Positions 1 to 64,000 of a DNA stretch of 64,000 bases are shown here, piece after piece (the first letter of the stretch is position 1; the number at the start of each line of letters is the position of its first letter). Source of the DNA: Peronospora farinosa (Eukaryota > Oomycota > Peronosporomycetes > Peronosporales > Peronosporaceae); assembly GCA_947646735.1 (NCBI GenBank), contig CANTFK010000909.1:1-64000 (forward strand), read 5' to 3'. Both the position numbers and the translations under genes were made by a program. The notes under the pieces were generated by a model, which was given only the letters and a program-made list of their open reading frames with translations, did not search any database and had not been told where the DNA came from.

Positions 1-421
1 TTTCGGGCCCAGCACTTGCCTACATATGTAATTGTTTATTTGTGTTAATACTTTGTGTGTAATGTAGCCCATTACAAAAACAGACGCTTTACGTCTCGCA
101 GCCGCCATCTGGCGACGCTGCCATCTCATTGACGAAACTGTACCTTTTAAAGTACTTGGGATACCATTATCCTTAAGGTCAACAGATTCCTTGACCTTAA
201 CTTGTTCTATGCGAGAGCCAATGTCAGTATAGACATCCAGTGAGTCACTAGTACCAGTGACTTCACTCACAAGGTCATCGAACTAACTTGCTCTATACAA
301 GAGCCGATGTCATTACCGACATCAAGTGTCTCAATATTACTTTGAGTCTCACTCAACGGAGTACGTGCCGTTCCACTAAGTGTCACTGAGCTCTGCTCGA
401 CACTATTTTTGTTGGCACTGG
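1..421 (-). pseudogene. C1 fragment: protease-RT linker region of family-C Gypsy element
   Basis: On the minus strand this stretch matches the linker between protease and RT of the fuller family-C copy C2 (about 50335-50760). It includes the repeated segments containing GATGTC...GACATC and the arginine-rich stretch before position 100. It is the downstream part of the minus-strand element whose 5' LTR and gag lie at 14031-16302; the rest of its pol lies left of the window. It ends exactly at the 4-bp duplication CTGG flanking element A1. No continuous reading frame survives here. Family assignment is secure by alignment to C2 in the same window. Confidence 0.8.
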
Positions 422-2856
422 TGTGGTGAAGTCGATCAAGAAAATTTGATCAAACAATATCGAAAGTGATCATAATGTGGACCACTTACACGGCGGAAGT
501 CATATCCTATGGATTATACTTGGCTATTGTATGGGAGCGATCAAGATCTATCGATGAATGATCGCATAGTTTATACTTGGCTATCGTATTGGAATGACAG
601 CTTATCTAAATCGATCATGTGATGGCCACGGTTGGCCGAGGAGTACGCGGCGGTGATGACGATCAGGGTGGGAGATCGCTCGATCGCAATCGTCGATCGT
701 GATCAACAAGTGTGATCGACGATCGCAACCTCGATCCAGAAAGCCGATCGCGAGATGTAACCGGTGTAAAAGAGCGGATAAACAAATTTCGTGGAGTTGA
801 GACCGCGATTTAAGGTAGACCGCAATTCCAATCAGAACCGCGATCCAAGACTGAGCACGATCCGACTCAGAACCGCGATCCGAATCAGGACCGCGATCCA
901 AGGCTGAACGCGATCCAAAGTAGACCGCGATTTAAGGTAGACCGCGATCCGACTCAGAACCGCGATCCGACTTAGACGCGATCCAACTTGGAAAACGCAA
1001 TCCGAATCAGAACCACGATCCAAGACGACGCGATCCGACTCAGAACCGCGATCGAATCAGAACCGCGATCCAAGACGAGCGGATCTAAGGTAAACCGCGA
1101 TTTAAGGTAGACCGCGATCCGACTCAGAACCGCGATCCGAATCAGAACCGCGTCCAAAGGCTGAGGGATCCGACTCAGAACCGCGATCCGAATCAGAACC
1201 GCGATCCAAGGCTGATCGCGATCTATAGTAAACCGCGATCCAAGGTATAGCGCGATCCGACTTAGAGCGCGATCCAACGGAAAACGCGACCGACTCAGAA
1301 CCGCGATCCGACTCAGAACCGCGATCCGACCTAGATCGCGATCCAAGACTGAGCGCGATCTAAGGTAAACCGCGATCCGACTCAGAACCGCGATCCGAAT
1401 CAGAACCGCGATCCAAGACTGAGGCGATCTAAGGTAAACCGCGATTTAAGGTAGACCGCGATCCGACTCAGAACCGCGATGAATCAGAACCGGCTCCAAA
1501 GGCTGAGCGCGATCCGACTCAGAACGCGATCCGAATCAGAACCGCGATCAAGGCTGATCGCGATCTATAGTAAACCGCGATCCAAGGTATAGCGCGATCC
1601 GACTTAGAGCCGCGATCCAACTTGGAAAAGCGATCCGACTCAGAACCGCGATCCGAATCAGAACCGCGATCCAAGACTGAGCGCGATCTAAGGTAAACCG
1701 CGATTTAAGGTAGACCGCGATCCGACTCAGAACCGCGATCCGACTCAGAACCGCGATCCGAATCAGAACCGCGATCCAAGACTGAGCGCGATCCGACTCA
1801 GAACCACGATCCGACTCAGAACCGCGATCCGACTCAGAACCGCGATCCGACCTAGATCGCGATCCAAGACTGAGCGCGATCTAAGGTAAACCGCGATCCG
1901 ACTCAGAACCGCGATCCGACTCAGAACCGCGATCCAAGGCTGATCGCGATCTAAGGTAAACCGCGATCCAAGGTATAGCGCGATCCGACTTAGAATCGCG
2001 ATCCAACGTAGATCCGCGATCCGACCTAGATCGCGACCCAACTCACAATAATCACGCATTATGGATCGACCGCGATCCTGAGCTGATACGCGATCTGATT
2101 CGGATCGCGATCCAAGGATAAGGCAAGATCGCCGATGGATCGGGATGGCAAAGGCAATTAGGGTGGACCACATATCGAGATCTGATTTTTTTCTGAAAAG
2201 GTGACACGTGGTGATAGATCCTGGAATACAGATAGGCAGAATCGTAGGTTTCGAGTTTTGATTGGTTAACACTAAACAGAGTTTCTTTTACTTCTAAGCA
2301 CGCACGCAGACTTCTCTTCCGGGCGGATAACTTTGGCCCCCGACGATCAAGAGCTTCTGCTACGCTACGACAAGTGATATCCCTGGATTGTTTGGCCAGG
2401 GATTACAAGAACTCTCAACCTAAGCAAAACCCCCTGCGATCGGACGCAGTATACAACGTAAAGGACAAAACACAAGATCGAGACGGCTCAAGTGATCAGA
2501 AGATCAAGTGAAATCAAGTAGATCAAGTATCTACATTTCGATAAGGCGGTCTCAAGGCAGACCAGGGTGACTCATAGAGCACCCCCCATACAACTTTCGA
2601 TCGCGTGAGGATTTTCCACGTGATCGACCCCCCCGACCAATCCCCAACCCTGGTCAAGTTCAGCATCGACTCAAGTCCACCGAGAAGAGTGCAGCCCGCC
2701 CTACCGACGGGTACACAAGGTGAGGAAGGAAAGTTACACGGATACGGGATGTAACTTTTTTCCCCCCCTTTGTACCCGTCTCCGTTAGTCGGTCGTCTGG
2801 GCGCCAGTGGAGAGTCGGGATCACATCAGAAATTTTGTGATCGCCACTCCACCACA
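422..2856 (+). repeat. A1 5' LTR (2435 bp)
   Basis: It starts TGTGGTGAAGTCGATC and ends CACTCCACCACA. The first 370 bp and the last 800 bp align almost base for base with the 3' LTR at 12509-14026. The middle differs greatly in length because an array of 16-19 bp units built around CGCGATCC is about 900 bp longer here. The LTR presumably holds the promoter and polyadenylation site, but I cannot point to either. Open frames on the minus strand through the array are by-products of the repeat and not genes. Confidence 0.92.
793..2045. repeat. GATC-bearing minisatellite inside the A1 5' LTR
   Basis: Roughly 1.25 kb of imperfect 16-19 bp units. Common variants read ACCGCGATCCGACTCAGA, ACCGCGATCCGAATCAGA, ACCGCGATCCAAGACTGA and GCGCGATCTAAGGTAA. 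The nearly fixed core is CGCGATC. Higher-order blocks of several unit types recur in the same order, as expected from unequal exchange or RT slippage. The corresponding array in the 3' LTR (about 12910-13215) is only about 300 bp. Confidence 0.9.
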
Positions 2857-3441
2857 ATGGTGCGCGTGCCCGGATCTTCTGGTGACTCGGGATTTCACCG
2901 TGAGTCCCTGAGAGAAGATGTCAAGATCAAGACTGAACCTAGGATTGAAGCGTCAGAGGCAGAGGGATCGCCACAGACGCGTGAAGAAAAAGGATCCCCG
3001 GATTATCAGCGTTTTGAAAGGGGCGCAGATGAGCAGAAAACAAAAGAGGAAGATCGATCGCTCGATCTGGAAGAAAAACCTCTACCCCCTCCCCAGGTCC
3101 CTTCGGGGACCCCTGCGAATCACGTTGCAAAACGAGATTCGCGAGATGAAAATCTTTCAGTTAAAACTGAGAGAAGTTCATCCAAAACCCTCTACAAAAC
3201 CTAAGAAGAAAGAGTCGACGAATTAAGGTGGGATAAAGGCACCGCGATCACAACTCAACGTTCAGACGAAGAAATCGGAAGATTGTGGTGTCCAAGGAAT
3301 AGAGTCGGCCGATCACGGATCGAAAACCAAAAGATCGACGAACATGGAAGAATTGGAACGGTGTTTTCACCAAAAAGAAATAAAGACTTTGCTATCAAGC
3401 GATCCAGTTCACAAAGATATTGAAGCCAAAGCTAATCGGAT
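2857..3441 (+). pseudogene. gag: A1 leader and gag 5' part, interrupted
   Basis: Two overlapping frames are open after the LTR. One (ATG at 2857, stop at 3204) is rich in Glu, Lys and Ser. The other (2918-3226) is strongly basic. Further coding-like sequence continues to 3441, where the solo LTR begins, and resumes at 4746 after the duplicated GGAT. The N-terminal part of Gag is therefore split by the LTR and by at least one frame change. No domain is recognisable here, and which frame is used is uncertain. Confidence 0.45.
2858..2873 (+). other. A1 primer-binding site
   Basis: One base after the end of the 5' LTR comes TGGTGCGCGTGCCCGG. It begins with the TGG that pairs with a tRNA 3' CCA end, at the position expected for a minus-strand primer-binding site. 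I cannot name the tRNA from the sequence alone. Confidence 0.65.
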
Positions 3442-4745
3442 TGTGGTGGAGTGGGATTCGCAAGATTGCTGATGCGATCCCAACTCTCCACTGGCGCTCG
3501 GACGACCGAATAACGGAGGGGGTACCCTGGTTCCGTGTGTATAGCCTTCCTCACCTTGTGTACCCGTCGGTAGGGCGGGTTGCTCTCTTCTCGGTGGACT
3601 TGAGTCGATGTTGAACTTGATTGTGTTAGGGATAGGTGGGGGGGGGGGCGATCGAGTGGAATTCCTCACACGATCGCAGTTGTTCTTGGGGTGCTCTATT
3701 TGAGTCGTCCTGATCTCCCTTGAGATCGCCTTGTCCAAAAATATATATACTTGATCCGCTTGCCTTCTGACCACTTGAGCCGTCTCGCGATCTTGTATCT
3801 GGACTTTTTAGTCCTCTGCGTCCAATCGCAGCTTGAGTTGTTTTGTTGAGAATTCTTGCAATCCCTGGCCAAACAATCCAGGGATATGACTTGCGTAGTA
3901 TGTAGACTTCCTTGAGACGTCGGGAGGCCAAAGAATCCAGCCCGGAAGAGAAGTCGACACGTGTACTTAGAAGCAAATTGAACTCTGTTAATGTTAACCA
4001 ATCAAATACCAAAACCTATGATCTTGACTATCTGTAGCTCAGGATCTGTTGCCACGTATCGCTCTTTCGGAAAAATCAGATCTTGTAATGTGGTCCACTC
4101 CAATATCGCCGCGATCTAGATCGCTACCTCGCTCGGATCTAATACCATTTTAGTATCAGATCGCGGTACTAATAATTAGTATCGGATCGCGTTACTAAAT
4201 AACTAGTATCGGATCGCGATACTAATAATTAGTATCGGATCGCGGTACTAACTAATTGATATCGGATCGCGATAATAATAATTAATATCGGATCGCGATA
4301 CTAATAATTAGCATCGGATCGCGATCCGCCGGATCGCGACTTGTCCTCTTCACCGTTTCTCAGGTCATGTGAGATGGTCCATCTATGTGACATGTCATAT
4401 CCACCATTCCAGTCCTCCATAGCGACGTGATCCACACCAGACCGTCCTCCACATGCTTGGATGTACCCATCCTCATCCTTAGCGACCTGATCCACGCGGA
4501 TCGCCATCGGAAATACTGGAGATCGCAATAGCGTAGTTTCTAGGCCATATTTGACCCCACATAGAAGTGCAAACTACACCATTCACTGTTTTCCATCCTA
4601 TTTGACATCGTCTTGAAACCTTTCTGCGAGACCGCGACTCATCAATATTGGCCACGAGATCGCGACTCATTAATATTGGCCATTTCGGACTTAACCGAAA
4701 ATATGCGATCACACTTTGCGAAATTCACTCCTTCACTTCGCCACA
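3442..4745 (-). mobile_element. Solo LTR of an A-type element inserted in A1 gag
   Basis: It reads TGTGGTGGAG...CTTCGCCACA and is flanked on both sides by GGAT (3438-3441 and 4746-4749). It is the reverse complement of the 3' two thirds of the A-type LTR at 46184-48206. The shared end contains the segment around the TACCGACGGGTACACAAGG motif, also present in the A1 LTR. No internal retrotransposon sequence is attached, so this is a solo LTR left by LTR-LTR recombination or a short-LTR variant. It disrupts gag of A1. Confidence 0.85.
4139..4335. repeat. Palindromic minisatellite in the solo LTR
   Basis: About seven units of roughly 26 bp alternate CGGATCGCG with a dyad: GATACTAAT on one side and its complement ATTAGTATC on the other. 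Each unit can fold into a hairpin. The same array in the opposite orientation lies at about 47205-47510 in the solo LTR within C2. Confidence 0.85.
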
Positions 4746-5350
4746 GGATCATTACAAGGACCGGTACCAGCTCCGATAGAAACACCGAACCAATTGGAAG
4801 CGATTCGTCGTTTGTTGAAGTTACTCAAGGAAGCTGGATTCACCGCTGGAGCGTTTGATGCGCAGACATTGCTGGATGTGATCATGATTAAGTAATTAAA
4901 GCAGGACGATCGTTGTTCAAGGCGTTAATCCCTCTCACTGGGAAGTACCAAGTGATCGTGCCAGCCACTGAGACATATCAAACGGGCTCATCACAGTATG
5001 CATCGGCAGAATCGGAAGCGGATTCAGGAGAATCAGTTCCTATTCAACGGATGTCGTTGGGACCGTCTGGTGCGGCGTTTATACGTGAAAGATCGACGCC
5101 AATCGAAACGGGAGCAAAATCGGCTGATGTACCCATGGTCCGAGAAATGAATCCATTTGGATCAAACCAGCTGGATTCTAATGTTAAAGCAGCCATGAAG
5201 AAGAACGAAGACGATCAACGGATTTTAGCTTTACAAAATGCCGATCGATCAAGGATCAACGCCACTCCTCAAATGATGAATATTCCAGATGGGTGGATAT
5301 GGAGTCAGTCGGATCACGTCATAGTCGATCCAATATTGGCGATCCGCTGA
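4746..5350 (+). pseudogene. gag: A1 gag, N-terminal to middle part
   Basis: After the solo LTR the gag frame resumes, rich in Pro, Thr and Leu up to a TAA near 4890. A second open stretch, 4913-5350, encodes a Ser/Glu-rich segment with no recognisable domain. It overlaps the main gag ORF (5293-6456) in a different frame, so at least one frameshift separates them. Position directly upstream of the capsid-like region makes Gag the natural assignment. The function of this segment is not visible in the sequence. Confidence 0.5.
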
Positions 5351-6456
5351 ATTTAGGACTCGAGGATCTAGGGCGACCGTTGGTGGCAGCTGCAGAAGCG
5401 ATGCCAAGTGGTGGATTCACTACACAACGAATTCGAGTATCGGCGATCGCAGATTTAAAAGAGTTCACCGGGCGAGACAGAGACGAAGATCGAGCTAGAA
5501 GCTGGATCAGTAACGTCAATTCTGCTTTCTTACGTGATCAAGCTCCTGACAACGAAAAGTGTCTCGTATTTGGAGATCTGCTGACGGGACCAGCAAGAAA
5601 CTGGTATAGCCAGCTGAGCCGATCGACTCGTCATCACTGGAAATCTCTATTGGAAAGTTTCATGATACAATATGGAGGGTATGGTGTATCTGTTGGAAGA
5701 CAGTATTACCATGCAAGGAAACAATCGAGTGAAACTCCATTGGAGTATCTATATCGGTTAAATGTGGCAGCGATCAGAGCAAAAATTTCAATTCGAGAGG
5801 GAACGCCAGCTACCAGACGTGAACATGTGGAACATTTTATTGAGACACTGGATGATCGCGATCTGGCGAAACAGTTGGCTTTGTTACGTTTGGACGATGC
5901 TGACGACATGGAAGAAACTCTACGTGCGTATCAACGTATGAAAATTCGTCAAGGAAAGGCATCGATGGGATCCAATAAATTTCGTCAACGAGCCGCCCCT
6001 GCACCCGATCAAGCGTCATCGAAACCGGCTCGTGCAGTAAGAGGGATCCATATCGAAAACGGTAACAGTGGATCAGAGTCGGAATCGAGTGGATCTGAAG
6101 TAGAGGTGGATCGACGCCGCGTGTTTTCCGCGATGACGCATGCCCCAGCTGAAAAGCCGAGAGATTATCGTGATCGACAGAATGAGAGTGACAATCGTGA
6201 TCGACAGAATGTGATCGACAATCGTGATCGACAGAATGTGATCGATCAAGGCGAAGGTCATGGTCACACTGACCCACCAAGAGCCTGCTCCCATTGCGGA
6301 TCGAAGAAACATGACGATCGTGGATGTTGGAAGCGGTTGACCTGTCAGAAATGTGGGCGCAAAGGACATCCTTCAGACAAGTGTTTTTCGTGTGTACTGC
6401 CTGTGGAGAGATGCACGAAGGAGGAAAATGCCCGATGGAAGAATTTTATAATCTAA
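5293..6456 (+). CDS. gag: A1 Gag core: capsid-like domain plus zinc knuckles
   Basis: This ORF of 387 residues holds a retrotransposon Gag capsid-like region (about residues 50-220; motif LLTGPARNWY and a long helical segment). A charged Ser/Glu/Asp linker follows, then two CCHC zinc knuckles of form CX2CX4HX4C (CSHCGSKKHDDRGC and CQKCGRKGHPSDKC). A third cysteine/histidine cluster (CTACGEMHEGGKC) continues in another frame at 6324-6521, so a frameshift near 6400 cuts the Gag C-terminus. Between 6171 and 6245 a 27-30 bp unit is repeated in frame, giving DRQN-VIDN repeats. Gag packages element RNA into particles. The start is uncertain because the upstream frame is broken. Confidence 0.8.
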   Translation: MDMESVGSRHSRSNIGDPLNLGLEDLGRPLVAAAEAMPSGGFTTQRIRVSAIADLKEFTGRDRDEDRARSWISNVNSAFLRDQAPDNEKCLVFGDLLTGPARNWYSQLSRSTRHHWKSLLESFMIQYGGYGVSVGRQYYHARKQSSETPLEYLYRLNVAAIRAKISIREGTPATRREHVEHFIETLDDRDLAKQLALLRLDDADDMEETLRAYQRMKIRQGKASMGSNKFRQRAAPAPDQASSKPARAVRGIHIENGNSGSESESSGSEVEVDRRRVFSAMTHAPAEKPRDYRDRQNESDNRDRQNVIDNRDRQNVIDQGEGHGHTDPPRACSHCGSKKHDDRGCWKRLTCQKCGRKGHPSDKCFSCVLPVERCTKEENARWKNFII

Positions 6457-6521
6457 TTCGCCAATGGTACGCGCCGACCAAACACGCTGGGATGCTCCCG
6501 CCGAAGGCAGAGGAGATGTAA
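6380..6521 (+). pseudogene. gag: A1 Gag C-terminal end in a shifted frame
   Basis: This frame encodes a third zinc-knuckle-like cluster (CTACGEMHEGGKC) followed by a segment ending PTKHAGMLPPKAEEM and a stop. It continues Gag after a frame change near 6400. From memory this C-terminal block resembles Gag proteins of oomycete Gypsy elements; that comparison was not checked. Confidence 0.6.
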
Positions 6522-6529
6522 AACTAGGA

Positions 6530-7055
6530 CGCTCGCCAGGTTGGAATCTGGTACGAGCCGAGCGTTCTAGGCGCTGCATTTATGCATTTGTTGAAAAGGG
6601 ATCTACGGATCAAGAGGTTAACAAGCGGATCGATCCGATCAATACATGTGAGGATTCAAATCATTTGCGTTATATTTCAAGTGTCGCGAAAGTTGATGAA
6701 TTTTCCCGATCGCCTGCCAAGATGGAGCTCGACCTGGCGCTAGGCGAATCACGGGGGTATTGGAAAATATCATACCCCAGGAAAGTGGTTCAAGCAGGCC
6801 AAGGCAGTGGGCAAGATCAACAATGAAAAGGCTACTATGTTATTTGATCCTGGAGCCGAAGTCTTGATCGTCGACACCACCTTTGCTCGTAAGGTAGGAA
6901 GTGTCATTGACGAGAGCCAAAGGCAAGAATGCATTGGAATTGGCGAGAATACCTATATGACCGAGGGCCGAGCCAGAATCAAGATCACATTAAATGGATC
7001 ACTGGTATATTATTTTGACGCCTGGGTGGGCGATCAAGTAGGTCAAGGTGGGTGA
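6530..7055 (+). pseudogene. A1 aspartic protease (retropepsin-like)
   Basis: The frame at 6807-7055 contains MLFDPGAEVLIVDTTFA, the retropepsin active-site loop. It reads DPGA where most families have DSGA or DTGA. An upstream frame (about 6530-6826) encodes the linker from Gag, with a frame change between them. Downstream, ILGMDFMVPAGIRLDLADG at 7060-7115 is the second half of the protease fold in yet another frame. The protease would process Gag-Pol. In this copy it is split over three frames and is probably inactive. Confidence 0.7.
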
Positions 7056-7738
7056 AGTGTTTAGAAGCGATCTTGGGTATGGATTTTATGGTACCAGCTG
7101 GGATTCGTTTGGATCTGGCAGATGGAACACTTTGTTTGCCGGATGAGGTTAGAATTCAATTGGCTGGACGAAGGCCTCCATACCAAACGAACAGACAGCC
7201 GATCACGATCAACGATCAATATGTGGTGATCCCAGTAGGCGGATCGACGGAATTACGAATCGGTACTGGTGCACCGAGTTCTAAGCTTTGGGTGAGACGA
7301 GATCCAAAATGGATACCAACAGTCACAACAGGACCGGGGAAGACTAAATATCTGCAGCTAACTAATCTAAGTGATAGAGAAGTGATTGTGAATCACGGAG
7401 CTCCGATAGGTTGGTGGATGGCTGCAAATATGATACCTCGATCACCTGGATATGTCTCGGTGTGTTCGCGTCGATATAATGAGTGGCAGACTCTGGCCTA
7501 TGAAGCAACTACATATGGGAAGAAAGAGTTCACTGACGAGCCAACAAGACCACTAGTTGATCGCTCATCGTATCCACTACCAACTAAGATTTTGATGCGT
7601 CCAAAGAAGGGAGAGAACGAGAAGATCGCAAAAGTGGAGAAAATTGCATCGCAATCGGATAAGGAAACGGTCCACGTGGGTGTATATCAAGATAGTACAG
7701 AAAATCAAAATTATCGTGACAGTGAAGTTCATCAGTAA
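7052..7738 (+). pseudogene. A1 protease C-terminal half and protease-RT linker
   Basis: This 228-residue frame begins with the C-terminal half of the retropepsin fold (ILGMDFMV...LDLADGTLCLPD) and continues into a long linker with no recognised domain. The linker is typical of Gypsy elements whose protease and RT are far apart. It ends at a TAA just before the RT frame that opens at 7754. GATC tetramers are very frequent, for example five in 7201-7260. Confidence 0.65.
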
Positions 7739-7753
7739 AGACGATCACAATTT

Positions 7754-8842
7754 GTGATCAATACGCTGAAAGAAATCGACAAGGTGGATGGTGTACATGA
7801 CCGATCAGGCGAAAGAACCGATATTCATGATGAAGACATAACGGAACAAGACCAAGAACATTCCACAGGTGTGATCGATGCGACCGGGGAAGTGGTGGAC
7901 GTCGATCAGATACCAGATCGATCGGATGAAGCAATTGAAGATTTGACGAAGATCGTCGAAGATAAAGATCAGGGACAATCCGATCGAGTGGAAAATAAGT
8001 CCACAGCGATCGCAACCGAGGATGTCCCAATAGAAGAACCATCATCTGAAGAGGCAGTATATTCTCACGAGAGTGGCGATCTGTTTGCCGAAGACGTCGA
8101 TCAGCATATGGCGGTATTGCCAGAAATTGTGATGTCTACGGTGGAAGTATCGATCGACGATATTCAAGTTGGCGACCCTGGATTACCATTGACAGAAGAT
8201 CAAGAAAGGCTACGACAATTAATTTGGAAGAATCACCACTTACTCATAGGGAAAGGTAATGCCCTACCTCCCGCAGCACGTGGAGCAGTTTGTGACATTG
8301 ACGTTGGAGGAGCTAATTTGATCGCACAGCGAGTGCGACCTGTGGCACCCAAATTCCGGGAGAAATTAGCGGATTTGATTAAGGGATTATTGTCTGCCAA
8401 GATCATTCGGCCATCTACGTCGCCGTGGGCTTCACCAATTGTAGTGATTATCAAGAAGAATGGCGAAGATATTCGATTATGTATCGATTATCGTAGGGTG
8501 AACCAGTTGACCCGATTGATGGTATACCCTATGCCATTGATCAGTGATTTATTGCAAGATATGGATAAGGCTATGTGGTATTGTTCCTTGGATATGGCGA
8601 GTGGATTCTGGATGGTAGAAATGACAGAGAGAGCGAGGATGATTTCTGCATTTATTACACCGTCAGGTTTGTTTGAGTGGTTACGAATGCCATTCGGATT
8701 GAAGAATGCTCCTCAAATCTACCAGCGATTGATTGACAGTGCTCTATATGGGTATTTGAAAATCGGTACAAGTTCTGATTCAATTACAGCTGAATTGTCA
8801 AAGCCGATCGTGGTGTTTACGGAAGGTGATACCAGATACTGA
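7754..8842 (+). pseudogene. pol: A1 reverse transcriptase, N-terminal two thirds
   Basis: After an acidic linker (residues 1-160) come the Ty3/Gypsy RT fingers and palm motifs: RQLIWKNHHLLIGKG, IRPSTSPWASPIVVIIKKNG, LCIDYRRVNQLT, CSLDMASGFWMVEM, then FEWLRMPFGLKNAPQIYQRLID. The first catalytic Asp is in SLDMASGFW. The frame ends at a TGA at 8840-8842, 33 bases before the YIDD box, which lies in another frame. RT copies element RNA into DNA inside the particle. A frameshift between about 8760 and 8875 disables this copy. Confidence 0.85.
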
Positions 8843-8859
8843 TCCGAGACCATCGGTGT

Positions 8860-9312
8860 TAGGTCGGCGTCTCCTATATTGACGATATACTGATACCTGC
8901 TACATCGTGGAGATCCCTTTATGAGAAGGTGGAACGATTGTTGGAAGCGTGCAATACGTGGAATTTATCAATCAGTGTGGCTAAGAGCTTTTGGGGACGT
9001 CGTAAAGTGGATTACCGGGGTCATCAGGTTTCGCTTGCAGGTTTAGAGGCTCATCCAAAAGATTTAGAATCTCTGGTGAACGTCCCATTTCCTCGGACGT
9101 TGCGATCAATGCAGTCCTTTTTGGGGAGTCTGAATTACTACAGTCGATTTATTGAGGATTTTGCGAGTTATGCATCCGTAATTTATGAGCTGCGGGAGGC
9201 AGATTTTCATGAGATCAGCCGGGCTGGGGATGTTCAGATGGTTCCTAATGGTGCTGGACCAAATTGTGATCTCCAGTCTCGCGACAAGTATAAGATCCGA
9301 TCAGGATTTTAA
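8860..9312 (+). pseudogene. pol: A1 reverse transcriptase C-terminal part with YIDD box
   Basis: SYIDDILIPA at 8872-8901 supplies the two catalytic aspartates of RT (YIDD). The frame continues through the thumb and the motif FLGSLNYYSRFIEDFASYA, which precedes RNase H in Ty3/Gypsy polyproteins. It is in a different frame from the upstream RT ORF. Near 9300 the frame breaks again beside a direct duplication. Confidence 0.8.
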
Positions 9313-9388
9313 AAGTGGATCGAAAGATGGCTACATTATCGATCAGGATTTTAAAAGTGGATCGAGAGATGGCCACATTCTCGATCCA
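9294..9388 (+). repeat. Tandem duplication of about 45 bp between RT and RNase H of A1
   Basis: The segment beginning GATCAGGATTTTAAAAGTGG is present twice (from about 9298 and 9342). Its downstream neighbour AAGATGGCTACATTATC recurs as GAGATGGCCACATTCTC. In one frame it reads DQDFKSGSKDGYII then DQDFKSGSRDGHIL. It looks like a local duplication in the RT-RNase H connector. Confidence 0.8.
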
Positions 9389-9816
9389 GAGTCGAATTCT
9401 GGGGACGATCCTGGTTGCGAGGGCAGAAACCGCTGGGAGAAGGCAACGATCGCATTCACTCTATTAAAGGCTAAAATAGCCGCGACACCGATCCTGAAAC
9501 ACTTTGATCCAGAACGATCGCCTGTGATTGTGTGTATGCCAGTAAGTGGGCCATATCAGCGGCGTTAATTCAAGAACACGATGGAATCTATTGGCCTGTC
9601 ACTTTCTCTAGTCGCACGCTGAAGCCTAACGAGATTAATTACGGGATGGTGGAGAAAGAGGTGTTAGCTCTCCTCCGGATTCTGGATCTCTGTTACACTA
9701 TGCTGGTCTCACAAACGATCACAGTGCTTACGAGGCATTCGACGCTGGCTTGGTTATTGCAATCTTCTGGCCTTCACGAAAGGTTAGGAAGATGGGCTGC
9801 TCTCCTATCAAATTGA
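9380..9816 (+). pseudogene. pol: A1 first RNase H domain (Ty3/Gypsy type), degenerate
   Basis: The frame at 9532-9816 reads YASKWAISAALIQEHDG, FSSRTLKPNEINYGMVEKEV and VLTRHSTLAWLL, which is the Ty3/Gypsy RNase H fold. The position that normally carries the first catalytic Asp (DAS-WA) reads YASKWA, and the third-Asp motif YTDH reads LTRHST. The domain therefore appears to lack catalytic residues and may act only as a connector, as reported for elements that gained a second RNase H. The frame stops at 9816; the preceding part (9380-9531) is in another frame. Confidence 0.75.
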
Positions 9817-9858
9817 ACATTAGAGATCCGTCGGAGTGAGAAAGGCGAAGACGAGATA

Positions 9859-11088
9859 TTGGGTACCCTAGCTGCGAGTATAATTCCCCGTGAAGAAGTG
9901 AACGAGATGTTGATCGCAATCGCCCCGCGTAAGCAGCCTCGGCAAACAATCAGTATGCCACCACCCACGGTTGAAGCAGGTGAAGATCTGTTGGTAGTTA
10001 GTTTCAATGGATCAGCTAGAGTGAAAAGGAAGGGCGGGGCATATATCGCGATCGTGTGGAAACTACCTGAATGGACGATCGTGGCTGCCGCTTCTGAATT
10101 CGCTACTAATTTGACGGTGAATGAAGCGGAATATCGAGGATTACTTCTCAGCTTGGATCTGCTTGCAGATCACACCAGGGGACGTGTAATCATTTGCGGT
10201 GACTCGAATTTGGTGATCAGACAAATGCGCGGAGAGATCGACTGTAAGGCACCGGGTCTACAGTTGCTGCGTCATAAAGCTATGGAGAAACTCCGATCGT
10301 GGCCAAACCACGAACTGTTACACATGAAACGGGACTGGAATCAAAGTTCCGAGCGACTAGCAAGTGAAGCTCTACAGCGAGAAAAGGGTAAAATTGTAAT
10401 TTCGGATCAAGATCGTCAAGACTTGGTTACTCTAAATCGGTTGGACGAGCTGTTGATCCCAAGCCAAGTCGATCAGGTAGTCAAAGTGGCTGCGATCACT
10501 CGATCAGCTGTGAGAAGACGTTGTCAGCCAGAAATTTGGCAGGAAGAAATCGTGCAGCAAATGCGGGTCGATCGCATAAGACAAGCTCAAGACGAAGAAT
10601 GTTGGATATCTAACTTGAAGACATATTTGGTCGGGGATGTTGCGACGCTAACAGCGGACGAAGCGAAGGGCTGCGCCCGGATCGCATCCGATTACGAAGT
10701 GGACCTAAGTGGACTATTATTTTTCTGCCATGGAGCGAACGCGAAATCTGAAGATCGTAACGAGTTGGTTCGCTTGGTAATTTCGGAGTTATTGCAGCAG
10801 GATGTTTTACATCATTACCATACGAGTCTGGAAGGTGGTCACCAAGGGATTGGTCGAACCTACCAACGGATCAAAATGAATTTCCACTGGAGAGGGTTGT
10901 ACCGCAGTGTGCAGCGATATGTAGGCGAATGTGTGGATTGTGAAACAGGCAAGGGGCGGCCATCTGATCATGGAGGATCACCAGGAAATTTACAGGCGAC
11001 TTATCCGTTTCAAATTTTGGCTATGGATCATATTCCGTCACTACCGCGATCTTTCAAAGGACAATATGGAGTTGTTACTATGGGTTGA
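9859..11088 (+). pseudogene. pol: A1 second RNase H domain and integrase N-terminal domain
   Basis: Residues about 35-185 of this 409-residue ORF form a second RNase H, starting VVSFNGSARVKRKGGAYIAIVWK, with NEAEYRGLLLSLD (catalytic Glu), CGDSNLVIRQMRG (Asp) and RDWNQSSERLASEAL. Two usual aspartates are changed: SFNGSAR has Asn in place of Asp, and SSERLAS has Glu where AD or SAD is usual. From about residue 310 comes the integrase HHCC zinc finger (HHYHTSLEGGHQGIG...CVDCETGK) and the first DDE aspartate (AMDHIPSLP). The ORF ends at a TGA at 11086-11088 inside the integrase core. An extra RNase H of archaeal type is known in some oomycete and plant Gypsy elements. Confidence 0.8.
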
Positions 11089-11382
11089 TTTGTTTTCAGG
11101 CTATGTGATCGCAAAGGCCAGTTCGTCTCGGACTGCACAGACGATCGCAGAAAACTACGAAGAGTGTATTTCCGACGGTTTGGTGCAAGTGAGGCTATAC
11201 GCCACGATCGAGAGCCAGGATTCATGTCTGACTTCTTTCGTGCGTTTAATCGGATCGCGGGGCAGAAACAACGAGCTACCATGGCATATAGACCACAAGC
11301 AAATGGCACGGCAGAGCGCATGGTCCAAACGTTGACACGATCAATCAAGATGTATGTAACGGATGAGAACCAGAAAGACTAG
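11089..11382 (+). pseudogene. pol: A1 integrase catalytic core, broken
   Basis: Integrase motifs continue in two frames: VDLFSGYVIAKASSSRTAQT (about 11085-11145), then RHDREPGFMSDFFRAFN with the second catalytic Asp (11200-11250), and ANGTAERMVQTLTRSIKMYV with the catalytic Glu (11300-11355). A TAG at 11380-11382 ends the frame. Integrase would insert the cDNA and generate the 4-bp duplication. At least one frameshift separates the first core Asp from the second. Confidence 0.75.
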
Positions 11383-12191
11383 GACAAGTATGCAGAAAGG
11401 CTGACTTTCGCGATCAACACTGCCCAAGATCGTGTCCGTGGAGATACACCGTTTTATCTGATTCACGGTTGGGACCCGCGATCGACCTTGGAGGCGGCCA
11501 TACCATTAGGGAGCACCAAAGCGCGTGATCGTGATCCAAGGCGATGGCGATACGGCATACAATGCCACTATCAACGGGCAAGATCGGCAGTGAACGACCG
11601 GTTAAAACTTGCGATACAAGACCGATCTGATCGACATAATGCAGATCACGATCGTTTTGAGGTGGATCGTGGATCACAGGTGTGGCTCTATCTGGATCGC
11701 GTCAAAGAGGGATATGCTCGGAAGTTAGCCCATATGTGGCACGGACCGTTTCGGGTAGCCGATAAATGTGGCGATCACGCAGTACGATTGGAGATCGCGG
11801 GTACGCCATACAGGCTATTCCCGGTGGTCCATTTGTCTAAGTTGAAACAAGTTAGAGTGTTCCCAGAACGCCCTACATATTTGTTGAATGTGGATGAAGC
11901 AGATCGAGTGGATTTTGATGAAGCGTTACTGCCGGAGGACAGCTGGAATGGTGAGCTAGAGGAAGGTGAATACGAAGTGGAAAAAATCGTGGATGTGCGA
12001 TCGGGTCGAAGGACGCGCTATGGTCGGGTGCATCGCCAGCTTTTAGTGAAGTGGAAGGGTTATAACGATCTGAATGGGTGGATCAAGCAGATTTGAATTG
12101 TGGTGCTTTGTTGCAAGAGTTCGATCGCGATCGAGCTAGCCGAAATCGTTTTGAGGTGATGCAATCGCACGAGGAGGAGTCTCGTGGTTAA
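11383..12191 (+). pseudogene. pol: A1 integrase C-terminal region and chromodomain
   Basis: The first part (11383-11487) resumes after the TAG. The frame at 11488-12096 then carries the integrase C-terminal segment (GSQVWLYLDRVKEGYARKLAH, GPFRV, VVHLSKLK) and a chromodomain (VEKIVDVRSGRRTRYGRV, RQLLVKWKGYNDLN). A frame change near 12075 is needed to continue VDQADLNCGALLQEF to the stop at 12189-12191, ending NRFEVMQSHEEESRG. Chromodomains steer integration towards modified histones in chromoviruses. The equivalent region of relict A2 lies at 45530-45900 on the minus strand. Confidence 0.75.
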
Positions 12192-12508
12192 GGACGATTG
12201 AATTGCTGGAGTGGTGAAGATATGTAAGAGGGTTACATATGTAGGTGGAAGGGATTATATGTGGAGTGAGTATAGTGGTCACGAAATCAAAGATGGAGAC
12301 AGGGGATCACTACGAAGAGAAAAAAGAAAGAAGAAGAGGAGGATTTTGAACGCGATCAACGGAACAAGGTGAAAACTATATGAAGATCGTGTTGATGTTA
12401 TGGATCGAAAAGGTTATTCGCGATTCACAAACTTGCCAACCGAGCAAAGGAATAGAATATGCACGGATACACCAGCACTGTATGCCGATTATCAGCGCAG
12501 GGGACGGC
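12192..12508 (+). other. A1 3' non-coding region and polypurine tract
   Basis: About 300 bp without an ORF follow the pol stop. Just before the 3' LTR lies a purine-rich stretch (12496-12508, GCAGGGGACGGC), the likely plus-strand primer. The same sequence, diverged, lies in relict A2 next to its 3' LTR (44932-45000, minus strand). Confidence 0.7.
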
Positions 12509-14026
12509 TGTGGTGAAGTCGATCAAGAAAATTTGATCAAACAATATCGAAAGTGATCATAATGTGGACCACTTACACGGCGGAAGTCATATCCTATGGA
12601 TTATACTTGGCTATTGTATGGGAGCGATCAAGATCTATCGATGAATGATCGCATAGTTTATACTTGGCTATTGTATTGGAATGACAGCTTATCTAAATCG
12701 ATCATGTGATGGCCACGGTTGGCCGAGGAGTACGCGGCGGTGATGACGATCAGGGTGGGAGATCGCTCGATCGCAATCGTCGATCGTGATCAACAAGTGT
12801 GATCGACGATCGTAACCTCGATCTAGAAAGCCGATCGTGTGGAAGAGCGGATAAACATATTTCGTGGAGTGGAGATCGCGATCCAAGTTATGTGGACCAC
12901 ACACCTAGGATCGATCGAGACCCAGGGCTGAGCGCGATCCGACTCAGAACCGCGATCCAAGACTGAGCGCAATCCGACTCAGAACCACGATCCGACTCAG
13001 AACCGCGATCCGAATCAGAACCGCGATCCGACCTAGATCGCGATCCAAGACTGAGCGCGATCTAAGGTAAACCGCGATCCGACTCAGAACCGCGATCCGA
13101 CTCAGAACCGCGATCCAAGGCTGATCGCGATCTAAGGTAAACCGGATAAGTATAGATATTAGAATCGCGATCCAACGTAGATCCGCGATCCGACCTAGAT
13201 CGCGACCCAACTCACAATAATCACGCATTATGGATCGACCGCGATCCTGAGCTGATACGCGATCTGATTCGGATCGCGATCCAAGGATAAGGCAAGATCG
13301 CCGATGGATCGGGATGGCAAAGGCAATTGGGGTGGACCACATATCGAGATCTGATTTTTTTTCTGAAAAGGTGACACGTGGTGATAGATCCTGGAATACA
13401 GATAGGCAGAATCGTAGGTTTCGAGTTTTGATTGGTTAACACTAAACAGAGTTTCTTTTACTTCTAAGCACGCACGCAGACTTCTCTTCCGGGCGGATAA
13501 CTTTGGCCCCCGACGATCAAGAGCTTCTGCTACGCTACGACAAGTGATATCCCTGGATTGTTTGGCCAGGGATTACAAGAACTCTCAACCCAAGCAAAAC
13601 CCCCCTGCGATCGGACGCAGTATACAACGTAAAGGACAAAACACAAGATCGAGACGGCTCAAGTGATCAGAAGATCAAGTGAAATCAAGTAGATCAAGTA
13701 TCTACATTTCGATAAGGCGGTCTCAAGGCAGACCAGGGTGACTCATAGAGCACCCCCCATACAACTTTCGATCGCGTGAGGATTTTCCACTATCGACCCC
13801 CCGACCAATCCCCAACCCTGGTCAAGTTCAGCATCGACTCAAGTCCACCGAGAAGAGTGCAGCCCGCCCTACCGACGGGTACACAAGGTGAGGAAGGAAA
13901 GTTACACGGATACGGGATGTAACTTTCCTTCCTCACCTTGTGTACCCGTCTCCGTTAGTCGGTCGTCTGGGCGCCAGTGGAGAGTCGGGATCACATCAGA
14001 AATTTTGTGATCGCCACTCCACCACA
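12509..14026 (+). repeat. A1 3' LTR (1518 bp)
   Basis: The sequence is the same as the 5' LTR at both ends (TGTGGTGAAGTCGATC...CACCACA), followed by the duplicated CTGG at 14027-14030. It is 917 bp shorter than the 5' LTR, almost wholly through fewer CGCGATCC repeat units (about 12910-13215). A few other small indels are visible near 12835-12900 and 13145. Confidence 0.92.
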
Positions 14027-14171
14027 CTGGAGTTTATAAACTCAGACACGTCAATGTCCATCACACTAACTGACTCAGTTAATGGCTCGCGCCAATTACA
14101 CTTTTGTTTCCTAGCAAAGGTGGGTTCATATGACTCTCCAAAGCTTCGCTAGGAACAGTGCGCGTTGCGTC

Positions 14172-14837
14172 TTAAGTTTTGAATCGCCAATCGATCCACG
14201 GCTCATGGCGTTCCAGCCAGGCCATACCGCGAATGAGATCATATCTCGAGTCCGAATCTAGGACAAGACAGCGTTCAACGCTATTGAAGTCTAAGAACTT
14301 CACACCTAAGTTCAACGGAACTTTAGGGACGGTGAAACGTACACCGGTCGCGAGACGCACGGTTATACTGTCACCCTCTTGCGCTTCTAGCGCCTCAGCA
14401 TACAGCTGACTACCTTCAAGGGAACGACGTCGGACATAATTACCTGACGCCCCTGAGTCAATTAAAATTGACCATGGTTTCTCAAAACCCTTAACGGTTG
14501 CCGACACAACCAACAAGCCTGGCTTGTAATCTTGTTCCATGGAAGCATCCACAGAACCACCTGGGGCTAAGCCCTGTTTACCTTTACCTCCTAAAGGTTC
14601 AACAGAACTTAGTTCCTTCCCAGTAGGGCGACCCGCGCCAACTGAGAGTTGACGTTTTCTCTGCGATGCTCGCCTTTTGGCTAGAAGCAGGGTGTCGGCT
14701 CTGCCAATTTGAACTTGCTTTCGCAAGGGACAGCTAGGGCGGAGATGACTAGTGCTTCCGCACATGTAACATCTACGGATGTTACCTTGCTGCTCAGCAG
14801 CTTGAAGCTCAGCTTCTTCAGCATGGCTGAGGTCCAT
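14172..14837 (-). CDS. C1 Gag zinc knuckle and aspartic protease
   Basis: This 221-residue frame begins MDLSHAEEAELQAAEQQGN, then a single zinc knuckle CYMCGSTSHLRPSC (CX2CX4HX4C), a basic linker (KRRASQRKRQLS) and the retropepsin active site ILIDSGASGNYVRRR. It ends with YDLIRGMAWLERHEPWIDW, the far end of the protease region. It is nearly identical to 49518-50170 of C2. The start is the first Met of the open frame; in the intact element it is probably fused to Gag upstream. The domain itself looks intact in this copy. Confidence 0.75.
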   Translation of the reverse strand: MDLSHAEEAELQAAEQQGNIRRCYMCGSTSHLRPSCPLRKQVQIGRADTLLLAKRRASQRKRQLSVGAGRPTGKELSSVEPLGGKGKQGLAPGGSVDASMEQDYKPGLLVVSATVKGFEKPWSILIDSGASGNYVRRRSLEGSQLYAEALEAQEGDSITVRLATGVRFTVPKVPLNLGVKFLDFNSVERCLVLDSDSRYDLIRGMAWLERHEPWIDWRFKT

Positions 14838-15011
14838 GGGTTCCGCCCTATTAGAGGCGTTTAATTGATACCAAGGCAGACCATATCGAGCAGATTTAAC
14901 AATTAAATTCAGCGTTAAACGCTATGCTCACTGTCTCCTCAAAAGTCGAAGGCTGGACACAAAAAAGCACTGTCCTGGCGATCTCAGTACGAAGTCCTTC
15001 CATAAAAATGG

Positions 15012-15660
15012 TTACTTGGAATTCCTCTGTTCCAGAGGGTCCTGCTGCATAGTAGAAATAAGGGTTTTCAACTCTTGGACATAGTCCGACAATTCTCTCT
15101 TTCCCTGTCGGGTAGCTAAGAAGGGTGAGCGCACACGATAAGCCTGATTAGGCGGTGAAAACACACAAGTTAATTGCTTTTTATGCATTTCCCATGTGGG
15201 GAATGCGGCTTTTACAGCGACATCGCTCGTTAGATCCCACTCTCTATCCCTTCCACCGAGCTTAGAAATGGCCAAGCCAACTCGTTGCTTATCTGACACA
15301 AGCATGGCGGCATCCATTGCCATTCAACTTCTCGGATCCAGAGGAGAAGATTTTCTTCCTCCTTCCTATTAAAGGTTTTCACGATTAAAACGAGTATACG
15401 AGCCTTTGGCTCTGCATCGGGCACAGGCACCAGGATATACTGTGTAGGCGCAGCTGACGCTGTCTGGTCGTAAAATTGCCCGAGTAGCGTTGCCTCATAA
15501 CGCATAAAGGCCTCAAGGCGAGCATTGAGGACCTCCGGGCCTTGGGCCAAAAGAACCTCAATTTGATTGGGCCCGACGAACGCAGATAATTTATCTAGTT
15601 CGAGTCGTTGCGCCTCAGAAAGGTGATTTTATTCTCCATCCTCACAGAGGGTCAGCCTTA
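15012..15660 (-). pseudogene. gag: C1 Gag capsid-like region, broken
   Basis: Two overlapping minus frames (15230-15550 and 15012-15323) encode the same Gag region as C2: [25 protein letters not shown], then [28 protein letters not shown] and a motif ending [22 protein letters not shown] frameshift near 15320 separates them, and the upstream start (about 15640) is again in another frame. The capsid-like domain is recognisable, but the copy cannot make an intact Gag. Confidence 0.7.
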
Positions 15661-15698
15661 GAGACTCAGGTGTAGGATTGACTACGAGTGCTACCAAG

Positions 15699-16302
15699 TG
15701 TAGCGGAGCTACACAGCTCTTTAGCCAAAGGAAGACTTTTAGGCTGAAATTTTCTTAGTTCTAGAGAACTAAATAAATTTTGCGGCTAAAAGCCTCTTAG
15801 TTTTTAGGAACTAATTAAGGACTGAAAAGTCACCCTGTTCTAAGGATTTAGGAGAGAGAATTTTAGTCTGCAAGCAATAAGCTTAAGGTTCAGAGAACCA
15901 ACGCACAGAAGTTGCACAAGAGAACAAGAGAACAAGTCAGAACGACTGGCGATCTTTAGCTCAAAATGAGAACTGATTTTATTTATGCTTTAAAAATTTT
16001 GTGACTAATCCTACTCTAAGTACCCTACACTAGATTAATTACTATAATAGTAATTATAATATGCAGACTTCGTTATTGAACGATGTGTCGTCCAAAAATC
16101 TGTGCATGGTGTACTTAGTACAGCGATCATCGATCATCGAATCCTAATCGATAAGATACGGTATTACCGAATACCGTATCTTTAACGCTCATACTTAATA
16201 CCTCTCTAAAGAGAAGTATCAAAATGCATTATATGCAATACAAGGGGACTTCAACCGTAAACTTTCGGAATGATGTTACAACCGTCGTGTAACCCCGTTA
16301 CA
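15699..16302 (-). repeat. C1 5' LTR (604 bp)
   Basis: On the minus strand it reads TGTAACGGGG...CTCCGCTACA, matching the C2 LTRs. On the plus strand it starts TGTAGCGGAG and ends CCCCGTTACA. Like other C LTRs it is a string of short perfect hairpins, including the stem AGATACGGTATT seen on the plus strand near 16150-16180. The right flank starts GGAAG; the other TSD would lie left of the window. Confidence 0.9.
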
Positions 16303-16411
16303 GGAAGCCGATCTTTTGTGCCAGCGCAGACAATATATCTACCTTTTTGCAGCTTCAGGACAGACATCATGTAAAAAGGTGTGCAGACAACATCGATTCA
16401 TATGGATGTGC
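16303..16411. other. Short unassigned flank between C1 and D1
   Basis: These 109 bp match neither the C nor the D families. Together with 32069-32093 (the other side of D1) they form the pre-insertion target of D1, since ACATT is present at 16412-16416 and 32064-32068. No gene is seen. Confidence 0.6.
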
Positions 16412-16416
16412 ACATT

Positions 16417-17010
16417 TGTAGACGGGCACTTCTACGAAGTTGCCTCGTACTACGAGCACACACCTTATGCACAAGCGAGGAAGCGGTTATACCGTCTTAC
16501 CTTCGCGTGCGAGGGTGGTTGGGAGGTTGGTCGACTGCTTAAGCAGTCGTACCACCAGTTGCCTCTCGCTTAAGCAAGAGTGCAATGAACTTCTAAGACA
16601 AGAAGGCACCGACGTCACGTAGAAGCTTTTCTGCTTCGGTGTTTAAGTAAATACAAGACTGAGCTATATTTAATGAATTATAACTAAATATATACTTAAC
16701 TACTGATTGGCATTAATATATATATATATAGATAGATCGGATACGCGACTCTTTAGAAGCGTATCCTGTCGCATGATCTTAAATCTAGATTTAAGTTTGC
16801 AACTGACGTCCTTCTGAGACGTCGTGATGCCTAGCTTCAACTAGCGTCATCCCTTCTTATGTGAATCCATCAATGGATATCACATTCACGAGGGTGGATC
16901 ACATTTGTGTATCGCACCCAAGTGACAGGTCAAAAGTAATCATGGATACTTTTAGACCAAACATTAAGTATATTACTTAATGTTTACGTGTAACTAGATA
17001 CCCTGTTACA
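16417..17010 (-). repeat. D1 3' LTR
   Basis: On the plus strand it starts TGTAGACGGGC and ends CCCTGTTACA. It is followed by CCATCCCCCG (17011-17020), the complement of a polypurine tract, which makes it the 3' LTR of a minus element. It is packed with inverted repeats, for example AAACATTAAGTA-TAT-complement at 16959-16985 and the palindromic CTTAAATCTAGATTTAAG near 16780. Confidence 0.9.
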
Positions 17011-17117
17011 CCATCCCCCGTTTTAGAACGATGTTTACATTTTGTAAAACATCGCCTAAGAGACAGAGAGACTGACGAGCCGTTATAAACGCGCCGCTTT
17101 AGTCTGCTCAAGTACTC

Positions 17118-18512
17118 ATGCCACCGAAACGTGGTAAGGCTGATGGGTCGCCTGCAAAGGCACCCATGCCGTCCAGCACTAAGCGCACGCGCCGCGATTT
17201 ATCGCAGCCGTCGCAAAGTGCTTCAGGCACTGAGGTGTATCTTCCATCTCACGATAATGTGGATGAAGATCCATCTCTCATTGTAGACTACAATGAGACC
17301 ACAGCACTGCCATCACCCCAAAGTGGAGATGAGCATAGTGCATTGATGGGACATATGTCCCCATCATTTGAGGCACCCGTCCTTGAGGAAGCATCTATGC
17401 TACCTACAAGCGAAGGTAAAACCCCGTCGTCTGCGCTTACGAGCGCAGCGACTAAGATTGAGCGCGCTACTTCGAAAGGAGTAGTCGCGACTCAGTCAGA
17501 TGTAACTTCTCAAGCTGATGTCTTGACAATCCATAATGGAGAGTCAGACTCAGGTGAGTGTGAGCTTAAAGCTCCACCAAGTACACCTTAGGCCTCACTA
17601 GCCCGCCGTCGCGAGGGCGCCTACGTGAGTGGTGGCTTGCCACCAATGCCACCTCCATCTGAGTGGATGAACTCGGATGGGTCTAGCGCAGCGCTTTTGC
17701 AGCGTGCCACTAAAGACGCTCATAGATTCTATAGCGTCATTCCTTTGTGGAAAAAGCAGGGCAAAGCACTTGGTCGTGCTTTCCCAATTCCAGTCGTGCT
17801 GCGTTCTAACGAAACAGCCGACGACTATGAAGCTGAACTTCGGCGCCGTGTTACCTTGCATGTAGATGCAACGAAACAATGGTCGCAGCGAATCAGCTTC
17901 GCCATGAAGCGTGCGCATGAAATTATGGGCGGTAAGCGACCCCCAATTAATTCTCGCCACGCTTCTTCTGCTAGTCCTTCCGGACCTAGCAGAAAGAAGA
18001 CAGCTGGTGCTGCTTCACATAAGCAGCCACCAGCCCAGGCACGTCAACGCGCAAAGCGTCCACAGGCTCCCACGAGTCAAAGCTCGTTGGGTAACCCTTC
18101 CACTGGACAAGGATTTGGAGCTTTCGCTTCACAAACCGGTGGGCCAACAGCCTTCCAACAAGGAAGCGCGTATTCCCTTCCGTGTCCACCAACACAGGTG
18201 GCGACCGATAGGAGCGGCGATTACGCCCACCTACTCGCGGCTGCCTACCCTGCTGCTGTTCAGTCGCAGGCTGAGTCTGCTGCGCTGAAGAGGCATGTGG
18301 CAGATCTCGAGAGTCAAGTCTCGCGACTGACCTCGGATCTGCGCGATGTGAGGGCGAGGGATCGTCAGGAGTATGACCGCCTGAAGACCCGTTTGGACAT
18401 CTTAGAGCGACTGGTGATGAGAGACCCGCGTCAAACGCGGAGTACTCTTCGATCACCGAGTCCTCTCGAATTTATCGTATACAGGAAGTCTTTAGGCTTC
18501 CTCGTCGCCTGA
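17118..18512 (+). CDS. D1 antisense ORF: unknown protein with basic N-terminus and C-terminal coiled coil
   Basis: It is encoded opposite to the element's own genes. It starts 107 bp inside the 3' LTR and ends inside the pol C-terminal coding region. The N-terminal part (MPPKRGKADGSPAKAP...) is Ser/Thr/Glu-rich and probably disordered. After an in-frame TAG at 17589-17591 the same frame continues (SGGLPPMPPPSEWMN) through a folded-looking block with YEAELRRRVTLHVDATKQ and ISFAMKRAHEIMGGKR, a Lys/Ser/Gln linker, and a heptad-rich end (ALKRHVADLESQVSRLTSDLR). The TAG also occurs in D5 and may lie in a 42 or 48 nt intron (17560 or 17554 to 17601) whose removal keeps frame. A homologous ORF lies in C2. 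Function unknown. Confidence 0.65.
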
Positions 18513-19057
18513 TCGGCCGCGACGCTCGACTCACAGTCGACGTCACCATCGGTCTCGTTAGACCGATGTGGATATGTGATCTCTTCTGGATCAACATACC
18601 GTTTCATACGATCCACGTAAAATACGGGGTGCGTCTTCATATACGGTGGGAGAGTGAGCCTATAATTTAGGTCTCCAACCTGCCTCAACCGCTGTAAATG
18701 GCCCAATGAATCGGGGCAATAGCTTAGTAGTACCACCAGGTAGTACAGAAATTGCATGTTTAGGTAGGGTAGCAGTACTTAATAGCACTTTGTCCCCCAC
18801 ACTAAAGTGTTCATTGTTTTTGCGACCATGCTGGTCTGCATATTGTTTTAGATTGTCCTGTGCGCTTGCCATCGCGTCACGGACTTACGTGCGATGGCTA
18901 ATCGCTCATCCACAAAGCGCTGAGCTTCGCCCACGTTTTTAGCATCCAGCTCGCCTATGACGCCTTAAAGAGGTCGTTCATGGGTCGACGCTGTTGATAA
19001 CACTATAGTGTTACCGTCAAGAAGCACTGGCATTTCTTGTCGTGTCTCCTTATGTGA
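17986..19057 (-). pseudogene. pol: D1 integrase tail and chromodomain
   Basis: In minus frames 18660-18872, 18431-18757 and 17986-18456 the sequence encodes the post-integrase region (DKVLLSTATLPKH, YRLTLPPYMKTHPVFYVDRMKRYV) and a chromodomain (FVKRKLQILVQWKGYPTSFDSWEPVD). It ends VKQHQLSSFC at 17986. The three frames differ, so frameshifts separate them. The chromodomain itself is intact in motif terms and would target integration to chromatin. Its coding strand lies opposite the C-terminal half of the antisense ORF. Confidence 0.75.
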
Positions 19058-20058
19058 CTACCTATAGGTAATCGCGACCACCTGCTGAACTAGCTGTGTC
19101 ACTAGGGCAACCTTGGCCCTTTTTGGCATTCGCACCGAGCGAAGTGAGGGGACCCCCCCCCCACTAAGACTCGGGCTGCGTACAAACGAGACTGGCGTTC
19201 GAGGATGACGCATTCCGTTAATGTAAAACGGTTTTTCACCCGTACTGGTGTGAACACTGTTATTAATAGCGAACTCCACGAATGGCAATTGCTTGCTTCA
19301 TTCTTTAGGAGTCGCTATTGTACGCAACACATCCGCCACGACTCGATTGGCCCGTTCTGTTTGGCCATCGGTCTGGGATGATCGGCTTCTGACATGTGGA
19401 GCGTGCTACCCAGCAGCTCGAACCCATGTCGCCAAAAACCCGACGTAAAACGCGGATCCCGGTCCGATACTATGGACTCGGGCATCCCGTGTAGTCGATA
19501 CACATGCTCCAGGAATAAGAGGGCAGCCTCTTTTCCTGAGATCTTGGTGCTACATGGTGCCAAATGCACCATCTTGCTCAGTCTGTCTACAAAGACGACG
19601 AGCCCCGTCCTGCCTTTATGGTCAGGCGGTAAGCCAAACATGAAGTCCAAACTGACCGACTTCCAACAATCCATTGGAATCGGCAGTGGCTTCAGTGGCG
19701 CACTGTTCGAAGGTGCAGGCTTTATGCGCTGACACTCTTCGCAAGAGCGAATATAGTTGGCCACCCACCGATATAGGTGGGGCCACCAAAATTCCTCTGA
19801 CACTCGTAAAAATGTCTTTTCACGGCCCAGATGCCCACTAGATGGCGCATCATGGCACTCGTGAAGTATCATTATCTTGAGATCTGTGTTATGAGGGACA
19901 TAGATTCTCAAGGGATCACAGGGTGACAGTTGATGCCATAACAGGCCATCACTGTAACTAAAGCGATTTAGTTTCACTTTGAGGTGCGACGGAAGGGTAA
20001 CCTTTCGTCCACCAAATGATCCAACAGCAGGCGACAATGTTCGTCCTGACTGTAGCAC
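19058..20058 (-). pseudogene. pol: D1 integrase
   Basis: Frame 19315-20058 holds the integrase zinc finger (HECHDAPSSGHLGREKTF...CEECQRIK), the first core Asp (SLDFMFGLP) and the second (VSDRDPRFTSGFW). Then the frame is lost: a base is missing at about 19373-19377 (CCCAGACC where the frame needs CCCCAGACC), so the region with the catalytic Glu is out of frame. A TGA replaces the expected Trp codon at 19298-19300. The continuation (LPFVEFAINNSVHTSTG) is at 19058-19288. Both lesions are shared with D4 and D5. Confidence 0.85.
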
Positions 20059-20492
20059 TCCTTGATATCGGAGGCCATTGAGCTCGTCACATGGTAGGCC
20101 TTCATGGCTGCCAATGTTGACGACTCACCTTGTGCTTTCGAACGAGACACACTATCCTGGTGTCTTGCCTCGAAGTCTGGTCTGCGCGATAACGCGTCAG
20201 CCAAGACATTCGACTTACCCGGCTTATATTCAACTTTGAAATTAAATTCAGAGAAGAGTGGTAGCCATCTTGCCATTCTCGGCGAGAGGTGTGGTGAATT
20301 TATAGCGGTACGCAGTGATGCGTGATCCGTATAAACCACAAAAGGTTCGGTGCCCAAGAGGTGCACCCGAAACTTCACAAGGGCATACTTAATTGAAAAT
20401 AGCTCCTTGTCATGCACAGGGTAGTTCAGCTCTGCAGCTTTCAAAAGCCGAGACTGATAAGAAATGACACGGTCAACGACGTTGTCATCCTT
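19974..20492 (-). pseudogene. pol: D1 RNase H, C-terminal part
   Basis: The minus frame 19974-20444 encodes NYPVHDKELFSIKYALVKF, YTDHASLRTAINSP and NVLADALSRRPD, the Glu and two Asp motifs of Ty3/Gypsy RNase H, followed by the connector to integrase. It is cut off from the N-terminal RNase H motif by a TAG at 20490-20492, shared with D3 but not with D5. The downstream integrase frame is shifted by one, as in D5. Confidence 0.8.
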
Positions 20493-21561
20493 CTACATGA
20501 GCGCGCTGCCGATTGCAAAATTGCTTGCATCGCAGACGACGCTAAAGGGCTTATCCGCGTCTGGCAATGCCAAGACCGGTGCCTCTACAAGAGACTGCTT
20601 CACTGAAATGAACGCATCTTCTGGTTCTTTTGACCAAGTCCATTCTGTATCCTTTTTCAAAAGTTCAGACAATGGCTTAGTCTGCTCCGCATAATTCTTT
20701 CTGTACTTATGCAAGTAATTAGCGAGCCCAAGGAATTGGCGCAGATCCTTCACATGTCGTGGGACTGGCCATTCCTTTACAGCCTTTACCTTTTCTGGGT
20801 CTGCTCGTACACCATGTGCACCTACGATGCAGCCCAGTACCGGTATCTCGGGGACCCCTATTACGCACTTTTGCAAGTTCACGTATAATTGGGCGTCACC
20901 CAGAGTCTGCAACACAGCGTCTAAATGGCGCTTGTGCGACTCTATCGCGCTCAGACCGTCCTCCGCCCTACTATTCACGAATACATCGTCAAAGTAATGG
21001 GGCGCGTAGGCACGGTGCTGACGCATCACGTGAGCCACCACTTGGTTGAATGTTGCCGGAGCATTTTTCAACCCTTGTGGCATCACAAGCCACTCCCACA
21101 GCATACCGCTTGGGGTGATTACTGCCGTTTGGCTACATTAGTATCTCTCATGAGAACCTGATAGTAGCCATCCTTCAGATCCAACGCGGAAAAGATAGTT
21201 GACTTTCCCATGGAATTCAACAAAACATCTTTCCGCGGGATCGGCGATGGAGCCGGGATGGTGGCCGTGTTCAGCTTATTATAAGCATGAACCACGCGCC
21301 ATCCACCCTTGGCTTTACGCACACAGAAGGTCGGGCTGCAGTGAGGCGACTTGCTCTCACGTACATGTCCCGCCTTGGCTCGCTTGTCGAAGAACTCATC
21401 GATGTAATCGACTTGTTCCTTCGGCAACGGCCATTGCCTGGTCACACAATACTTGGTGCCAGTCTCCAGGTCAATTTCGTGCCTGATGCCCCTATCGGCC
21501 GGTAGGCGGCTCGGCACTTCTGCTGAAAACACATCACGGTGTTTCCACAGAACATCATAGA
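20493..21561 (-). pseudogene. pol: D1 reverse transcriptase and start of RNase H
   Basis: Minus frame 21119-21561 encodes RT motifs YCVTRQWPLPKEQVDYIDEFF, CVRKAKGGWRVVHAYNKLNT and FSALDLKDGYYQVLM. After a one-base loss near 21110, frame 20493-21104 continues with MLWEWLVMPQGLKNAP, the YFDD catalytic box (YFDDVFVNSRAEDG), FLGLANYLHKY and the RNase H start VVCDASNFAIGSALM. The 5' end is truncated at 21561 by the LINE; the rest of pol continues at 29100. The deletion near 21110 is specific to D1. Confidence 0.85.
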
Positions 21562-21786
21562 GAGTTTCGAATTTGCCTCGTCGTGCACAAGTGTCAAACA
21601 CACTGCATAGGACCTTTTTCGCTGCTACCCTGCCCCCTCGACCCGCACCTCCAGCCGGTCGTCCCTCTCCCGCTTTTCCAGCCTCGCTTCTACGACATCT
21701 GTCGCGCTTCTCCAGTTTCGTCTTTACGTAACCTCGTCGCGCCTTTCCCCTGTCGTCCGCTCTTCGCTGTCCAAGCCTTTCACGCC

Positions 21787-23991
21787 ATGTCTTCGCGGTC
21801 ATCTCGCCCGCCAGCTGTCGTTACCAATGAAACAGTTGTTTCATCGCCGGCTCCTGATTCCGGTCATCAGCCCCCTTCTGTCGCGCCTACACCACGTGCA
21901 GGCGTCCGCAACCCGCCACCTGCCGCACCATCTGGTCGCAGTGACGGACCTACCACTCCATCTGCTACGCTGCCTGGTCGTGGGACCGGGCGTGAGGCGC
22001 CTACCTCTACGCCACATGGTCGTGGAGCCGGACGTGTCGCGTCCTCTGCCGCTCCATCTGGTCGTGGAGCCGGACGTGTCGCGTCCTCTGCCGCACCATC
22101 TGGTCGTGGCGCTGGTCAACTTCCGGTCTCTGCCGCGCCACCCGGGCGAGGTATAGGGCGCCGCGCCCCTGATTCCGTGCCCCGGGCCCAGCGTGTCGGC
22201 CGCTACGTACCGTCGGACTCCCTCTTCCAGGCACTGGAAGAGGCGGCCGCCAACAATGCGCCGGCCGCCGAATTTCGAGCGATCGCCTTGCGCGACGTCC
22301 AACGCTCTCGCGTCGCGGTCTCCGAAAAGTTCAAACTTTTCATCCCGTGTGGCGCCGTCGCCGCGTCCCTTCAACTGGATGAAGTCATGCTCTCTATTCA
22401 CATGGAGGACCAGTCGGCTCTATGGAAGGACTCGCTTCCAACGCTGTGCGACTTCATCCGCATCCCGTCCAAGGGCATCCGATTTACGTGCACGTCGCGC
22501 GATGTGGCCGTCAAGCTGGGAGGCTCGTCGGTGCGCATCTTCGGTGCCCAGCACATTATCAAGAAGTTTAGTCTGTACGAGCGTCTGTACACGCTGAACC
22601 TCACCCGAATCCCCTCCGACCTGGATGACGCCCTCATCTTTGACTTCTTCGCGACTCGGGGTCTTCATGTCCTCGTCACCGCCACGCACCAGGTCGGAGG
22701 CATGACTTCTCGGGACCGCACGGTCTGGTGCACAACCGAGGAGTGCCCGTCGGCGCTCTTTCTTCCTGATGGGTCCGCTCTTCGCGAGATCTACTTCGAC
22801 GGCTTCGCCGACCCCGTGTTTGTCCAGCACAAACAGCGGTCGCTCAACACGAAGCCACCTTCTCTTATCAAGCGCGACCTAGACCGCATGGCAACCGCGG
22901 AGGCGCAACGGGCTGCGTCTCGGGCCGCGGCGGTGGTGGCCTCAGGCCCCCGTGTTGCCAGTACGGCTTCAACCGCCTCCTCTTCACCGCAGTCTATCGG
23001 TGCGTCTCCGGCCTCTGTAGCGGTAGACCCTGACGACGTGCGCCTTGATATCGTCAAGCCTGAAGCCTCGGCATCCCTTCTCGACTGGACGGTTGTCACG
23101 CGCCCTATCGTTTGCAGCCAACCGGAGTCCCGCCCTCCGGCTACAGCAATTACTTGTGGTGCATCCCTTCTTAAGGACGAGAGGATGGTCTTTGGCATTC
23201 CTGCACCCCCCACCGACTTTGAATTGGCGTTCGCGGAAGACTGCCAAGACGTCGATGTGGATGTCTTCCTCGACGGCGATGCTACGATTGCTCCGGTCAC
23301 ACCGTCATGTGAAGTCGGACAACTCATCGCGTCGCACTCACTACTCACCGTCAGCCGCACCAAAATGAAGAGGTCTCGCTTCAAAGGCCTCGCCAGCGGC
23401 GCACAGACTGACTTCCTTTCCGTGGGGGACCCGGAGGGACGCCTGGCCTCTATCACAGCCCAGCCTTTAATAATCGCACCAGTGCTCCATGACCTCACTC
23501 CTGAATCCACCCGGGTGGTCGTTGAGCATGCTGTCCTCCGGGCCTACAGTGGGTTCCCCGCGGTCACCCACACTACGTCACGCCAGCTTGCACCTCGCAT
23601 CCGCGTCGATTTTCCGGATGGCAGCCCTGCCGCAGACGAGATTTTGGCACACGTCTACCCCAGCACTCCACAACGGGAGATGGCCCAAGCGTACGCATCT
23701 GTCGATCTCTTCTTTCGCACGCATGCATCCCGCATCTACAATGATCCTTTTAAGGTCGGAACGATTGCAGGCTTAAAAGCACCCGATTGCCTCCCCTATT
23801 CCGACTTTATTTTGTGGTCGGACACAGTCCTTCACGCGCTCTGTCACAGTGACTTTACTGAAGGGCTCGAGGGGACTCTCCCATTCCACGTGGAGGCATC
23901 TCTCGCTCTCATTCGCTCTACGTCTGACGACGACATGGCCTCCGACTCGGAATCCTCGGAAACCTCATCAGATGGTATGCAGGCTCTCTAA
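21787..23991 (+). CDS. LINE ORF1 protein (putative RNA-binding)
   Basis: This is a 734-residue frame from ATG 21787; the frame is open further upstream to 21583 but lacks an ATG. Residues about 40-130 are Pro/Ser/Arg-rich with a repeated block APSGRGAGRVASSA (three near copies, 22000-22130), an RG-type low-complexity segment common in RNA-binding proteins. No zinc knuckle is visible. The middle contains an ordered region (ISEKFKLFIPCGAV to about residue 380) and the end is acidic (DDDMASDSESSETSSDG). ORF1 proteins coat LINE RNA. It stops 10 bases before the ORF2 ATG, suggesting reinitiation or a shared transcript. Confidence 0.75.
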   Translation: MSSRSSRPPAVVTNETVVSSPAPDSGHQPPSVAPTPRAGVRNPPPAAPSGRSDGPTTPSATLPGRGTGREAPTSTPHGRGAGRVASSAAPSGRGAGRVASSAAPSGRGAGQLPVSAAPPGRGIGRRAPDSVPRAQRVGRYVPSDSLFQALEEAAANNAPAAEFRAIALRDVQRSRVAVSEKFKLFIPCGAVAASLQLDEVMLSIHMEDQSALWKDSLPTLCDFIRIPSKGIRFTCTSRDVAVKLGGSSVRIFGAQHIIKKFSLYERLYTLNLTRIPSDLDDALIFDFFATRGLHVLVTATHQVGGMTSRDRTVWCTTEECPSALFLPDGSALREIYFDGFADPVFVQHKQRSLNTKPPSLIKRDLDRMATAEAQRAASRAAAVVASGPRVASTASTASSSPQSIGASPASVAVDPDDVRLDIVKPEASASLLDWTVVTRPIVCSQPESRPPATAITCGASLLKDERMVFGIPAPPTDFELAFAEDCQDVDVDVFLDGDATIAPVTPSCEVGQLIASHSLLTVSRTKMKRSRFKGLASGAQTDFLSVGDPEGRLASITAQPLIIAPVLHDLTPESTRVVVEHAVLRAYSGFPAVTHTTSRQLAPRIRVDFPDGSPAADEILAHVYPSTPQREMAQAYASVDLFFRTHASRIYNDPFKVGTIAGLKAPDCLPYSDFILWSDTVLHALCHSDFTEGLEGTLPFHVEASLALIRSTSDDDMASDSESSETSSDGMQAL

Positions 23992-24001
23992 TTCGCCGTG
24001 G

Positions 24002-27000
24002 ATGATCACAGGAGCGTCCGTTAACATTAACGGCCTCAACGCTCCGACTACCCATCTATTCAATCAGCTTTTTTCTTCATACGGCATGGTCGGGTTCCAA
24101 GAGACCAAGTTTAGCTCCTGGGACCACGTCAAACGTGCCAATTATTTTATCGCTTCTATCGACTCGAGGGCGGTCTATTTCTGGTCTCACGGGGCGGACT
24201 CCGACTACTCCGGGTCTCGTGGCCACGATGGCGTGGGTATCGTCTTCCGGGGCGATCACCCCTTCGACTCGCTGAAGGACGTCTCCAGCTCATTTGCCGA
24301 TGCAGCTGAGCTGTCGCATCGATACCTTGTCATTGAAGCTACTATTGGCGCGACGACCATTTTTTTTCACGTCATTTACGCTCCCGTGTCCGGCGATATG
24401 AGACGGACTTTTTTTGACATCCTGCCACACTCCTTCCCCGACGGGTGCCATCACTTGGCGCTCGGTGACTTCAACGTACCGATCGACCCATCACTTGACG
24501 AGCGGGTGGCCTCCCGTACATCACCTGGAGTTGCCGAGCTGCTCAATTGGCAATTGCGCCTGGGGGTCGTCGATGCGTGGCGTACCTTTCACCCTCTCCT
24601 TCGGGAATTCACCGGTCCCGGCCGGCGGAACCGTATCGACTATGGTTTCGCATCGTCGGAGCTTCTCGAGGATTACGTGGTTTGCTTCGATCATGTCAAG
24701 GACAAGATCTGGCACCACGCCGACCACCTACCACTGTCTTTTACGCTTCAATCTCCACTCTATCCTCAGCGGACGCAGCTGCCGTGGAAATGTCCATCGT
24801 GGTTGCTTAAACATTCCGCCGTCTCTGCTGTCTTAGGGCACTCCCTCGACGCCTTGCGGGCTCGCATCCGAACCGGTATCGCCGACAACCCGGGAGCATT
24901 GTATGACGAACACAAAAGGGCGGACGGAATTTACCTCCGCCAAATGTTTCACGTACTGAAGAATTCTGACGCCGTCGTGGAACGGTACCTCACGCAGGAC
25001 TTGCACGAGGCTACGTGTGCCCACGCCACCGAGAACTCGGAACCTTCAGCGACTAGTCTCCTCGCTGCGCGGGATGCGCTGGCGACGCACAAAGCCTTCA
25101 TCCAGTCTCGGTGCGAGGCTGCTAAATTCGACAAGGATGTCAGCACTGGCGAGTCCGGGTCCTCGTATTTCTTTCGTTCTCCGAGTTCGGTCAATCTTCG
25201 GGTCTCCATACCGAGCGCTACACGTCCGGACGGGTCTTCGACGACAGACCCTGACGAGATGGCTGAGGTTCACCGGAAATACTGGGGTTCTCTCTATCGC
25301 AGCCCCTCTCACGACTTCATCTCTTCGACATCCGTGTCGCCATTCCAACCTCTGGAGCTTCTACGCCTTCTCAGGCACACCACTTCATGCATCTCGTCTG
25401 CCGACCAAGTGCATCTCGATGCGCCTATGACGGCAAACGACTTTTATTGGGCCATCACGACTTCAGGACGCGGCAGGTCAAGTGGTTTGGATGGCTTGCC
25501 GATCGAGTATTTTCAGCTGTCGCCCCATAAGTGGGCCCAAGTTCTCGAAGGAGTGTATGCGAGCCAGCTCCGTCTTGGTCGTATGACCAAATTTCAGCGG
25601 CGCGCCTCCATCACACTTCTTCACAAATCCGGGGACCGCGGGGACCCGAGTAACTACCGCCCGATCACACTTCTAAACCATGACGCCAAGCTTGGGCCCA
25701 AGATTATGGCTCATCGACTTCGGAACGTCCTGCCCCACGTCCTCCACGGGGACCAATCCGGTTTTGTCTCCGGCCGTTCAATCCGACATTCGCTTGCTCG
25801 GTTTCAGGATCTTCAACAATTTTGTTCTTCGTCTGGTCGCACTCAGGCAGGCGCTGTCCTCCTGGACTTCGCCAAGGCGTTTGACAGCGTCCTCTGGCCG
25901 GCTTTGCGCCTCGTGCTTGAGCACATGGGGTTCGGCCCTCACTTTCTTCATTGCGTCAAGACGTTCTATACCGGCACACTTGTTGCTGTTCTGGTTAATG
26001 GACGAGCTAGTCGCTACTTTGAGCTCGGATGCGGGGTCCGTCAAGGTGACCCCCTCTCTCCTGCTCTTTTTGTTTTATTTCTGGAGCCCATGCTCAACTA
26101 TCTCCGGGTGACTACCGGTTCTCTCGGGATACGTGTGCCCACAGATGCAACTCGACACCACTTGCTCGCCTTCGCCGACGATTGCACAGGCTTCCTCGAC
26201 GACTTGGCAGAGACACCACTTTTCTTGCGGACCGTCCGTGGCTACGCTGACGCCGCCGGTCTTAAACTTAACGTTTCAAAAACGAAATTGCTCCCGTTCA
26301 CAGCTTGTGCTCCGGAGCTCCGAAGCTCACTCGTTGAGCTCGGCTTCACCGTCGTGGCAGACAATGCATCTACGAAGCTACTTGGGATTGACCAAAGCCC
26401 GTGTCTCCCGGTATGTCGACGCTATGACCGCATTCTGCCTCTCCTGGTTTCGAGGTGCCTTTTGTGGCGTTACCGCGCCCGAACACTACGTGGTCGTGCG
26501 GTTATCCTCCGGACTATAATACTCCCATTGCTTTGGTATACAGCGGCAGTCACTCCGATGCCACCCGCGGTAGCCGCACAAGTGACTCTACTCTGCAAAG
26601 CTTTCCTGTTCAAGCGCGTTATTGGATCTCCATCTTCGATCCGGGGGCCTCTGGCTGAGGAATGGCTGTATTGGCCGACCTCTCGAGGGGGTCTCGGCCT
26701 TCCCAACGTCGCTATTTTTGCTCAGACTCTTCTACTATGTTCTTTGCGGGATGCAGTTTCTTCGGCGGGTTCTCCTTGCATCATCTCGCGCTGGAGCTCT
26801 CCTGCAATAGCTCTGTTCTCTATGCCTCTCGGTCCGTCCGGCTCCGGTTTCGACATTCTCTACTGCGCTGTTCCGAAATCAGTCGCTCCAACGCCTCAGT
26901 GGGCTCTACTAGGGCGCTTCTGGTACGCTGCCTTACAGACATGGCAACGTCTTCGGGACTCGTCGCACCACACGTCGGCACTCTCCCAATTTTTGCTCGA

Positions 27001-27352
27001 CGCCCCACTTTGGAGGAATGTCTACTTCAAGGTCGGCACTCTCGGTCGCTTACTTGAAGACTCTTCTACCTTGGTTACCCATTTCAGGAATCTGGGCTAT
27101 GTGCGCCTACGTGATTTCCTCCTTCGTCATGGTCGGCTGCCTGACAAGGCACTTTGCCTCTCCATTTTGGCAGGGGTAGCCTTTGGAAGCCCCCCGACTG
27201 CGCTCGCTCGCTGTCTCGCAATTTCTTTCCAAATTATCACTCTGGTGCCTCGCCTCGGTTGCTGCTTCATATGGGCCGGCCCTCCCTGCCCACCTGTGCA
27301 GCGCGCGTCATGGCTGGTCCTTTCAAGGAGTCCTCTTTGGTCACCTCCCTAA
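24002..27352 (+). CDS. LINE ORF2: APE endonuclease and reverse transcriptase
   Basis: From ATG 24002, just after the ORF1 stop, 1116 residues are open. Residues 1-250 form an AP-type endonuclease: SVNINGLNA, GFQETKF, ALGDFNVPID, RNRIDYGFAS and HADHLPLSF carry the metal-binding and catalytic positions. RT spans about residues 500-790: NYRPITLLN, DQSGFVSGRSI, LLDFAKAFDSV, GVRQGDPLSPALFVL, and the catalytic LLAFADDCTGF. The endonuclease nicks target DNA and RT primes on the nick. The frame stops at 27350-27352 while the natural C-terminus continues in another frame (27183-27983), so a frameshift near 27200-27350 truncates ORF2. The open frame upstream to 23849 overlaps ORF1 and is probably not used. 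Confidence 0.85.
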   Translation: MITGASVNINGLNAPTTHLFNQLFSSYGMVGFQETKFSSWDHVKRANYFIASIDSRAVYFWSHGADSDYSGSRGHDGVGIVFRGDHPFDSLKDVSSSFADAAELSHRYLVIEATIGATTIFFHVIYAPVSGDMRRTFFDILPHSFPDGCHHLALGDFNVPIDPSLDERVASRTSPGVAELLNWQLRLGVVDAWRTFHPLLREFTGPGRRNRIDYGFASSELLEDYVVCFDHVKDKIWHHADHLPLSFTLQSPLYPQRTQLPWKCPSWLLKHSAVSAVLGHSLDALRARIRTGIADNPGALYDEHKRADGIYLRQMFHVLKNSDAVVERYLTQDLHEATCAHATENSEPSATSLLAARDALATHKAFIQSRCEAAKFDKDVSTGESGSSYFFRSPSSVNLRVSIPSATRPDGSSTTDPDEMAEVHRKYWGSLYRSPSHDFISSTSVSPFQPLELLRLLRHTTSCISSADQVHLDAPMTANDFYWAITTSGRGRSSGLDGLPIEYFQLSPHKWAQVLEGVYASQLRLGRMTKFQRRASITLLHKSGDRGDPSNYRPITLLNHDAKLGPKIMAHRLRNVLPHVLHGDQSGFVSGRSIRHSLARFQDLQQFCSSSGRTQAGAVLLDFAKAFDSVLWPALRLVLEHMGFGPHFLHCVKTFYTGTLVAVLVNGRASRYFELGCGVRQGDPLSPALFVLFLEPMLNYLRVTTGSLGIRVPTDATRHHLLAFADDCTGFLDDLAETPLFLRTVRGYADAAGLKLNVSKTKLLPFTACAPELRSSLVELGFTVVADNASTKLLGIDQSPCLPVCRRYDRILPLLVSRCLLWRYRARTLRGRAVILRTIILPLLWYTAAVTPMPPAVAAQVTLLCKAFLFKRVIGSPSSIRGPLAEEWLYWPTSRGGLGLPNVAIFAQTLLLCSLRDAVSSAGSPCIISRWSSPAIALFSMPLGPSGSGFDILYCAVPKSVAPTPQWALLGRFWYAALQTWQRLRDSSHHTSALSQFLLDAPLWRNVYFKVGTLGRLLEDSSTLVTHFRNLGYVRLRDFLLRHGRLPDKALCLSILAGVAFGSPPTALARCLAISFQIITLVPRLGCCFIWAGPPCPPVQRASWLVLSRSPLWSPP

Positions 27353-27983
27353 TCGGCGATTGTACCGTATGCTCCACGTCTTGCCAGCTATTACACGATG
27401 GCCACACGTGGCTCATGATATCCCTGAGGCACCGAATTGGGCTGCTCTATGGAAGCTCGAACTTTCTCTGGACTGCTCTGTTCTTCCAGTTTTGAGCGAC
27501 CTCAAATTTCGATTACAACACAATGCTCTGGGAGTCCGCCGCAAACATGCGTATCACACCAGTGACGTACTGTGCCCTCATGGGTGTGCTTCGGTAGAGA
27601 GCACCCGCCATCTTTTTTGGGAGTGCAGGATTGCCCGGTCAGTGTGGCAAGCGTTATTAGCTCCGGTTGAGGCACTCGTGGAGGGCCCAATCTCTTGGCC
27701 CCAAATTCTCTATCTCCAGGATCTCCGATTCTCCGCAGAGAGTGTCCGTACTCACTCTCGTCATAATCTGCTGACGGTGTTCAACATCGTTCGATGCGCG
27801 GTCCTATACCCACTTTGGTTGCACAGGAACGACCGCATCTACCAGGAGGTGGCATCCTCATCAGCTGTCCCACGCAGTAAGGCGGCGGCTTACGTCCGCC
27901 TCACCTTGTCTCGTGTGGCTTCAGTGTCCTGGCAGAACACGAGGCTAGCCATCCTCTGTCGGTCCCTCTCCCGGTTAGTGTGA
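27183..27983 (+). pseudogene. LINE ORF2 C-terminal zinc-binding tail, frameshifted
   Basis: This frame carries DLKFRLQHNALGVRRKHAY, a cysteine-histidine cluster VLCPHGCASVESTRHLFWEC (CX3CX7HX4C) and SVWQALLAP, the zinc-binding domain found at the end of many LINE RT proteins. It ends RSLSRLV and a TGA at 27981-27983. It is in a different frame from ORF2, so one indel between 27183 and 27352 has split them; the true junction cannot be fixed by eye. No RNase H domain is seen. Confidence 0.7.
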
Positions 27984-28080
27984 GGGATGCTCCAGGGTTT
28001 CAGTCGTTCTCTTTCGACTAGGCCTTTATCGCCGCCATTTTGGGCCTGGTATCGTTCCCTGAATTCCACTCCGGATTCCT

Positions 28081-28980
28081 TCTCTACCGCTTACAAAGCT
28101 CTGGACTATTTGACGTGCATACATGCTGTGTGGTACTAATCGCTTACTGGTTGACAGCCGGCTTTTGTTGGGCCATCGGTGTGTCGTCATATTTGGTCGG
28201 TCACACGTTGACATCATTTCTATACCTATTTCTACTATGGGTATTTCAGGTATGCTTCCTTCATTACGGTTTCCGACGTTTTGGACTATTTGACGTGCCC
28301 ACATCCTGTTTGGTACTGCATGCTGGCTGGTTGACAGCCGGCTTTTGCTGGACCTTTGGTGTGTCGTCATATTTGGTCGGGCACACGTTGCCATCATTTT
28401 TATACCTATTCCTACTATGGGTATTTCAGGTATGCTTCCTTCATTACGGTTTCCGACGTTTTGGACTATTTGACGTGCACACATGCTGTTTGGTACTGCA
28501 TGCTGGCTGGTTGACAGCCGGCTTTTGCTGGACCTTTGGTGTGTCGTCATATTTGGTCGGGCACACGTTGCCATCATTTTTATACCTATTCCTACTATGG
28601 GTATTTCAGGTATGCTTCCTTCTCTCCGATTTACGACGTTCTGGACCATTCGGCGTGCCCACATCCTGTTTGGTACTGCATGCTGGCTGGTTGACAGCCG
28701 GCTTTTGCTGGACCTTTGGTGTGTCGTCCTTTTTGGTCAGGCACACGTTGCCATCATTTTTGTACCTATTTCTACTATGGGTATCTCGGGCATGTCCCCT
28801 TCTCTCCGATTTCCGACGTCCTGGACCATTCGACATGCCCACATCCTGTTCGGTACTGCATGCTGGCTGGTTGACAGCCGGCTTTTACTGGACCTTCGGT
28901 GTGTCGTCCTTTTTGGTCGGGCACACGTTGCCATCATTTTTGTACCTATTCCTACTATTGGTTTCTCGGGGACTTCCTAC
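28081..28980 (+). repeat. Five 180-bp tandem repeats in the LINE 3' region
   Basis: Five copies of an exact 180-bp period; GGTTGACAGCCGGCTTTT recurs at about 28150, 28330, 28510, 28690 and 28870. Copies two and three are almost identical and copies one, four and five have diverged more. Because 180 is divisible by three, a frame on each strand stays open (28040-28990 plus; 28026-28664 minus). The plus frame encodes a 60-residue hydrophobic repeat (FGVSSYLVGHTLPSFLYLFL). I regard it as a 3' UTR minisatellite with unproven coding meaning. Confidence 0.9.
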
Positions 28981-29099
28981 GCCTACGTAATTCTAGGCTA
29001 TTCTAGGTTCCTCTACTATCTTTCCTTCGGGTCCTCTGGACCCGGTTTTATCTTCTTCTAAACTAGTATAATGAACATTTTTTCACAGAACATCATAGA

Positions 29100-29979
29100 A
29101 CGGACTGTCCTTCAAGGCATCCCAGCCTTGAGCAGAGAACCGTTTCTTTTTGTCGGTCTCCAAGACGCTCTCGTCCAGTGTGGATGAAGAGCAACAGTCC
29201 ACCACGTTCTCTTCTGGAACTGGTGCGACTATCTCGTGGATCTTTCCTTCTTTTAGTTCGGACAGGAACAGATCCCACGTCATATCCGAGAGATTTACTA
29301 TCTCCTCGGAAGATGCCAATACAAGTTGGAGCACCTCAACTGAGGATGCCTCCGGCATTTTATCTTCGACGGCCTCGAACAACTCGTTCGTAGGTCCGTC
29401 CTCTTGGACCGAGACTGTTCCAGGGGTCACTCGTTTCGACGTGCCCTTGATCATCTTAATACGTCTGGTGCTCGTTCTTCGAGTCACCACGACCTTTGAC
29501 CTGGAAGAAGGTGTCGTTGCTGTATTAGACAACGCACTTCTTCCAACCGCACCAGGCTCTTGGCTTTGTGCCGGTTGTTGTGGCGCTTGACTTCCTGTCA
29601 GCCCACCATCAACTGCCACAGGCCCTCGGCTCTGTGCAGGACTATTGGACGCATGACTACCTGTCATCTCCCCATTCACTACACCAGTACTTTCGACCTG
29701 GGTAGGAATATGTGTCACCTGACTTTCCGCCAGTGCACTTCCAACTACTCCAGGCTTCACGAGCTGGGTAGTTCCTGGTGTCGATTGACATACCGTCATC
29801 GCACCCTCGACTGTGTTGGACACTGCATCAGCCACATAAACCTCTCGCAAGAGCACATCCTTGCCGGTGTCTTGCGTAGAGCTAGCGACTGTGCGTGTAC
29901 GCCAGTCTATCCATGGTTGGTGTTTAGCCAACCAAGGCATGCCTAGGATGAGGTCATACGGACTCTCCATACCTAGCAC
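29100..29979 (-). pseudogene. pol: D1 protease C-terminus and protease-RT linker
   Basis: The minus frame to 29979 starts LGMESPYDLILGMPWLAKHQPWIDW, the distal part of the protease region. It is followed by a long acidic linker rich in Ser, Thr and Val with EVLQLVLASSEEIVNL, DLFLSELKEGKIHEIV, and SAQGWDALKDSPFYDVL, where the LINE cuts it. It corresponds to 35862-36745 of D3. The frame differs by one from the protease frame just upstream, as in D3 and D5. Confidence 0.8.
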
Positions 29980-29992
29980 TGTGAACTTCTCT

Positions 29993-30289
29993 TTACAGAA
30001 AAGTCACTGAAGTTGAAGGCGAATTCAACTTGACTCCCTCCGATTTAACGAGCGAGCCGTTCGCTAAACGAACGATCGCCTCTTTTCGCTTGCCATCCTG
30101 GCAAAGCGACTCATAACTCGCCGGTCTCCTTTTTAGAGCAGCGAGTTTCACAAAGTTTTGTGATGCACCCGAATCCACGAGAAGAGTCATCACTTGGTCA
30201 TAGCCTCGTACTCGAGCGCTATAGACCAAAAGGGTTGAGGTCCGACCTTTCGGAACCTCAGGGACTATGCTACCCATTTGTTCTATCAC
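29993..30289 (-). CDS. D1 aspartic protease, N-terminal half
   Basis: This 98-residue frame has the retropepsin active site MTLLVDSGASQNFVKLAALK and the strand motif EAIVRLANGSLVKSEGV. It ends SVTFL with a TAA. The rest of the fold (LILGMPWL) is in another frame immediately downstream, the same arrangement as in D3 and D5. The upstream boundary with Gag is also a frame change. Pre-gag-pol processing would depend on this enzyme. Confidence 0.75.
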   Translation of the reverse strand: MIEQMGSIVPEVPKGRTSTLLVYSARVRGYDQVMTLLVDSGASQNFVKLAALKRRPASYESLCQDGKRKEAIVRLANGSLVKSEGVKLNSPSTSVTFL

Positions 30290-30339
30290 TCTGAACTTAG
30301 GGGTAGCTTCAGAGTCCGCGAAAGTAGGGCATCATGCCC

Positions 30340-31411
30340 CTACTGCGCTCCCGCATTTCCCGACCCATCTTGGGCAGGTGCTGAACCCGTGCGTCGTGCA
30401 CGCTGGTTTTTCGCACCTCCCTTCGGGTTGGGAGACCTTTTGCTGGCTGCCTTAGCACCAGAAGCAAGTTTGGCATAGCAACGAGCCATCATATGGCCTC
30501 GCTTGCCGCACTTGTAGCAGACCACGCCTGCATTGCCTAACTCCATAGGAGTGGCATCAGACCTTTCGGTCGACGGCCTGTAATAGGCTGTCGCCGAGGC
30601 GCTGTTGTAGGATTGCTCCTCAACCAAGGCAATGTCAATTTTCTCCTCCATCGTCGCTGACACCTTTCTGAAAAGGGCCTGATGCGATGGGCCATGCCTA
30701 AGTCCATTCATGAACGTAGCCACCTTGATACGTTCCGGTATCGGTTTCCCATTAATGAATGCCGACAGCGAACGCATCTCCTGCACAAATTCTTGCAGAG
30801 AGCGTTTCGCCTGTCGTGCTCCAAAGAAGCGCGCCATAAGCAACAGGCGGCTGATACATGGCGCGAATCTTTGTTTTAAAGATCGCCGATTATGGAAACG
30901 CATCAGCGTTTGCCATCAGCGCAGAGTAAGCCCACTCTGACGCTTTGCCACGCAAGTTGGACATGGCATACGACACCATTCTGGTGTCGTCTTCGATGAG
31001 CTGCGCCACTCCACATTGCTCCACTGCTAATAGCCAGTGAACAATCGTGTGAGGGCTAGTTCCATCGAACTTCGAAGGGTCCATCCGAATGGGCCTCGGT
31101 TGAGCAGGCCGGGCAGAGAGCGTCTCAACAGTTCTGTTGAGCGCCTCATTACGTGCTTGCTCAAGCCTAAGCTCATCCTGAGTCTTAGTGATGGACTCAG
31201 TGGTGGCTTGGCTGTTTACCTCGGACGCGTTTCTACGCTTTCCGAGCACAAACGCCTCAAATTGCTCCAACTGAGCAACATGTTGCTCAGGAGGACAATG
31301 CAAGAGGTTGACCAGGGCTTTTTCCCCAAGTCCTTGCGCCATATGCTCTGCCAACTCCCTATGATATTGGGAGAGGTGAGGGAAGTCACTCCAGTCCATG
31401 TTAAGGACCAT
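30340..31411 (-). pseudogene. gag: D1 Gag with zinc knuckle, split
   Basis: From ATG at 31409-31411 (MVLNMDWSDFPHLSQYHREL) the frame runs to a TAA at 30890-30892, the same in-frame stop found in D3 and D5. It encodes the capsid-like region (IRMDPSKFDGTSPHTIVHWLL). Gag continues at 30340-30889 with RSLQEFVQEMRSLSAF and the zinc knuckle CYKCGKRGHMMARC. D1 also lacks 11 bases near 30848 that are present in D3 and D5, adding a private frameshift. The basic tail is KRSPNPKGGAKNQRARR. Confidence 0.8.
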
Positions 31412-31471
31412 CTTATCAACACGCACGCTCAGAGAGACGGGTCGTGGGAAGGACCAACAAGTGCTACCAAG

Positions 31472-32063
31472 TGTAGACGGGTACTTCGAAACGAAACTAC
31501 CACGTACTACGCGTGCACACCTTTTAAGCAGCGCAAGGAAGCGGTTATGCCGTCTTACCTTCGCGTGCGAGGGTGGTTGGGAGGTTGGTCGACTGCTTAA
31601 GCAGTCGTACCACCAGTTGCCTCTCGCTTAAGCGAGAGTGCCACGAACTTCTTAACACTAAAGCACCGACGTCACGCAGAAGTCTTTCAACTTCTCGTGC
31701 GTAGTGTGTTTGTTTAAGTAAATACAAGACTGAGCTATATTTAATGAATTATAACTAAATATATACTTAACTACTGATTGGCATTATATATATATGTATA
31801 TATATAGATCGGATACGCGACTCTTTAGAAGCGTATCCTGTCGCATGATCTTAAATCTAGATTTAAGTTTGCAACTGACGTCCTTCTGAGACGTCGCGAT
31901 GCCTAGCTTCAACTAGCGTCATCCCTTCTTATGTGAATCCATCAATGGATATCACATTTGTGTATCGCACCCAAGTGACAGGTCAAAAGTAATCAAGGAT
32001 ACTTTTAGACCAAACATTAAGTATATTACTTAATGTTTACGTGTAACTAGATACTTTGTTACA
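31472..32063 (-). repeat. D1 5' LTR
   Basis: On the plus strand it starts TGTAGACGGG and ends TTTGTTACA, followed by the duplicated ACATT. It is preceded on the left by the complement of the primer-binding site (GTGCTACCAAG, 31461-31471). It contains perfect inverted repeats such as CTCTCGCTT/AAGCGAGAG at 31621-31638 and CGACTGCTT/AAGCAGTCG at 31590-31607. The region next to the internal sequence (31480-31545) differs from the D1 3' LTR and matches D3, so the two LTRs are mosaics. Confidence 0.88.
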
Positions 32064-32093
32064 ACATTCGTCTGAGTGAGGTTTAAACATTGG

Positions 32094-32690
32094 TGTAGAC
32101 GGGCACTTCTACGAAGTTGCCTCGTGATACTATCACGCACCTTCAGCACAAGCGAGGAAGCGGTTAGACCGTCTTACCTTCGCGTGCGAGGGTGGTTGTG
32201 TGGTTGGTCGACTACTTAAGCAGTCGTACCACCAGTTGCCTCTCGCTTAAGCAAGAGTGCAATGAACTTCTAAGACAAGAAGGCACCGACGTCACGTAGA
32301 AGCTTTTCTGCTTCGGTGTTTAAGTAAATACAAGACTGAGCTATATTTAATGAATTATAACTAAATATATACTTAACTACTGATTGGCATTCTATATATA
32401 TATGTATATATATAGATCGGATACGCGACTCTTTAGAAGCGTATCCTGTCGCATGATCTTAAATCTAGATTTAAGATCGCAACTGACGTCCTTCTGAGAC
32501 GTCGCGATGCCTAGCTTCAACTAGCGTCATCCCTTCTCATGTGAATCCATCAATGGATATCACATTCACGAGGGTAGACCACGTTTGTGTATCGCACCCA
32601 AGTGACAGGTCAAAAGTAATCATGGATACTTTTAGACCAAACATTAAGTATATTACTTAATGTTTACGTGTAACTAGATACCCTGTTACA
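32094..32690 (-). repeat. D2 3' LTR
   Basis: Plus-strand ends are TGTAGACGGGC and CCCTGTTACA, followed by CCATCCCCCG. It contains a perfect 24-bp palindrome (GATCTTAAATCT plus its complement, 32455-32478) and (TA)n near 32395-32412. It lies only 25 bp from the D1 TSD. Confidence 0.9.
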
Positions 32691-32796
32691 CCATCCCCCG
32701 TTTTAGAACGATGTTTACATTTTGTAAAACATCGCCTAAGAGACAGAGAGACTGACGAGCCGTTATAAACGCGCCGCTTTAGTCTACTCAACTCTC

Positions 32797-34117
32797 ATGT
32801 CACCGAAACGTGGTAAGGCTGATGGGTCGCCTGCAAAGGCACCCATGCAGTCCAGCACTAAGCGCACGCGCCGCGATTTATCGCAACCGTCGCAAAGTGC
32901 TTCAGGCACTGAGGTATATCTTCCATCTCACTATAATGTGGATGAATATCCATCTCTAATTGTAGATTACAATGAGACTACGCCATTGCCATCACCCCAA
33001 AGTGGAGATGAGCAAAGCGCATTGATGGGACTATATGTCCCCATCATTTGAGGCACCCGTCCTTCAGGAAGCTTCCATGCTTCCTGACAGCGAGGGTCAT
33101 GCCTCGTTGTCTGCTCCAACGAGCGCAGCGACTACAACTGAGCGCGCTGCTTCAGACAAAACAGCCGCGGCTAAACAGTAGGTAGGAGATTCGAATTGTC
33201 CACTTCTGTTATCCCTACTTCTGACGCCTTGACAATCCATAATGGAGAGTCAGACTCAGGCGAGGGTGAGCTAAAAGCTTCTTCGACTTCACAGTCGGTT
33301 TAACTAGCACGCCGTCGCGAGGGCAGCTACATGAGTGGTGGCTTTCCACCAATGCCACCGCCATCCGAGTGGTCACACTCGAGTGGTAATAGTGCGACGC
33401 TTCTAAAGCGTGCCACTATTGACGCTGATAAACTCTTTAGCCTCTTTCCATCATAGGAACGGCAGAGCAAAGCACGTGGTCGTGCTTTCCTATCCCCGTC
33501 GTGTTGCGTTCGAACATAACAATCGTCAAATACGAGGCAGAGATTCTGCGCCTTGTTACATCGCATGTAGATGCAGTGACACAGCGGTAACAGCGAATTA
33601 GCTTCGCTATGACGCGTGCAAGGGAATATTGAGTGATAACATACCCCAACTCCTTCTCGCTACGCCGCCATTACTAGTCCATCTGGATCTAGCAGAGCGA
33701 ATGCAGCTGGTGCTTCTGCTCGTAAGCAGCCACCAGCCCAGGCACGTCGACGCGCAACGTGTCAACCGGCACCCAAGATTCGAAGCTCTTCGGGTATCCT
33801 TTTTACTGCACAAAGATCTAAAGCTTTTTCTTCGCATGGCGATGGGCCAACAAACTTCCAACAAGGAAGCGTGTTTTCCCACCCGCATCCACCAACACAG
33901 GTGGCGCCCGATAGGAGCGACGATTACGCCCAAATAATCGCTGCTGCCTATCCTGTAGACATTCAGTCGCAGGCGGAGATTGCTGCGCTGAAAAAGGAGA
34001 TAGCGAATCTTTCGATTAAAGCCTAGCGACAGACTTCAGATCTACGCGCTGTAAATTTGGGGGATCATTAGGGGTACGACCGCCTGAAGCTCCGTTTGGA
34101 CATTTTTGAGCGACTAC
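32797..34117 (+). pseudogene. D2 antisense ORF, degenerate
   Basis: The first 80 codons (MSPKRGKADGSPAKAPMQSS...) follow D1 closely, then a frameshift near 33030 and several stops break it. The later region still matches D1 (SGGFPPMPPPSEW, then the YEAE block, a Lys/Gln linker and the coiled-coil end near 33970-34110). Like D1 it has a stop (TAA near 33302) between the two halves, and the GTGAGC...CTAG boundaries of the proposed 42-nt intron are present. It shows that the antisense ORF is a stable part of family D. Confidence 0.7.
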
Positions 34118-34358
34118 ACTCACTGTGCGCGGGAAGACTGAAAACAGCTTCCGTGGAGCAGTTAGGTGCTTTTCATAAAGCTCGCTGCGCGGATCGCTTT
34201 CAAGAGGCCGGCAACAGTTGGTTCAGCGCTTTAAGCGGCCGACAAATGCAATTACAACCCTCGAACGCAAAGTTAAGACGGTCTAACCGCTTCCTTGCGC
34301 TGCTTGAAGGTGTGCACGCGTAGTACGTGGTAGTTTCGTTTCGAAGTACCCGTCTACA
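34118..34358 (+). repeat. D3 5' LTR, 3' portion
   Basis: Its first part (GCGGGAAGACTGAAAACAGC, ...CGGCAACAGTTGGTTCAGCGC) is the complement of the D4 LTR around 39600-39700. Its end (AGTACCCGTCTACA) matches D1. The primer-binding site TGGTAGCAC follows at 34361. Confidence 0.8.
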
Positions 34359-34418
34359 CTTGGTAGCACTTGTTGGTCCTTCCCACGACCCGTCTCTCTG
34401 AGCGTGCGTGTTGTTAAG

Positions 34419-35501
34419 ATGGTCCTTAACATGGACTGGAGTGACTTCCCTCACCTCTCCCAATATCATAGGGAGTTGGCAGAGCATATGGCGCAGGGAC
34501 TTGGGGAAAAAGCCCTGGTCAACCTCTTGCATTGTCCTCCTGAGCAACATGTTGCTCAGTTGGAGCAATTTGAGGCGTTTGTGCTCGGAAAGCGTAGAAA
34601 CGCGTCCGAGGTAAACAGCCAAGCCACCACTGAGTCCATCACTAAGACTCAGGATGAGCTTAGGCTTGAGCAAGCACGTAATGAGGCGCTCAACAGAACT
34701 GTTGAGACGCTCTCTGCCCGGCCTGCTCAACCGAGGCCCATTCGGATGGACCCTCCGAAGTTCGATGGAACTAGCCCTCACACGATTGTTCACTGGCTAT
34801 TAGCAGTGGAGCAATGTGGAGTGGCGCAGCTCATCGAAGACGACACCAGAATGGTGTCGTATGCCATGTCCAACTTGCGTGGCAAAGCGTCAGAGTGGGC
34901 TTACTCTGCGCTGATGGCAAACGCTGATGCGTTTCCATAATCGGCGATCTTTAAAACAAAGATTCGCGCCATGTATCAGCCGCCTAACAACGAAGTGTTG
35001 CTTATGGCGCGCTTCTTTGGAGCACGACAGGCGAAACGCTCTCTGCAAGAATTTGTGCAGGAGATGCGTTCGCTGTCGGCATCCATTAATGGGAAACCGA
35101 TACCGGAACGTATCAAGGTGGCCACGTTCATGAATGGACTTAGGCACGGCCCATCGCATCAGGCCCTTTTCAGAAAGGTGTCAGCGACGATGGAGGAGAA
35201 AATTGACATTGCCTTGGTTGAGGAGCAATCCTACAACAGCGCCTCGGCGACAGCCTATTACAGGCCGTCGACCGAAAGGTCTGATGCCACTCCTATGGAG
35301 TTAGGCAATGCAGATGTGATCTGCTACAAGTGCGGCAAGCGAGGCCATATGATGGCTCGCTGCTATGCCAAAGTAGCTGCTGGTGCTAAGGCAGCCAGCA
35401 AAAGGTCTCCCAACCCGAAGGGAGGTGCGAAAAACCAGCGTGCACGACGCACGGGTTCAGCACCTGCCCAAGATGGGTCGGGAAATGCGGGAGCGCAGTA
35501 G
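34419..35501 (+). pseudogene. gag: D3 Gag with one in-frame stop and a zinc knuckle
   Basis: The frame from ATG 34419 (MVLNMDWSDFPHLSQYHREL) encodes capsid-like sequence (FDGTSPHTIVHWLLAVEQCG) to TAA 34938-34940. It then stays open in the same frame (SAIFKTKIRAMYQ, RSLQEFVQEMRSL) to the CX2CX4HX4C knuckle CYKCGKRGHMMARC and a basic tail ending GNAGAQ. Apart from that TAA it is uninterrupted over 360 codons. The stop is at the same place in D1 and D5. It is either a shared inactivating change or a recoding point; the context TAA-TCG is not a classic readthrough signal. Confidence 0.85.
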
Positions 35502-35551
35502 GGGCAGGATGCCCTACTGTCGCGGACTCTGAAGCTACCCCTAAGTTCAGA

Positions 35552-35848
35552 GTGATCGAACAAATGGGTAGCATAGTCCCTGAGGTTCCGAAAGGTCGGA
35601 CCTCAACCCTTTTGGTCTATAGCGCTCGAGTACGAGGCTATGACCAAGTGATGACCCTTCTCGTGGATTCGGGTGCATCACAAAACTTTGTGAAACTCGC
35701 GGCTCTGAAAAGGAGACCGGCGAGTTATGAGTCGCTTTGCCAGGATGGCAAGCGAAAAGAGGCGATCGTTCGTTTAGCGAACGGCTCGCTCGTTAAATCG
35801 GAGGGAGTCAAGTTGAATTCGCCTTCAACTTCAGTGACTTTTCTGTAA
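35552..35848 (+). CDS. D3 aspartic protease, N-terminal half
   Basis: This 98-residue frame contains VMTLLVDSGASQNFVKLAAL (retropepsin DSGA) and EAIVRLANGSLVKSEG. It ends at TAA 35846-35848. The next motif, LILGMPWLAKHQPW, lies in the pol frame from 35862, reached by a +1 change near TTTTCTG. The frame relative to Gag also changes in the 50-bp gap before it. Confidence 0.8.
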   Translation: MIEQMGSIVPEVPKGRTSTLLVYSARVRGYDQVMTLLVDSGASQNFVKLAALKRRPASYESLCQDGKRKEAIVRLANGSLVKSEGVKLNSPSTSVTFL

Positions 35849-35861
35849 AGAGAAGTTCACA

Positions 35862-37811
35862 GTGCTAGGTATGGAGAGTCCGTATGACCTCATCCTAGGC
35901 ATGCCTTGGTTGGCTAAACACCAACCATGGATAGACTGGCGTACACGCACAGTCGCCAGCTCTACGCAAGACACCGGAAAGGATGTGCTCTTGCGAGAGG
36001 CTTATGTGGCTGATGCTGTGTCCAACACAGTCGAGGGTGCGATGACGGTATGTCAATCGACACCAGGAACTACCCAGCTCGTGAAGCCTGGAGTAGTTGG
36101 AAGTGCACTGGCGGAAAGCCAGGTGACACATATTCCTACCCAGGTCGAAAAGACTGGTGTAGTGAATGGGGCGATGACAGATCGTAATGCGTCCAATAGT
36201 TTGGCACAGATACGAGATCCTGTGGCAGTTGATGGTGGGCTGACAGGAAGTCAAGCGCCACAAGAACCGGCACAGAGCCAAGAGCCTGGTGCGGTTGGAA
36301 GAAGTGCGTTGTCTAATACAGCAACGACACCTTCTTCCAGGTCAAAGGTCGTGGTGACTCGAAGAACGAGCACCATACGTATTAAGATGATCAAGGGCAC
36401 GTCGAAACGAGTGACCCTTGGCTCAGTCTCGGTCCAAGAGGACGGACCTACGAACGAGTTGTTCGAGGCCGTCGAAGACAAAATGCCGGAGGCATCCTCA
36501 GTTGAGGTGCTCCAACTTGTATTGGCATCTGCCGAGGAGATAGTAAATCTCTCGGAGATGACGTGGGATCTGTTCCTGTCCGAACTAAAAGAAGGAAAGA
36601 TCCACGAGATAGTCGCACCAGTTCCAGAAGAGAACGTGGTGGACTGTTGCTCTTCATCCACAATGGATGAGAGCGTCTTGGAGACCGACAAAAAGAAACG
36701 GTTCTCTGCTCAAGGCTGGGATGCCTTGAAGGACAGTCCGTTCTATGATGTTCTGTGGAAACACCGTGATGTGTTTTCAGCAGAAGTGCCGAGCCGCCTA
36801 CCGGCCGATAGGGGCATCAGGCACGAAATTGACCTGGAGACTGGCACCAAGTATTGTGTGACCAGGCAATGGCCGTTGCCGAAGGAACAAGTCGATTACA
36901 TCGATGAGTTCTTCGACAAGCGAGCCAAGGCGGGACATGTACGTGAGAGCAAGTCGCCTCACTGCAGCCCGACCTTCTGTGTGCGTAAAGCCAAGGGTGG
37001 ATGGCGCGTGGTTCATGCTTATAATAAGCTGAACACGGCCACCATCCCGGCTCAATCGCCGATCCCGCGGAAAGATGTTTTGTTGAATTCCATGGGAAAG
37101 TCAACTATCTTTTCCGCGTTGGATCTGAAGGATGGCTACTATCAGGTTCTCATGAGAGATACTAATGTAGCCAAAACGGCAGTAAGCACCCCAAGCGGTA
37201 TGCTGTGGGAGTGGCTTGTGATGCCACAAGGGTTGAAAAATGCTCCGGCAACATTCAACCGAGTGGTGGCTCACGTGATGCGTCAGCACCGTGCCTACGC
37301 GCCCCATTACTTTGACGATGTATTCGTGCATAGTAGGGCGGAGGACGGTCTGAGCGCGATAGAGTCGCACAAGCGCCATTTAGACGCTGTGTTGCAGACT
37401 CTGGGTGACGCCCAATTATACGTGAACTTGCAAAAGTGCGTAATAGGGGTCCCCGAGATACCGGTACTGGGCTGCATCGTAGGTGCACATGGTGTACGAG
37501 CAGACCCAGAAAAGGTAAAGGCTGTAAAGGAATGGCCAGTCCCACGACATGTGAAGGATCTGCGCCAATTCCTTGGGCTCGCTAATTACTTGCATAAGTA
37601 CAGAAAGAATTATGCGGAGCAGACTAAGCCATTGTCTGAACTTTTGAAAAAGGATACAGAATGGACTTGGTCAAAGGAGCAAGAAGATGCGTTCACTTCA
37701 GTGAAGCAATCTCTTGTAGAGGCACCGGTCTTGGCATTGCCAGACGCGGATAAGCCCTTTAGCGTCGTCTGCGATGCAAGCAATTTTGCCATCGGCAGCG
37801 CGCTCATGTAG
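35862..37811 (+). CDS. pol: D3 Pol: protease end, linker, RT and start of RNase H
   Basis: A 649-residue open frame, the longest intact pol stretch of family D in the window. It has the protease distal motif (YDLILGMPWL, residues 7-16), a 280-residue acidic linker, then RT from about residue 290: YCVTRQWPLPKEQVDYIDEFF, WRVVHAYNKLNT, FSALDLKDGYYQVLM (first catalytic Asp), FNRVVAHVMRQHR, YFDDVFVHS (catalytic pair), FLGLANYLHKY. The RNase H start is VVCDASNFAIGSALM. It stops at a TAG (37809-37811) where D5 has CAG. Confidence 0.85.
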   Translation: MLGMESPYDLILGMPWLAKHQPWIDWRTRTVASSTQDTGKDVLLREAYVADAVSNTVEGAMTVCQSTPGTTQLVKPGVVGSALAESQVTHIPTQVEKTGVVNGAMTDRNASNSLAQIRDPVAVDGGLTGSQAPQEPAQSQEPGAVGRSALSNTATTPSSRSKVVVTRRTSTIRIKMIKGTSKRVTLGSVSVQEDGPTNELFEAVEDKMPEASSVEVLQLVLASAEEIVNLSEMTWDLFLSELKEGKIHEIVAPVPEENVVDCCSSSTMDESVLETDKKKRFSAQGWDALKDSPFYDVLWKHRDVFSAEVPSRLPADRGIRHEIDLETGTKYCVTRQWPLPKEQVDYIDEFFDKRAKAGHVRESKSPHCSPTFCVRKAKGGWRVVHAYNKLNTATIPAQSPIPRKDVLLNSMGKSTIFSALDLKDGYYQVLMRDTNVAKTAVSTPSGMLWEWLVMPQGLKNAPATFNRVVAHVMRQHRAYAPHYFDDVFVHSRAEDGLSAIESHKRHLDAVLQTLGDAQLYVNLQKCVIGVPEIPVLGCIVGAHGVRADPEKVKAVKEWPVPRHVKDLRQFLGLANYLHKYRKNYAEQTKPLSELLKKDTEWTWSKEQEDAFTSVKQSLVEAPVLALPDADKPFSVVCDASNFAIGSALM

Positions 37812-38232
37812 AAGGATGACAACGTCGTTGACCGTGTCATTTCTTATCAGTCTCGGCTTTTAAAAGCTGCAGAGCTGAACTACCCTGTGCATGACAAGGA
37901 GCTATTTTCAATTAAGTATGCCCTTGTGAAGTTTCGGGTGCACCTCTTGGGCACCAAACCTTTTGTGGTTTATACGGATCACGCATCACTGCGTACCGCT
38001 ATAAATTCACCACACCTCTCGCCGAGAATGGCAAGATGGCTACCACTCTTCTCTGAATTTAATTTCAAAGTTGAATATAAGCCGGGTAAGTCGAATGTCT
38101 TGGCTGACGCGTTATCGCGCAGACCAGACTTCGAGGCAAGACACCAGGATAGTGTGTCTCGTTCGAAAGCACAAGGTAAGTCGTCAACATTGGCAGCCAT
38201 GAAGGCCTACCATGTGACGAGCTCAATGGCCT
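37812..38232 (+). pseudogene. pol: D3 RNase H, C-terminal part
   Basis: In the same frame after the TAG: YQSRLLKAAELNYPVHDKEL (Glu motif), YTDHASLRTAINS (Asp) and NVLADALSRRPDFEARHQD (last Asp). Sequence homology ends at about 38232, where LTR sequence begins, so integrase is missing. The motif set is complete. Confidence 0.8.
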
Positions 38233-38236
38233 CCAT

Positions 38237-38729
38237 ATGCGATACACAAATGTGATCCACCCTCGTGAATGTGATATCCATTGATGAATTCACATGAGAA
38301 GGGATGACGCTAGTTGAAGCTAGGCATCGCGACGTCTCAGAAGGACGTCAGTTTCGATCTTAAATCTAGATTTAAGATCATGCGACAGGATACGCTTCTA
38401 AAGAGTCGCGTATCCGATCTATATATATATATATATATATAATGCCAATCAGTAGTTAAGTATATATTTAGTTATAATTCATTAAATATAGCTCAGCTTG
38501 AATTTGCTAAACACCGAAGCACCACGCACGAGAAGCTGAAGAAGCTTCGGTGCCTTCTTGTCTTAGAAGTTCGTTGCACTCTCGCTTATGCGAAAGACAA
38601 CTGGTGGTACGACTGCGTAAGCAGTCGACCAACATCCTAACCACCCTCGCACGCGAAGGTAAGACGGTATAACCACTTCCTCGCTTGTGCTGAAGGTGTG
38701 TGCTAGTAGCACGAGGCAACTTCGTAGAA
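38237..38729 (+). repeat. D-family LTR piece joined to D3 RNase H
   Basis: It runs from the TGCGATACACAAATGTG segment in the middle of a D LTR to GGCAACTTCGTAGAA, just short of the LTR end. It includes an AT dinucleotide run (38421-38441) and the palindromic stretches typical of the family. Both ends are internal to the LTR, so it is a fragment. Confidence 0.8.
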
Positions 38730-39484
38730 CTACAAAGGAAATGGCGGTGGGAGCGGAGGTGTAAACACATCTAAAAACGTATAACAAGAGGATACTTAGC
38801 GCCAGCGAACCTGAAAGGCAGGAATTGCTTTGGCTCTTAAAAATCCTGGGATTAAGCGAAACCACTACAAGAACAAGGAATTGAGGGTGGAGGACGAATA
38901 AATCTGTTGTTTACGGGGCACACGGATTCAAGTGCGAGAGAATTGTCAAGAACCAGATGTGATAACGACGCCACTAAACAACGCGAGAAGCTGGAATGAA
39001 CTTACGTAAGTGCAGGAATCACAACGTAGGACGGTGGAAGTACAATGAAAATTTTACGTACACACAATTTGAACAGAATTGAAGGAAAGGTACCAGCCCG
39101 AATACCGAATCTACGATACTGGTGCAATCGACACTTGGTCGGTAATAAGAGGTGATTTGTGTGTTACCAAGATGAAGGGCAGTTAAGGTCAAAGTCGCAA
39201 TACTAGCTGACAAATAATCTGGTTGACAATCCAGGCCGCAACCTTTGATCTAGTTATGTCAGTTAGTCACGACATGCAAAATCTTCCATTTTTATCTACC
39301 AGACATCCTGCTACTACTAACGGTCAAATAGGCTCGTCAGCCTCTCTCTTACAATCTTCTAACGTGGCTTGTACAAATGTGTACGAGCACGCGTATGCGC
39401 ACAAATCCCGGCCTACTGCGCATTAGCACAAGACGCATAAGCACCTATTAGAATCGGTACAACGAACTAAAGGGTAACCATTTA
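38730..39484. other. Unassigned 755-bp stretch
   Basis: It matches none of the element families in the window. The longest frame is 67 codons (39223-39426), with nothing recognisable. It may be remnant host intergenic DNA or a very old element. Confidence 0.5.
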
Positions 39485-40066
39485 GGTAAACGGTCACTTC
39501 TTAGAAGCTGCCACGTGCTACGCAAGCACACACCTACAAGCAGCGTGAGAAAACGGTTATACCGTCTTACCTCCGCGTGCGGTGGTGGTGGTGTTGATTG
39601 GCCGCTTAAAGCGCTGAACCAACTGTTGCCGGCCTCTTGAGAGCAAACCGCGCAAGAAAACAAACATCTAACTGCGTCGCGAAAGCTGTTTTCAGTCTTC
39701 CTGCGCGTAGTCGTAAATTCAAGACTGACTTATAGATAATCGAAAATTACTCAATATAACTCTAGCTTTTGATTAATTAAATGTAAACGTCGGATACGCG
39801 TCTCTTTCGATGCGTGCCCTTACGTGCGAGCTTTTATATGTTTAACCTCGCAGATGGTGTCCGTCTGAAGTGTCACTATGACGCCTAGTCCGAACTGAGT
39901 TCATCATCGTCGAATGTGAATCCATCCACGGATATCACATTCACGAGGGTGTGTCACATTGATGTGCCTCACCCAAGTGGGCAATCTAAGGTAAAACGTA
40001 CCCTTTTAGACCTCCCCGTTTAGTATCATATACTTAACGGACTCGTGCAACTATTAGCCCGTTACA
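39485..40066 (-). repeat. D4 3' LTR, diverged subtype
   Basis: It aligns end to end with the D1 LTR but with many differences, especially around 39590-39720 and 39840-39900. The end AGCCCGTTACA and the following CCATCCCCC are conserved. The left terminus (GGTAAACGG for TGTAGACGG) is mutated. Confidence 0.75.
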
Positions 40067-40122
40067 CCATCCCCCTCTTCAAGACGACTTTTGCAATTTT
40101 GTTAAACATTGAAAAAGAGACG

Positions 40123-41430
40123 ATGCCACCGAAACGTGATTAGGCTGATAAGTCGCCTGCAAAGGCGCCCATGCAGACCAAGACATATCGCACGCGCCGC
40201 GAAAACTTGCAGCCGTCGCTAAGTGCGTCTGTGAAAACACCGACATCTAATGTCAGGTTGTCAGAAGAACACACTACTATTGTGCGGACAAAGATCTGTC
40301 TCTTATTGCAAACTACATCAAGAACAAGCCACTGCCGTCACCCCAAAGTGGCGATGAGCAAAGTACATTGATGGGACATATGTCCATATCACTAGGAGCA
40401 CTCAACCTTCAGGAAGCTTCCATGCTTCCTGACAGCGAGGGTCATGCCTCGTCGTCTGCGACAACGAGCGCAGCGACCACAACTGAGCGCGCTGCTTCAG
40501 ACGAAACAGCCGCGACTCAACAGCAGGTCGGCGATTCGAAATCGTCCGCCTCTGTCAACATTACGTCTGCAGTCTTGACAATTCATAATGGAAAGTCAGA
40601 CTCAGATCAGGGTTTCTGCGACTTTGAAGCTGGACTCACTAGTTCACCGTCGCGAGGGCGGCTACGTGAGTGGTGGCTTTCCACCAATTCCACCCGAGTG
40701 CTTTTACTGCGACGCTCCTCGAAGCGTACCACTATTGACGCTAACAAACTTCTAACGTCTTTCCATCATGGACACGGCAGGGCAAAGCACGTGGTCGTGC
40801 TTTACTTATCCCCGTCGTGTTTCGTTCTAACATAACAACCATCAAATACGAGGTAGAGGTTCTGCGCCTTGTTACATCGCATGTAGATGCAGTGAAACAA
40901 CGGTCGCAGCGAATCAGCTTTGCTATGACGCGTGCGAGGGAATATTGGGCGGTAAAAAAAACCCTAGTCCTTCTCGTCACGCTGCCCCTGCAAGTACATC
41001 AGGATATAGAAAAAAGACGCCTGCTGGTGCTTCTGCTCGTGAGCAGCCACCAGCCCAGGCACTTCGACGCGCAACGCGTCAACCATCTCCCAAGAATCGA
41101 AGCTCTTCGGGTATCCTTTTTACTGCACAAAGATCTGAAGCTTTTTCTTCGCATGGCGATGGGCCAAAACCTTCCAACAAGAAAGCGTGTGTTCCCATTC
41201 TCATAGGTGCCACTCGATAGAAGCGGCGATTACGCCCAACTAATCGCGGCTGCCTATCCTGTAGTCGTTTAGTCGCAGGCGGAGATTGCTGAGCTGAACA
41301 AGGAGATAATAATCTCTCGAGTCAATCCTCTCGACTGACTTCAGATCTATGCGCTGTAAATTCGGGGGATCATTAGGGGCACGACTGCCTGAAGGTTCGT
41401 TTGGAAATGCATGAGCGACTGGAGATGAGA
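40123..41430 (+). pseudogene. D4 antisense ORF, degenerate
   Basis: It starts ATGCCACCGAAACGTGA, identical to D1 in the first codons, but codon 7 is a TAG. A long frame at 40368-40835 keeps the acidic middle (EASMLPDSEGHASSS, ILTIHNGKSDSD) and later frames keep the ISFAMTRAREYW block and the Lys/Gln linker. The position relative to the LTR (57 bp inside it) and the order of blocks match D1. The divergence is greater than between D1 and D5, so this copy shows which blocks are old. Confidence 0.65.
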
Positions 41431-41438
41431 GACCCGCG

Positions 41439-42735
41439 TCAAACGCGGACTACTCTTCGATCACCGAGTCCTCTCGTCTCCCTCGTATACAGGAAGTCTT
41501 TAGGCTTCCTCGTCGCCTGATCGGCCGCGACGCTCGACTCACAGTCGACGTCACCATCGGTCTCGTTAGACCGATGTGGATATGTGATCTCTTCTGGATC
41601 AACATACCGCTTCATACGATCCACGTAAAAACGGGGTGAGTCTTCATATACGGTGGGAGAGTGAGCCTATAATTTAGGTCTCCAACTTCTTCAACCCGCT
41701 GTAAATGGCCTAATGAATCGGGGCAATAGATTAGTAGTACCACCAGGTAGTACATGAGATTTCATGTTTAGGTAGGGTAGCAGTACTTAATAGAACTTTG
41801 TCCCCCACACTAAAGTGTTTATTGTTTTTGCGACCATGTTAGTCGCATATTGGTTTTAGCTTGTCCTGTGCGCTTGCCATCGCGTCACGGACTTTACGTG
41901 TGATGGCTAATCGCTCATCCACAAAGCGCTGAGATTCTCCCACGTTTCTAGCATCCAGATCGCCTATGACATCTTAAAAAGGTCGTTCATGGATCGACGC
42001 TGTTGATAACACTATAGTGTTACCGTCAAGAAGCACAGGCATTTCTTGTCGTATCTACTTATTGACTACTATAGGTAATGCGACCACCTATGAACTAGCT
42101 GTGTCACTAGGGCAACCTTGGCCCTTTTTGGCATTCGCACCGAGCGAGGTGAGGGGACCCCCCCCCCACTAAGACTCGGGCTGCGTACAAACGAGACTGG
42201 CGTTCGAGGATGACGCATTCCGTTAATGTAAAACGGTTTTTCACTATGGTGTGAACACTGTTATTAATAGCGAACTCCACGAATGGCAATTGCTTGCTTC
42301 ATTCTTTAGGAGTCGCTATTGTACGCAACACATCCGCCACGACTCAATTGGCCCGTTCTGTTTGGCCATCGGTCTGGGATGATCGGCTTCTGACATGTGG
42401 AGCGTGCTACCCAGCAGCTCGAACACATGTCGCCAAAAACCCGACGTAAAACGCGGATCCCGGTCCGATACTATGGACTCGGGCATCCCGTGTAGTCGAT
42501 ACACGTGATCCAGAAACAAGAGGGCAGCCTCTTTTCCGGATATCTTGGTGCTACATGGTGCCAAATGCACCTTCTTGCTCAGTCTGTCTACAAAGACGAC
42601 GAGCCCCGTCCTGCCTTTAGTCAGGCGGAAACATGAAGTCCAAACTGACCGACTTCCAACATTCAGTTGAAATCGGCAGTGGCTTCAGTGGCGTACTGCT
42701 AGAAGGTGCAGGCTTGATGCGCTGACACTCTTTTT
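41439..42735 (-). pseudogene. pol: D4 integrase and tail
   Basis: Minus frame 42316-42570 carries HLAPCSTKISGKEAALLFLDHVYRLHGMPESIVSDRDPRF (second core Asp) and then the same out-of-frame end as D1 and D5. The base missing at 42373-42379 and the TGA at 42299-42301 are both shared. The tail (41439-42289) is broken and carries the post-integrase region. The integrase N-terminal finger is lost at the truncation. Confidence 0.8.
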
Positions 42736-42753
42736 TATAAGTAAATATATATG

Positions 42754-44931
42754 TGGTGGATCAAAATTCACAAAATTGCTGATGTGACTCCGACTCTTCA
42801 ATGGCGCCCGGACTACCGAATAACGGAGGTGGTACCCCAGATTTCGTGTACAAGGCCTTCCTCACCTTGTGTAACCGTCGGATGGGCGAGTTGCACTATT
42901 CTCAGTAAACTTGGGTCGATGTTGATCCTAATCGCGTCAGGGATAGGGGGTTTTGGCAATCGTGTGAAAAATCTTAACACGATCGACCGGGTACTCGTTT
43001 GTTCATCATCCCAATATATCTTAATAATCCTATAAAGTGAAGCTAGAATCTTTTGACCACTTAAGCAGAACCTTATGACCACTTGATCCGTGGTGCACTT
43101 GCTTGCCTTGCTCTTACTTGTTATTTCTGCGGAAGATCGCAGTTGAGTTGTTGTGAGAATATTTCTTCGCTCGGTCAAAACAATCCAGTGCAAATTTGTT
43201 GTCGATACTTTTCGCGTCGTAAGGACAAATATCCTGCCCGAAAAAGAGAAGTCGACACGTGTATTTTAAGGTTAATTGAACTTTGTTCAATGTTAATCAA
43301 TCACATACCAAAACCTATGATATTGCCTATCTACAGTCCAGGATCTACTGCCACGTGTCGTCTTCTTGAAAATAAATCAGGTCTCTTACGTGTTTCACCT
43401 CTCTTACGTAGTTTACCTCAGATACGGTCGTGATCTCGTCAATCCGCATTTCGGATCGAGGTTACGGATCGATATGTACCCGTTACGAAACGCGATCCAC
43501 ATTTCCGATCGAGGTTACGGACCAATATGAACCTGGTAACGAATCACGATCCACATCTCGGATCGAATTTATACGGATTGATATGTAACTGGGTACCAAT
43601 TGCGATCCGGATTCGTCGATCCGGAATCATCGATCCAGATTTGTCGATCCAAAATTGTTGATCTCATCCAGTCCGTCAGTCTGTAATTGTGGATTTAAAA
43701 TCGTCGATCCGGAATCGTCTATCTTATCTAGTCCGTCGATCCGGAATCGTCCGTCGTTTTCGGGTCGCGACTGTTGTGTGTGGCCCACACCCGGTACACT
43801 TTTATATCGGAACTCTTCTGTTTTCTCAATCCTGTTGCTCCCTCTTCCAACCATCTCGCACGGCTTATTGGCCAATCAAAGAGCGGGATTTTTTAATAAA
43901 CAGTGTTTACTTTGTCGATCCCTTTCAAATCTTCTGATCGCTTTACCACACTACAAAGGGGTCAACCACACAGAAATATCTACGCGGTCGAGGGTTAATT
44001 GGGGCAATGTATATGAGCCACCCTGGTTTTGCTTGAGATCGCCTTGCCCAAAAATGTAGATACATTATCCACATGATACACTTAACCTTCTGAACACTTG
44101 AGCCGTACCTTGTCCTTTTGCGTTATACAGCGTCCAATCGCAGGCAAAGTCTGTTTGTGAGAGGTCTTGTAATCCCTGGCCATTCAATCCAGGGATATTA
44201 CTTGTATGTAGGGTAGCAGGAGCTCTTGATCGTCGGGAAGCTAAAAATATCCTACCCGTATGAGAAGTCTGCGTGTGTAGTTATAATTCGCAGAAATTCT
44301 GTTTATAGAGTTAACCAATCGAATACCTTAAATCTACGATACTCCCTATCTGTGTAATTGGATCTTTTGCTACGTGTCGTCTTTTCATAAAAATTAGTTT
44401 TTGATGTGTGACTCACTCCAATACAGCCGCGATCTCACTCTTGGTAAATATGTCGACCAATTTGCAAATGTCAATCATGATCGCAATTGTACCCATGCCG
44501 ATCCGATCGTATTCTTATCCATTTCAATCTGATCGTAATTGTACCAATGTCGATCCGATCGTAATTGTATCTATGTCGACTATATCGGCCGAGATAAAGA
44601 TCGCGGGTACGATCGATTGCAACAAGTTACGATTGCGATTACGATTGCAGTTTTAATCTATCGAAACGTGTCATCATCGCAAAGTGAGATCGATCGTAAT
44701 CGATTATAATTGCAGATAAGATCATGATCAAGCGCAAAAGTTGATATGGATTCGTAATCCCTACCTGGCCCGTAACAGTCATAGACATTCCATTAATATA
44801 TCCGATAAGACCAGATCGATCCCATCATATAATCGAATAATTCTGGCGACCAATTGGTCGATCTTATAGTTATCCAAAAAGTGATCCATGCCATGTACGT
44901 GACTCAAATTTCTGAAATCGACTTCACCACA
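42754..44931 (-). repeat. A2 3' LTR, old and diverged (2178 bp)
   Basis: On the plus strand it begins TGTGGTGGATC and ends GACTTCACCACA. It keeps the TGTGGTG/CACCACA ends and the internal landmarks of A-type LTRs (GCGCCCGGAC..., GGTACC, the segment resembling 3800-4030). It also has its own imperfect repeats at 43580-43760 (GATCC-GGAATCGTC type) and 44470-44580 (GATCGTAATTGTACC type). It has diverged far more than the A1 LTRs. Confidence 0.8.
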
Positions 44932-45966
44932 GCCGTCCCCTGCGCTGATAACCGGAATACAGTGCTGGTGTATCCGTGAATCTTGTGATCAATCTCCTAT
45001 TTCGATATCGGCATCCCAATTTGAAACTCAACACCATCAGAGTCATCCGATCGAACTGATAAAATTTACGATTAGTCATTGGCAGCAGTCGATCAACCTC
45101 CATCGGTGACCGCGTCCCCAGACTTGGTTGATACAGTATCTCGATGAACGGACAATGATTATTCCACTTTTGACGTCCCATCCCGCTTGGTTAATTGATA
45201 TGTGGATCGTAATTAATCGTTTAAATCATACCCATTGACGCGATCTTTTCCATATAATTTCCATATCTTTTCGTTGATCACGTCCATAATTTTTTTCTTT
45301 CTTCCTATTTTAAGTCGTGCTCACATTATTTCTTCGTCGATCTTTGATCTTCAGATCATATTCAATTAATATGTTGATCGTAATCAAATCTGTCGAACGT
45401 GATCAAATCTGTCGATCGTAATTCTTAGATCACTATACTCACTCCATATATACCCCATCCTACCGTCATGTGTAACACTCTTACACATATTCAACATCCT
45501 TAAATAGCCCACCGCCATTATTAACGACGTTCATTATCGTGTGACTGCATCACCTCAAAAAGATTCACACTCTCTCGATTGCGATCAAACATTTCCATTA
45601 AAGCACCAAAGATTTTATCGGCCTCATCTGCCCAAGACGGATTGTCATAACCTTTCCTGTGTACTTACAATTTACGGTACAATCGATTATAACGTGACTT
45701 AGGGCCCGATGGTACATCGACAATCTTTTCCTCTCGAATTCCCCCCCCTCTAAACCACCTTCCCAGCTATCTTCAAGCAATCATGCTTCATTGAAATCAG
45801 TTCGATCCCATTCATCTATATTCAGCAACTTGTAGGCCGTTACGAAAACACTTTGACCTGTTTTGACTTGGATACATGGACTTATGAAACAGCCTATACA
45901 GTTTACCCGTAATTTCCTATCGTACATCGTGATCACCACATTTACGGTCACAAGAAACAGTCCGTG
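44932..45966 (-). pseudogene. pol: A2 relict: chromodomain end and 3' non-coding region
   Basis: The reverse complement aligns with A1 11760-12508. Seen are the polypurine-tract area beside the LTR (44932-44945), the 3' non-coding region, and the pol end, including the complement of TTTTGAGGTGATGCA (about 45545-45560) and the chromodomain and integrase-tail coding near 45640-45930. Numerous indels and stops; no usable frame. It ends exactly at the C2 duplication CCGTG. Confidence 0.8.
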
Positions 45967-46183
45967 TGTAACGGGGTTACACGACGGTTGTAGCGTCTTT
46001 CCGAGAGTTTACGGTTAAACTCCCCTTTGTATTGCATATAATGCATTATTATACTTCTCTTTAGAGAGGTATTAAGTATGAGCGTTAAGATACGGTATTC
46101 GGTAATAGCGTATCTTATCGATTGAGAGTCGATAAATCACTAACGCTGTATTAAGTACATCATACACAGATGTTTAAATGATA
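45967..46183 (+). repeat. C2 5' LTR, first part
   Basis: It starts TGTAACGGGGTTACA, itself a hairpin, and runs to the solo-LTR insertion point GATA (46180-46183). The remainder of this LTR resumes at 48207. Confidence 0.9.
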
Positions 46184-46267
46184 TGTGGTAAAGTCGATTT
46201 GAGAATTTTGGCTAAGTCCATACAATAATTTTCTCGATAAATCCGGAGACGATTTATTGGGACTTTT

Positions 46268-46447
46268 CTCTCTAACGGTTATATCCCTTTCCCATAACGG
46301 CCGGATCCCTTTCTTATAACGGTTGGATCCCTTTCTCATAACGGCGATAGTCCTTTCCCATAACGGTCGGATTCCTTTCCCATAAAGGTCGGATCCCTTT
46401 CTCATAACGGCTGGATCCCTTTCTCATAACGGTTGGATCCCTTTTCC
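46268..46447. repeat. About 21-bp tandem repeats in the solo LTR
   Basis: Eight to nine imperfect units of the form GGATCCCTTTCTCATAACGGT. They lie in the 5' third of the solo LTR and are absent from the A1 LTRs, so different A-type LTRs carry different minisatellites. Confidence 0.85.
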
Positions 46448-47204
46448 CCATTAAGTCACTTACTAAAATGACTTATTGGGTGTGATGAAGTCGATCTCGA
46501 TTCATGGACGATCGAATGGAAAAGCACCGTTGATCCAAGATCGTTTATTTGTTTGTTCAATAAAACGAATGAAGAAGGGATCAATGGTATCGAAAACGAT
46601 GATGATATGGATTGAAACATACTTAAGGTGAAGATACATGGCATGGATCACATTTCCGAATAATTTTGAATGATCATGGAATAGGACACCGTTTGGATTA
46701 TACTTGATTCCAGTATCGGTTGATTAAATTAGATGGATTGATTTTAAAAGGATTATACGTGAATGTAGAATAGTGGAATTTCGCAAAGTGTGGATCGCGA
46801 CTGTGGAGAAGCGTGTGGCGAAGCGAAGGAGTAAATTTGGCAAAGTGTGATCGCGTATCTTCGGTTAAGTCCGAAATGTCCAATATTGATGAGTCGCGAT
46901 GTCGCAGAAAGGTTTCGAGATGACGTCAAATGGGATGGAAAACAGTGAATGGTGTAGTTTGCAGTTCTATGTGGGGTCAAATATGGCCTAGAAACTACGC
47001 TATTGCGATCTCCGGTATTTCTCGATGGCGATCCGCGTGAACGCGATCGCTAAGAAGGAGGATGGGTACATCCAAGTATGTGGAAGACGGTCTGGTGTGG
47101 ATCACGTCACTATGGAGGACTGGAATGGTGGGCATGACATGTCACATAGATGGACCATCTCACATGACCTGAGAAACGGTGAAGAGGACAAGTCGCGATC
47201 CGGC

Positions 47205-47510
47205 GGATCGCGATCCGATGCTAATTATTAGTATCGCGATCCGATATTAATTATTAGTACCGCGATCCGATACCAATTAGTTAGTACCGCGATCCGATAC
47301 TAATTATTAGTATGCGATCCGATACTAGTATTAGTACCGCGATCCGATACTAATTATTTAGTATCGCGATCCGATATTAATTATTAGTATCGCGATCCGA
47401 TACTAATTAATTATTAGTATCGCGATCCGATACTAATTATTAGAGATGATAAATTATAGTAGATCGATACAATTATTAGTACCGCGATCTGATACTAAAA
47501 TGGTATTAGA
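47205..47510. repeat. Palindromic minisatellite in the solo LTR (second copy)
   Basis: About eleven units with CGCGATCCGATACTAAT followed by ATTAGTATC or a variant, each forming a dyad. It is the reverse complement of the array at 4139-4335, with more units. Confidence 0.85.
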
Positions 47511-48206
47511 TCTGAGCACGGTAGCGATTCAGATCGTGGCGATATTGGAGTGGACCACATTACAAGATCTGATTTCTCCGAAAGAGCGATACGTGGCAAT
47601 AGATCCTGAGCTACAGATATGCAAGATCATAGGTTTTGGTATTTGATTGGTTAACATTAACAGAGTTCAATTTGCTTCTAAGTACACGTGTCGACTTCTC
47701 TTCCGGGCTGGATTCTTTGGCCTCCCGACGTCTCAAGGAAGTCTACATACTACGCAAGTCATATCCCTGGATTGTTTGACCAGGGATTGCAAGAATTCTC
47801 AACAAAACAACTCAAGCTGCGATTGGACGCAGAGGACTAAGAAGTCCAGATACAAGATCGCGAGACGGCTCAAGTGGTCAGAAGGCAAGCGGATCAAGTA
47901 TCTACATTTTTGGACAAGGCGATCTCAAGGGAGATCAGGGCGACTCAAATAGAGCACCCCAAGAACAACTGCGATCGTGTGAGGAATTCCACTCGATCGC
48001 CCCCCCCCCCACCTATCCCTAACACAATCAAGTTCAACATCGACTCAAGTCCACCGAGAAGAGAGCAACCCGCCCTACCGACGGGTACACAAGGTGAGGA
48101 AGGCTATACACACGGAACCGGGGTACCCCCTCCGTTATTCGGTCGTCCGGGCGCCAGTGGAGAGTTGGGATCGCATCAGCAATCTTGCGAATCCGACTCC
48201 ACCACA

Positions 48207-48639
48207 GATGCGTCGTTCAATAGCAAAGTCTGCATATAATAATTACTGTTATAGTAGTTAATCTAGTGTAGTGTACTTAGAGTAGGACTATTTATAAAAT
48301 CTTAAATCATAAATCAAAATCAGTTTCTCATTTTGAGTTTAAGATCACAAGTCGTTCTGACTTGTTCTCTTGTGCACTTCGTGCGTTGGTTCTCTGAACC
48401 TCTAAGCTTCTAGCTTGTTCTTGCACTCTTTGCGTTGGTTCTCTGAGCCTTAAGCTTATTGCTTGACTGACTAAAAGTCTTTTTCCTACTTCCATAGAAC
48501 AGGGTTACTTTTAAGGTCACTTAATTTATTCCTAAGAACTAAGTGGCTTTTAGCCGCAAAATTTATTTAGTTCTCTAGAACTAAGAGGCTTTCAGCCTAA
48601 AGTCTTCTTCTGGCTAAAGAGCTGTGTAGCTCCGCTACA
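48207..48639 (+). repeat. C2 5' LTR, second part
   Basis: It continues from the duplicated GATG to TGTAGCTCCGCTACA (48625-48639), the terminal hairpin and LTR end. It contains consecutive hairpins such as TTAGTTCT-CT-AGAACTAA and GGCTTTTAGCC. The primer-binding site follows: TGGTAGCACTCG from 48642, shared with family D. Confidence 0.9.
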
Positions 48640-48698
48640 CTTGGTAGCACTCGTAGTCAATCCTACACCTGAGTCTCTAAGGCTGACCCTCTGTGAGG

Positions 48699-49440
48699 AT
48701 GGAGAATAAAATCACCTTTCTGAGGCGCAACGTCTCGCGCTCGATAAATCATCTGCATTCGTTGGGCCCGATCAAATCGAGGCTTTTTGGCCTAAGGCCC
48801 GGAGGTCCTTAATGCTCGCCTTGAGGCCTTTATGCGTTATGAATCAACGCTACTCGGGCAATTTTACGACCAGACAGCGTCAGCTGCGCCTACACAGTAC
48901 ATTCCGGTACCTGTGCCCGATGCAGAGCCAAAGGCTCGTCCACTCGTTTTAAACGTAAAGACCTTCGAGGGGAAGGAGGGAGAAAATCTTCTCCTCTGGA
49001 TCCGAGAAGTTGAAATGGCAATGGACGCCGCCATGCTTGTATCAGATAAGCTACGAGTTGGCTTGGCCATTTCGAAGCTCGGTGGAAGGGATAGAGAGTG
49101 GGATCTAACGAGCGATGTCGCTGTAAAAGCCGCATTCCCCACATGGGAAATGCTTAAAAAGCAATTAACTTGTGTGTTTGCACCGCCTAATCAGGCTTAT
49201 CGTGTGCGCTCACCCTTCTTGGCTACCCGACAGGGAAAGAGAGAATTGTCGGAATATGTCCATGAGTTGAGAACTCTCATTGCTGCTATGCAGCAGGACC
49301 CTCTGGCAGAGGAAGTCCGAGTAACCATTTTTATGGAAGGAATTCGTACTTGGGTCACCAGGAGAGAAGTTCTCGTGTCCAGCCTTCGACTTTCGAAGAG
49401 GCAGTAAGCATAGCGTTTAATTTTTAAATAATTATTTCAT
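48699..49440 (+). pseudogene. gag: C2 Gag capsid-like region
   Basis: An ATG at 48699 opens only a short frame. The true Gag sequence is recognisable from about 48720 in shifted frames and is open from before 48832 to 49407 ([75 protein letters not shown]). Comparison with C1 shows a base lost near 48785 and another change near 49375. The capsid-like fold is recognisable, but this copy does not encode a continuous Gag. Confidence 0.75.
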
Positions 49441-49475
49441 TAAATTATAATATTAACGCTAAATTAATTTTAAAT

Positions 49476-50276
49476 TTGCTTGCTATGGTCGTCCATGGTG
49501 CCTTTTACAGGGCGAAACCCATGGACCTCAGCCATGCTGAAGAAGCTGATCTTCAAGCTGCTGAGCAGCAAGGTAACATCCGTAGATGTTACATGTGCGG
49601 AAGCACTAGTCATCTCCGCCCTAGCTGTCCCTTGCGAAAGCAAGTTCAAATTGGCAGAGCCGACACCCTGCTTCTAGCCAAAAGGCGAGCATCGCAGAGA
49701 AAACGTCAACTCTCAGTTGGCGCGGGTCGCCCTACTGGGAAGGAACTAAGTTCTGTTGAACCTTTAGGAGGTAAAGGTAAACAGGGCTTAGCCCCAGGTG
49801 GTTCTGTGGATGCTTCCATGGAACAAGATTACAAGCCAGGCTTGTTGGTTGTGTCGGCAACCGTTAAGGGTTTTGAGAAACCATGGTCAATTTTAATTGA
49901 CTCAGGAGCGTCAGGTAATTATGTCCGACGTCGTTCCCTTGAAGGTAGTCAGCTGTATGCTGAGGCGCTAGAAGCGCAAGAGGGTGACAGTATAACCGTG
50001 CGTCTCGCGACCGGTGTACATTTCACCGTCCCTCAAGTTCCGTTGAACTTAGGTGTGAAATTCTTAGACTTCAATAGCGTTGAACGCTGTCTTGTCCTAG
50101 ATTCGGACTCGAGATATGATCTCATTCGCGGTATGGCCTGGCTGGAACGCCATGAGCCGTGGATCGATTGGAGATCCAAAACTTTAGGCGCAACGAGCAA
50201 TGTTCCTAGCGAAGCTTTGGAGAGTCATGAACCCACCTTCGCTAGGAAACAAAGTGCTATTGGCGCGAGCCATTAA
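49476..50276 (+). CDS. C2 Gag zinc knuckle and aspartic protease
   Basis: The frame contains MDLSHAEEADLQAAEQQGN (from 49521), the knuckle CYMCGSTSHLRPSC, a basic linker, and the retropepsin motif ILIDSGASGNYVRRRSLEGSQ with the distal motif YDLIRGMAWLERHEPWIDW. It is intact over 266 codons and nearly identical to C1. The protease active site DSGA is complete. The start shown is the ORF start; in the element the frame is probably read from Gag upstream, with 49420-49475 AT-rich and non-coding here. Confidence 0.8.
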   Translation: MLAMVVHGAFYRAKPMDLSHAEEADLQAAEQQGNIRRCYMCGSTSHLRPSCPLRKQVQIGRADTLLLAKRRASQRKRQLSVGAGRPTGKELSSVEPLGGKGKQGLAPGGSVDASMEQDYKPGLLVVSATVKGFEKPWSILIDSGASGNYVRRRSLEGSQLYAEALEAQEGDSITVRLATGVHFTVPQVPLNLGVKFLDFNSVERCLVLDSDSRYDLIRGMAWLERHEPWIDWRSKTLGATSNVPSEALESHEPTFARKQSAIGASH

Positions 50277-50290
50277 CTGATTCAGTTAGT

Positions 50291-50972
50291 GTGCTGGACA
50301 TTGGAGTGTCTGAGTTGATAAACTCCGATGTCAATAATAATAGTGTCGAGCAGAGCTCAATGACACTTAGTGGAACGGCACGTACTCCGTTGAGTGATAC
50401 TCAAGGTAATATTACGACACTGGATGTCGGTAAAGACATCGGCTCTCGTATAGAGCAAGTGAAGGTCGATGACCTTGTTAGTGAGGTCACTGGTACTAGT
50501 GACTCACTGGATGTCGGTAATGACATCGGCTCTCGTATAGAGCAAGTAGAAGGTCGATGACCTTGTTAGTGAAGTCACTGGTACTAGTGACCCACTGGGT
50601 GTCAATACTGACATCGGCTCTTGCATAGGGCAGGTAAATGACAAGGGGTCTGTTGACCTTGGGGATGATAATATCCCAAGTACTTTGAAGAGTACGGTCT
50701 CGTCAATGAGACGGCAGCGTCGCCAGATGGCGGCTGCGAGACGCAAAGCGTCTGTTTTATCGCATAGTAATGTCAGTGACCAGTTGTACACCCTGGTCAA
50801 CGGAGTGACAGGTGATGTAGATGGTGAGGTTGACCTTGAGGCCCTCCTATCTTTAAATGCTCTCTTAGAGCTAGACGAAGTGTCTGTGAATACATTTCAT
50901 CAAGCCTTGAAGGCTGGTGATTTGTTCGATATGGTGGTCATTAGACCTAACCTCGAGTTGAACTCATCCTAG
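50291..50972 (+). pseudogene. pol: C2 protease-RT linker with internal repeats
   Basis: Acidic linker coding sequence in two frames (50291-50560, 50685-50972). An 87-bp unit starting ACTGGATGTCGGTAA occurs a little over twice (50419-50620), and a one-base difference in the second unit shifts the frame. The later part has [15 protein letters not shown] and [27 protein letters not shown], which parallels the linker of family D. No enzymatic domain. It ends at a TAG at 50970-50972. Confidence 0.65.
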
Positions 50973-51068
50973 CTTGTCGATGAGACAGTCCTTGAAGATA
51001 CAAAAGCGGCACTAAGTGCACGTAGTGGGGCATCTATTCTGAAGAACCCTTCAGATCCCTACTATCCT

Positions 51069-51830
51069 TTGGTAAAGGACTTCCAGGACGTGGTGTGCTA
51101 TGATCAACCGTCTGTTCTACCCCCTGATAGGGGTGTACATCATGAGATTGACTTGTTTCCCGGAACCAAATACTGTGTAACACGGCAGTGGCCTTTACCC
51201 AAAATACAGTGTGACGTTATTGGCGAGTTCTTTCGTGCAAAGCACGCGGCGGGCATGGTGCGTGAGAGTAAATCTCCGCACTCGACACCCACTTTCTGTG
51301 TTAAGAAACCGAATGGTAAGTGGCGTATCGTTCATGCTTATAATGAGCTCAATTCAGCCACTATATTTGCACAGACGCCAATACATAGAAAGGATGTTCT
51401 TCAGAACAATATGGTCGGTTGTACCATGTACAGTGCGCTCGACTTAGTCGATGGTTATTACCAATTGCTCATGCGAGCTAGTGATATTCCGCTTACTGCT
51501 GTTAGTACTCCGAGCGGTATGCTCTGGGAGTGGTTAGTGATGCCCCAGGGGCTATCGAATGCTCCGGCTACGTTGAACCGCTTGGTGACGCAATTGTTTT
51601 GAAACCATCGAAGCTATGCACAGACGTACTTTGATGACATTTTTGTACATAGTCGAGCTGAACATGGGCGGTCAGATATTGAGAACTATATTATTCATTT
51701 ACGAGCTGTGCTCGAGTGCATGCGCGCTAGTAAGCTTTATGCTAATTCATCGAAGTGCATCTTCGGGGCCGAAGAGATTCCCTTTCTAGGGTGCTTCATT
51801 GGGAAACACGGGGCCTAAGAGCGGATCCCG
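51069..51830 (+). pseudogene. pol: C2 reverse transcriptase
   Basis: Frame 51069-51602 has YCVTRQWPLPKIQCDVIGEFF, WRIVHAYNELNSAT, YSALDLVDGYYQLLM (first catalytic Asp) and GMLWEWLVMPQGLSNAP. A TGA at 51600-51602 replaces an Arg-type codon. The same frame reopens with the YFDDIFVHSRAEHG box (about 51630) and IPFLGCFIGKHGA, then meets a TAA near 51818, after which a frame change leads to the RT-RNase H connector. The motifs are complete, but the copy needs two repairs. Confidence 0.85.
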
Positions 51831-52069
51831 CTAAGGTTAAAGCCATAGTCGATTGGCCTGTTCCACAGTCTCAGAAGGACTTGCGTAAATGGCTTGGCCT
51901 TGCCAATTACTTACACAAGTACAGCGAGAATCACGTTGATATGGCTCGGCCGTTATCCAATCTCCTTAAAAAGGATGTGGAATGGTGTTGGCATGCGGAA
52001 CACGAAGATGCTTTTCAAGCGGTGAAGGCGAGCCTTCTACATGTCCTGATTGGCTTTTCCGGATCCTGA
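51815..52069 (+). pseudogene. pol: C2 RT thumb and RNase H connector
   Basis: In the frame 51755-52069, from about 51815 the sequence is RADPAKVKAIVDWPVPQSQKDLRKWLGLANYLHKY and then LKKDVEWCWHAEHEDAFQAV, the usual connector between RT and RNase H. A frame change at about 52045 passes to the RNase H ORF. Confidence 0.8.
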
Positions 52070-52700
52070 CCAACCGTTTAGCGTCGTCTGTGACGCGTCG
52101 GATTTTGCCATTGGCAGGGCTCTGTTACAAAGAGATGATGAAGGCCGTGAGCGTGTAGTCGCTTACGAATCTCGCCAGCTGAAAGCTGCAGAGAAGAACT
52201 ATCCAGTTCATGACAAAGAGCTACTTGCGATGAAGTATGCCCTGTTCAAATTCAGAGTTCATCTGCTGGGCTCAAAGCCTTTTGTGATCTATACCGATCA
52301 TGCGTCGTTACGCACTGCGACTCAGTCGCCGCATCTCTCGCAGAGAATGGCCAGATGGCTGTCATTCTTTGCCGAATATAATTTCGAGGTGAAATATAAG
52401 CCGGGCAAGCAAAATGCTTTGGCTGATGCGTTGTCACGCAGACCTGACTATGAGCTTGCTCATGTGACGACGTTGTCGTCTTCTATCACCGATCTCATTC
52501 GTACGGCGTATGCTAAAGATGATCACTGTATAGCGTTGCTACATGCTCTTGGCAGTGATGCGTTTAAAGACTCGGACCTTAAATTGTCGGCACGATTACG
52601 TGCGAGCCTCCATCGATATTCTATCGATCAGGGGCTGTTATACTATCGTACAGATGTAGCGGATCCTCCGCGTATTGTGGTCCTCATGACGAGGACCTGA
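52050..52700 (+). CDS. pol: C2 RNase H
   Basis: This frame has all four Ty3/Gypsy RNase H motifs: VVCDASDFAIGRALL (Asp), NYPVHDKELLAMKYAL (Glu), YTDHASLRTATQS (Asp) and ALADALSRRPD (Asp). A helical connector leads to the integrase. RNase H removes the RNA strand during reverse transcription. The frame ends at 52700, where a small indel separates it from the integrase frame. Residues look catalytically complete. Confidence 0.85.
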   Translation: MAFPDPDQPFSVVCDASDFAIGRALLQRDDEGRERVVAYESRQLKAAEKNYPVHDKELLAMKYALFKFRVHLLGSKPFVIYTDHASLRTATQSPHLSQRMARWLSFFAEYNFEVKYKPGKQNALADALSRRPDYELAHVTTLSSSITDLIRTAYAKDDHCIALLHALGSDAFKDSDLKLSARLRASLHRYSIDQGLLYYRTDVADPPRIVVLMTRT

Positions 52701-53830
52701 AGTATCGAATCCTCTATGAGGTACATGACACCGCCATCGGGGGTCATTTGGACCGTGAAAAGACCTATGGGGCAGTATGGCAAAGCTACTGGTGGTCCAA
52801 ATTATATAAATGGGTGAGCACATATGTGCGTACGTGTGAAACGTGTCAACGGGTGAAACCCTCACCCCATTCGGCAGCACCGCTGGCTAGTTTGCCTATT
52901 CCCACTGGGTGCTGGGAGTCCATTAGTATGGACTTTGTATTTGCCCTACCGAACGATTCGCGTGGCAATACGGGTATTGTGGCCTTTGTTGACCGCTTAA
53001 GCAAGATGGCTCACTTAGCGGCTGTGCCAGATTCGATCGATGGTGTGGGTACAGCGGAGCTGTTTATCGATCGGGTGTTTCGCCAACATGGCTTGCCAGT
53101 GGCAATTGTTTCTGATCGTGATCCTCGTTTCACGAGTAAATTTTGGAAGTCCGTCTTCCAGGTGCTGGGCACCCGTTTGGACATGTCCACAGCGGATCAT
53201 CCGCAGACCGATGGTCATACCGAACGCGTAAATCGCGTTGTTGAAGATATCCTCCGCAGCGTTTGTGCTGAAACGCCTAAGCGATGGAGCGCTATGCTCC
53301 CTGTAGTCGAGTTTGCACTCAATAATTCCGTGCACGCCTCTACCGGCTACACTCCGTTCTATGTGAATGGTCTCACACACCCACGCGTTCCGTTAACGCT
53401 ACCACCGAGTGGTTCAGGGCTTGGTGGGGGAGAGGTTGTCGATCGGCTTGCTGATGTCAGCCCTAATACTGTTAAGAAACAGGTAAATGCGTTTCTCGCA
53501 ACGCGACTAAATGTCTTACGACATGTGCAAGATGCAATGGCTGATAGTCAAGATAAACAAAAGGAATATGCAGATGCGAAAGGCAGAGGTTGTATTAATG
53601 ATTATGAGGTCGGAGACCAAGTATTATTAAATGCTAAAAATCTACCTACCAATGTAGTATCCGCTGTATTTAAGACGAAGTTGCGCCCGCGCTTTATCGG
53701 ACCCTTTGAGGTCATTTCCAAGAAAGGCACAGCGTATACGCTTAATTTGCCGCGCAAATTGCGTACACATCCTGTGTTCTATGTTGGCATGCTCAAAACC
53801 GTATCGGGATCCGTCCCAAGTAAACGTTAA
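52700..53830 (+). CDS. pol: C2 integrase with intact DDE core
   Basis: The zinc-finger His pair (YEVHDTAIGGHLDREK, 52715-52765) leads into the 360-codon frame 52748-53830 with CETCQRVK. The catalytic triad is complete: SMDFVFALP (Asp), VSDRDPRFTSKFW (Asp) and ADHPQTDGHTERVNR (Glu). The C-terminal part (VGDQVLLNAKNLP, RPRFIGPFEVI, KLRTHPVFYVGML) is the usual integrase tail. A TAA at 53828-53830 ends the frame before the chromodomain. This is the only integrase core in the window that looks fully intact. Confidence 0.88.
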   Translation, partial: KYRILYEVHDTAIGGHLDREKTYGAVWQSYWWSKLYKWVSTYVRTCETCQRVKPSPHSAAPLASLPIPTGCWESISMDFVFALPNDSRGNTGIVAFVDRLSKMAHLAAVPDSIDGVGTAELFIDRVFRQHGLPVAIVSDRDPRFTSKFWKSVFQVLGTRLDMSTADHPQTDGHTERVNRVVEDILRSVCAETPKRWSAMLPVVEFALNNSVHASTGYTPFYVNGLTHPRVPLTLPPSGSGLGGGEVVDRLADVSPNTVKKQVNAFLATRLNVLRHVQDAMADSQDKQKEYADAKGRGCINDYEVGDQVLLNAKNLPTNVVSAVFKTKLRPRFIGPFEVISKKGTAYTLNLPRKLRTHPVFYVGMLKTVSGSVPSKR

Positions 53831-55115
53831 GGCGCTCGCGCCGAGCCCATTGGCATTGTCGCGGGACGAAGCATCTGCGCCAACAGGTCAAGCTGACCCT
53901 GCATTCGGGTCCGACTCTCTTCCAGGGACTCAAGCCGGGAGTTCATCGTCTGCCTATCCTCAATGAGGGACCGCTCCTCTTGAACAAGCTCGGCAAGAGC
54001 TTGTGCCGATACACCGGCCTCCTTCGGCTTTGCTCGATGCGCAGGGGAACCTACAGTTCCATGTGGAGCGTCTACTGCAGAAGCGTCGCCGCCATGGTCA
54101 AAACCAGTATCTGGTAAAGTGGCGGGGTTATCCCTAGTCGTGGAACTCATGGGAGCTCGAGGGTTCCCCTGCGGCAGGACTGCCCATACTCCGTGGACGT
54201 TTTTGAACGTCGTGCGCAGGTTCAGCCTGTTGGCGCTGACGCTTCTCACCAGTAATGGTGGGCGTGGGCGGGTTAGCGGCCTCAGCCTGTCGTGGACTCG
54301 CGGCTACAGGTGTAGCCGAAACATTGGGATGCTGGGTAGCAGACGCATAATGCGTTCGTTGGGATTTCAATTTTCCTGGGGCCTTCAATTTAGCGTAATC
54401 GTAACGCATGTTTCGCTCGAGTCGAACATCTGCCACATCGGCACTGCTGCCCGTAGGGCTCACATGCTGCCAAAACGTCGCGCATAATGCGCCCAGCGGC
54501 TAAAAGCCGTGTCTTCTTCGTCCTCGGCTTCCCCCGCGAACAGAAGAATGGGAACACCCTTTATGGGAGGAACTGGCGCACCGCGCACTTGCCTGTTGAG
54601 GTGTGCCAAGTTATTGGCTTTGTGTAGTGATGTGGGGTTCCAGATATCGTTGTCGAAGTGCCGCGCGCGTGGCAACATCCTCAGGTGAAATGGCCTCAGG
54701 CCCAATGGTCCAGCCAGAAAGGGAATGCCCAGATGCTTCATATAGGCGTTCTTCCACCGTAGGTGGCTTGAACCTGTACTGTCAGTGGTCCTGAAGCCTC
54801 GCCATATTCTTCGTCCGGCGCTTGGCGCCTTCCTCTTGGTCGATGGTCCGCTGTTGCTGCTCGTCGAGTGGGTTGGTAACTGTTACCGTTGATGATACGT
54901 CAGGCGGGTCACGTAACGCTGTTAGCGCATCTTCAGCACCACGTTCAGGGAACGGATTCGGTGAATGACTAGTGTCATCTTCACCCGTGATGGTGGCTAT
55001 AGGGGGCCCATCGGGTCCCACAAAGACGGTGTCACTTTCGTAATCAACCGCTTCGTCAAGTTTCGTCTTCAATGAGGTCCCGAAGAGTCTGTGACTCACT
55101 GCCAGGAGGCGTCAT
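53827..55115 (-). pseudogene. C2 antisense ORF: unknown protein with C-terminal coiled coil
   Basis: It is on the opposite strand to gag-pol. The ATG is at 55113-55115 (MTPPGSESQTLRDLIEDE), 111 bp inside the 3' LTR. It is read through four pieces in alternating frames: acidic N-terminus (54782-55099, KLDEAVDYESDTVFVGPDG), a folded-looking block (54460-54741, IKGVPILLFAGEAEDEED and FSRWAHYARRFGSM), a basic linker (54134-54463, LERNMRYDYAKLKAPGKLK, GEKRQRQQ), and a C-terminal coiled-coil end (53827-54249, LVQEERSLIEDRQTMNSRLESLEESR). Block order and location match the family-D antisense ORF, and similarity is visible in the middle block. Broken in this copy. Function unknown. Confidence 0.6.
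53965..54180 (+). pseudogene. pol: C2 chromodomain, downstream of the pol stop
   Basis: On the plus strand 53965-54180 reads QFHVERLLQKRRRHGQNQYLVKWRGYP, a TAG, then SWNSWELEGSPAAG: a chromodomain shadow with its characteristic VKWRGYP and SW motifs. It is separated from the integrase frame by the stop at 53828-53830 and carries its own TAG near 54135. Its coding strand lies opposite the C-terminal half of the antisense ORF, as in family D. Confidence 0.7.
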
Positions 55116-55213
55116 GTTATGTGCCGTGAACAAACCGTGAGGTTTTAAGCGTTCGCTAAAGCACTACCTCTACGAGGAAAAATGTCGTGTGACATTCTAT
55201 GGGAACGTCAGTC

Positions 55214-55226
55214 GCGTGGGGGAGGG
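55214..55226 (+). other. C2 polypurine tract
   Basis: GCGTGGGGGAGGG lies directly before the 3' LTR, the expected plus-strand primer position. Confidence 0.75.
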
Positions 55227-55870
55227 TGTAACGGAGTTACACGACGGTTGTAGCGTCTTTTCGAGAGTTTACGGTTAAACTCCCTTTTGTATTGCATATA
55301 ATGCATTATTATACTTCTCTTTAGAGAGGTATTAAGTATGAGCGTTAAAGATACGGTATTCGGTGATACCGTATCTTATCGATTGAGAGTCGATAAATCG
55401 ACTAACGCTGTATTAAGTACATCATACACAGATGTTTAGACGATACGTCGTCCAATAGCAAAGTCTGCATAAAATAATTACCATTATAGTACTTAATACT
55501 AGTGTAGTGTACTTAGAGTAGGACTATTCATAAAATCTTAAAGCATAAATAAAATCAGTTCTCCTTTTGAGTTTAAGATCGCAAGTCGTTCTGACTTGTT
55601 CTCTTGTGCACTTCGTGCGTTGGTTCTTTGAACCTTTAAGCTCCTAGCTTGTTCTTGCACTTGGTGCGTTGGTTCTCATGAACCTTAAGCTTATTGCTTG
55701 CTGACTAAAAGTCTCTCCTAATTCCTTAGAACAGGGTGACTTTAAGTCACTTAATTTAGTTTCTTTGAACTAAGTGGCTTTTAGCCGCAAAATTTATTTA
55801 GTTCTCTAGAACTAAGAGGCTTTCAGCCGAAAGTCTTCCTCTGGCTAAAGAGCTGTGCAGCTCCGCTACA
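55227..55870 (+). repeat. C2 3' LTR (644 bp), a chain of perfect hairpins
   Basis: It begins TGTAACGGAGTTACA and ends CTCCGCTACA, then the duplicated CCGTG. It is built almost end to end of short perfect inverted repeats. Stems and positions: GAGTTTA 55265-55282; AGATACGGTAT 55349-55376; TTATCGA 55376-55396; GACGA 55439-55452; CAAGTC 55582-55598; GTGACT 55736-55750; TTAGTT 55756-55773; TTAGTTCT 55798-55815. Many more have 4-5 bp stems. Confidence 0.92.
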
Positions 55871-56880
55871 CCGTGCCACATGTGGGCTAGTTTCCGAGCA
55901 TATCCATCCTTGGCTTGATCCAGATACAGCGATTCTTGCGATCCGCAACTTATCTATTATCGATCGTGATCTTTTATGGCGATCAGCTCAATCTTGAATC
56001 GCAGGTTTCAATCAATTATTCCCCACTGATCGTATTCTGTGATAATGATGTTGTATAATATATTAATGTCGTCGTGGATCTCAATCCCGTAATTTTGTGC
56101 TTTATAACGGCAGGATGGCCTCCAAAAATGATCGTAGGCTCCAACCGTGAATCAGATAGAACAGTCTGTCTTCACGGACACGATCTTGCGCGGTGTTAAT
56201 CGCAAAAGTCAATCGCTCTGCGTATTCGTCCCAATCCTTTTAATTCTCATCCGTCACATAAATCTTAATTGCTCTGGTCAGAATTTGAACCATTATCTCG
56301 CCTGTTCCATTTGCTTGCGGCCTGTATGCAATAGTGGGCCGCTGTTTCTGTACTGCGATCTTATTAAAAGCTCGGAAGAAATCAGACATAAATTCTGGCT
56401 CTCGCTCGTGGCGTATTGCCCCGCTTGCATCAAATCTCCGGAGTGCACCCTCTTCGTAATTCTCTGCGACGGTTTGTGCAGTTCTAGACGAACTTGCCTT
56501 CGTGATCACGAAACCAAAGATCAAATTTTTCCATAATAATAGTTCGGTGTTTACTTTGAATGATCGCGAATACGACGGGACATGATCCATATCCAAAATT
56601 TGAAAAGGATAGGTTGCCTGCAAATTTCCTAGTGATCCTCCGTGATTAAATGGTCTCACTTTGCCCGTTTCATATTTCACACATTCTCCTACATAGCGTT
56701 GCACACTCCATACAATCCACGCCAATGAAAATTCATTTTAATTCGTTGGTAAGTCCGACCGATTCCTTGATGACCATCCTCGAAACTCATACGATAATGA
56801 TGTATGAAATCTAGCTGCAATAATTCTGGTATTACCAAACGAGCTAGCTCTACACGACCTTCGGATCTCGCAGCCTATCC
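55871..56880 (-). pseudogene. pol: A2 relict: integrase region
   Basis: The reverse complement aligns with A1 about 10680-11745. Minus frame 56240-56725 is still open over 161 codons and holds the integrase zinc-finger end (VGECVKYETGK, with one Cys changed to Tyr), core motifs LDMDHVPSYS, REPEFMSDFFRAFN and YRPQANGTGEIMV. It is continuous with 44932-45966 once C2 is removed. At 56880 it is interrupted by the D5 LTR. Confidence 0.8.
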
Positions 56881-57477
56881 AGTAACAGGGTATCTAGTGA
56901 CACGTAAACATTAAGTAATATACTAATGTTTGGTCTAAAAGTATCCATGATTACTTTTGACCTGTCACTTGGGTGCGATACACAAACGTGGTTTACCCTC
57001 GTGAATGTCATATCCATTGATGGATTCACATGAGAAGGGATGACGCTAGTTGAAGCTAGGCATCGCGACGTCTCAGAAGGACGTCAGTTGCAATCTTAAA
57101 TCTAGATTTAAGATCATGCGACAGGATACGCTTCTAAAGAGTCGCGTATCCGATCTATATATATATATATCCAATCAATAGCTAAGTATATATTTATTTA
57201 TAATTCATTAAATATAGCTCAGTCTTGAATTTACTTAAACAAACGCACCACGCACGAGAAGTTGAAAGACTTCTGCGTGACGTCGGTTCTTTAGTGTTAA
57301 GAAGTTCGTGGCACTCTCGCTTAAGCGAGAGGCAACTGGTGGTACGACTGCTTAAGCAGTCGACCAACCTCCCAACCAACCTCTCACGCGAAGGTAAGAC
57401 GGTATAACCGCTTCCTCGCTTGTGCATAAGGTGTGTGCTCGTAGTACGAGGCAACTTCGTAGAAGTGCCCGTCTACA
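56881..57477 (+). repeat. D5 5' LTR
   Basis: It starts AGTAACAGGG (canonical TGTAACAGGG with a changed first base) and ends AGTGCCCGTCTACA. It contains the 24-bp palindrome centred near 57104 and the CTCTCGCTT/AAGCGAGAG and CGACTGCTT/AAGCAGTCG hairpins. The primer-binding site TGGTAGCAC starts at 57480. Confidence 0.88.
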
Positions 57478-57536
57478 CTTGGTAGCACTAGTAGTCCTTC
57501 CCACGACCCGTCTCTCTGAGCGTGCGTGTTGTTAAG

Positions 57537-58618
57537 ATGGTCCTTAACATGGACTGGAGTGACTTCCCTCACCTCTCCCAATATCATAGGGAGTTGGCAA
57601 GCATTTGGCGCAGGGACTTGGCGGACAAGCCCTGGTCAATCTCTTGCATTGTCCTCCTGAGCAACATGTTGCTCAGTTGGAGCAATTTGAGGCGTTTGTG
57701 CTCGGAAAGCGTAGAAACGCGTCCGAGGTAAACAGCCAAGCCACCGCTAAGTCCATCACTAAGACTCAGGATGAGCTTAGGCTTGAGCAGGCACGTAATG
57801 AGGCGCTCAACAGAACTGCTGAGACGCTCTCTGCCCGGCCTACTCAACCGAGGCCCATTCGGATGGACCCTCCGAAGTTCGATGGAACTAGCCCTCACAC
57901 GATTGTTCACTGGCTATTAGCAGTGGAGCAATGTGGAGTGGCGCAGCTCATCGAAGACGACACCAGAATGGTGTCGTATGCCATGTCCAACTTGCGTGGC
58001 AAAGCGTTAGAGTGGGCATACTCTGCGCTGATGGCAAACGCTGATGCGTTTCCATAATCGGCGATATTTAAAACAAAGATTCGCGCCATGTATCAGCCGC
58101 CTAACAACGAAGTGTTGCTTATGGCGCGCTTCTTTGGAGCACGACAGGCGAAACGCTCTCTGCAAGAGTTTGTGCAGGAGATGCGTTCGCTGTCGGCATC
58201 CATTAATGGGAAACCGATACCGGAACGTATCAAGGTGGCTACGTTCATGAATGGACTTAGGCATGGCCCATCGCATCAGGCCCTTTTCAGAAAGGTGTCA
58301 GCGACGATGGAGGAGGCAATTGACATTGCCTTAGTTGAGGAGCAATCCTACAACAGCGCCTCGGCGACAGCCTATTACAGGCCGTCGACCGAAAGGTCTG
58401 ATGCCACTCCTATGGAGTTAGGCAATGCAGATGTGATCTGCTACAAGTGCGGCAAGCGAGGCCATATGATGGCTCGCTGCTATGCCAAACTAGCTGCTGG
58501 TGCTAAGGCAGCCAGCAAAAGGTCTCCCAACCCGAAGGGAGGTGCGAAAAACCAGCGTGCACGACGCACGGGTTCAGCACCTGCCCAAGATGGGTCGGGA
58601 AATGCGGGAGCGCAGTAG
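57537..58618 (+). pseudogene. gag: D5 Gag with zinc knuckle
   Basis: The ATG at 57537 is followed by a private frameshift after about 20 codons. The capsid-like frame 57605-58057 then ends at the shared TAA (58055-58057), and in the same frame 58088-58618 carries RSLQEFVQEMRSL, CYKCGKRGHMMARC and the basic tail. It is nearly identical to D3. Confidence 0.82.
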
Positions 58619-58668
58619 GGGCAGGATGCCCTACTGTCGCGGACTCTGAAGCTACCCCTAAGTTCAGA

Positions 58669-58965
58669 GTGATCGAACAAATGGGTAGCATAGTCCCTGA
58701 GGTTCCGAAAGGTCGGACCTCAACCCTTTTGGTCTATAGCGCTCGAGTACGAGGCTATGACCAAGTGATGACTCTTCTCGTGGATTCGGGTGCATCACAA
58801 AACTTTGTGAAACTCGCGGCTCTGAAAAGGAGACCGGCGTGTTATGAGTCGCTTTGCCTGGATGGCAAGCGAAAAGAGGCGATCGTTCGTTTAGCGAACG
58901 GCTCGCTCGTTAAATCGGAGGGAGTCAAGTTGAATTCGCCTTCAACTTCAGTGACTTTTCTGTAA
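58669..58965 (+). CDS. D5 aspartic protease, N-terminal half
   Basis: This has the same 98-residue frame as D1 and D3 with VDSGASQNFV. Two residues differ from D3 (ACYESLCLD). It ends at the same TAA, with the distal protease motif in the next frame. Confidence 0.78.
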   Translation: MIEQMGSIVPEVPKGRTSTLLVYSARVRGYDQVMTLLVDSGASQNFVKLAALKRRPACYESLCLDGKRKEAIVRLANGSLVKSEGVKLNSPSTSVTFL

Positions 58966-58978
58966 AGAGAAGTTCACA

Positions 58979-59850
58979 GTGCTAGGTATGGAGAGTCCGT
59001 ATGACCTCATCCTAGGCATGCCTTGGTTGGCTAAACACCAACCATGGATAGACTGGCGTACACGCACAGTCGCCAGCTCTACGCAAGACACCGGAAAGGA
59101 TGTGCTCTTGCGAGAGGCTTATGTGGCTGATGCTGTGTCCAACACAGTCGAGGGTGCGATGACGGTATGTCAATCGACACCAGGAACTACCCAGCTCGTG
59201 AAGCCTGGAGTAGTTGGAAGTGCACTGGCGGAAAGCCAGGTGACACATATTCCTACCCAGGTCGAAAAGACTGGTGTAATGAATGGGGCGATGACAGATC
59301 GTAATGCGTCCAATAGTTTGGCACAGATACGAGATCCTGTGGCAGTTGATGGTGGGCTGTACAGGAAGTCAAGCGCCACAAGAACCGTCACAGAGCCAAG
59401 AGCCTGGCGCGGTTGGAAGTAGTGCGTTAGCTAATAACAGCAACGGCACCTTCTTCCAGGTCAAAGGTCGTGGTGACTCCGAAGCAACGAGCACCAGACG
59501 TATTAAGACGATCAAGGGCACGTCGAAACGAGTGACCCTTGGCTCAGTCTCGGTCCAAGAGGACGGACCTACGAACGAGTTGTTCGAGGTCTTCGAAGAC
59601 AAGATGCCGGAGGCATCCTCAGCTGAGGTGCTCCAACTTGTCTTGGCATCTGCCGAGGAAATAGTAAATCTCTCGGAGATGACGTGGGATCTGTTACTGT
59701 CCTAACTAAAAGGAAGGAAAGATCCACGAGATAGTCGCACCAGTTCCAGAAGAGAACGTGGTGGGCTGTTGCTCTTCATCAACAATGGATGAGAGCGTCT
59801 TGGAGACCGACAAAAAGAAACGGTTCGCTGCTCGAGGCTGGATATGCCTT
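58979..59850 (+). pseudogene. pol: D5 protease end and protease-RT linker
   Basis: It begins LGMESPYDLILGMPWL and follows D3 until an inserted base near 59360, after which the linker continues in frame 59304-59705 and stops at a TAA where D3 has a Glu codon. Further indels occur near 59712 and 59830. No separate function. Confidence 0.75.
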
Positions 59851-61447
59851 AAAGGACAGCCCGTTCTATGATGTTCTGTGGAAACACCGTGATGTGTTTC
59901 CAGCAGAAGTGCCGAGCCGCCTACCGGCCGATAGGGGCATCAGGCACGAGATTGACCTGGAGACTGGCACCAAGTATTGTGTGACCAGGCAATAGCCGTT
60001 GCCGAAGGAACAAGTCGATTACATCGATGAGTTCTTCGACAAGCGAGCCAAGGCGGGACATGTACGTGAGAGCAAGTCGCCTCACTGCAGCCCGACCTTC
60101 TGTGTGCGTAAAGCCAAGGGTGGATGGCGCGTGGTTCATGCTTATAATAAGCTAAACACGGCCACCATCCCGGCTCAATCGCCGATCCCGCGGAAAGGTG
60201 TTTTGTTGAATTCCATGGGAAAGTCAACTATCTTTTCCGCGTTGGATCTGAAGGATGGCTACTATCAGGTTCTCATGAGAGATACTAATGTAGCCAAAAC
60301 GGCAGTAAGCACCCCAAGCGGTATGCTGTGGGAGTGGCTTGTGATGCCACAAGGGTTGAAAAATGCTCCGGCAACATTCAACCGAGTGGTGGCTCACGTG
60401 ATGCGTCAGCACCGTGCCTACGCGCCCCATTACTTTGACGATGTATTCGTGCATAGTAGGGCGGAGGACGGTCTGAGCGCGATAGAGTCGCACAAGCGCC
60501 ATTTAGACGCTGTGTTGCAGACTCTGGGTGACGCCCAATTATACGTGAACTTGCAAAAGTGCGTAATAGGGGTCCCCGAGATACCGGTACTGGGCTGCAT
60601 CGTAGGTGCACATGGTGTACGAGCAGACCCAGAAAAGGTCAAGGCTGTAAAGGAATGGCCAGTCCCACGACATGTGAAGGATCTGCGCCAATTCCTTGGG
60701 CTCGCTAATTACTTGCATAAGTACAGAAAGAATTATGCGGAGCAGACTAAGCCATTGTCTGAACTTTTGAAAAAGGATACAGAATGGACTTGGTCAAAGG
60801 AGCAAGAAGATGCGTACATTTCAGTGAAGCAATCTCTTGTAGAGGCACCGGTCTTGGCATTGCCAGACGCGGATACGCCCTTTAGCGTCGTCTGCGATGC
60901 AAGCAATTTTGCAATCGGCAGCGCGCTCATGCAGAAGGATGACGACGGCGTTGACCGTGTCATTTCTTATCAGTCTCGGCTTTTAAAAGCTGCCGAGCTG
61001 AATTACCCTGTGCATGACAAGGAGCTACTTTCAATTAAGTATGCCCTTGTGAAGTTTCGGGTGCACCTCTTGGGCACCGAACCTTTTGTGGTTTATACGG
61101 ATCACGCATCACTGCGGACCGCTATAAATTCACCGCCCCTCTCGCCGAGAATGGCGAGATGGCTGACATTCTTCTCTGAATTTAATTTAAAAGTTGAATA
61201 TAAGCCGGGTAAGTCGAATGTCTTGGCTGACGCGTTATCGCGCAGACCAGACTTCGAGGCAAGACACCAGGATAGTGTGTCTCGTTCGAAAGCACAAGGT
61301 GAGTCGTCAACATTGGCAGCCATGAAGGCCTACCATGTGACGAGCTCAATGGCCTCCGATATAAAAGAGTGTTACAGTCAGGACGAACATTGTCGCCTGC
61401 TGCTGGATCATTTGGTGGACGAAAGGTTACCCTTCCGTCGCACCTGA
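59851..61447 (+). pseudogene. pol: D5 reverse transcriptase and RNase H
   Basis: RT starts DSPFYDVLWKHRDVF and is stopped by a TAG at 59993-59995 (Trp codon in D1 and D3). From 59999 the frame is open for 482 codons through FSALDLKDGYYQVLM, YFDDVFVHS, FLGLANYLHKY and a complete RNase H (CDASNFAIG, HDKELLSIKYAL, YTDHASLRT, LADALSRRPD). It ends TGA at 61445-61447. Unlike D1 and D3, it keeps CAG at the RNase H site, so RNase H is uninterrupted here. Confidence 0.85.
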
Positions 61448-62372
61448 AAGCGAATATAAATCGCTTTGGTTACAGTGATGGCCTGTTATGGCATCAACTG
61501 TCACCCTGTGATCCCTTGAGAATCTATGTCCCTCATGACACAGATCTCAAGCTGATGATACTTCACGAGTGCCATGATGCGCCATCTAGTGGGCATTTGG
61601 GCCGTGAAAAGACATTCTTACGAGTGTCAGAGGAATTTTGGTGGCCCCACCTATATCGGTGGGTGGCCAACTATATTCGCTCTTGCGAAGAGTGTCAGCG
61701 CATAAAGCCTGCACCTTTGAACAGTGCGCCACTGAAGCCACTGCCGATTCCAACTGAATGTTGGAAGTCGGTCAGTTTGGACTTCATGTTTGGCTTACCG
61801 CCTGACCGTAAAGGCAGGACGGGGCTCGTCGTCTTTGTAGACAGACTGAGCAAGAAGGTGCATTTGGCACCATGTAGCACCAAGATATCCGGAAAAGAGG
61901 CTGCCCTCTTGTTTCTGGATCACGTGTATCGACTACACGGGATGCCCGAGTCCATAGTATCGGACCGGGATCCGCGTTTTACGTCGGGTTTTTGGCGAAA
62001 TGTGTTCGAGCTGCTGGGTAGCACGCTCCACATGTCAGAAGCCGATCATCCCAGACCGATGGCCAAACAGAACGGGCCAATTGAGTCGTGGCGGATGTGT
62101 TGCGTACAATAGCGACTCCTAAAGAATGAAGCAAGCAATTGCCATTCGTGGAGTTCGCTATTAATAACAGTGTTCACACCAGTACGGGTGAAAAACCGTT
62201 TTACATTAACGGAATGCGTCATCCTCGAACGCCAGTCTCGTTTGTACGCAGCCCGAGTCTTAGTGGGGGAGGGCCCCTCACTTCGCTCGGTGCGAATGCC
62301 AAAAAGGGCCAAGGTTGGCCTAGTGACACTGCTAGTTTAGCAGTGGTCACGACACCTATAGGTGTCACGTAG
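61369..62372 (+). pseudogene. pol: D5 integrase
   Basis: Frame 61369-62112, offset by one from RT-RNase H, has HECHDAPSSGHLGREKTF, CEECQRIKP, SLDFMFGLP and VSDRDPRFTSGFW. The base missing at 62048-62055 then sends the frame into ADHPRPMAKQNGP, so the catalytic Glu is lost. A TGA at 62127-62129 stands for the expected Trp. The correct frame reappears at 62139-62372 (LPFVEFAINNSVHTSTG). These lesions coincide with D1 and D4. Confidence 0.85.
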
Positions 62373-63437
62373 GAGGCACGGCAAGAAATGCCAGTGCTCC
62401 TTGACGATGACACCATATTGTTATCAACAGCGTCGACCCATGAACGACCTCTTGGAGGCGTCATCGGCGAGCTGGATTCTAAAAGCGTGAGCGAAGCTCA
62501 GCGCTTTGTGGATGAGCGATTAGCCATCCCACGTAAGTACGTGACGCGATTGCAAGCGCACAGGACAAGCAAAAACAATATACAGTCCAGCATGGTCGCA
62601 AAAACAATGAGCACTTTAGTGTGGGGGACAAAGTGCTATTAAGTACTGCTACCCAACCTAAAAATGCGATCTCGGTACTACCTGGCGGTACTACTAAGCT
62701 ATTGCCCTGATTCGTTGGGCCATTTGCGGTGGTCGAGGAGGTTGGAGACCTAAATTATAGGCTCACTCTCCCACCGTATATGAAGACGCACCCCGTATTT
62801 TACGTGGGTCGTCTGAAACGGTATATTGCTCCACAAGAGATCACATATCCACATCGGTCTAACGAGACCGATGGTGACGTCGACTGTGAGTCGAGCGTCG
62901 CGGCCGATCAGGCGACGAGGAAGCCGAGAGGCTTCCCGTATACGAACGAGGCGATAGAGGACTCGGCGATCGAGGAAGACTCCGCGCTTGACGCGGGTCT
63001 CTCATCACCAGTCGCTCTAAGATGTCCAAACGGGCCTTCAGGCGGTCATACCCCTGACGGTCCCTCGCCCTCACATCACGCAGATCCGAGATCAGGTCGC
63101 GAGACTTGACTCTCGAGATCTGTCACATGCCTCTTCAGCGCAGCAGACTCAGCCTGCGACTGAACAGCAGCAGGGTAGGCAGCCGCGAGTAGGTGGGCGT
63201 AATCGCCACTCCTATCGGGCAACACCTGTGTTGGTGGACACGGAAGGGAATACGCGCTTCCTTGTTGGAAGGCTGTTGGCCCACCGATTTGTGAAGCGAA
63301 CGCTCCAAATCCTTGTCCAGTGGAAGGGTTACCCAACGAGCTTTGACTCATGGGAGCCTGTGGACGCTTTGCGCGTTGACGTGCCTGGGCTGGTGGCTGC
63401 TTATGTGAAGCAGCACCAGCTGTCTTCTTTCTGCTAG
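62373..63437 (+). pseudogene. pol: D5 integrase tail and chromodomain
   Basis: Frames 62388-62642 and 62729-63109 carry the post-integrase region (YRLTLPPYMKTHPVFYVGRLKRYI). Frame 63228-63437 carries the chromodomain (FVKRTLQILVQWKGYPTSFDSWEPVD) ending VKQHQLSSFC. Frameshifts separate them. The chromodomain motifs are intact and lie opposite the antisense ORF. Confidence 0.75.
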
Positions 63438-64000
63438 GTCCGGAAGGACTAGCAGAAGAAGCGTGGCGAGAATTAATTGGGGGACGCTTACCGCCCATAA
63501 TTTCATGCGCACGCTTCATGGCGAAGCTGATTCGCTGCGACCGTTGTTTCGTTGCACCTACATGCAAGGTAACACGGCGCCGAAGTTCATCTTCATAGTC
63601 GTCGGCTGTTTCGTTAGAACGCAGCACGACTGAAATTGGGAAAGCACGACCAAGTGCTTTGCCCTGTTTTTTCCACAAAGGAATGACGCTATAGAATCTA
63701 TGAGCGTCTTTAGTGGCACGCTGCAAAAGCGCTGCGCTAGACCCATCCGAGTTCATCCACTCAGATGGAGGTGGCATTGGTGGCAAGCCACCACTCACGT
63801 AGGCGCCCTCGCGACGGCGGGCTAGTGAGGCCTAAGGTGTACTTGGTGGAGCTTTAAGCTCACACTCAGCTGAGTCTGACTCGCCATTATGGATTGTCAA
63901 GACATCAGCTTGAGAAGTTACATCTGACTGAGTCGCGACTACTCCTTTCGAAGTAGCGCGCTCAATCTTAGTCGCTGCGGTCGTAAGCGCAGACGACGGG
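62859..64000 (-). CDS. D5 antisense ORF, C-terminal two thirds (start beyond window)
   Basis: Minus strand, almost identical to D1: the SGGLPPMPPPSEWMN block (from 63798), YEDELRRRVTLHVGATKQ, ISFAMKRAHEIMGGKR, a Lys/Gln linker and the coiled-coil start (ALKRHVTDLESQVS). An extra base near 63095 shifts the last part into frame 62859-63074 (RQGYDRLKARLDILERLVM). The TAG between the halves (about 63833) and the flanking GTGAGC and CTAG are conserved. The N-terminal part continues past 64000. Confidence 0.65.

Follow-up and report, generated by a model that had tools for sequence, protein, structure and literature searches.

A candidate antisense accessory gene facing the chromodomain of pol in two Gypsy families of Peronospora farinosa

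Antisense additional open reading frames (ORFs) located between pol and the 3′ LTR are a recognized class in plant LTR elements, as the sequence-only reading of the DNA analyzed here had stated (PMC7264820, PMC11963269). Plant representatives of this class, aORF-3R, include gene23 of maize Grande, RIRE2, PvRetro13 and ORF4 of Silene Retand; the class has also been reported for Boty of Botrytis, and both the plant and the Botrytis proteins are described there as having no known function (PMC7264820). Grande gene23 is reported to be nuclear and to be transcribed from a promoter upstream of gene23 (PMC7264820). Retand is described as a non-chromovirus lineage and has a region of 2.9 to 6.6 kb between pol and the 3′ LTR (PMC11963269). 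Among retroviruses, the HBZ protein is located in the nucleus, and the 3′ LTR of HTLV contains an antisense promoter (PMC11963269, PMC7264820). For oomycetes, the Chronos group has been described, Gypsy elements that have a chromodomain and whose pol contains a second RNase H of archaeal type; the word "antisense" is absent from the main text of that paper (PMC5348765).

We analyzed a 64,000-nucleotide stretch of the Peronospora farinosa genome (contig CANTFK010000909.1; referred to here as the window) and searched the genome assembly, which comprises 46.85 Mb in 274 contigs. Two Gypsy families in the window, C and D, had been proposed to carry an ORF on the strand opposite gag-pol. Such an ORF indeed recurs intact elsewhere in the genome, but the family C copy of the window, C2, is not open, and the D1 copy of family D has an in-frame stop. 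In C2 the ORF (53827–55115, minus strand) is a relic disrupted by frameshifts and by a stop codon, with intact relatives of 427 codons. Its ATG is at 55115, and its coding pieces, all on the minus strand, are spread over several frames (54785–55111, 54614–54781, 54463–54882, 54137–54499 and 53830–54303). Taken alone, C2 would fail as an ORF, and the finding therefore rests on its relatives. On the plus strand of C2, pol encodes the integrase and an SH3-like domain (52583–53830) and then the chromodomain (54039–54252), which lies opposite the linker of the antisense protein and whose tblastn match switches frame near 54161. The 3′ LTR (55226–55871, plus strand) was delimited by self-comparison with 45966–46183 and 48207–48640. 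These two segments are the 5′ LTR of C2, split by about 2 kb (46184–48206) with short repeats inside at 47207–47498.

In D1 the ORF lies on the plus strand, as an N-terminal part up to the in-frame stop (17118–17591) and a remainder in the same frame (17625–18512). Opposite it is the chromodomain of pol (17989–18177, minus strand), and a part of the 3′ LTR (16417–16719, minus strand, that of gag-pol) was located by a blastn match to the LTR of another family D copy, L049 (89% identity over 320 columns). The D2 ORF (62886–63996, minus strand; opposite chromodomain 63246–63434) is cut by the window edge and contains one frame change. D4 (32797–34116, plus strand; protein match 54% identical) and D5 (40123–41542, plus strand; pieces 35–56% identical) are relics, with opposite chromodomains at 33692–33880 and 41012–41173, respectively.

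The window also contains other repeats. Positions 414–13941 hold a different Gypsy element, with plus-strand ORFs at 5293–12096, an RVT_3-type second RNase H and near-identical blocks at 414–2773 and 12501–13941; it perhaps belongs to the Chronos or Archon groups, and the antisense-ORF profile had no match in it. Two long overlapping plus-strand ORFs at 21583–27352 (802 and 1167 amino acids, the second with a reverse transcriptase domain) are possibly a non-LTR element beside or within the D1 element. A direct repeat with a 180-nt period occupies 28076–28915, where four overlapping 300-nt copies are 83–90% identical to the first.

Searching the genome with a D1 piece (17625–18509) yielded at least 133 scored places (from 953 candidates) at 78–100% identity, and two C2 pieces yielded at least 150 scored places each (from 437 and 549 candidates). 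For family D we took 40 of the 133 places, and for family C 20 places, in both cases mostly ones listed as open; three divergent C copies were added later. The intact D ORF comprises 481 codons. The usual ATG together with exactly this length was found in 9 of the 40 D copies, and, judged from ORF lengths, the 481-codon frame is contained in a longer frame in 7 more. Of the 20 C copies, 17 have the whole 427-codon frame. Together with D1 and C2, these copies gave alignments of 41 rows for D (40 genome copies and D1) and 24 rows for C (20 plus three copies and C2), and over the reference columns 30 of the 41 D rows and 21 of the 24 C rows had no in-frame stop. In five 9-kb D stretches, four LTR pairs were 98.8–99.7% identical and one partial pair 91.5%; given the high identities, family D has probably moved recently. 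In eight D copies (L015, L017, L022, L025, L037, L043, L044 and L046) the open frame continues upstream, past the usual ATG and in the direction of the 3′ LTR, making a longer N-terminus possible there. Protein P0011 also has an N-terminal extension.

The layout of the ORF relative to the LTR and pol is the same in both families. The antisense start had been placed about 110 bp inside the 3′ LTR; the distance holds, but the ATG is internal to the LTR edge rather than within the LTR. It lies 106 to 110 bases from that edge in D and C, on the strand opposite to gag-pol, as in L049 (LTR 698–1300, ATG at 1407) and in C2 (110 bases). The first approximately 289 codons in D and 285 in C are free of pol, in agreement with the expectation that the N-terminal half would be clear of it. 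The second part overlaps pol by about 140 to 190 codons, covering the chromodomain and the linker between integrase and chromodomain, and the stop falls just short of the SH3-like domain both in D and in the intact C copy L060. The proposed convergence with a chromodomain was borne out, since Pfam Chromo was detected in pol of D (E 3.3e-08) and of C (E 2.6e-12, in L060) and a chromodomain is opposite the antisense ORF in all five window copies (D1, D2, D4, D5 and C2). As computed from coordinates and the Pfam match, it faces antisense residues 299–348 in D and 300–352 in C, and the codon phase between antisense and pol frames is identical in the two families.

In the non-overlapping half, stops in the ORF frame, a number lowered by the choice of open copies, averaged 0.24 per copy in D (41 rows) and 0.04 in C (23 rows), compared with 6.8 to 29.8 in the other five frames, so that the open frame is not due to chance. 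In the non-overlapping half of family D, changes common to at least 4 of the 41 rows comprised 26 synonymous, 26 missense and 0 stop changes (omega about 0.36); the same class in pol-only sequence gave 25, 7 and 0 (omega 0.10). Singleton changes in D, whose missense counts may be lowered by the choice of copies, were near neutral (0.78; pol-only, 0.97), as expected of dead copies. For the shared classes, the wrong plus-strand frames of D gave 1.4–1.8, and the minus-strand frames gave 1.2 and 0.5 (frame 0), 1.8 and 2.3 (frame 1) and 0.50–0.54 (mirror frame). Minus frame 0 fell to 0.49 in the commonest class, and the low values of this frame and of the mirror frame count against the claim of selection in D. 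Comparison of D with the relics D4 and D5 gave 0.50 (other frames, 0.64–1.00) and 0.67 (0.70–0.87), values only slightly below those of the other frames.

In family C, changes common to at least 2 of the 24 rows comprised 42 synonymous, 20 missense and 1 stop (omega about 0.18), and outside the piece whose match list had guided the choice of copies the counts were 26, 12 and 1. Pairwise dN/dS was calculated against L060 for eight of the 23 available rows. Six of these gave 0.10–0.27 at a dS of 0.11–0.22, with 1.2–3.9 in the wrong plus-strand frames; the two weak pairs, L074 (0.61; other frames, 0.41–1.00) and L073 (0.82), each had a dS under 0.05. Low values (0.21–0.39) also came from the mirror frame in the six informative pairs; this frame has its third positions in common with the ORF frame, yet it carries 6.8 stops per copy. 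Of seven rows compared over pol alone, six gave 0.12–0.31 and L073 gave 0.94. For shared changes and divergent pairs, dN/dS in the non-overlapping half was thus below 1, and the value near 1 that would have spoken against the earlier interpretation did not appear. We regard purifying selection on this half as well supported by the sequence comparisons for both C and D.

These data bear directly on the view that the ORF is a mere by-product, a shadow cast by the codon usage of pol on the opposite strand. We give this view almost no credence, because 285 to 290 codons lie outside pol and are constrained, which contradicts it for the non-overlapping half. Within the overlap it fits one stretch. 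Counting changes common to two or more copies, the pol frame is constrained in the chromodomain stretch (D, 12 synonymous, 8 missense and 2 stop; C, 14, 6 and 0) while the antisense frame is free to vary (D, 2, 21 and 0; C, 2, 17 and 0). The earlier suspicion that C-terminal similarity between the antisense proteins might be forced by the chromodomain is therefore partly right. The by-product view fails again in D over the linker, since constraint there acts on the antisense frame (32, 27 and 1) rather than on pol (11, 45 and 2). In the C linker, neither frame is clearly ahead (antisense, 10, 13 and 0; pol, 9, 16 and 0).

For sites silent in one frame only, the chromodomain and linker stretches of D differed (3:13 versus 33:13, Fisher p 0.00032; p 0.0046 and 0.015 at stricter counts), as did, weakly, those of C (3:14 versus 11:9, p 0.04; stricter counts, 0.21 and 0.63), all of these p values being optimistic because related copies are not independent. 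The ranking of the D copies had used protein similarity across a stretch containing the chromodomain part; since the antisense frame is still free in that part, this ranking alone does not explain the low linker value. Constraint in the overlap thus appears to be divided, with the chromodomain held on the pol strand and the linker on the antisense strand, a pattern that is clear in D and weak in C.

Aligned as full profiles, the C and D antisense proteins matched with 96.6% probability and an E of 5e-10 for that single comparison. The non-overlapping halves alone scored 45.8 (E 8.6e-6), against 21.6 for the best of 40 column shuffles, and the middle block alone scored 42.9 against 21.5 when shuffled. 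The similarity of the middle blocks suggested from sequence thus stands out above shuffled controls, and in the matched core that block is succeeded by a basic helix. BLASTP with single sequences did not detect this likeness. Between C and D, pol is 58–67% identical in reverse transcriptase, RNase H and most integrase comparisons and 43–50% identical in the C-terminal part of integrase and the chromodomain; the antisense protein is only about 20% identical in its matched part and hence changes faster. A shared origin of the C and D antisense proteins is well supported by the profile comparisons.

Relatives were collected in three protein searches, each scoring at most about 8000 candidates. 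Among the matches listed were 91 distinct proteins, none of which has a functional name. They include proteins of Peronospora (P. effusa, P. farinosa, P. matthiolae and P. destructor), Hyaloperonospora (H. arabidopsidis and H. brassicae) and Phytophthora (Phytophthora sojae, P0086, and Phytophthora rubi, P0087), the Phytophthora members being known here from proteins alone, and residues are conserved between species. The orientation opposite to gag-pol might suggest that a host gene or another mobile element was captured recently by one family. We consider a recent capture very improbable, since the same protein, position, phase and overlap are found in C and D despite the divergence of their pol sequences, and since the 91 listed proteins lack a functional name and the named organisms are all Peronospora, Hyaloperonospora or Phytophthora. 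An old capture, preceding the split of C and D, may have occurred.

The block order of the protein had been described as identical in C and D, with an acidic or Ser-rich N-terminus, a middle block, a basic linker and a C-terminal coiled coil. This order is right, but an overall basic linker is confined to D (9 K/R and 1 D/E); in C the linker is mixed (12 K/R and 14 D/E) with basic clusters. The N-terminal region is acidic in both, with 18 D/E and 4 K/R in C residues 1–75 and 11 D/E and 1 K/R in D residues 41–110, the latter preceded by a first stretch of 40 residues that is basic overall. The D tail is Ser/Arg-rich. In the predicted C structure, whose mean pLDDT is 58.5, residues 131–250 form a small, confident domain (76–90) and residues 369–414 a coiled coil (63–77), with low confidence in the N-terminal part and the linker. 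The D prediction is poor overall (mean 47.8) and has the same order of parts, with core helices of low confidence at 193–269 (43–74 by block), a low-confidence region and a coiled coil at 366–435 (55–93). Residues opposite the chromodomain are below 45 in both models. A fold search with the predicted structures returned no significant match.

In 15 of the 91 proteins scanned for motifs, the best heptad window was 60–90% hydrophobic at positions a/d in all 15, a figure obtained without a control, and the motif K[KR]x[KR] was present in 11 and absent in 4. By hydropathy alone, the top 19-residue Kyte-Doolittle mean was 0.47–1.34 in 14 of these members and 1.61 in one; a transmembrane segment was not apparent, and an Env-like protein was rejected on this ground.

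The same architecture might instead belong to an antisense-encoded protein with a role in structure or assembly; it could, for instance, bind RNA as a partner of Gag or assist integration together with the chromodomain. The basic linker and Ser/Arg-rich tail of D, the predicted coiled coil and the chromodomain opposite the ORF in all five window copies would suit such a protein. Against it, none of the 24 members scanned (7 plus 17) matched a Pfam family at an E of 0.001 or below, and antisense transcription would presumably uncouple its synthesis from that of Gag-Pol. We regard a structural role as unlikely, albeit the most credible of the alternatives considered.

Taken together, the results support the overall interpretation first drawn from the sequence. 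We moderately favor the view that the antisense ORF is a genuine accessory gene of chromodomain Gypsy elements of the Peronosporaceae, encoding a coiled-coil protein that is probably a nuclear oligomeric regulator, and that both the ORF and its overlap with pol were inherited from the common ancestor of families C and D. The transcript would begin in or beside the 3′ LTR, in antisense orientation. Its translation would yield an acidic, disordered N-terminal region, a small and mostly helical core, a disordered linker (basic in D, in C bearing clusters of basic residues) and a coiled coil likely to mediate oligomerization. The protein would most likely work in the nucleus on the nucleic acid or chromatin of the element itself, in transcription or integration, much as has been proposed for gene23 of maize Grande or for antisense proteins of retroviruses. 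The 3′ LTR origin of the transcript, the nuclear location and the regulatory role are suggested by position, composition and the plant and retroviral cases. On the opposite strand, the pol chromodomain faces an antisense stretch that is predicted to be disordered and is unconstrained, and in D the predicted antisense coiled coil faces the poorly constrained linker between integrase and chromodomain.

The antisense RNA rather than the protein might be what matters, if convergent transcription gave rise to double-stranded RNA restraining the element, with the ORF being incidental. Antisense regulatory transcripts without coding capacity are described for some elements (PMC7264820), and small RNAs of both senses are reported to map to Gypsy elements of Phytophthora infestans (PMC3522703). 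An incidental ORF would not be expected to have low omega, 427 to 481 open codons and residues conserved across species, and we consider this explanation improbable. Antisense RNA could nevertheless act in addition to the accessory protein that we favor.

A broader reading, which we advance only tentatively, is that an antisense regulatory gene older than the split between Phytophthora and downy mildews supplies these elements with a controller of their own that acts in the nucleus, for example on silencing or integration, and that an HBZ-like solution was reached independently outside retroviruses. Ordered and disordered parts would then alternate between the strands, the chromodomain being set against a disordered antisense linker and the antisense coiled coil against a disordered pol linker. 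Because the two families have at least 133 and at least 150 scored places in a single genome, include intact copies, have relatives in three genera and show selection that can be measured, they offer a comparative system for asking what antisense accessory proteins do and why they remain antisense. The chromodomain overlap with its divided constraint likewise provides a testable case of two proteins encoded in one stretch of DNA in a eukaryotic mobile element. In downy mildew genomes these ORFs are deposited as unnamed or uncharacterized proteins, and they should be annotated as element genes.

Among known systems, the plant aORF-3R genes are alike in being antisense, located between pol and the 3′ LTR and conserved through the family (PMC7264820). 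The oomycete ORF shares this position and conservation among copies; its second part overlaps pol. It differs from the plant genes in its oomycete host, the chromodomain element, the pol overlap of about 140 to 190 codons and the lack of a Pfam match, a distinction drawn without direct sequence comparison. The Retand antisense proteins carry Transposase_28 (PF04195), a domain without a match at E up to 1 in the 24 oomycete members (7 plus 17), and identity with them was rejected on this basis; a PF04195 search of the genome itself also found none, but its control gave no match either. The brtn gene of Botrytis Boty, compared by description only, likewise lies antisense in a Gypsy element as an additional gene, and its host, too, is a filamentous plant pathogen (PMC8365987, PMC7264820). 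As in Chronos, C and D are oomycete Gypsy elements with a chromodomain (PMC5348765). No second RNase H was found in the scanned pieces of C2, D1 and D2, these copies being in pieces.

Antisense coding is also shared with HTLV-1 HBZ and HIV-1 ASP. HBZ has an acidic N-terminus and a C-terminal coiled coil, a likeness of plan only. At E up to 1, the 24 members gave no match to a bZIP family, and an HBZ-type bZIP protein was accordingly rejected. Our literature search did not meet this protein family, oomycete hosts of such ORFs or an overlap with a chromodomain. Additional ORFs placed antisense between pol and the 3′ LTR are thus a known class, within which the present case is set apart as a new form by its protein family, its oomycete host and its overlap with the chromodomain.
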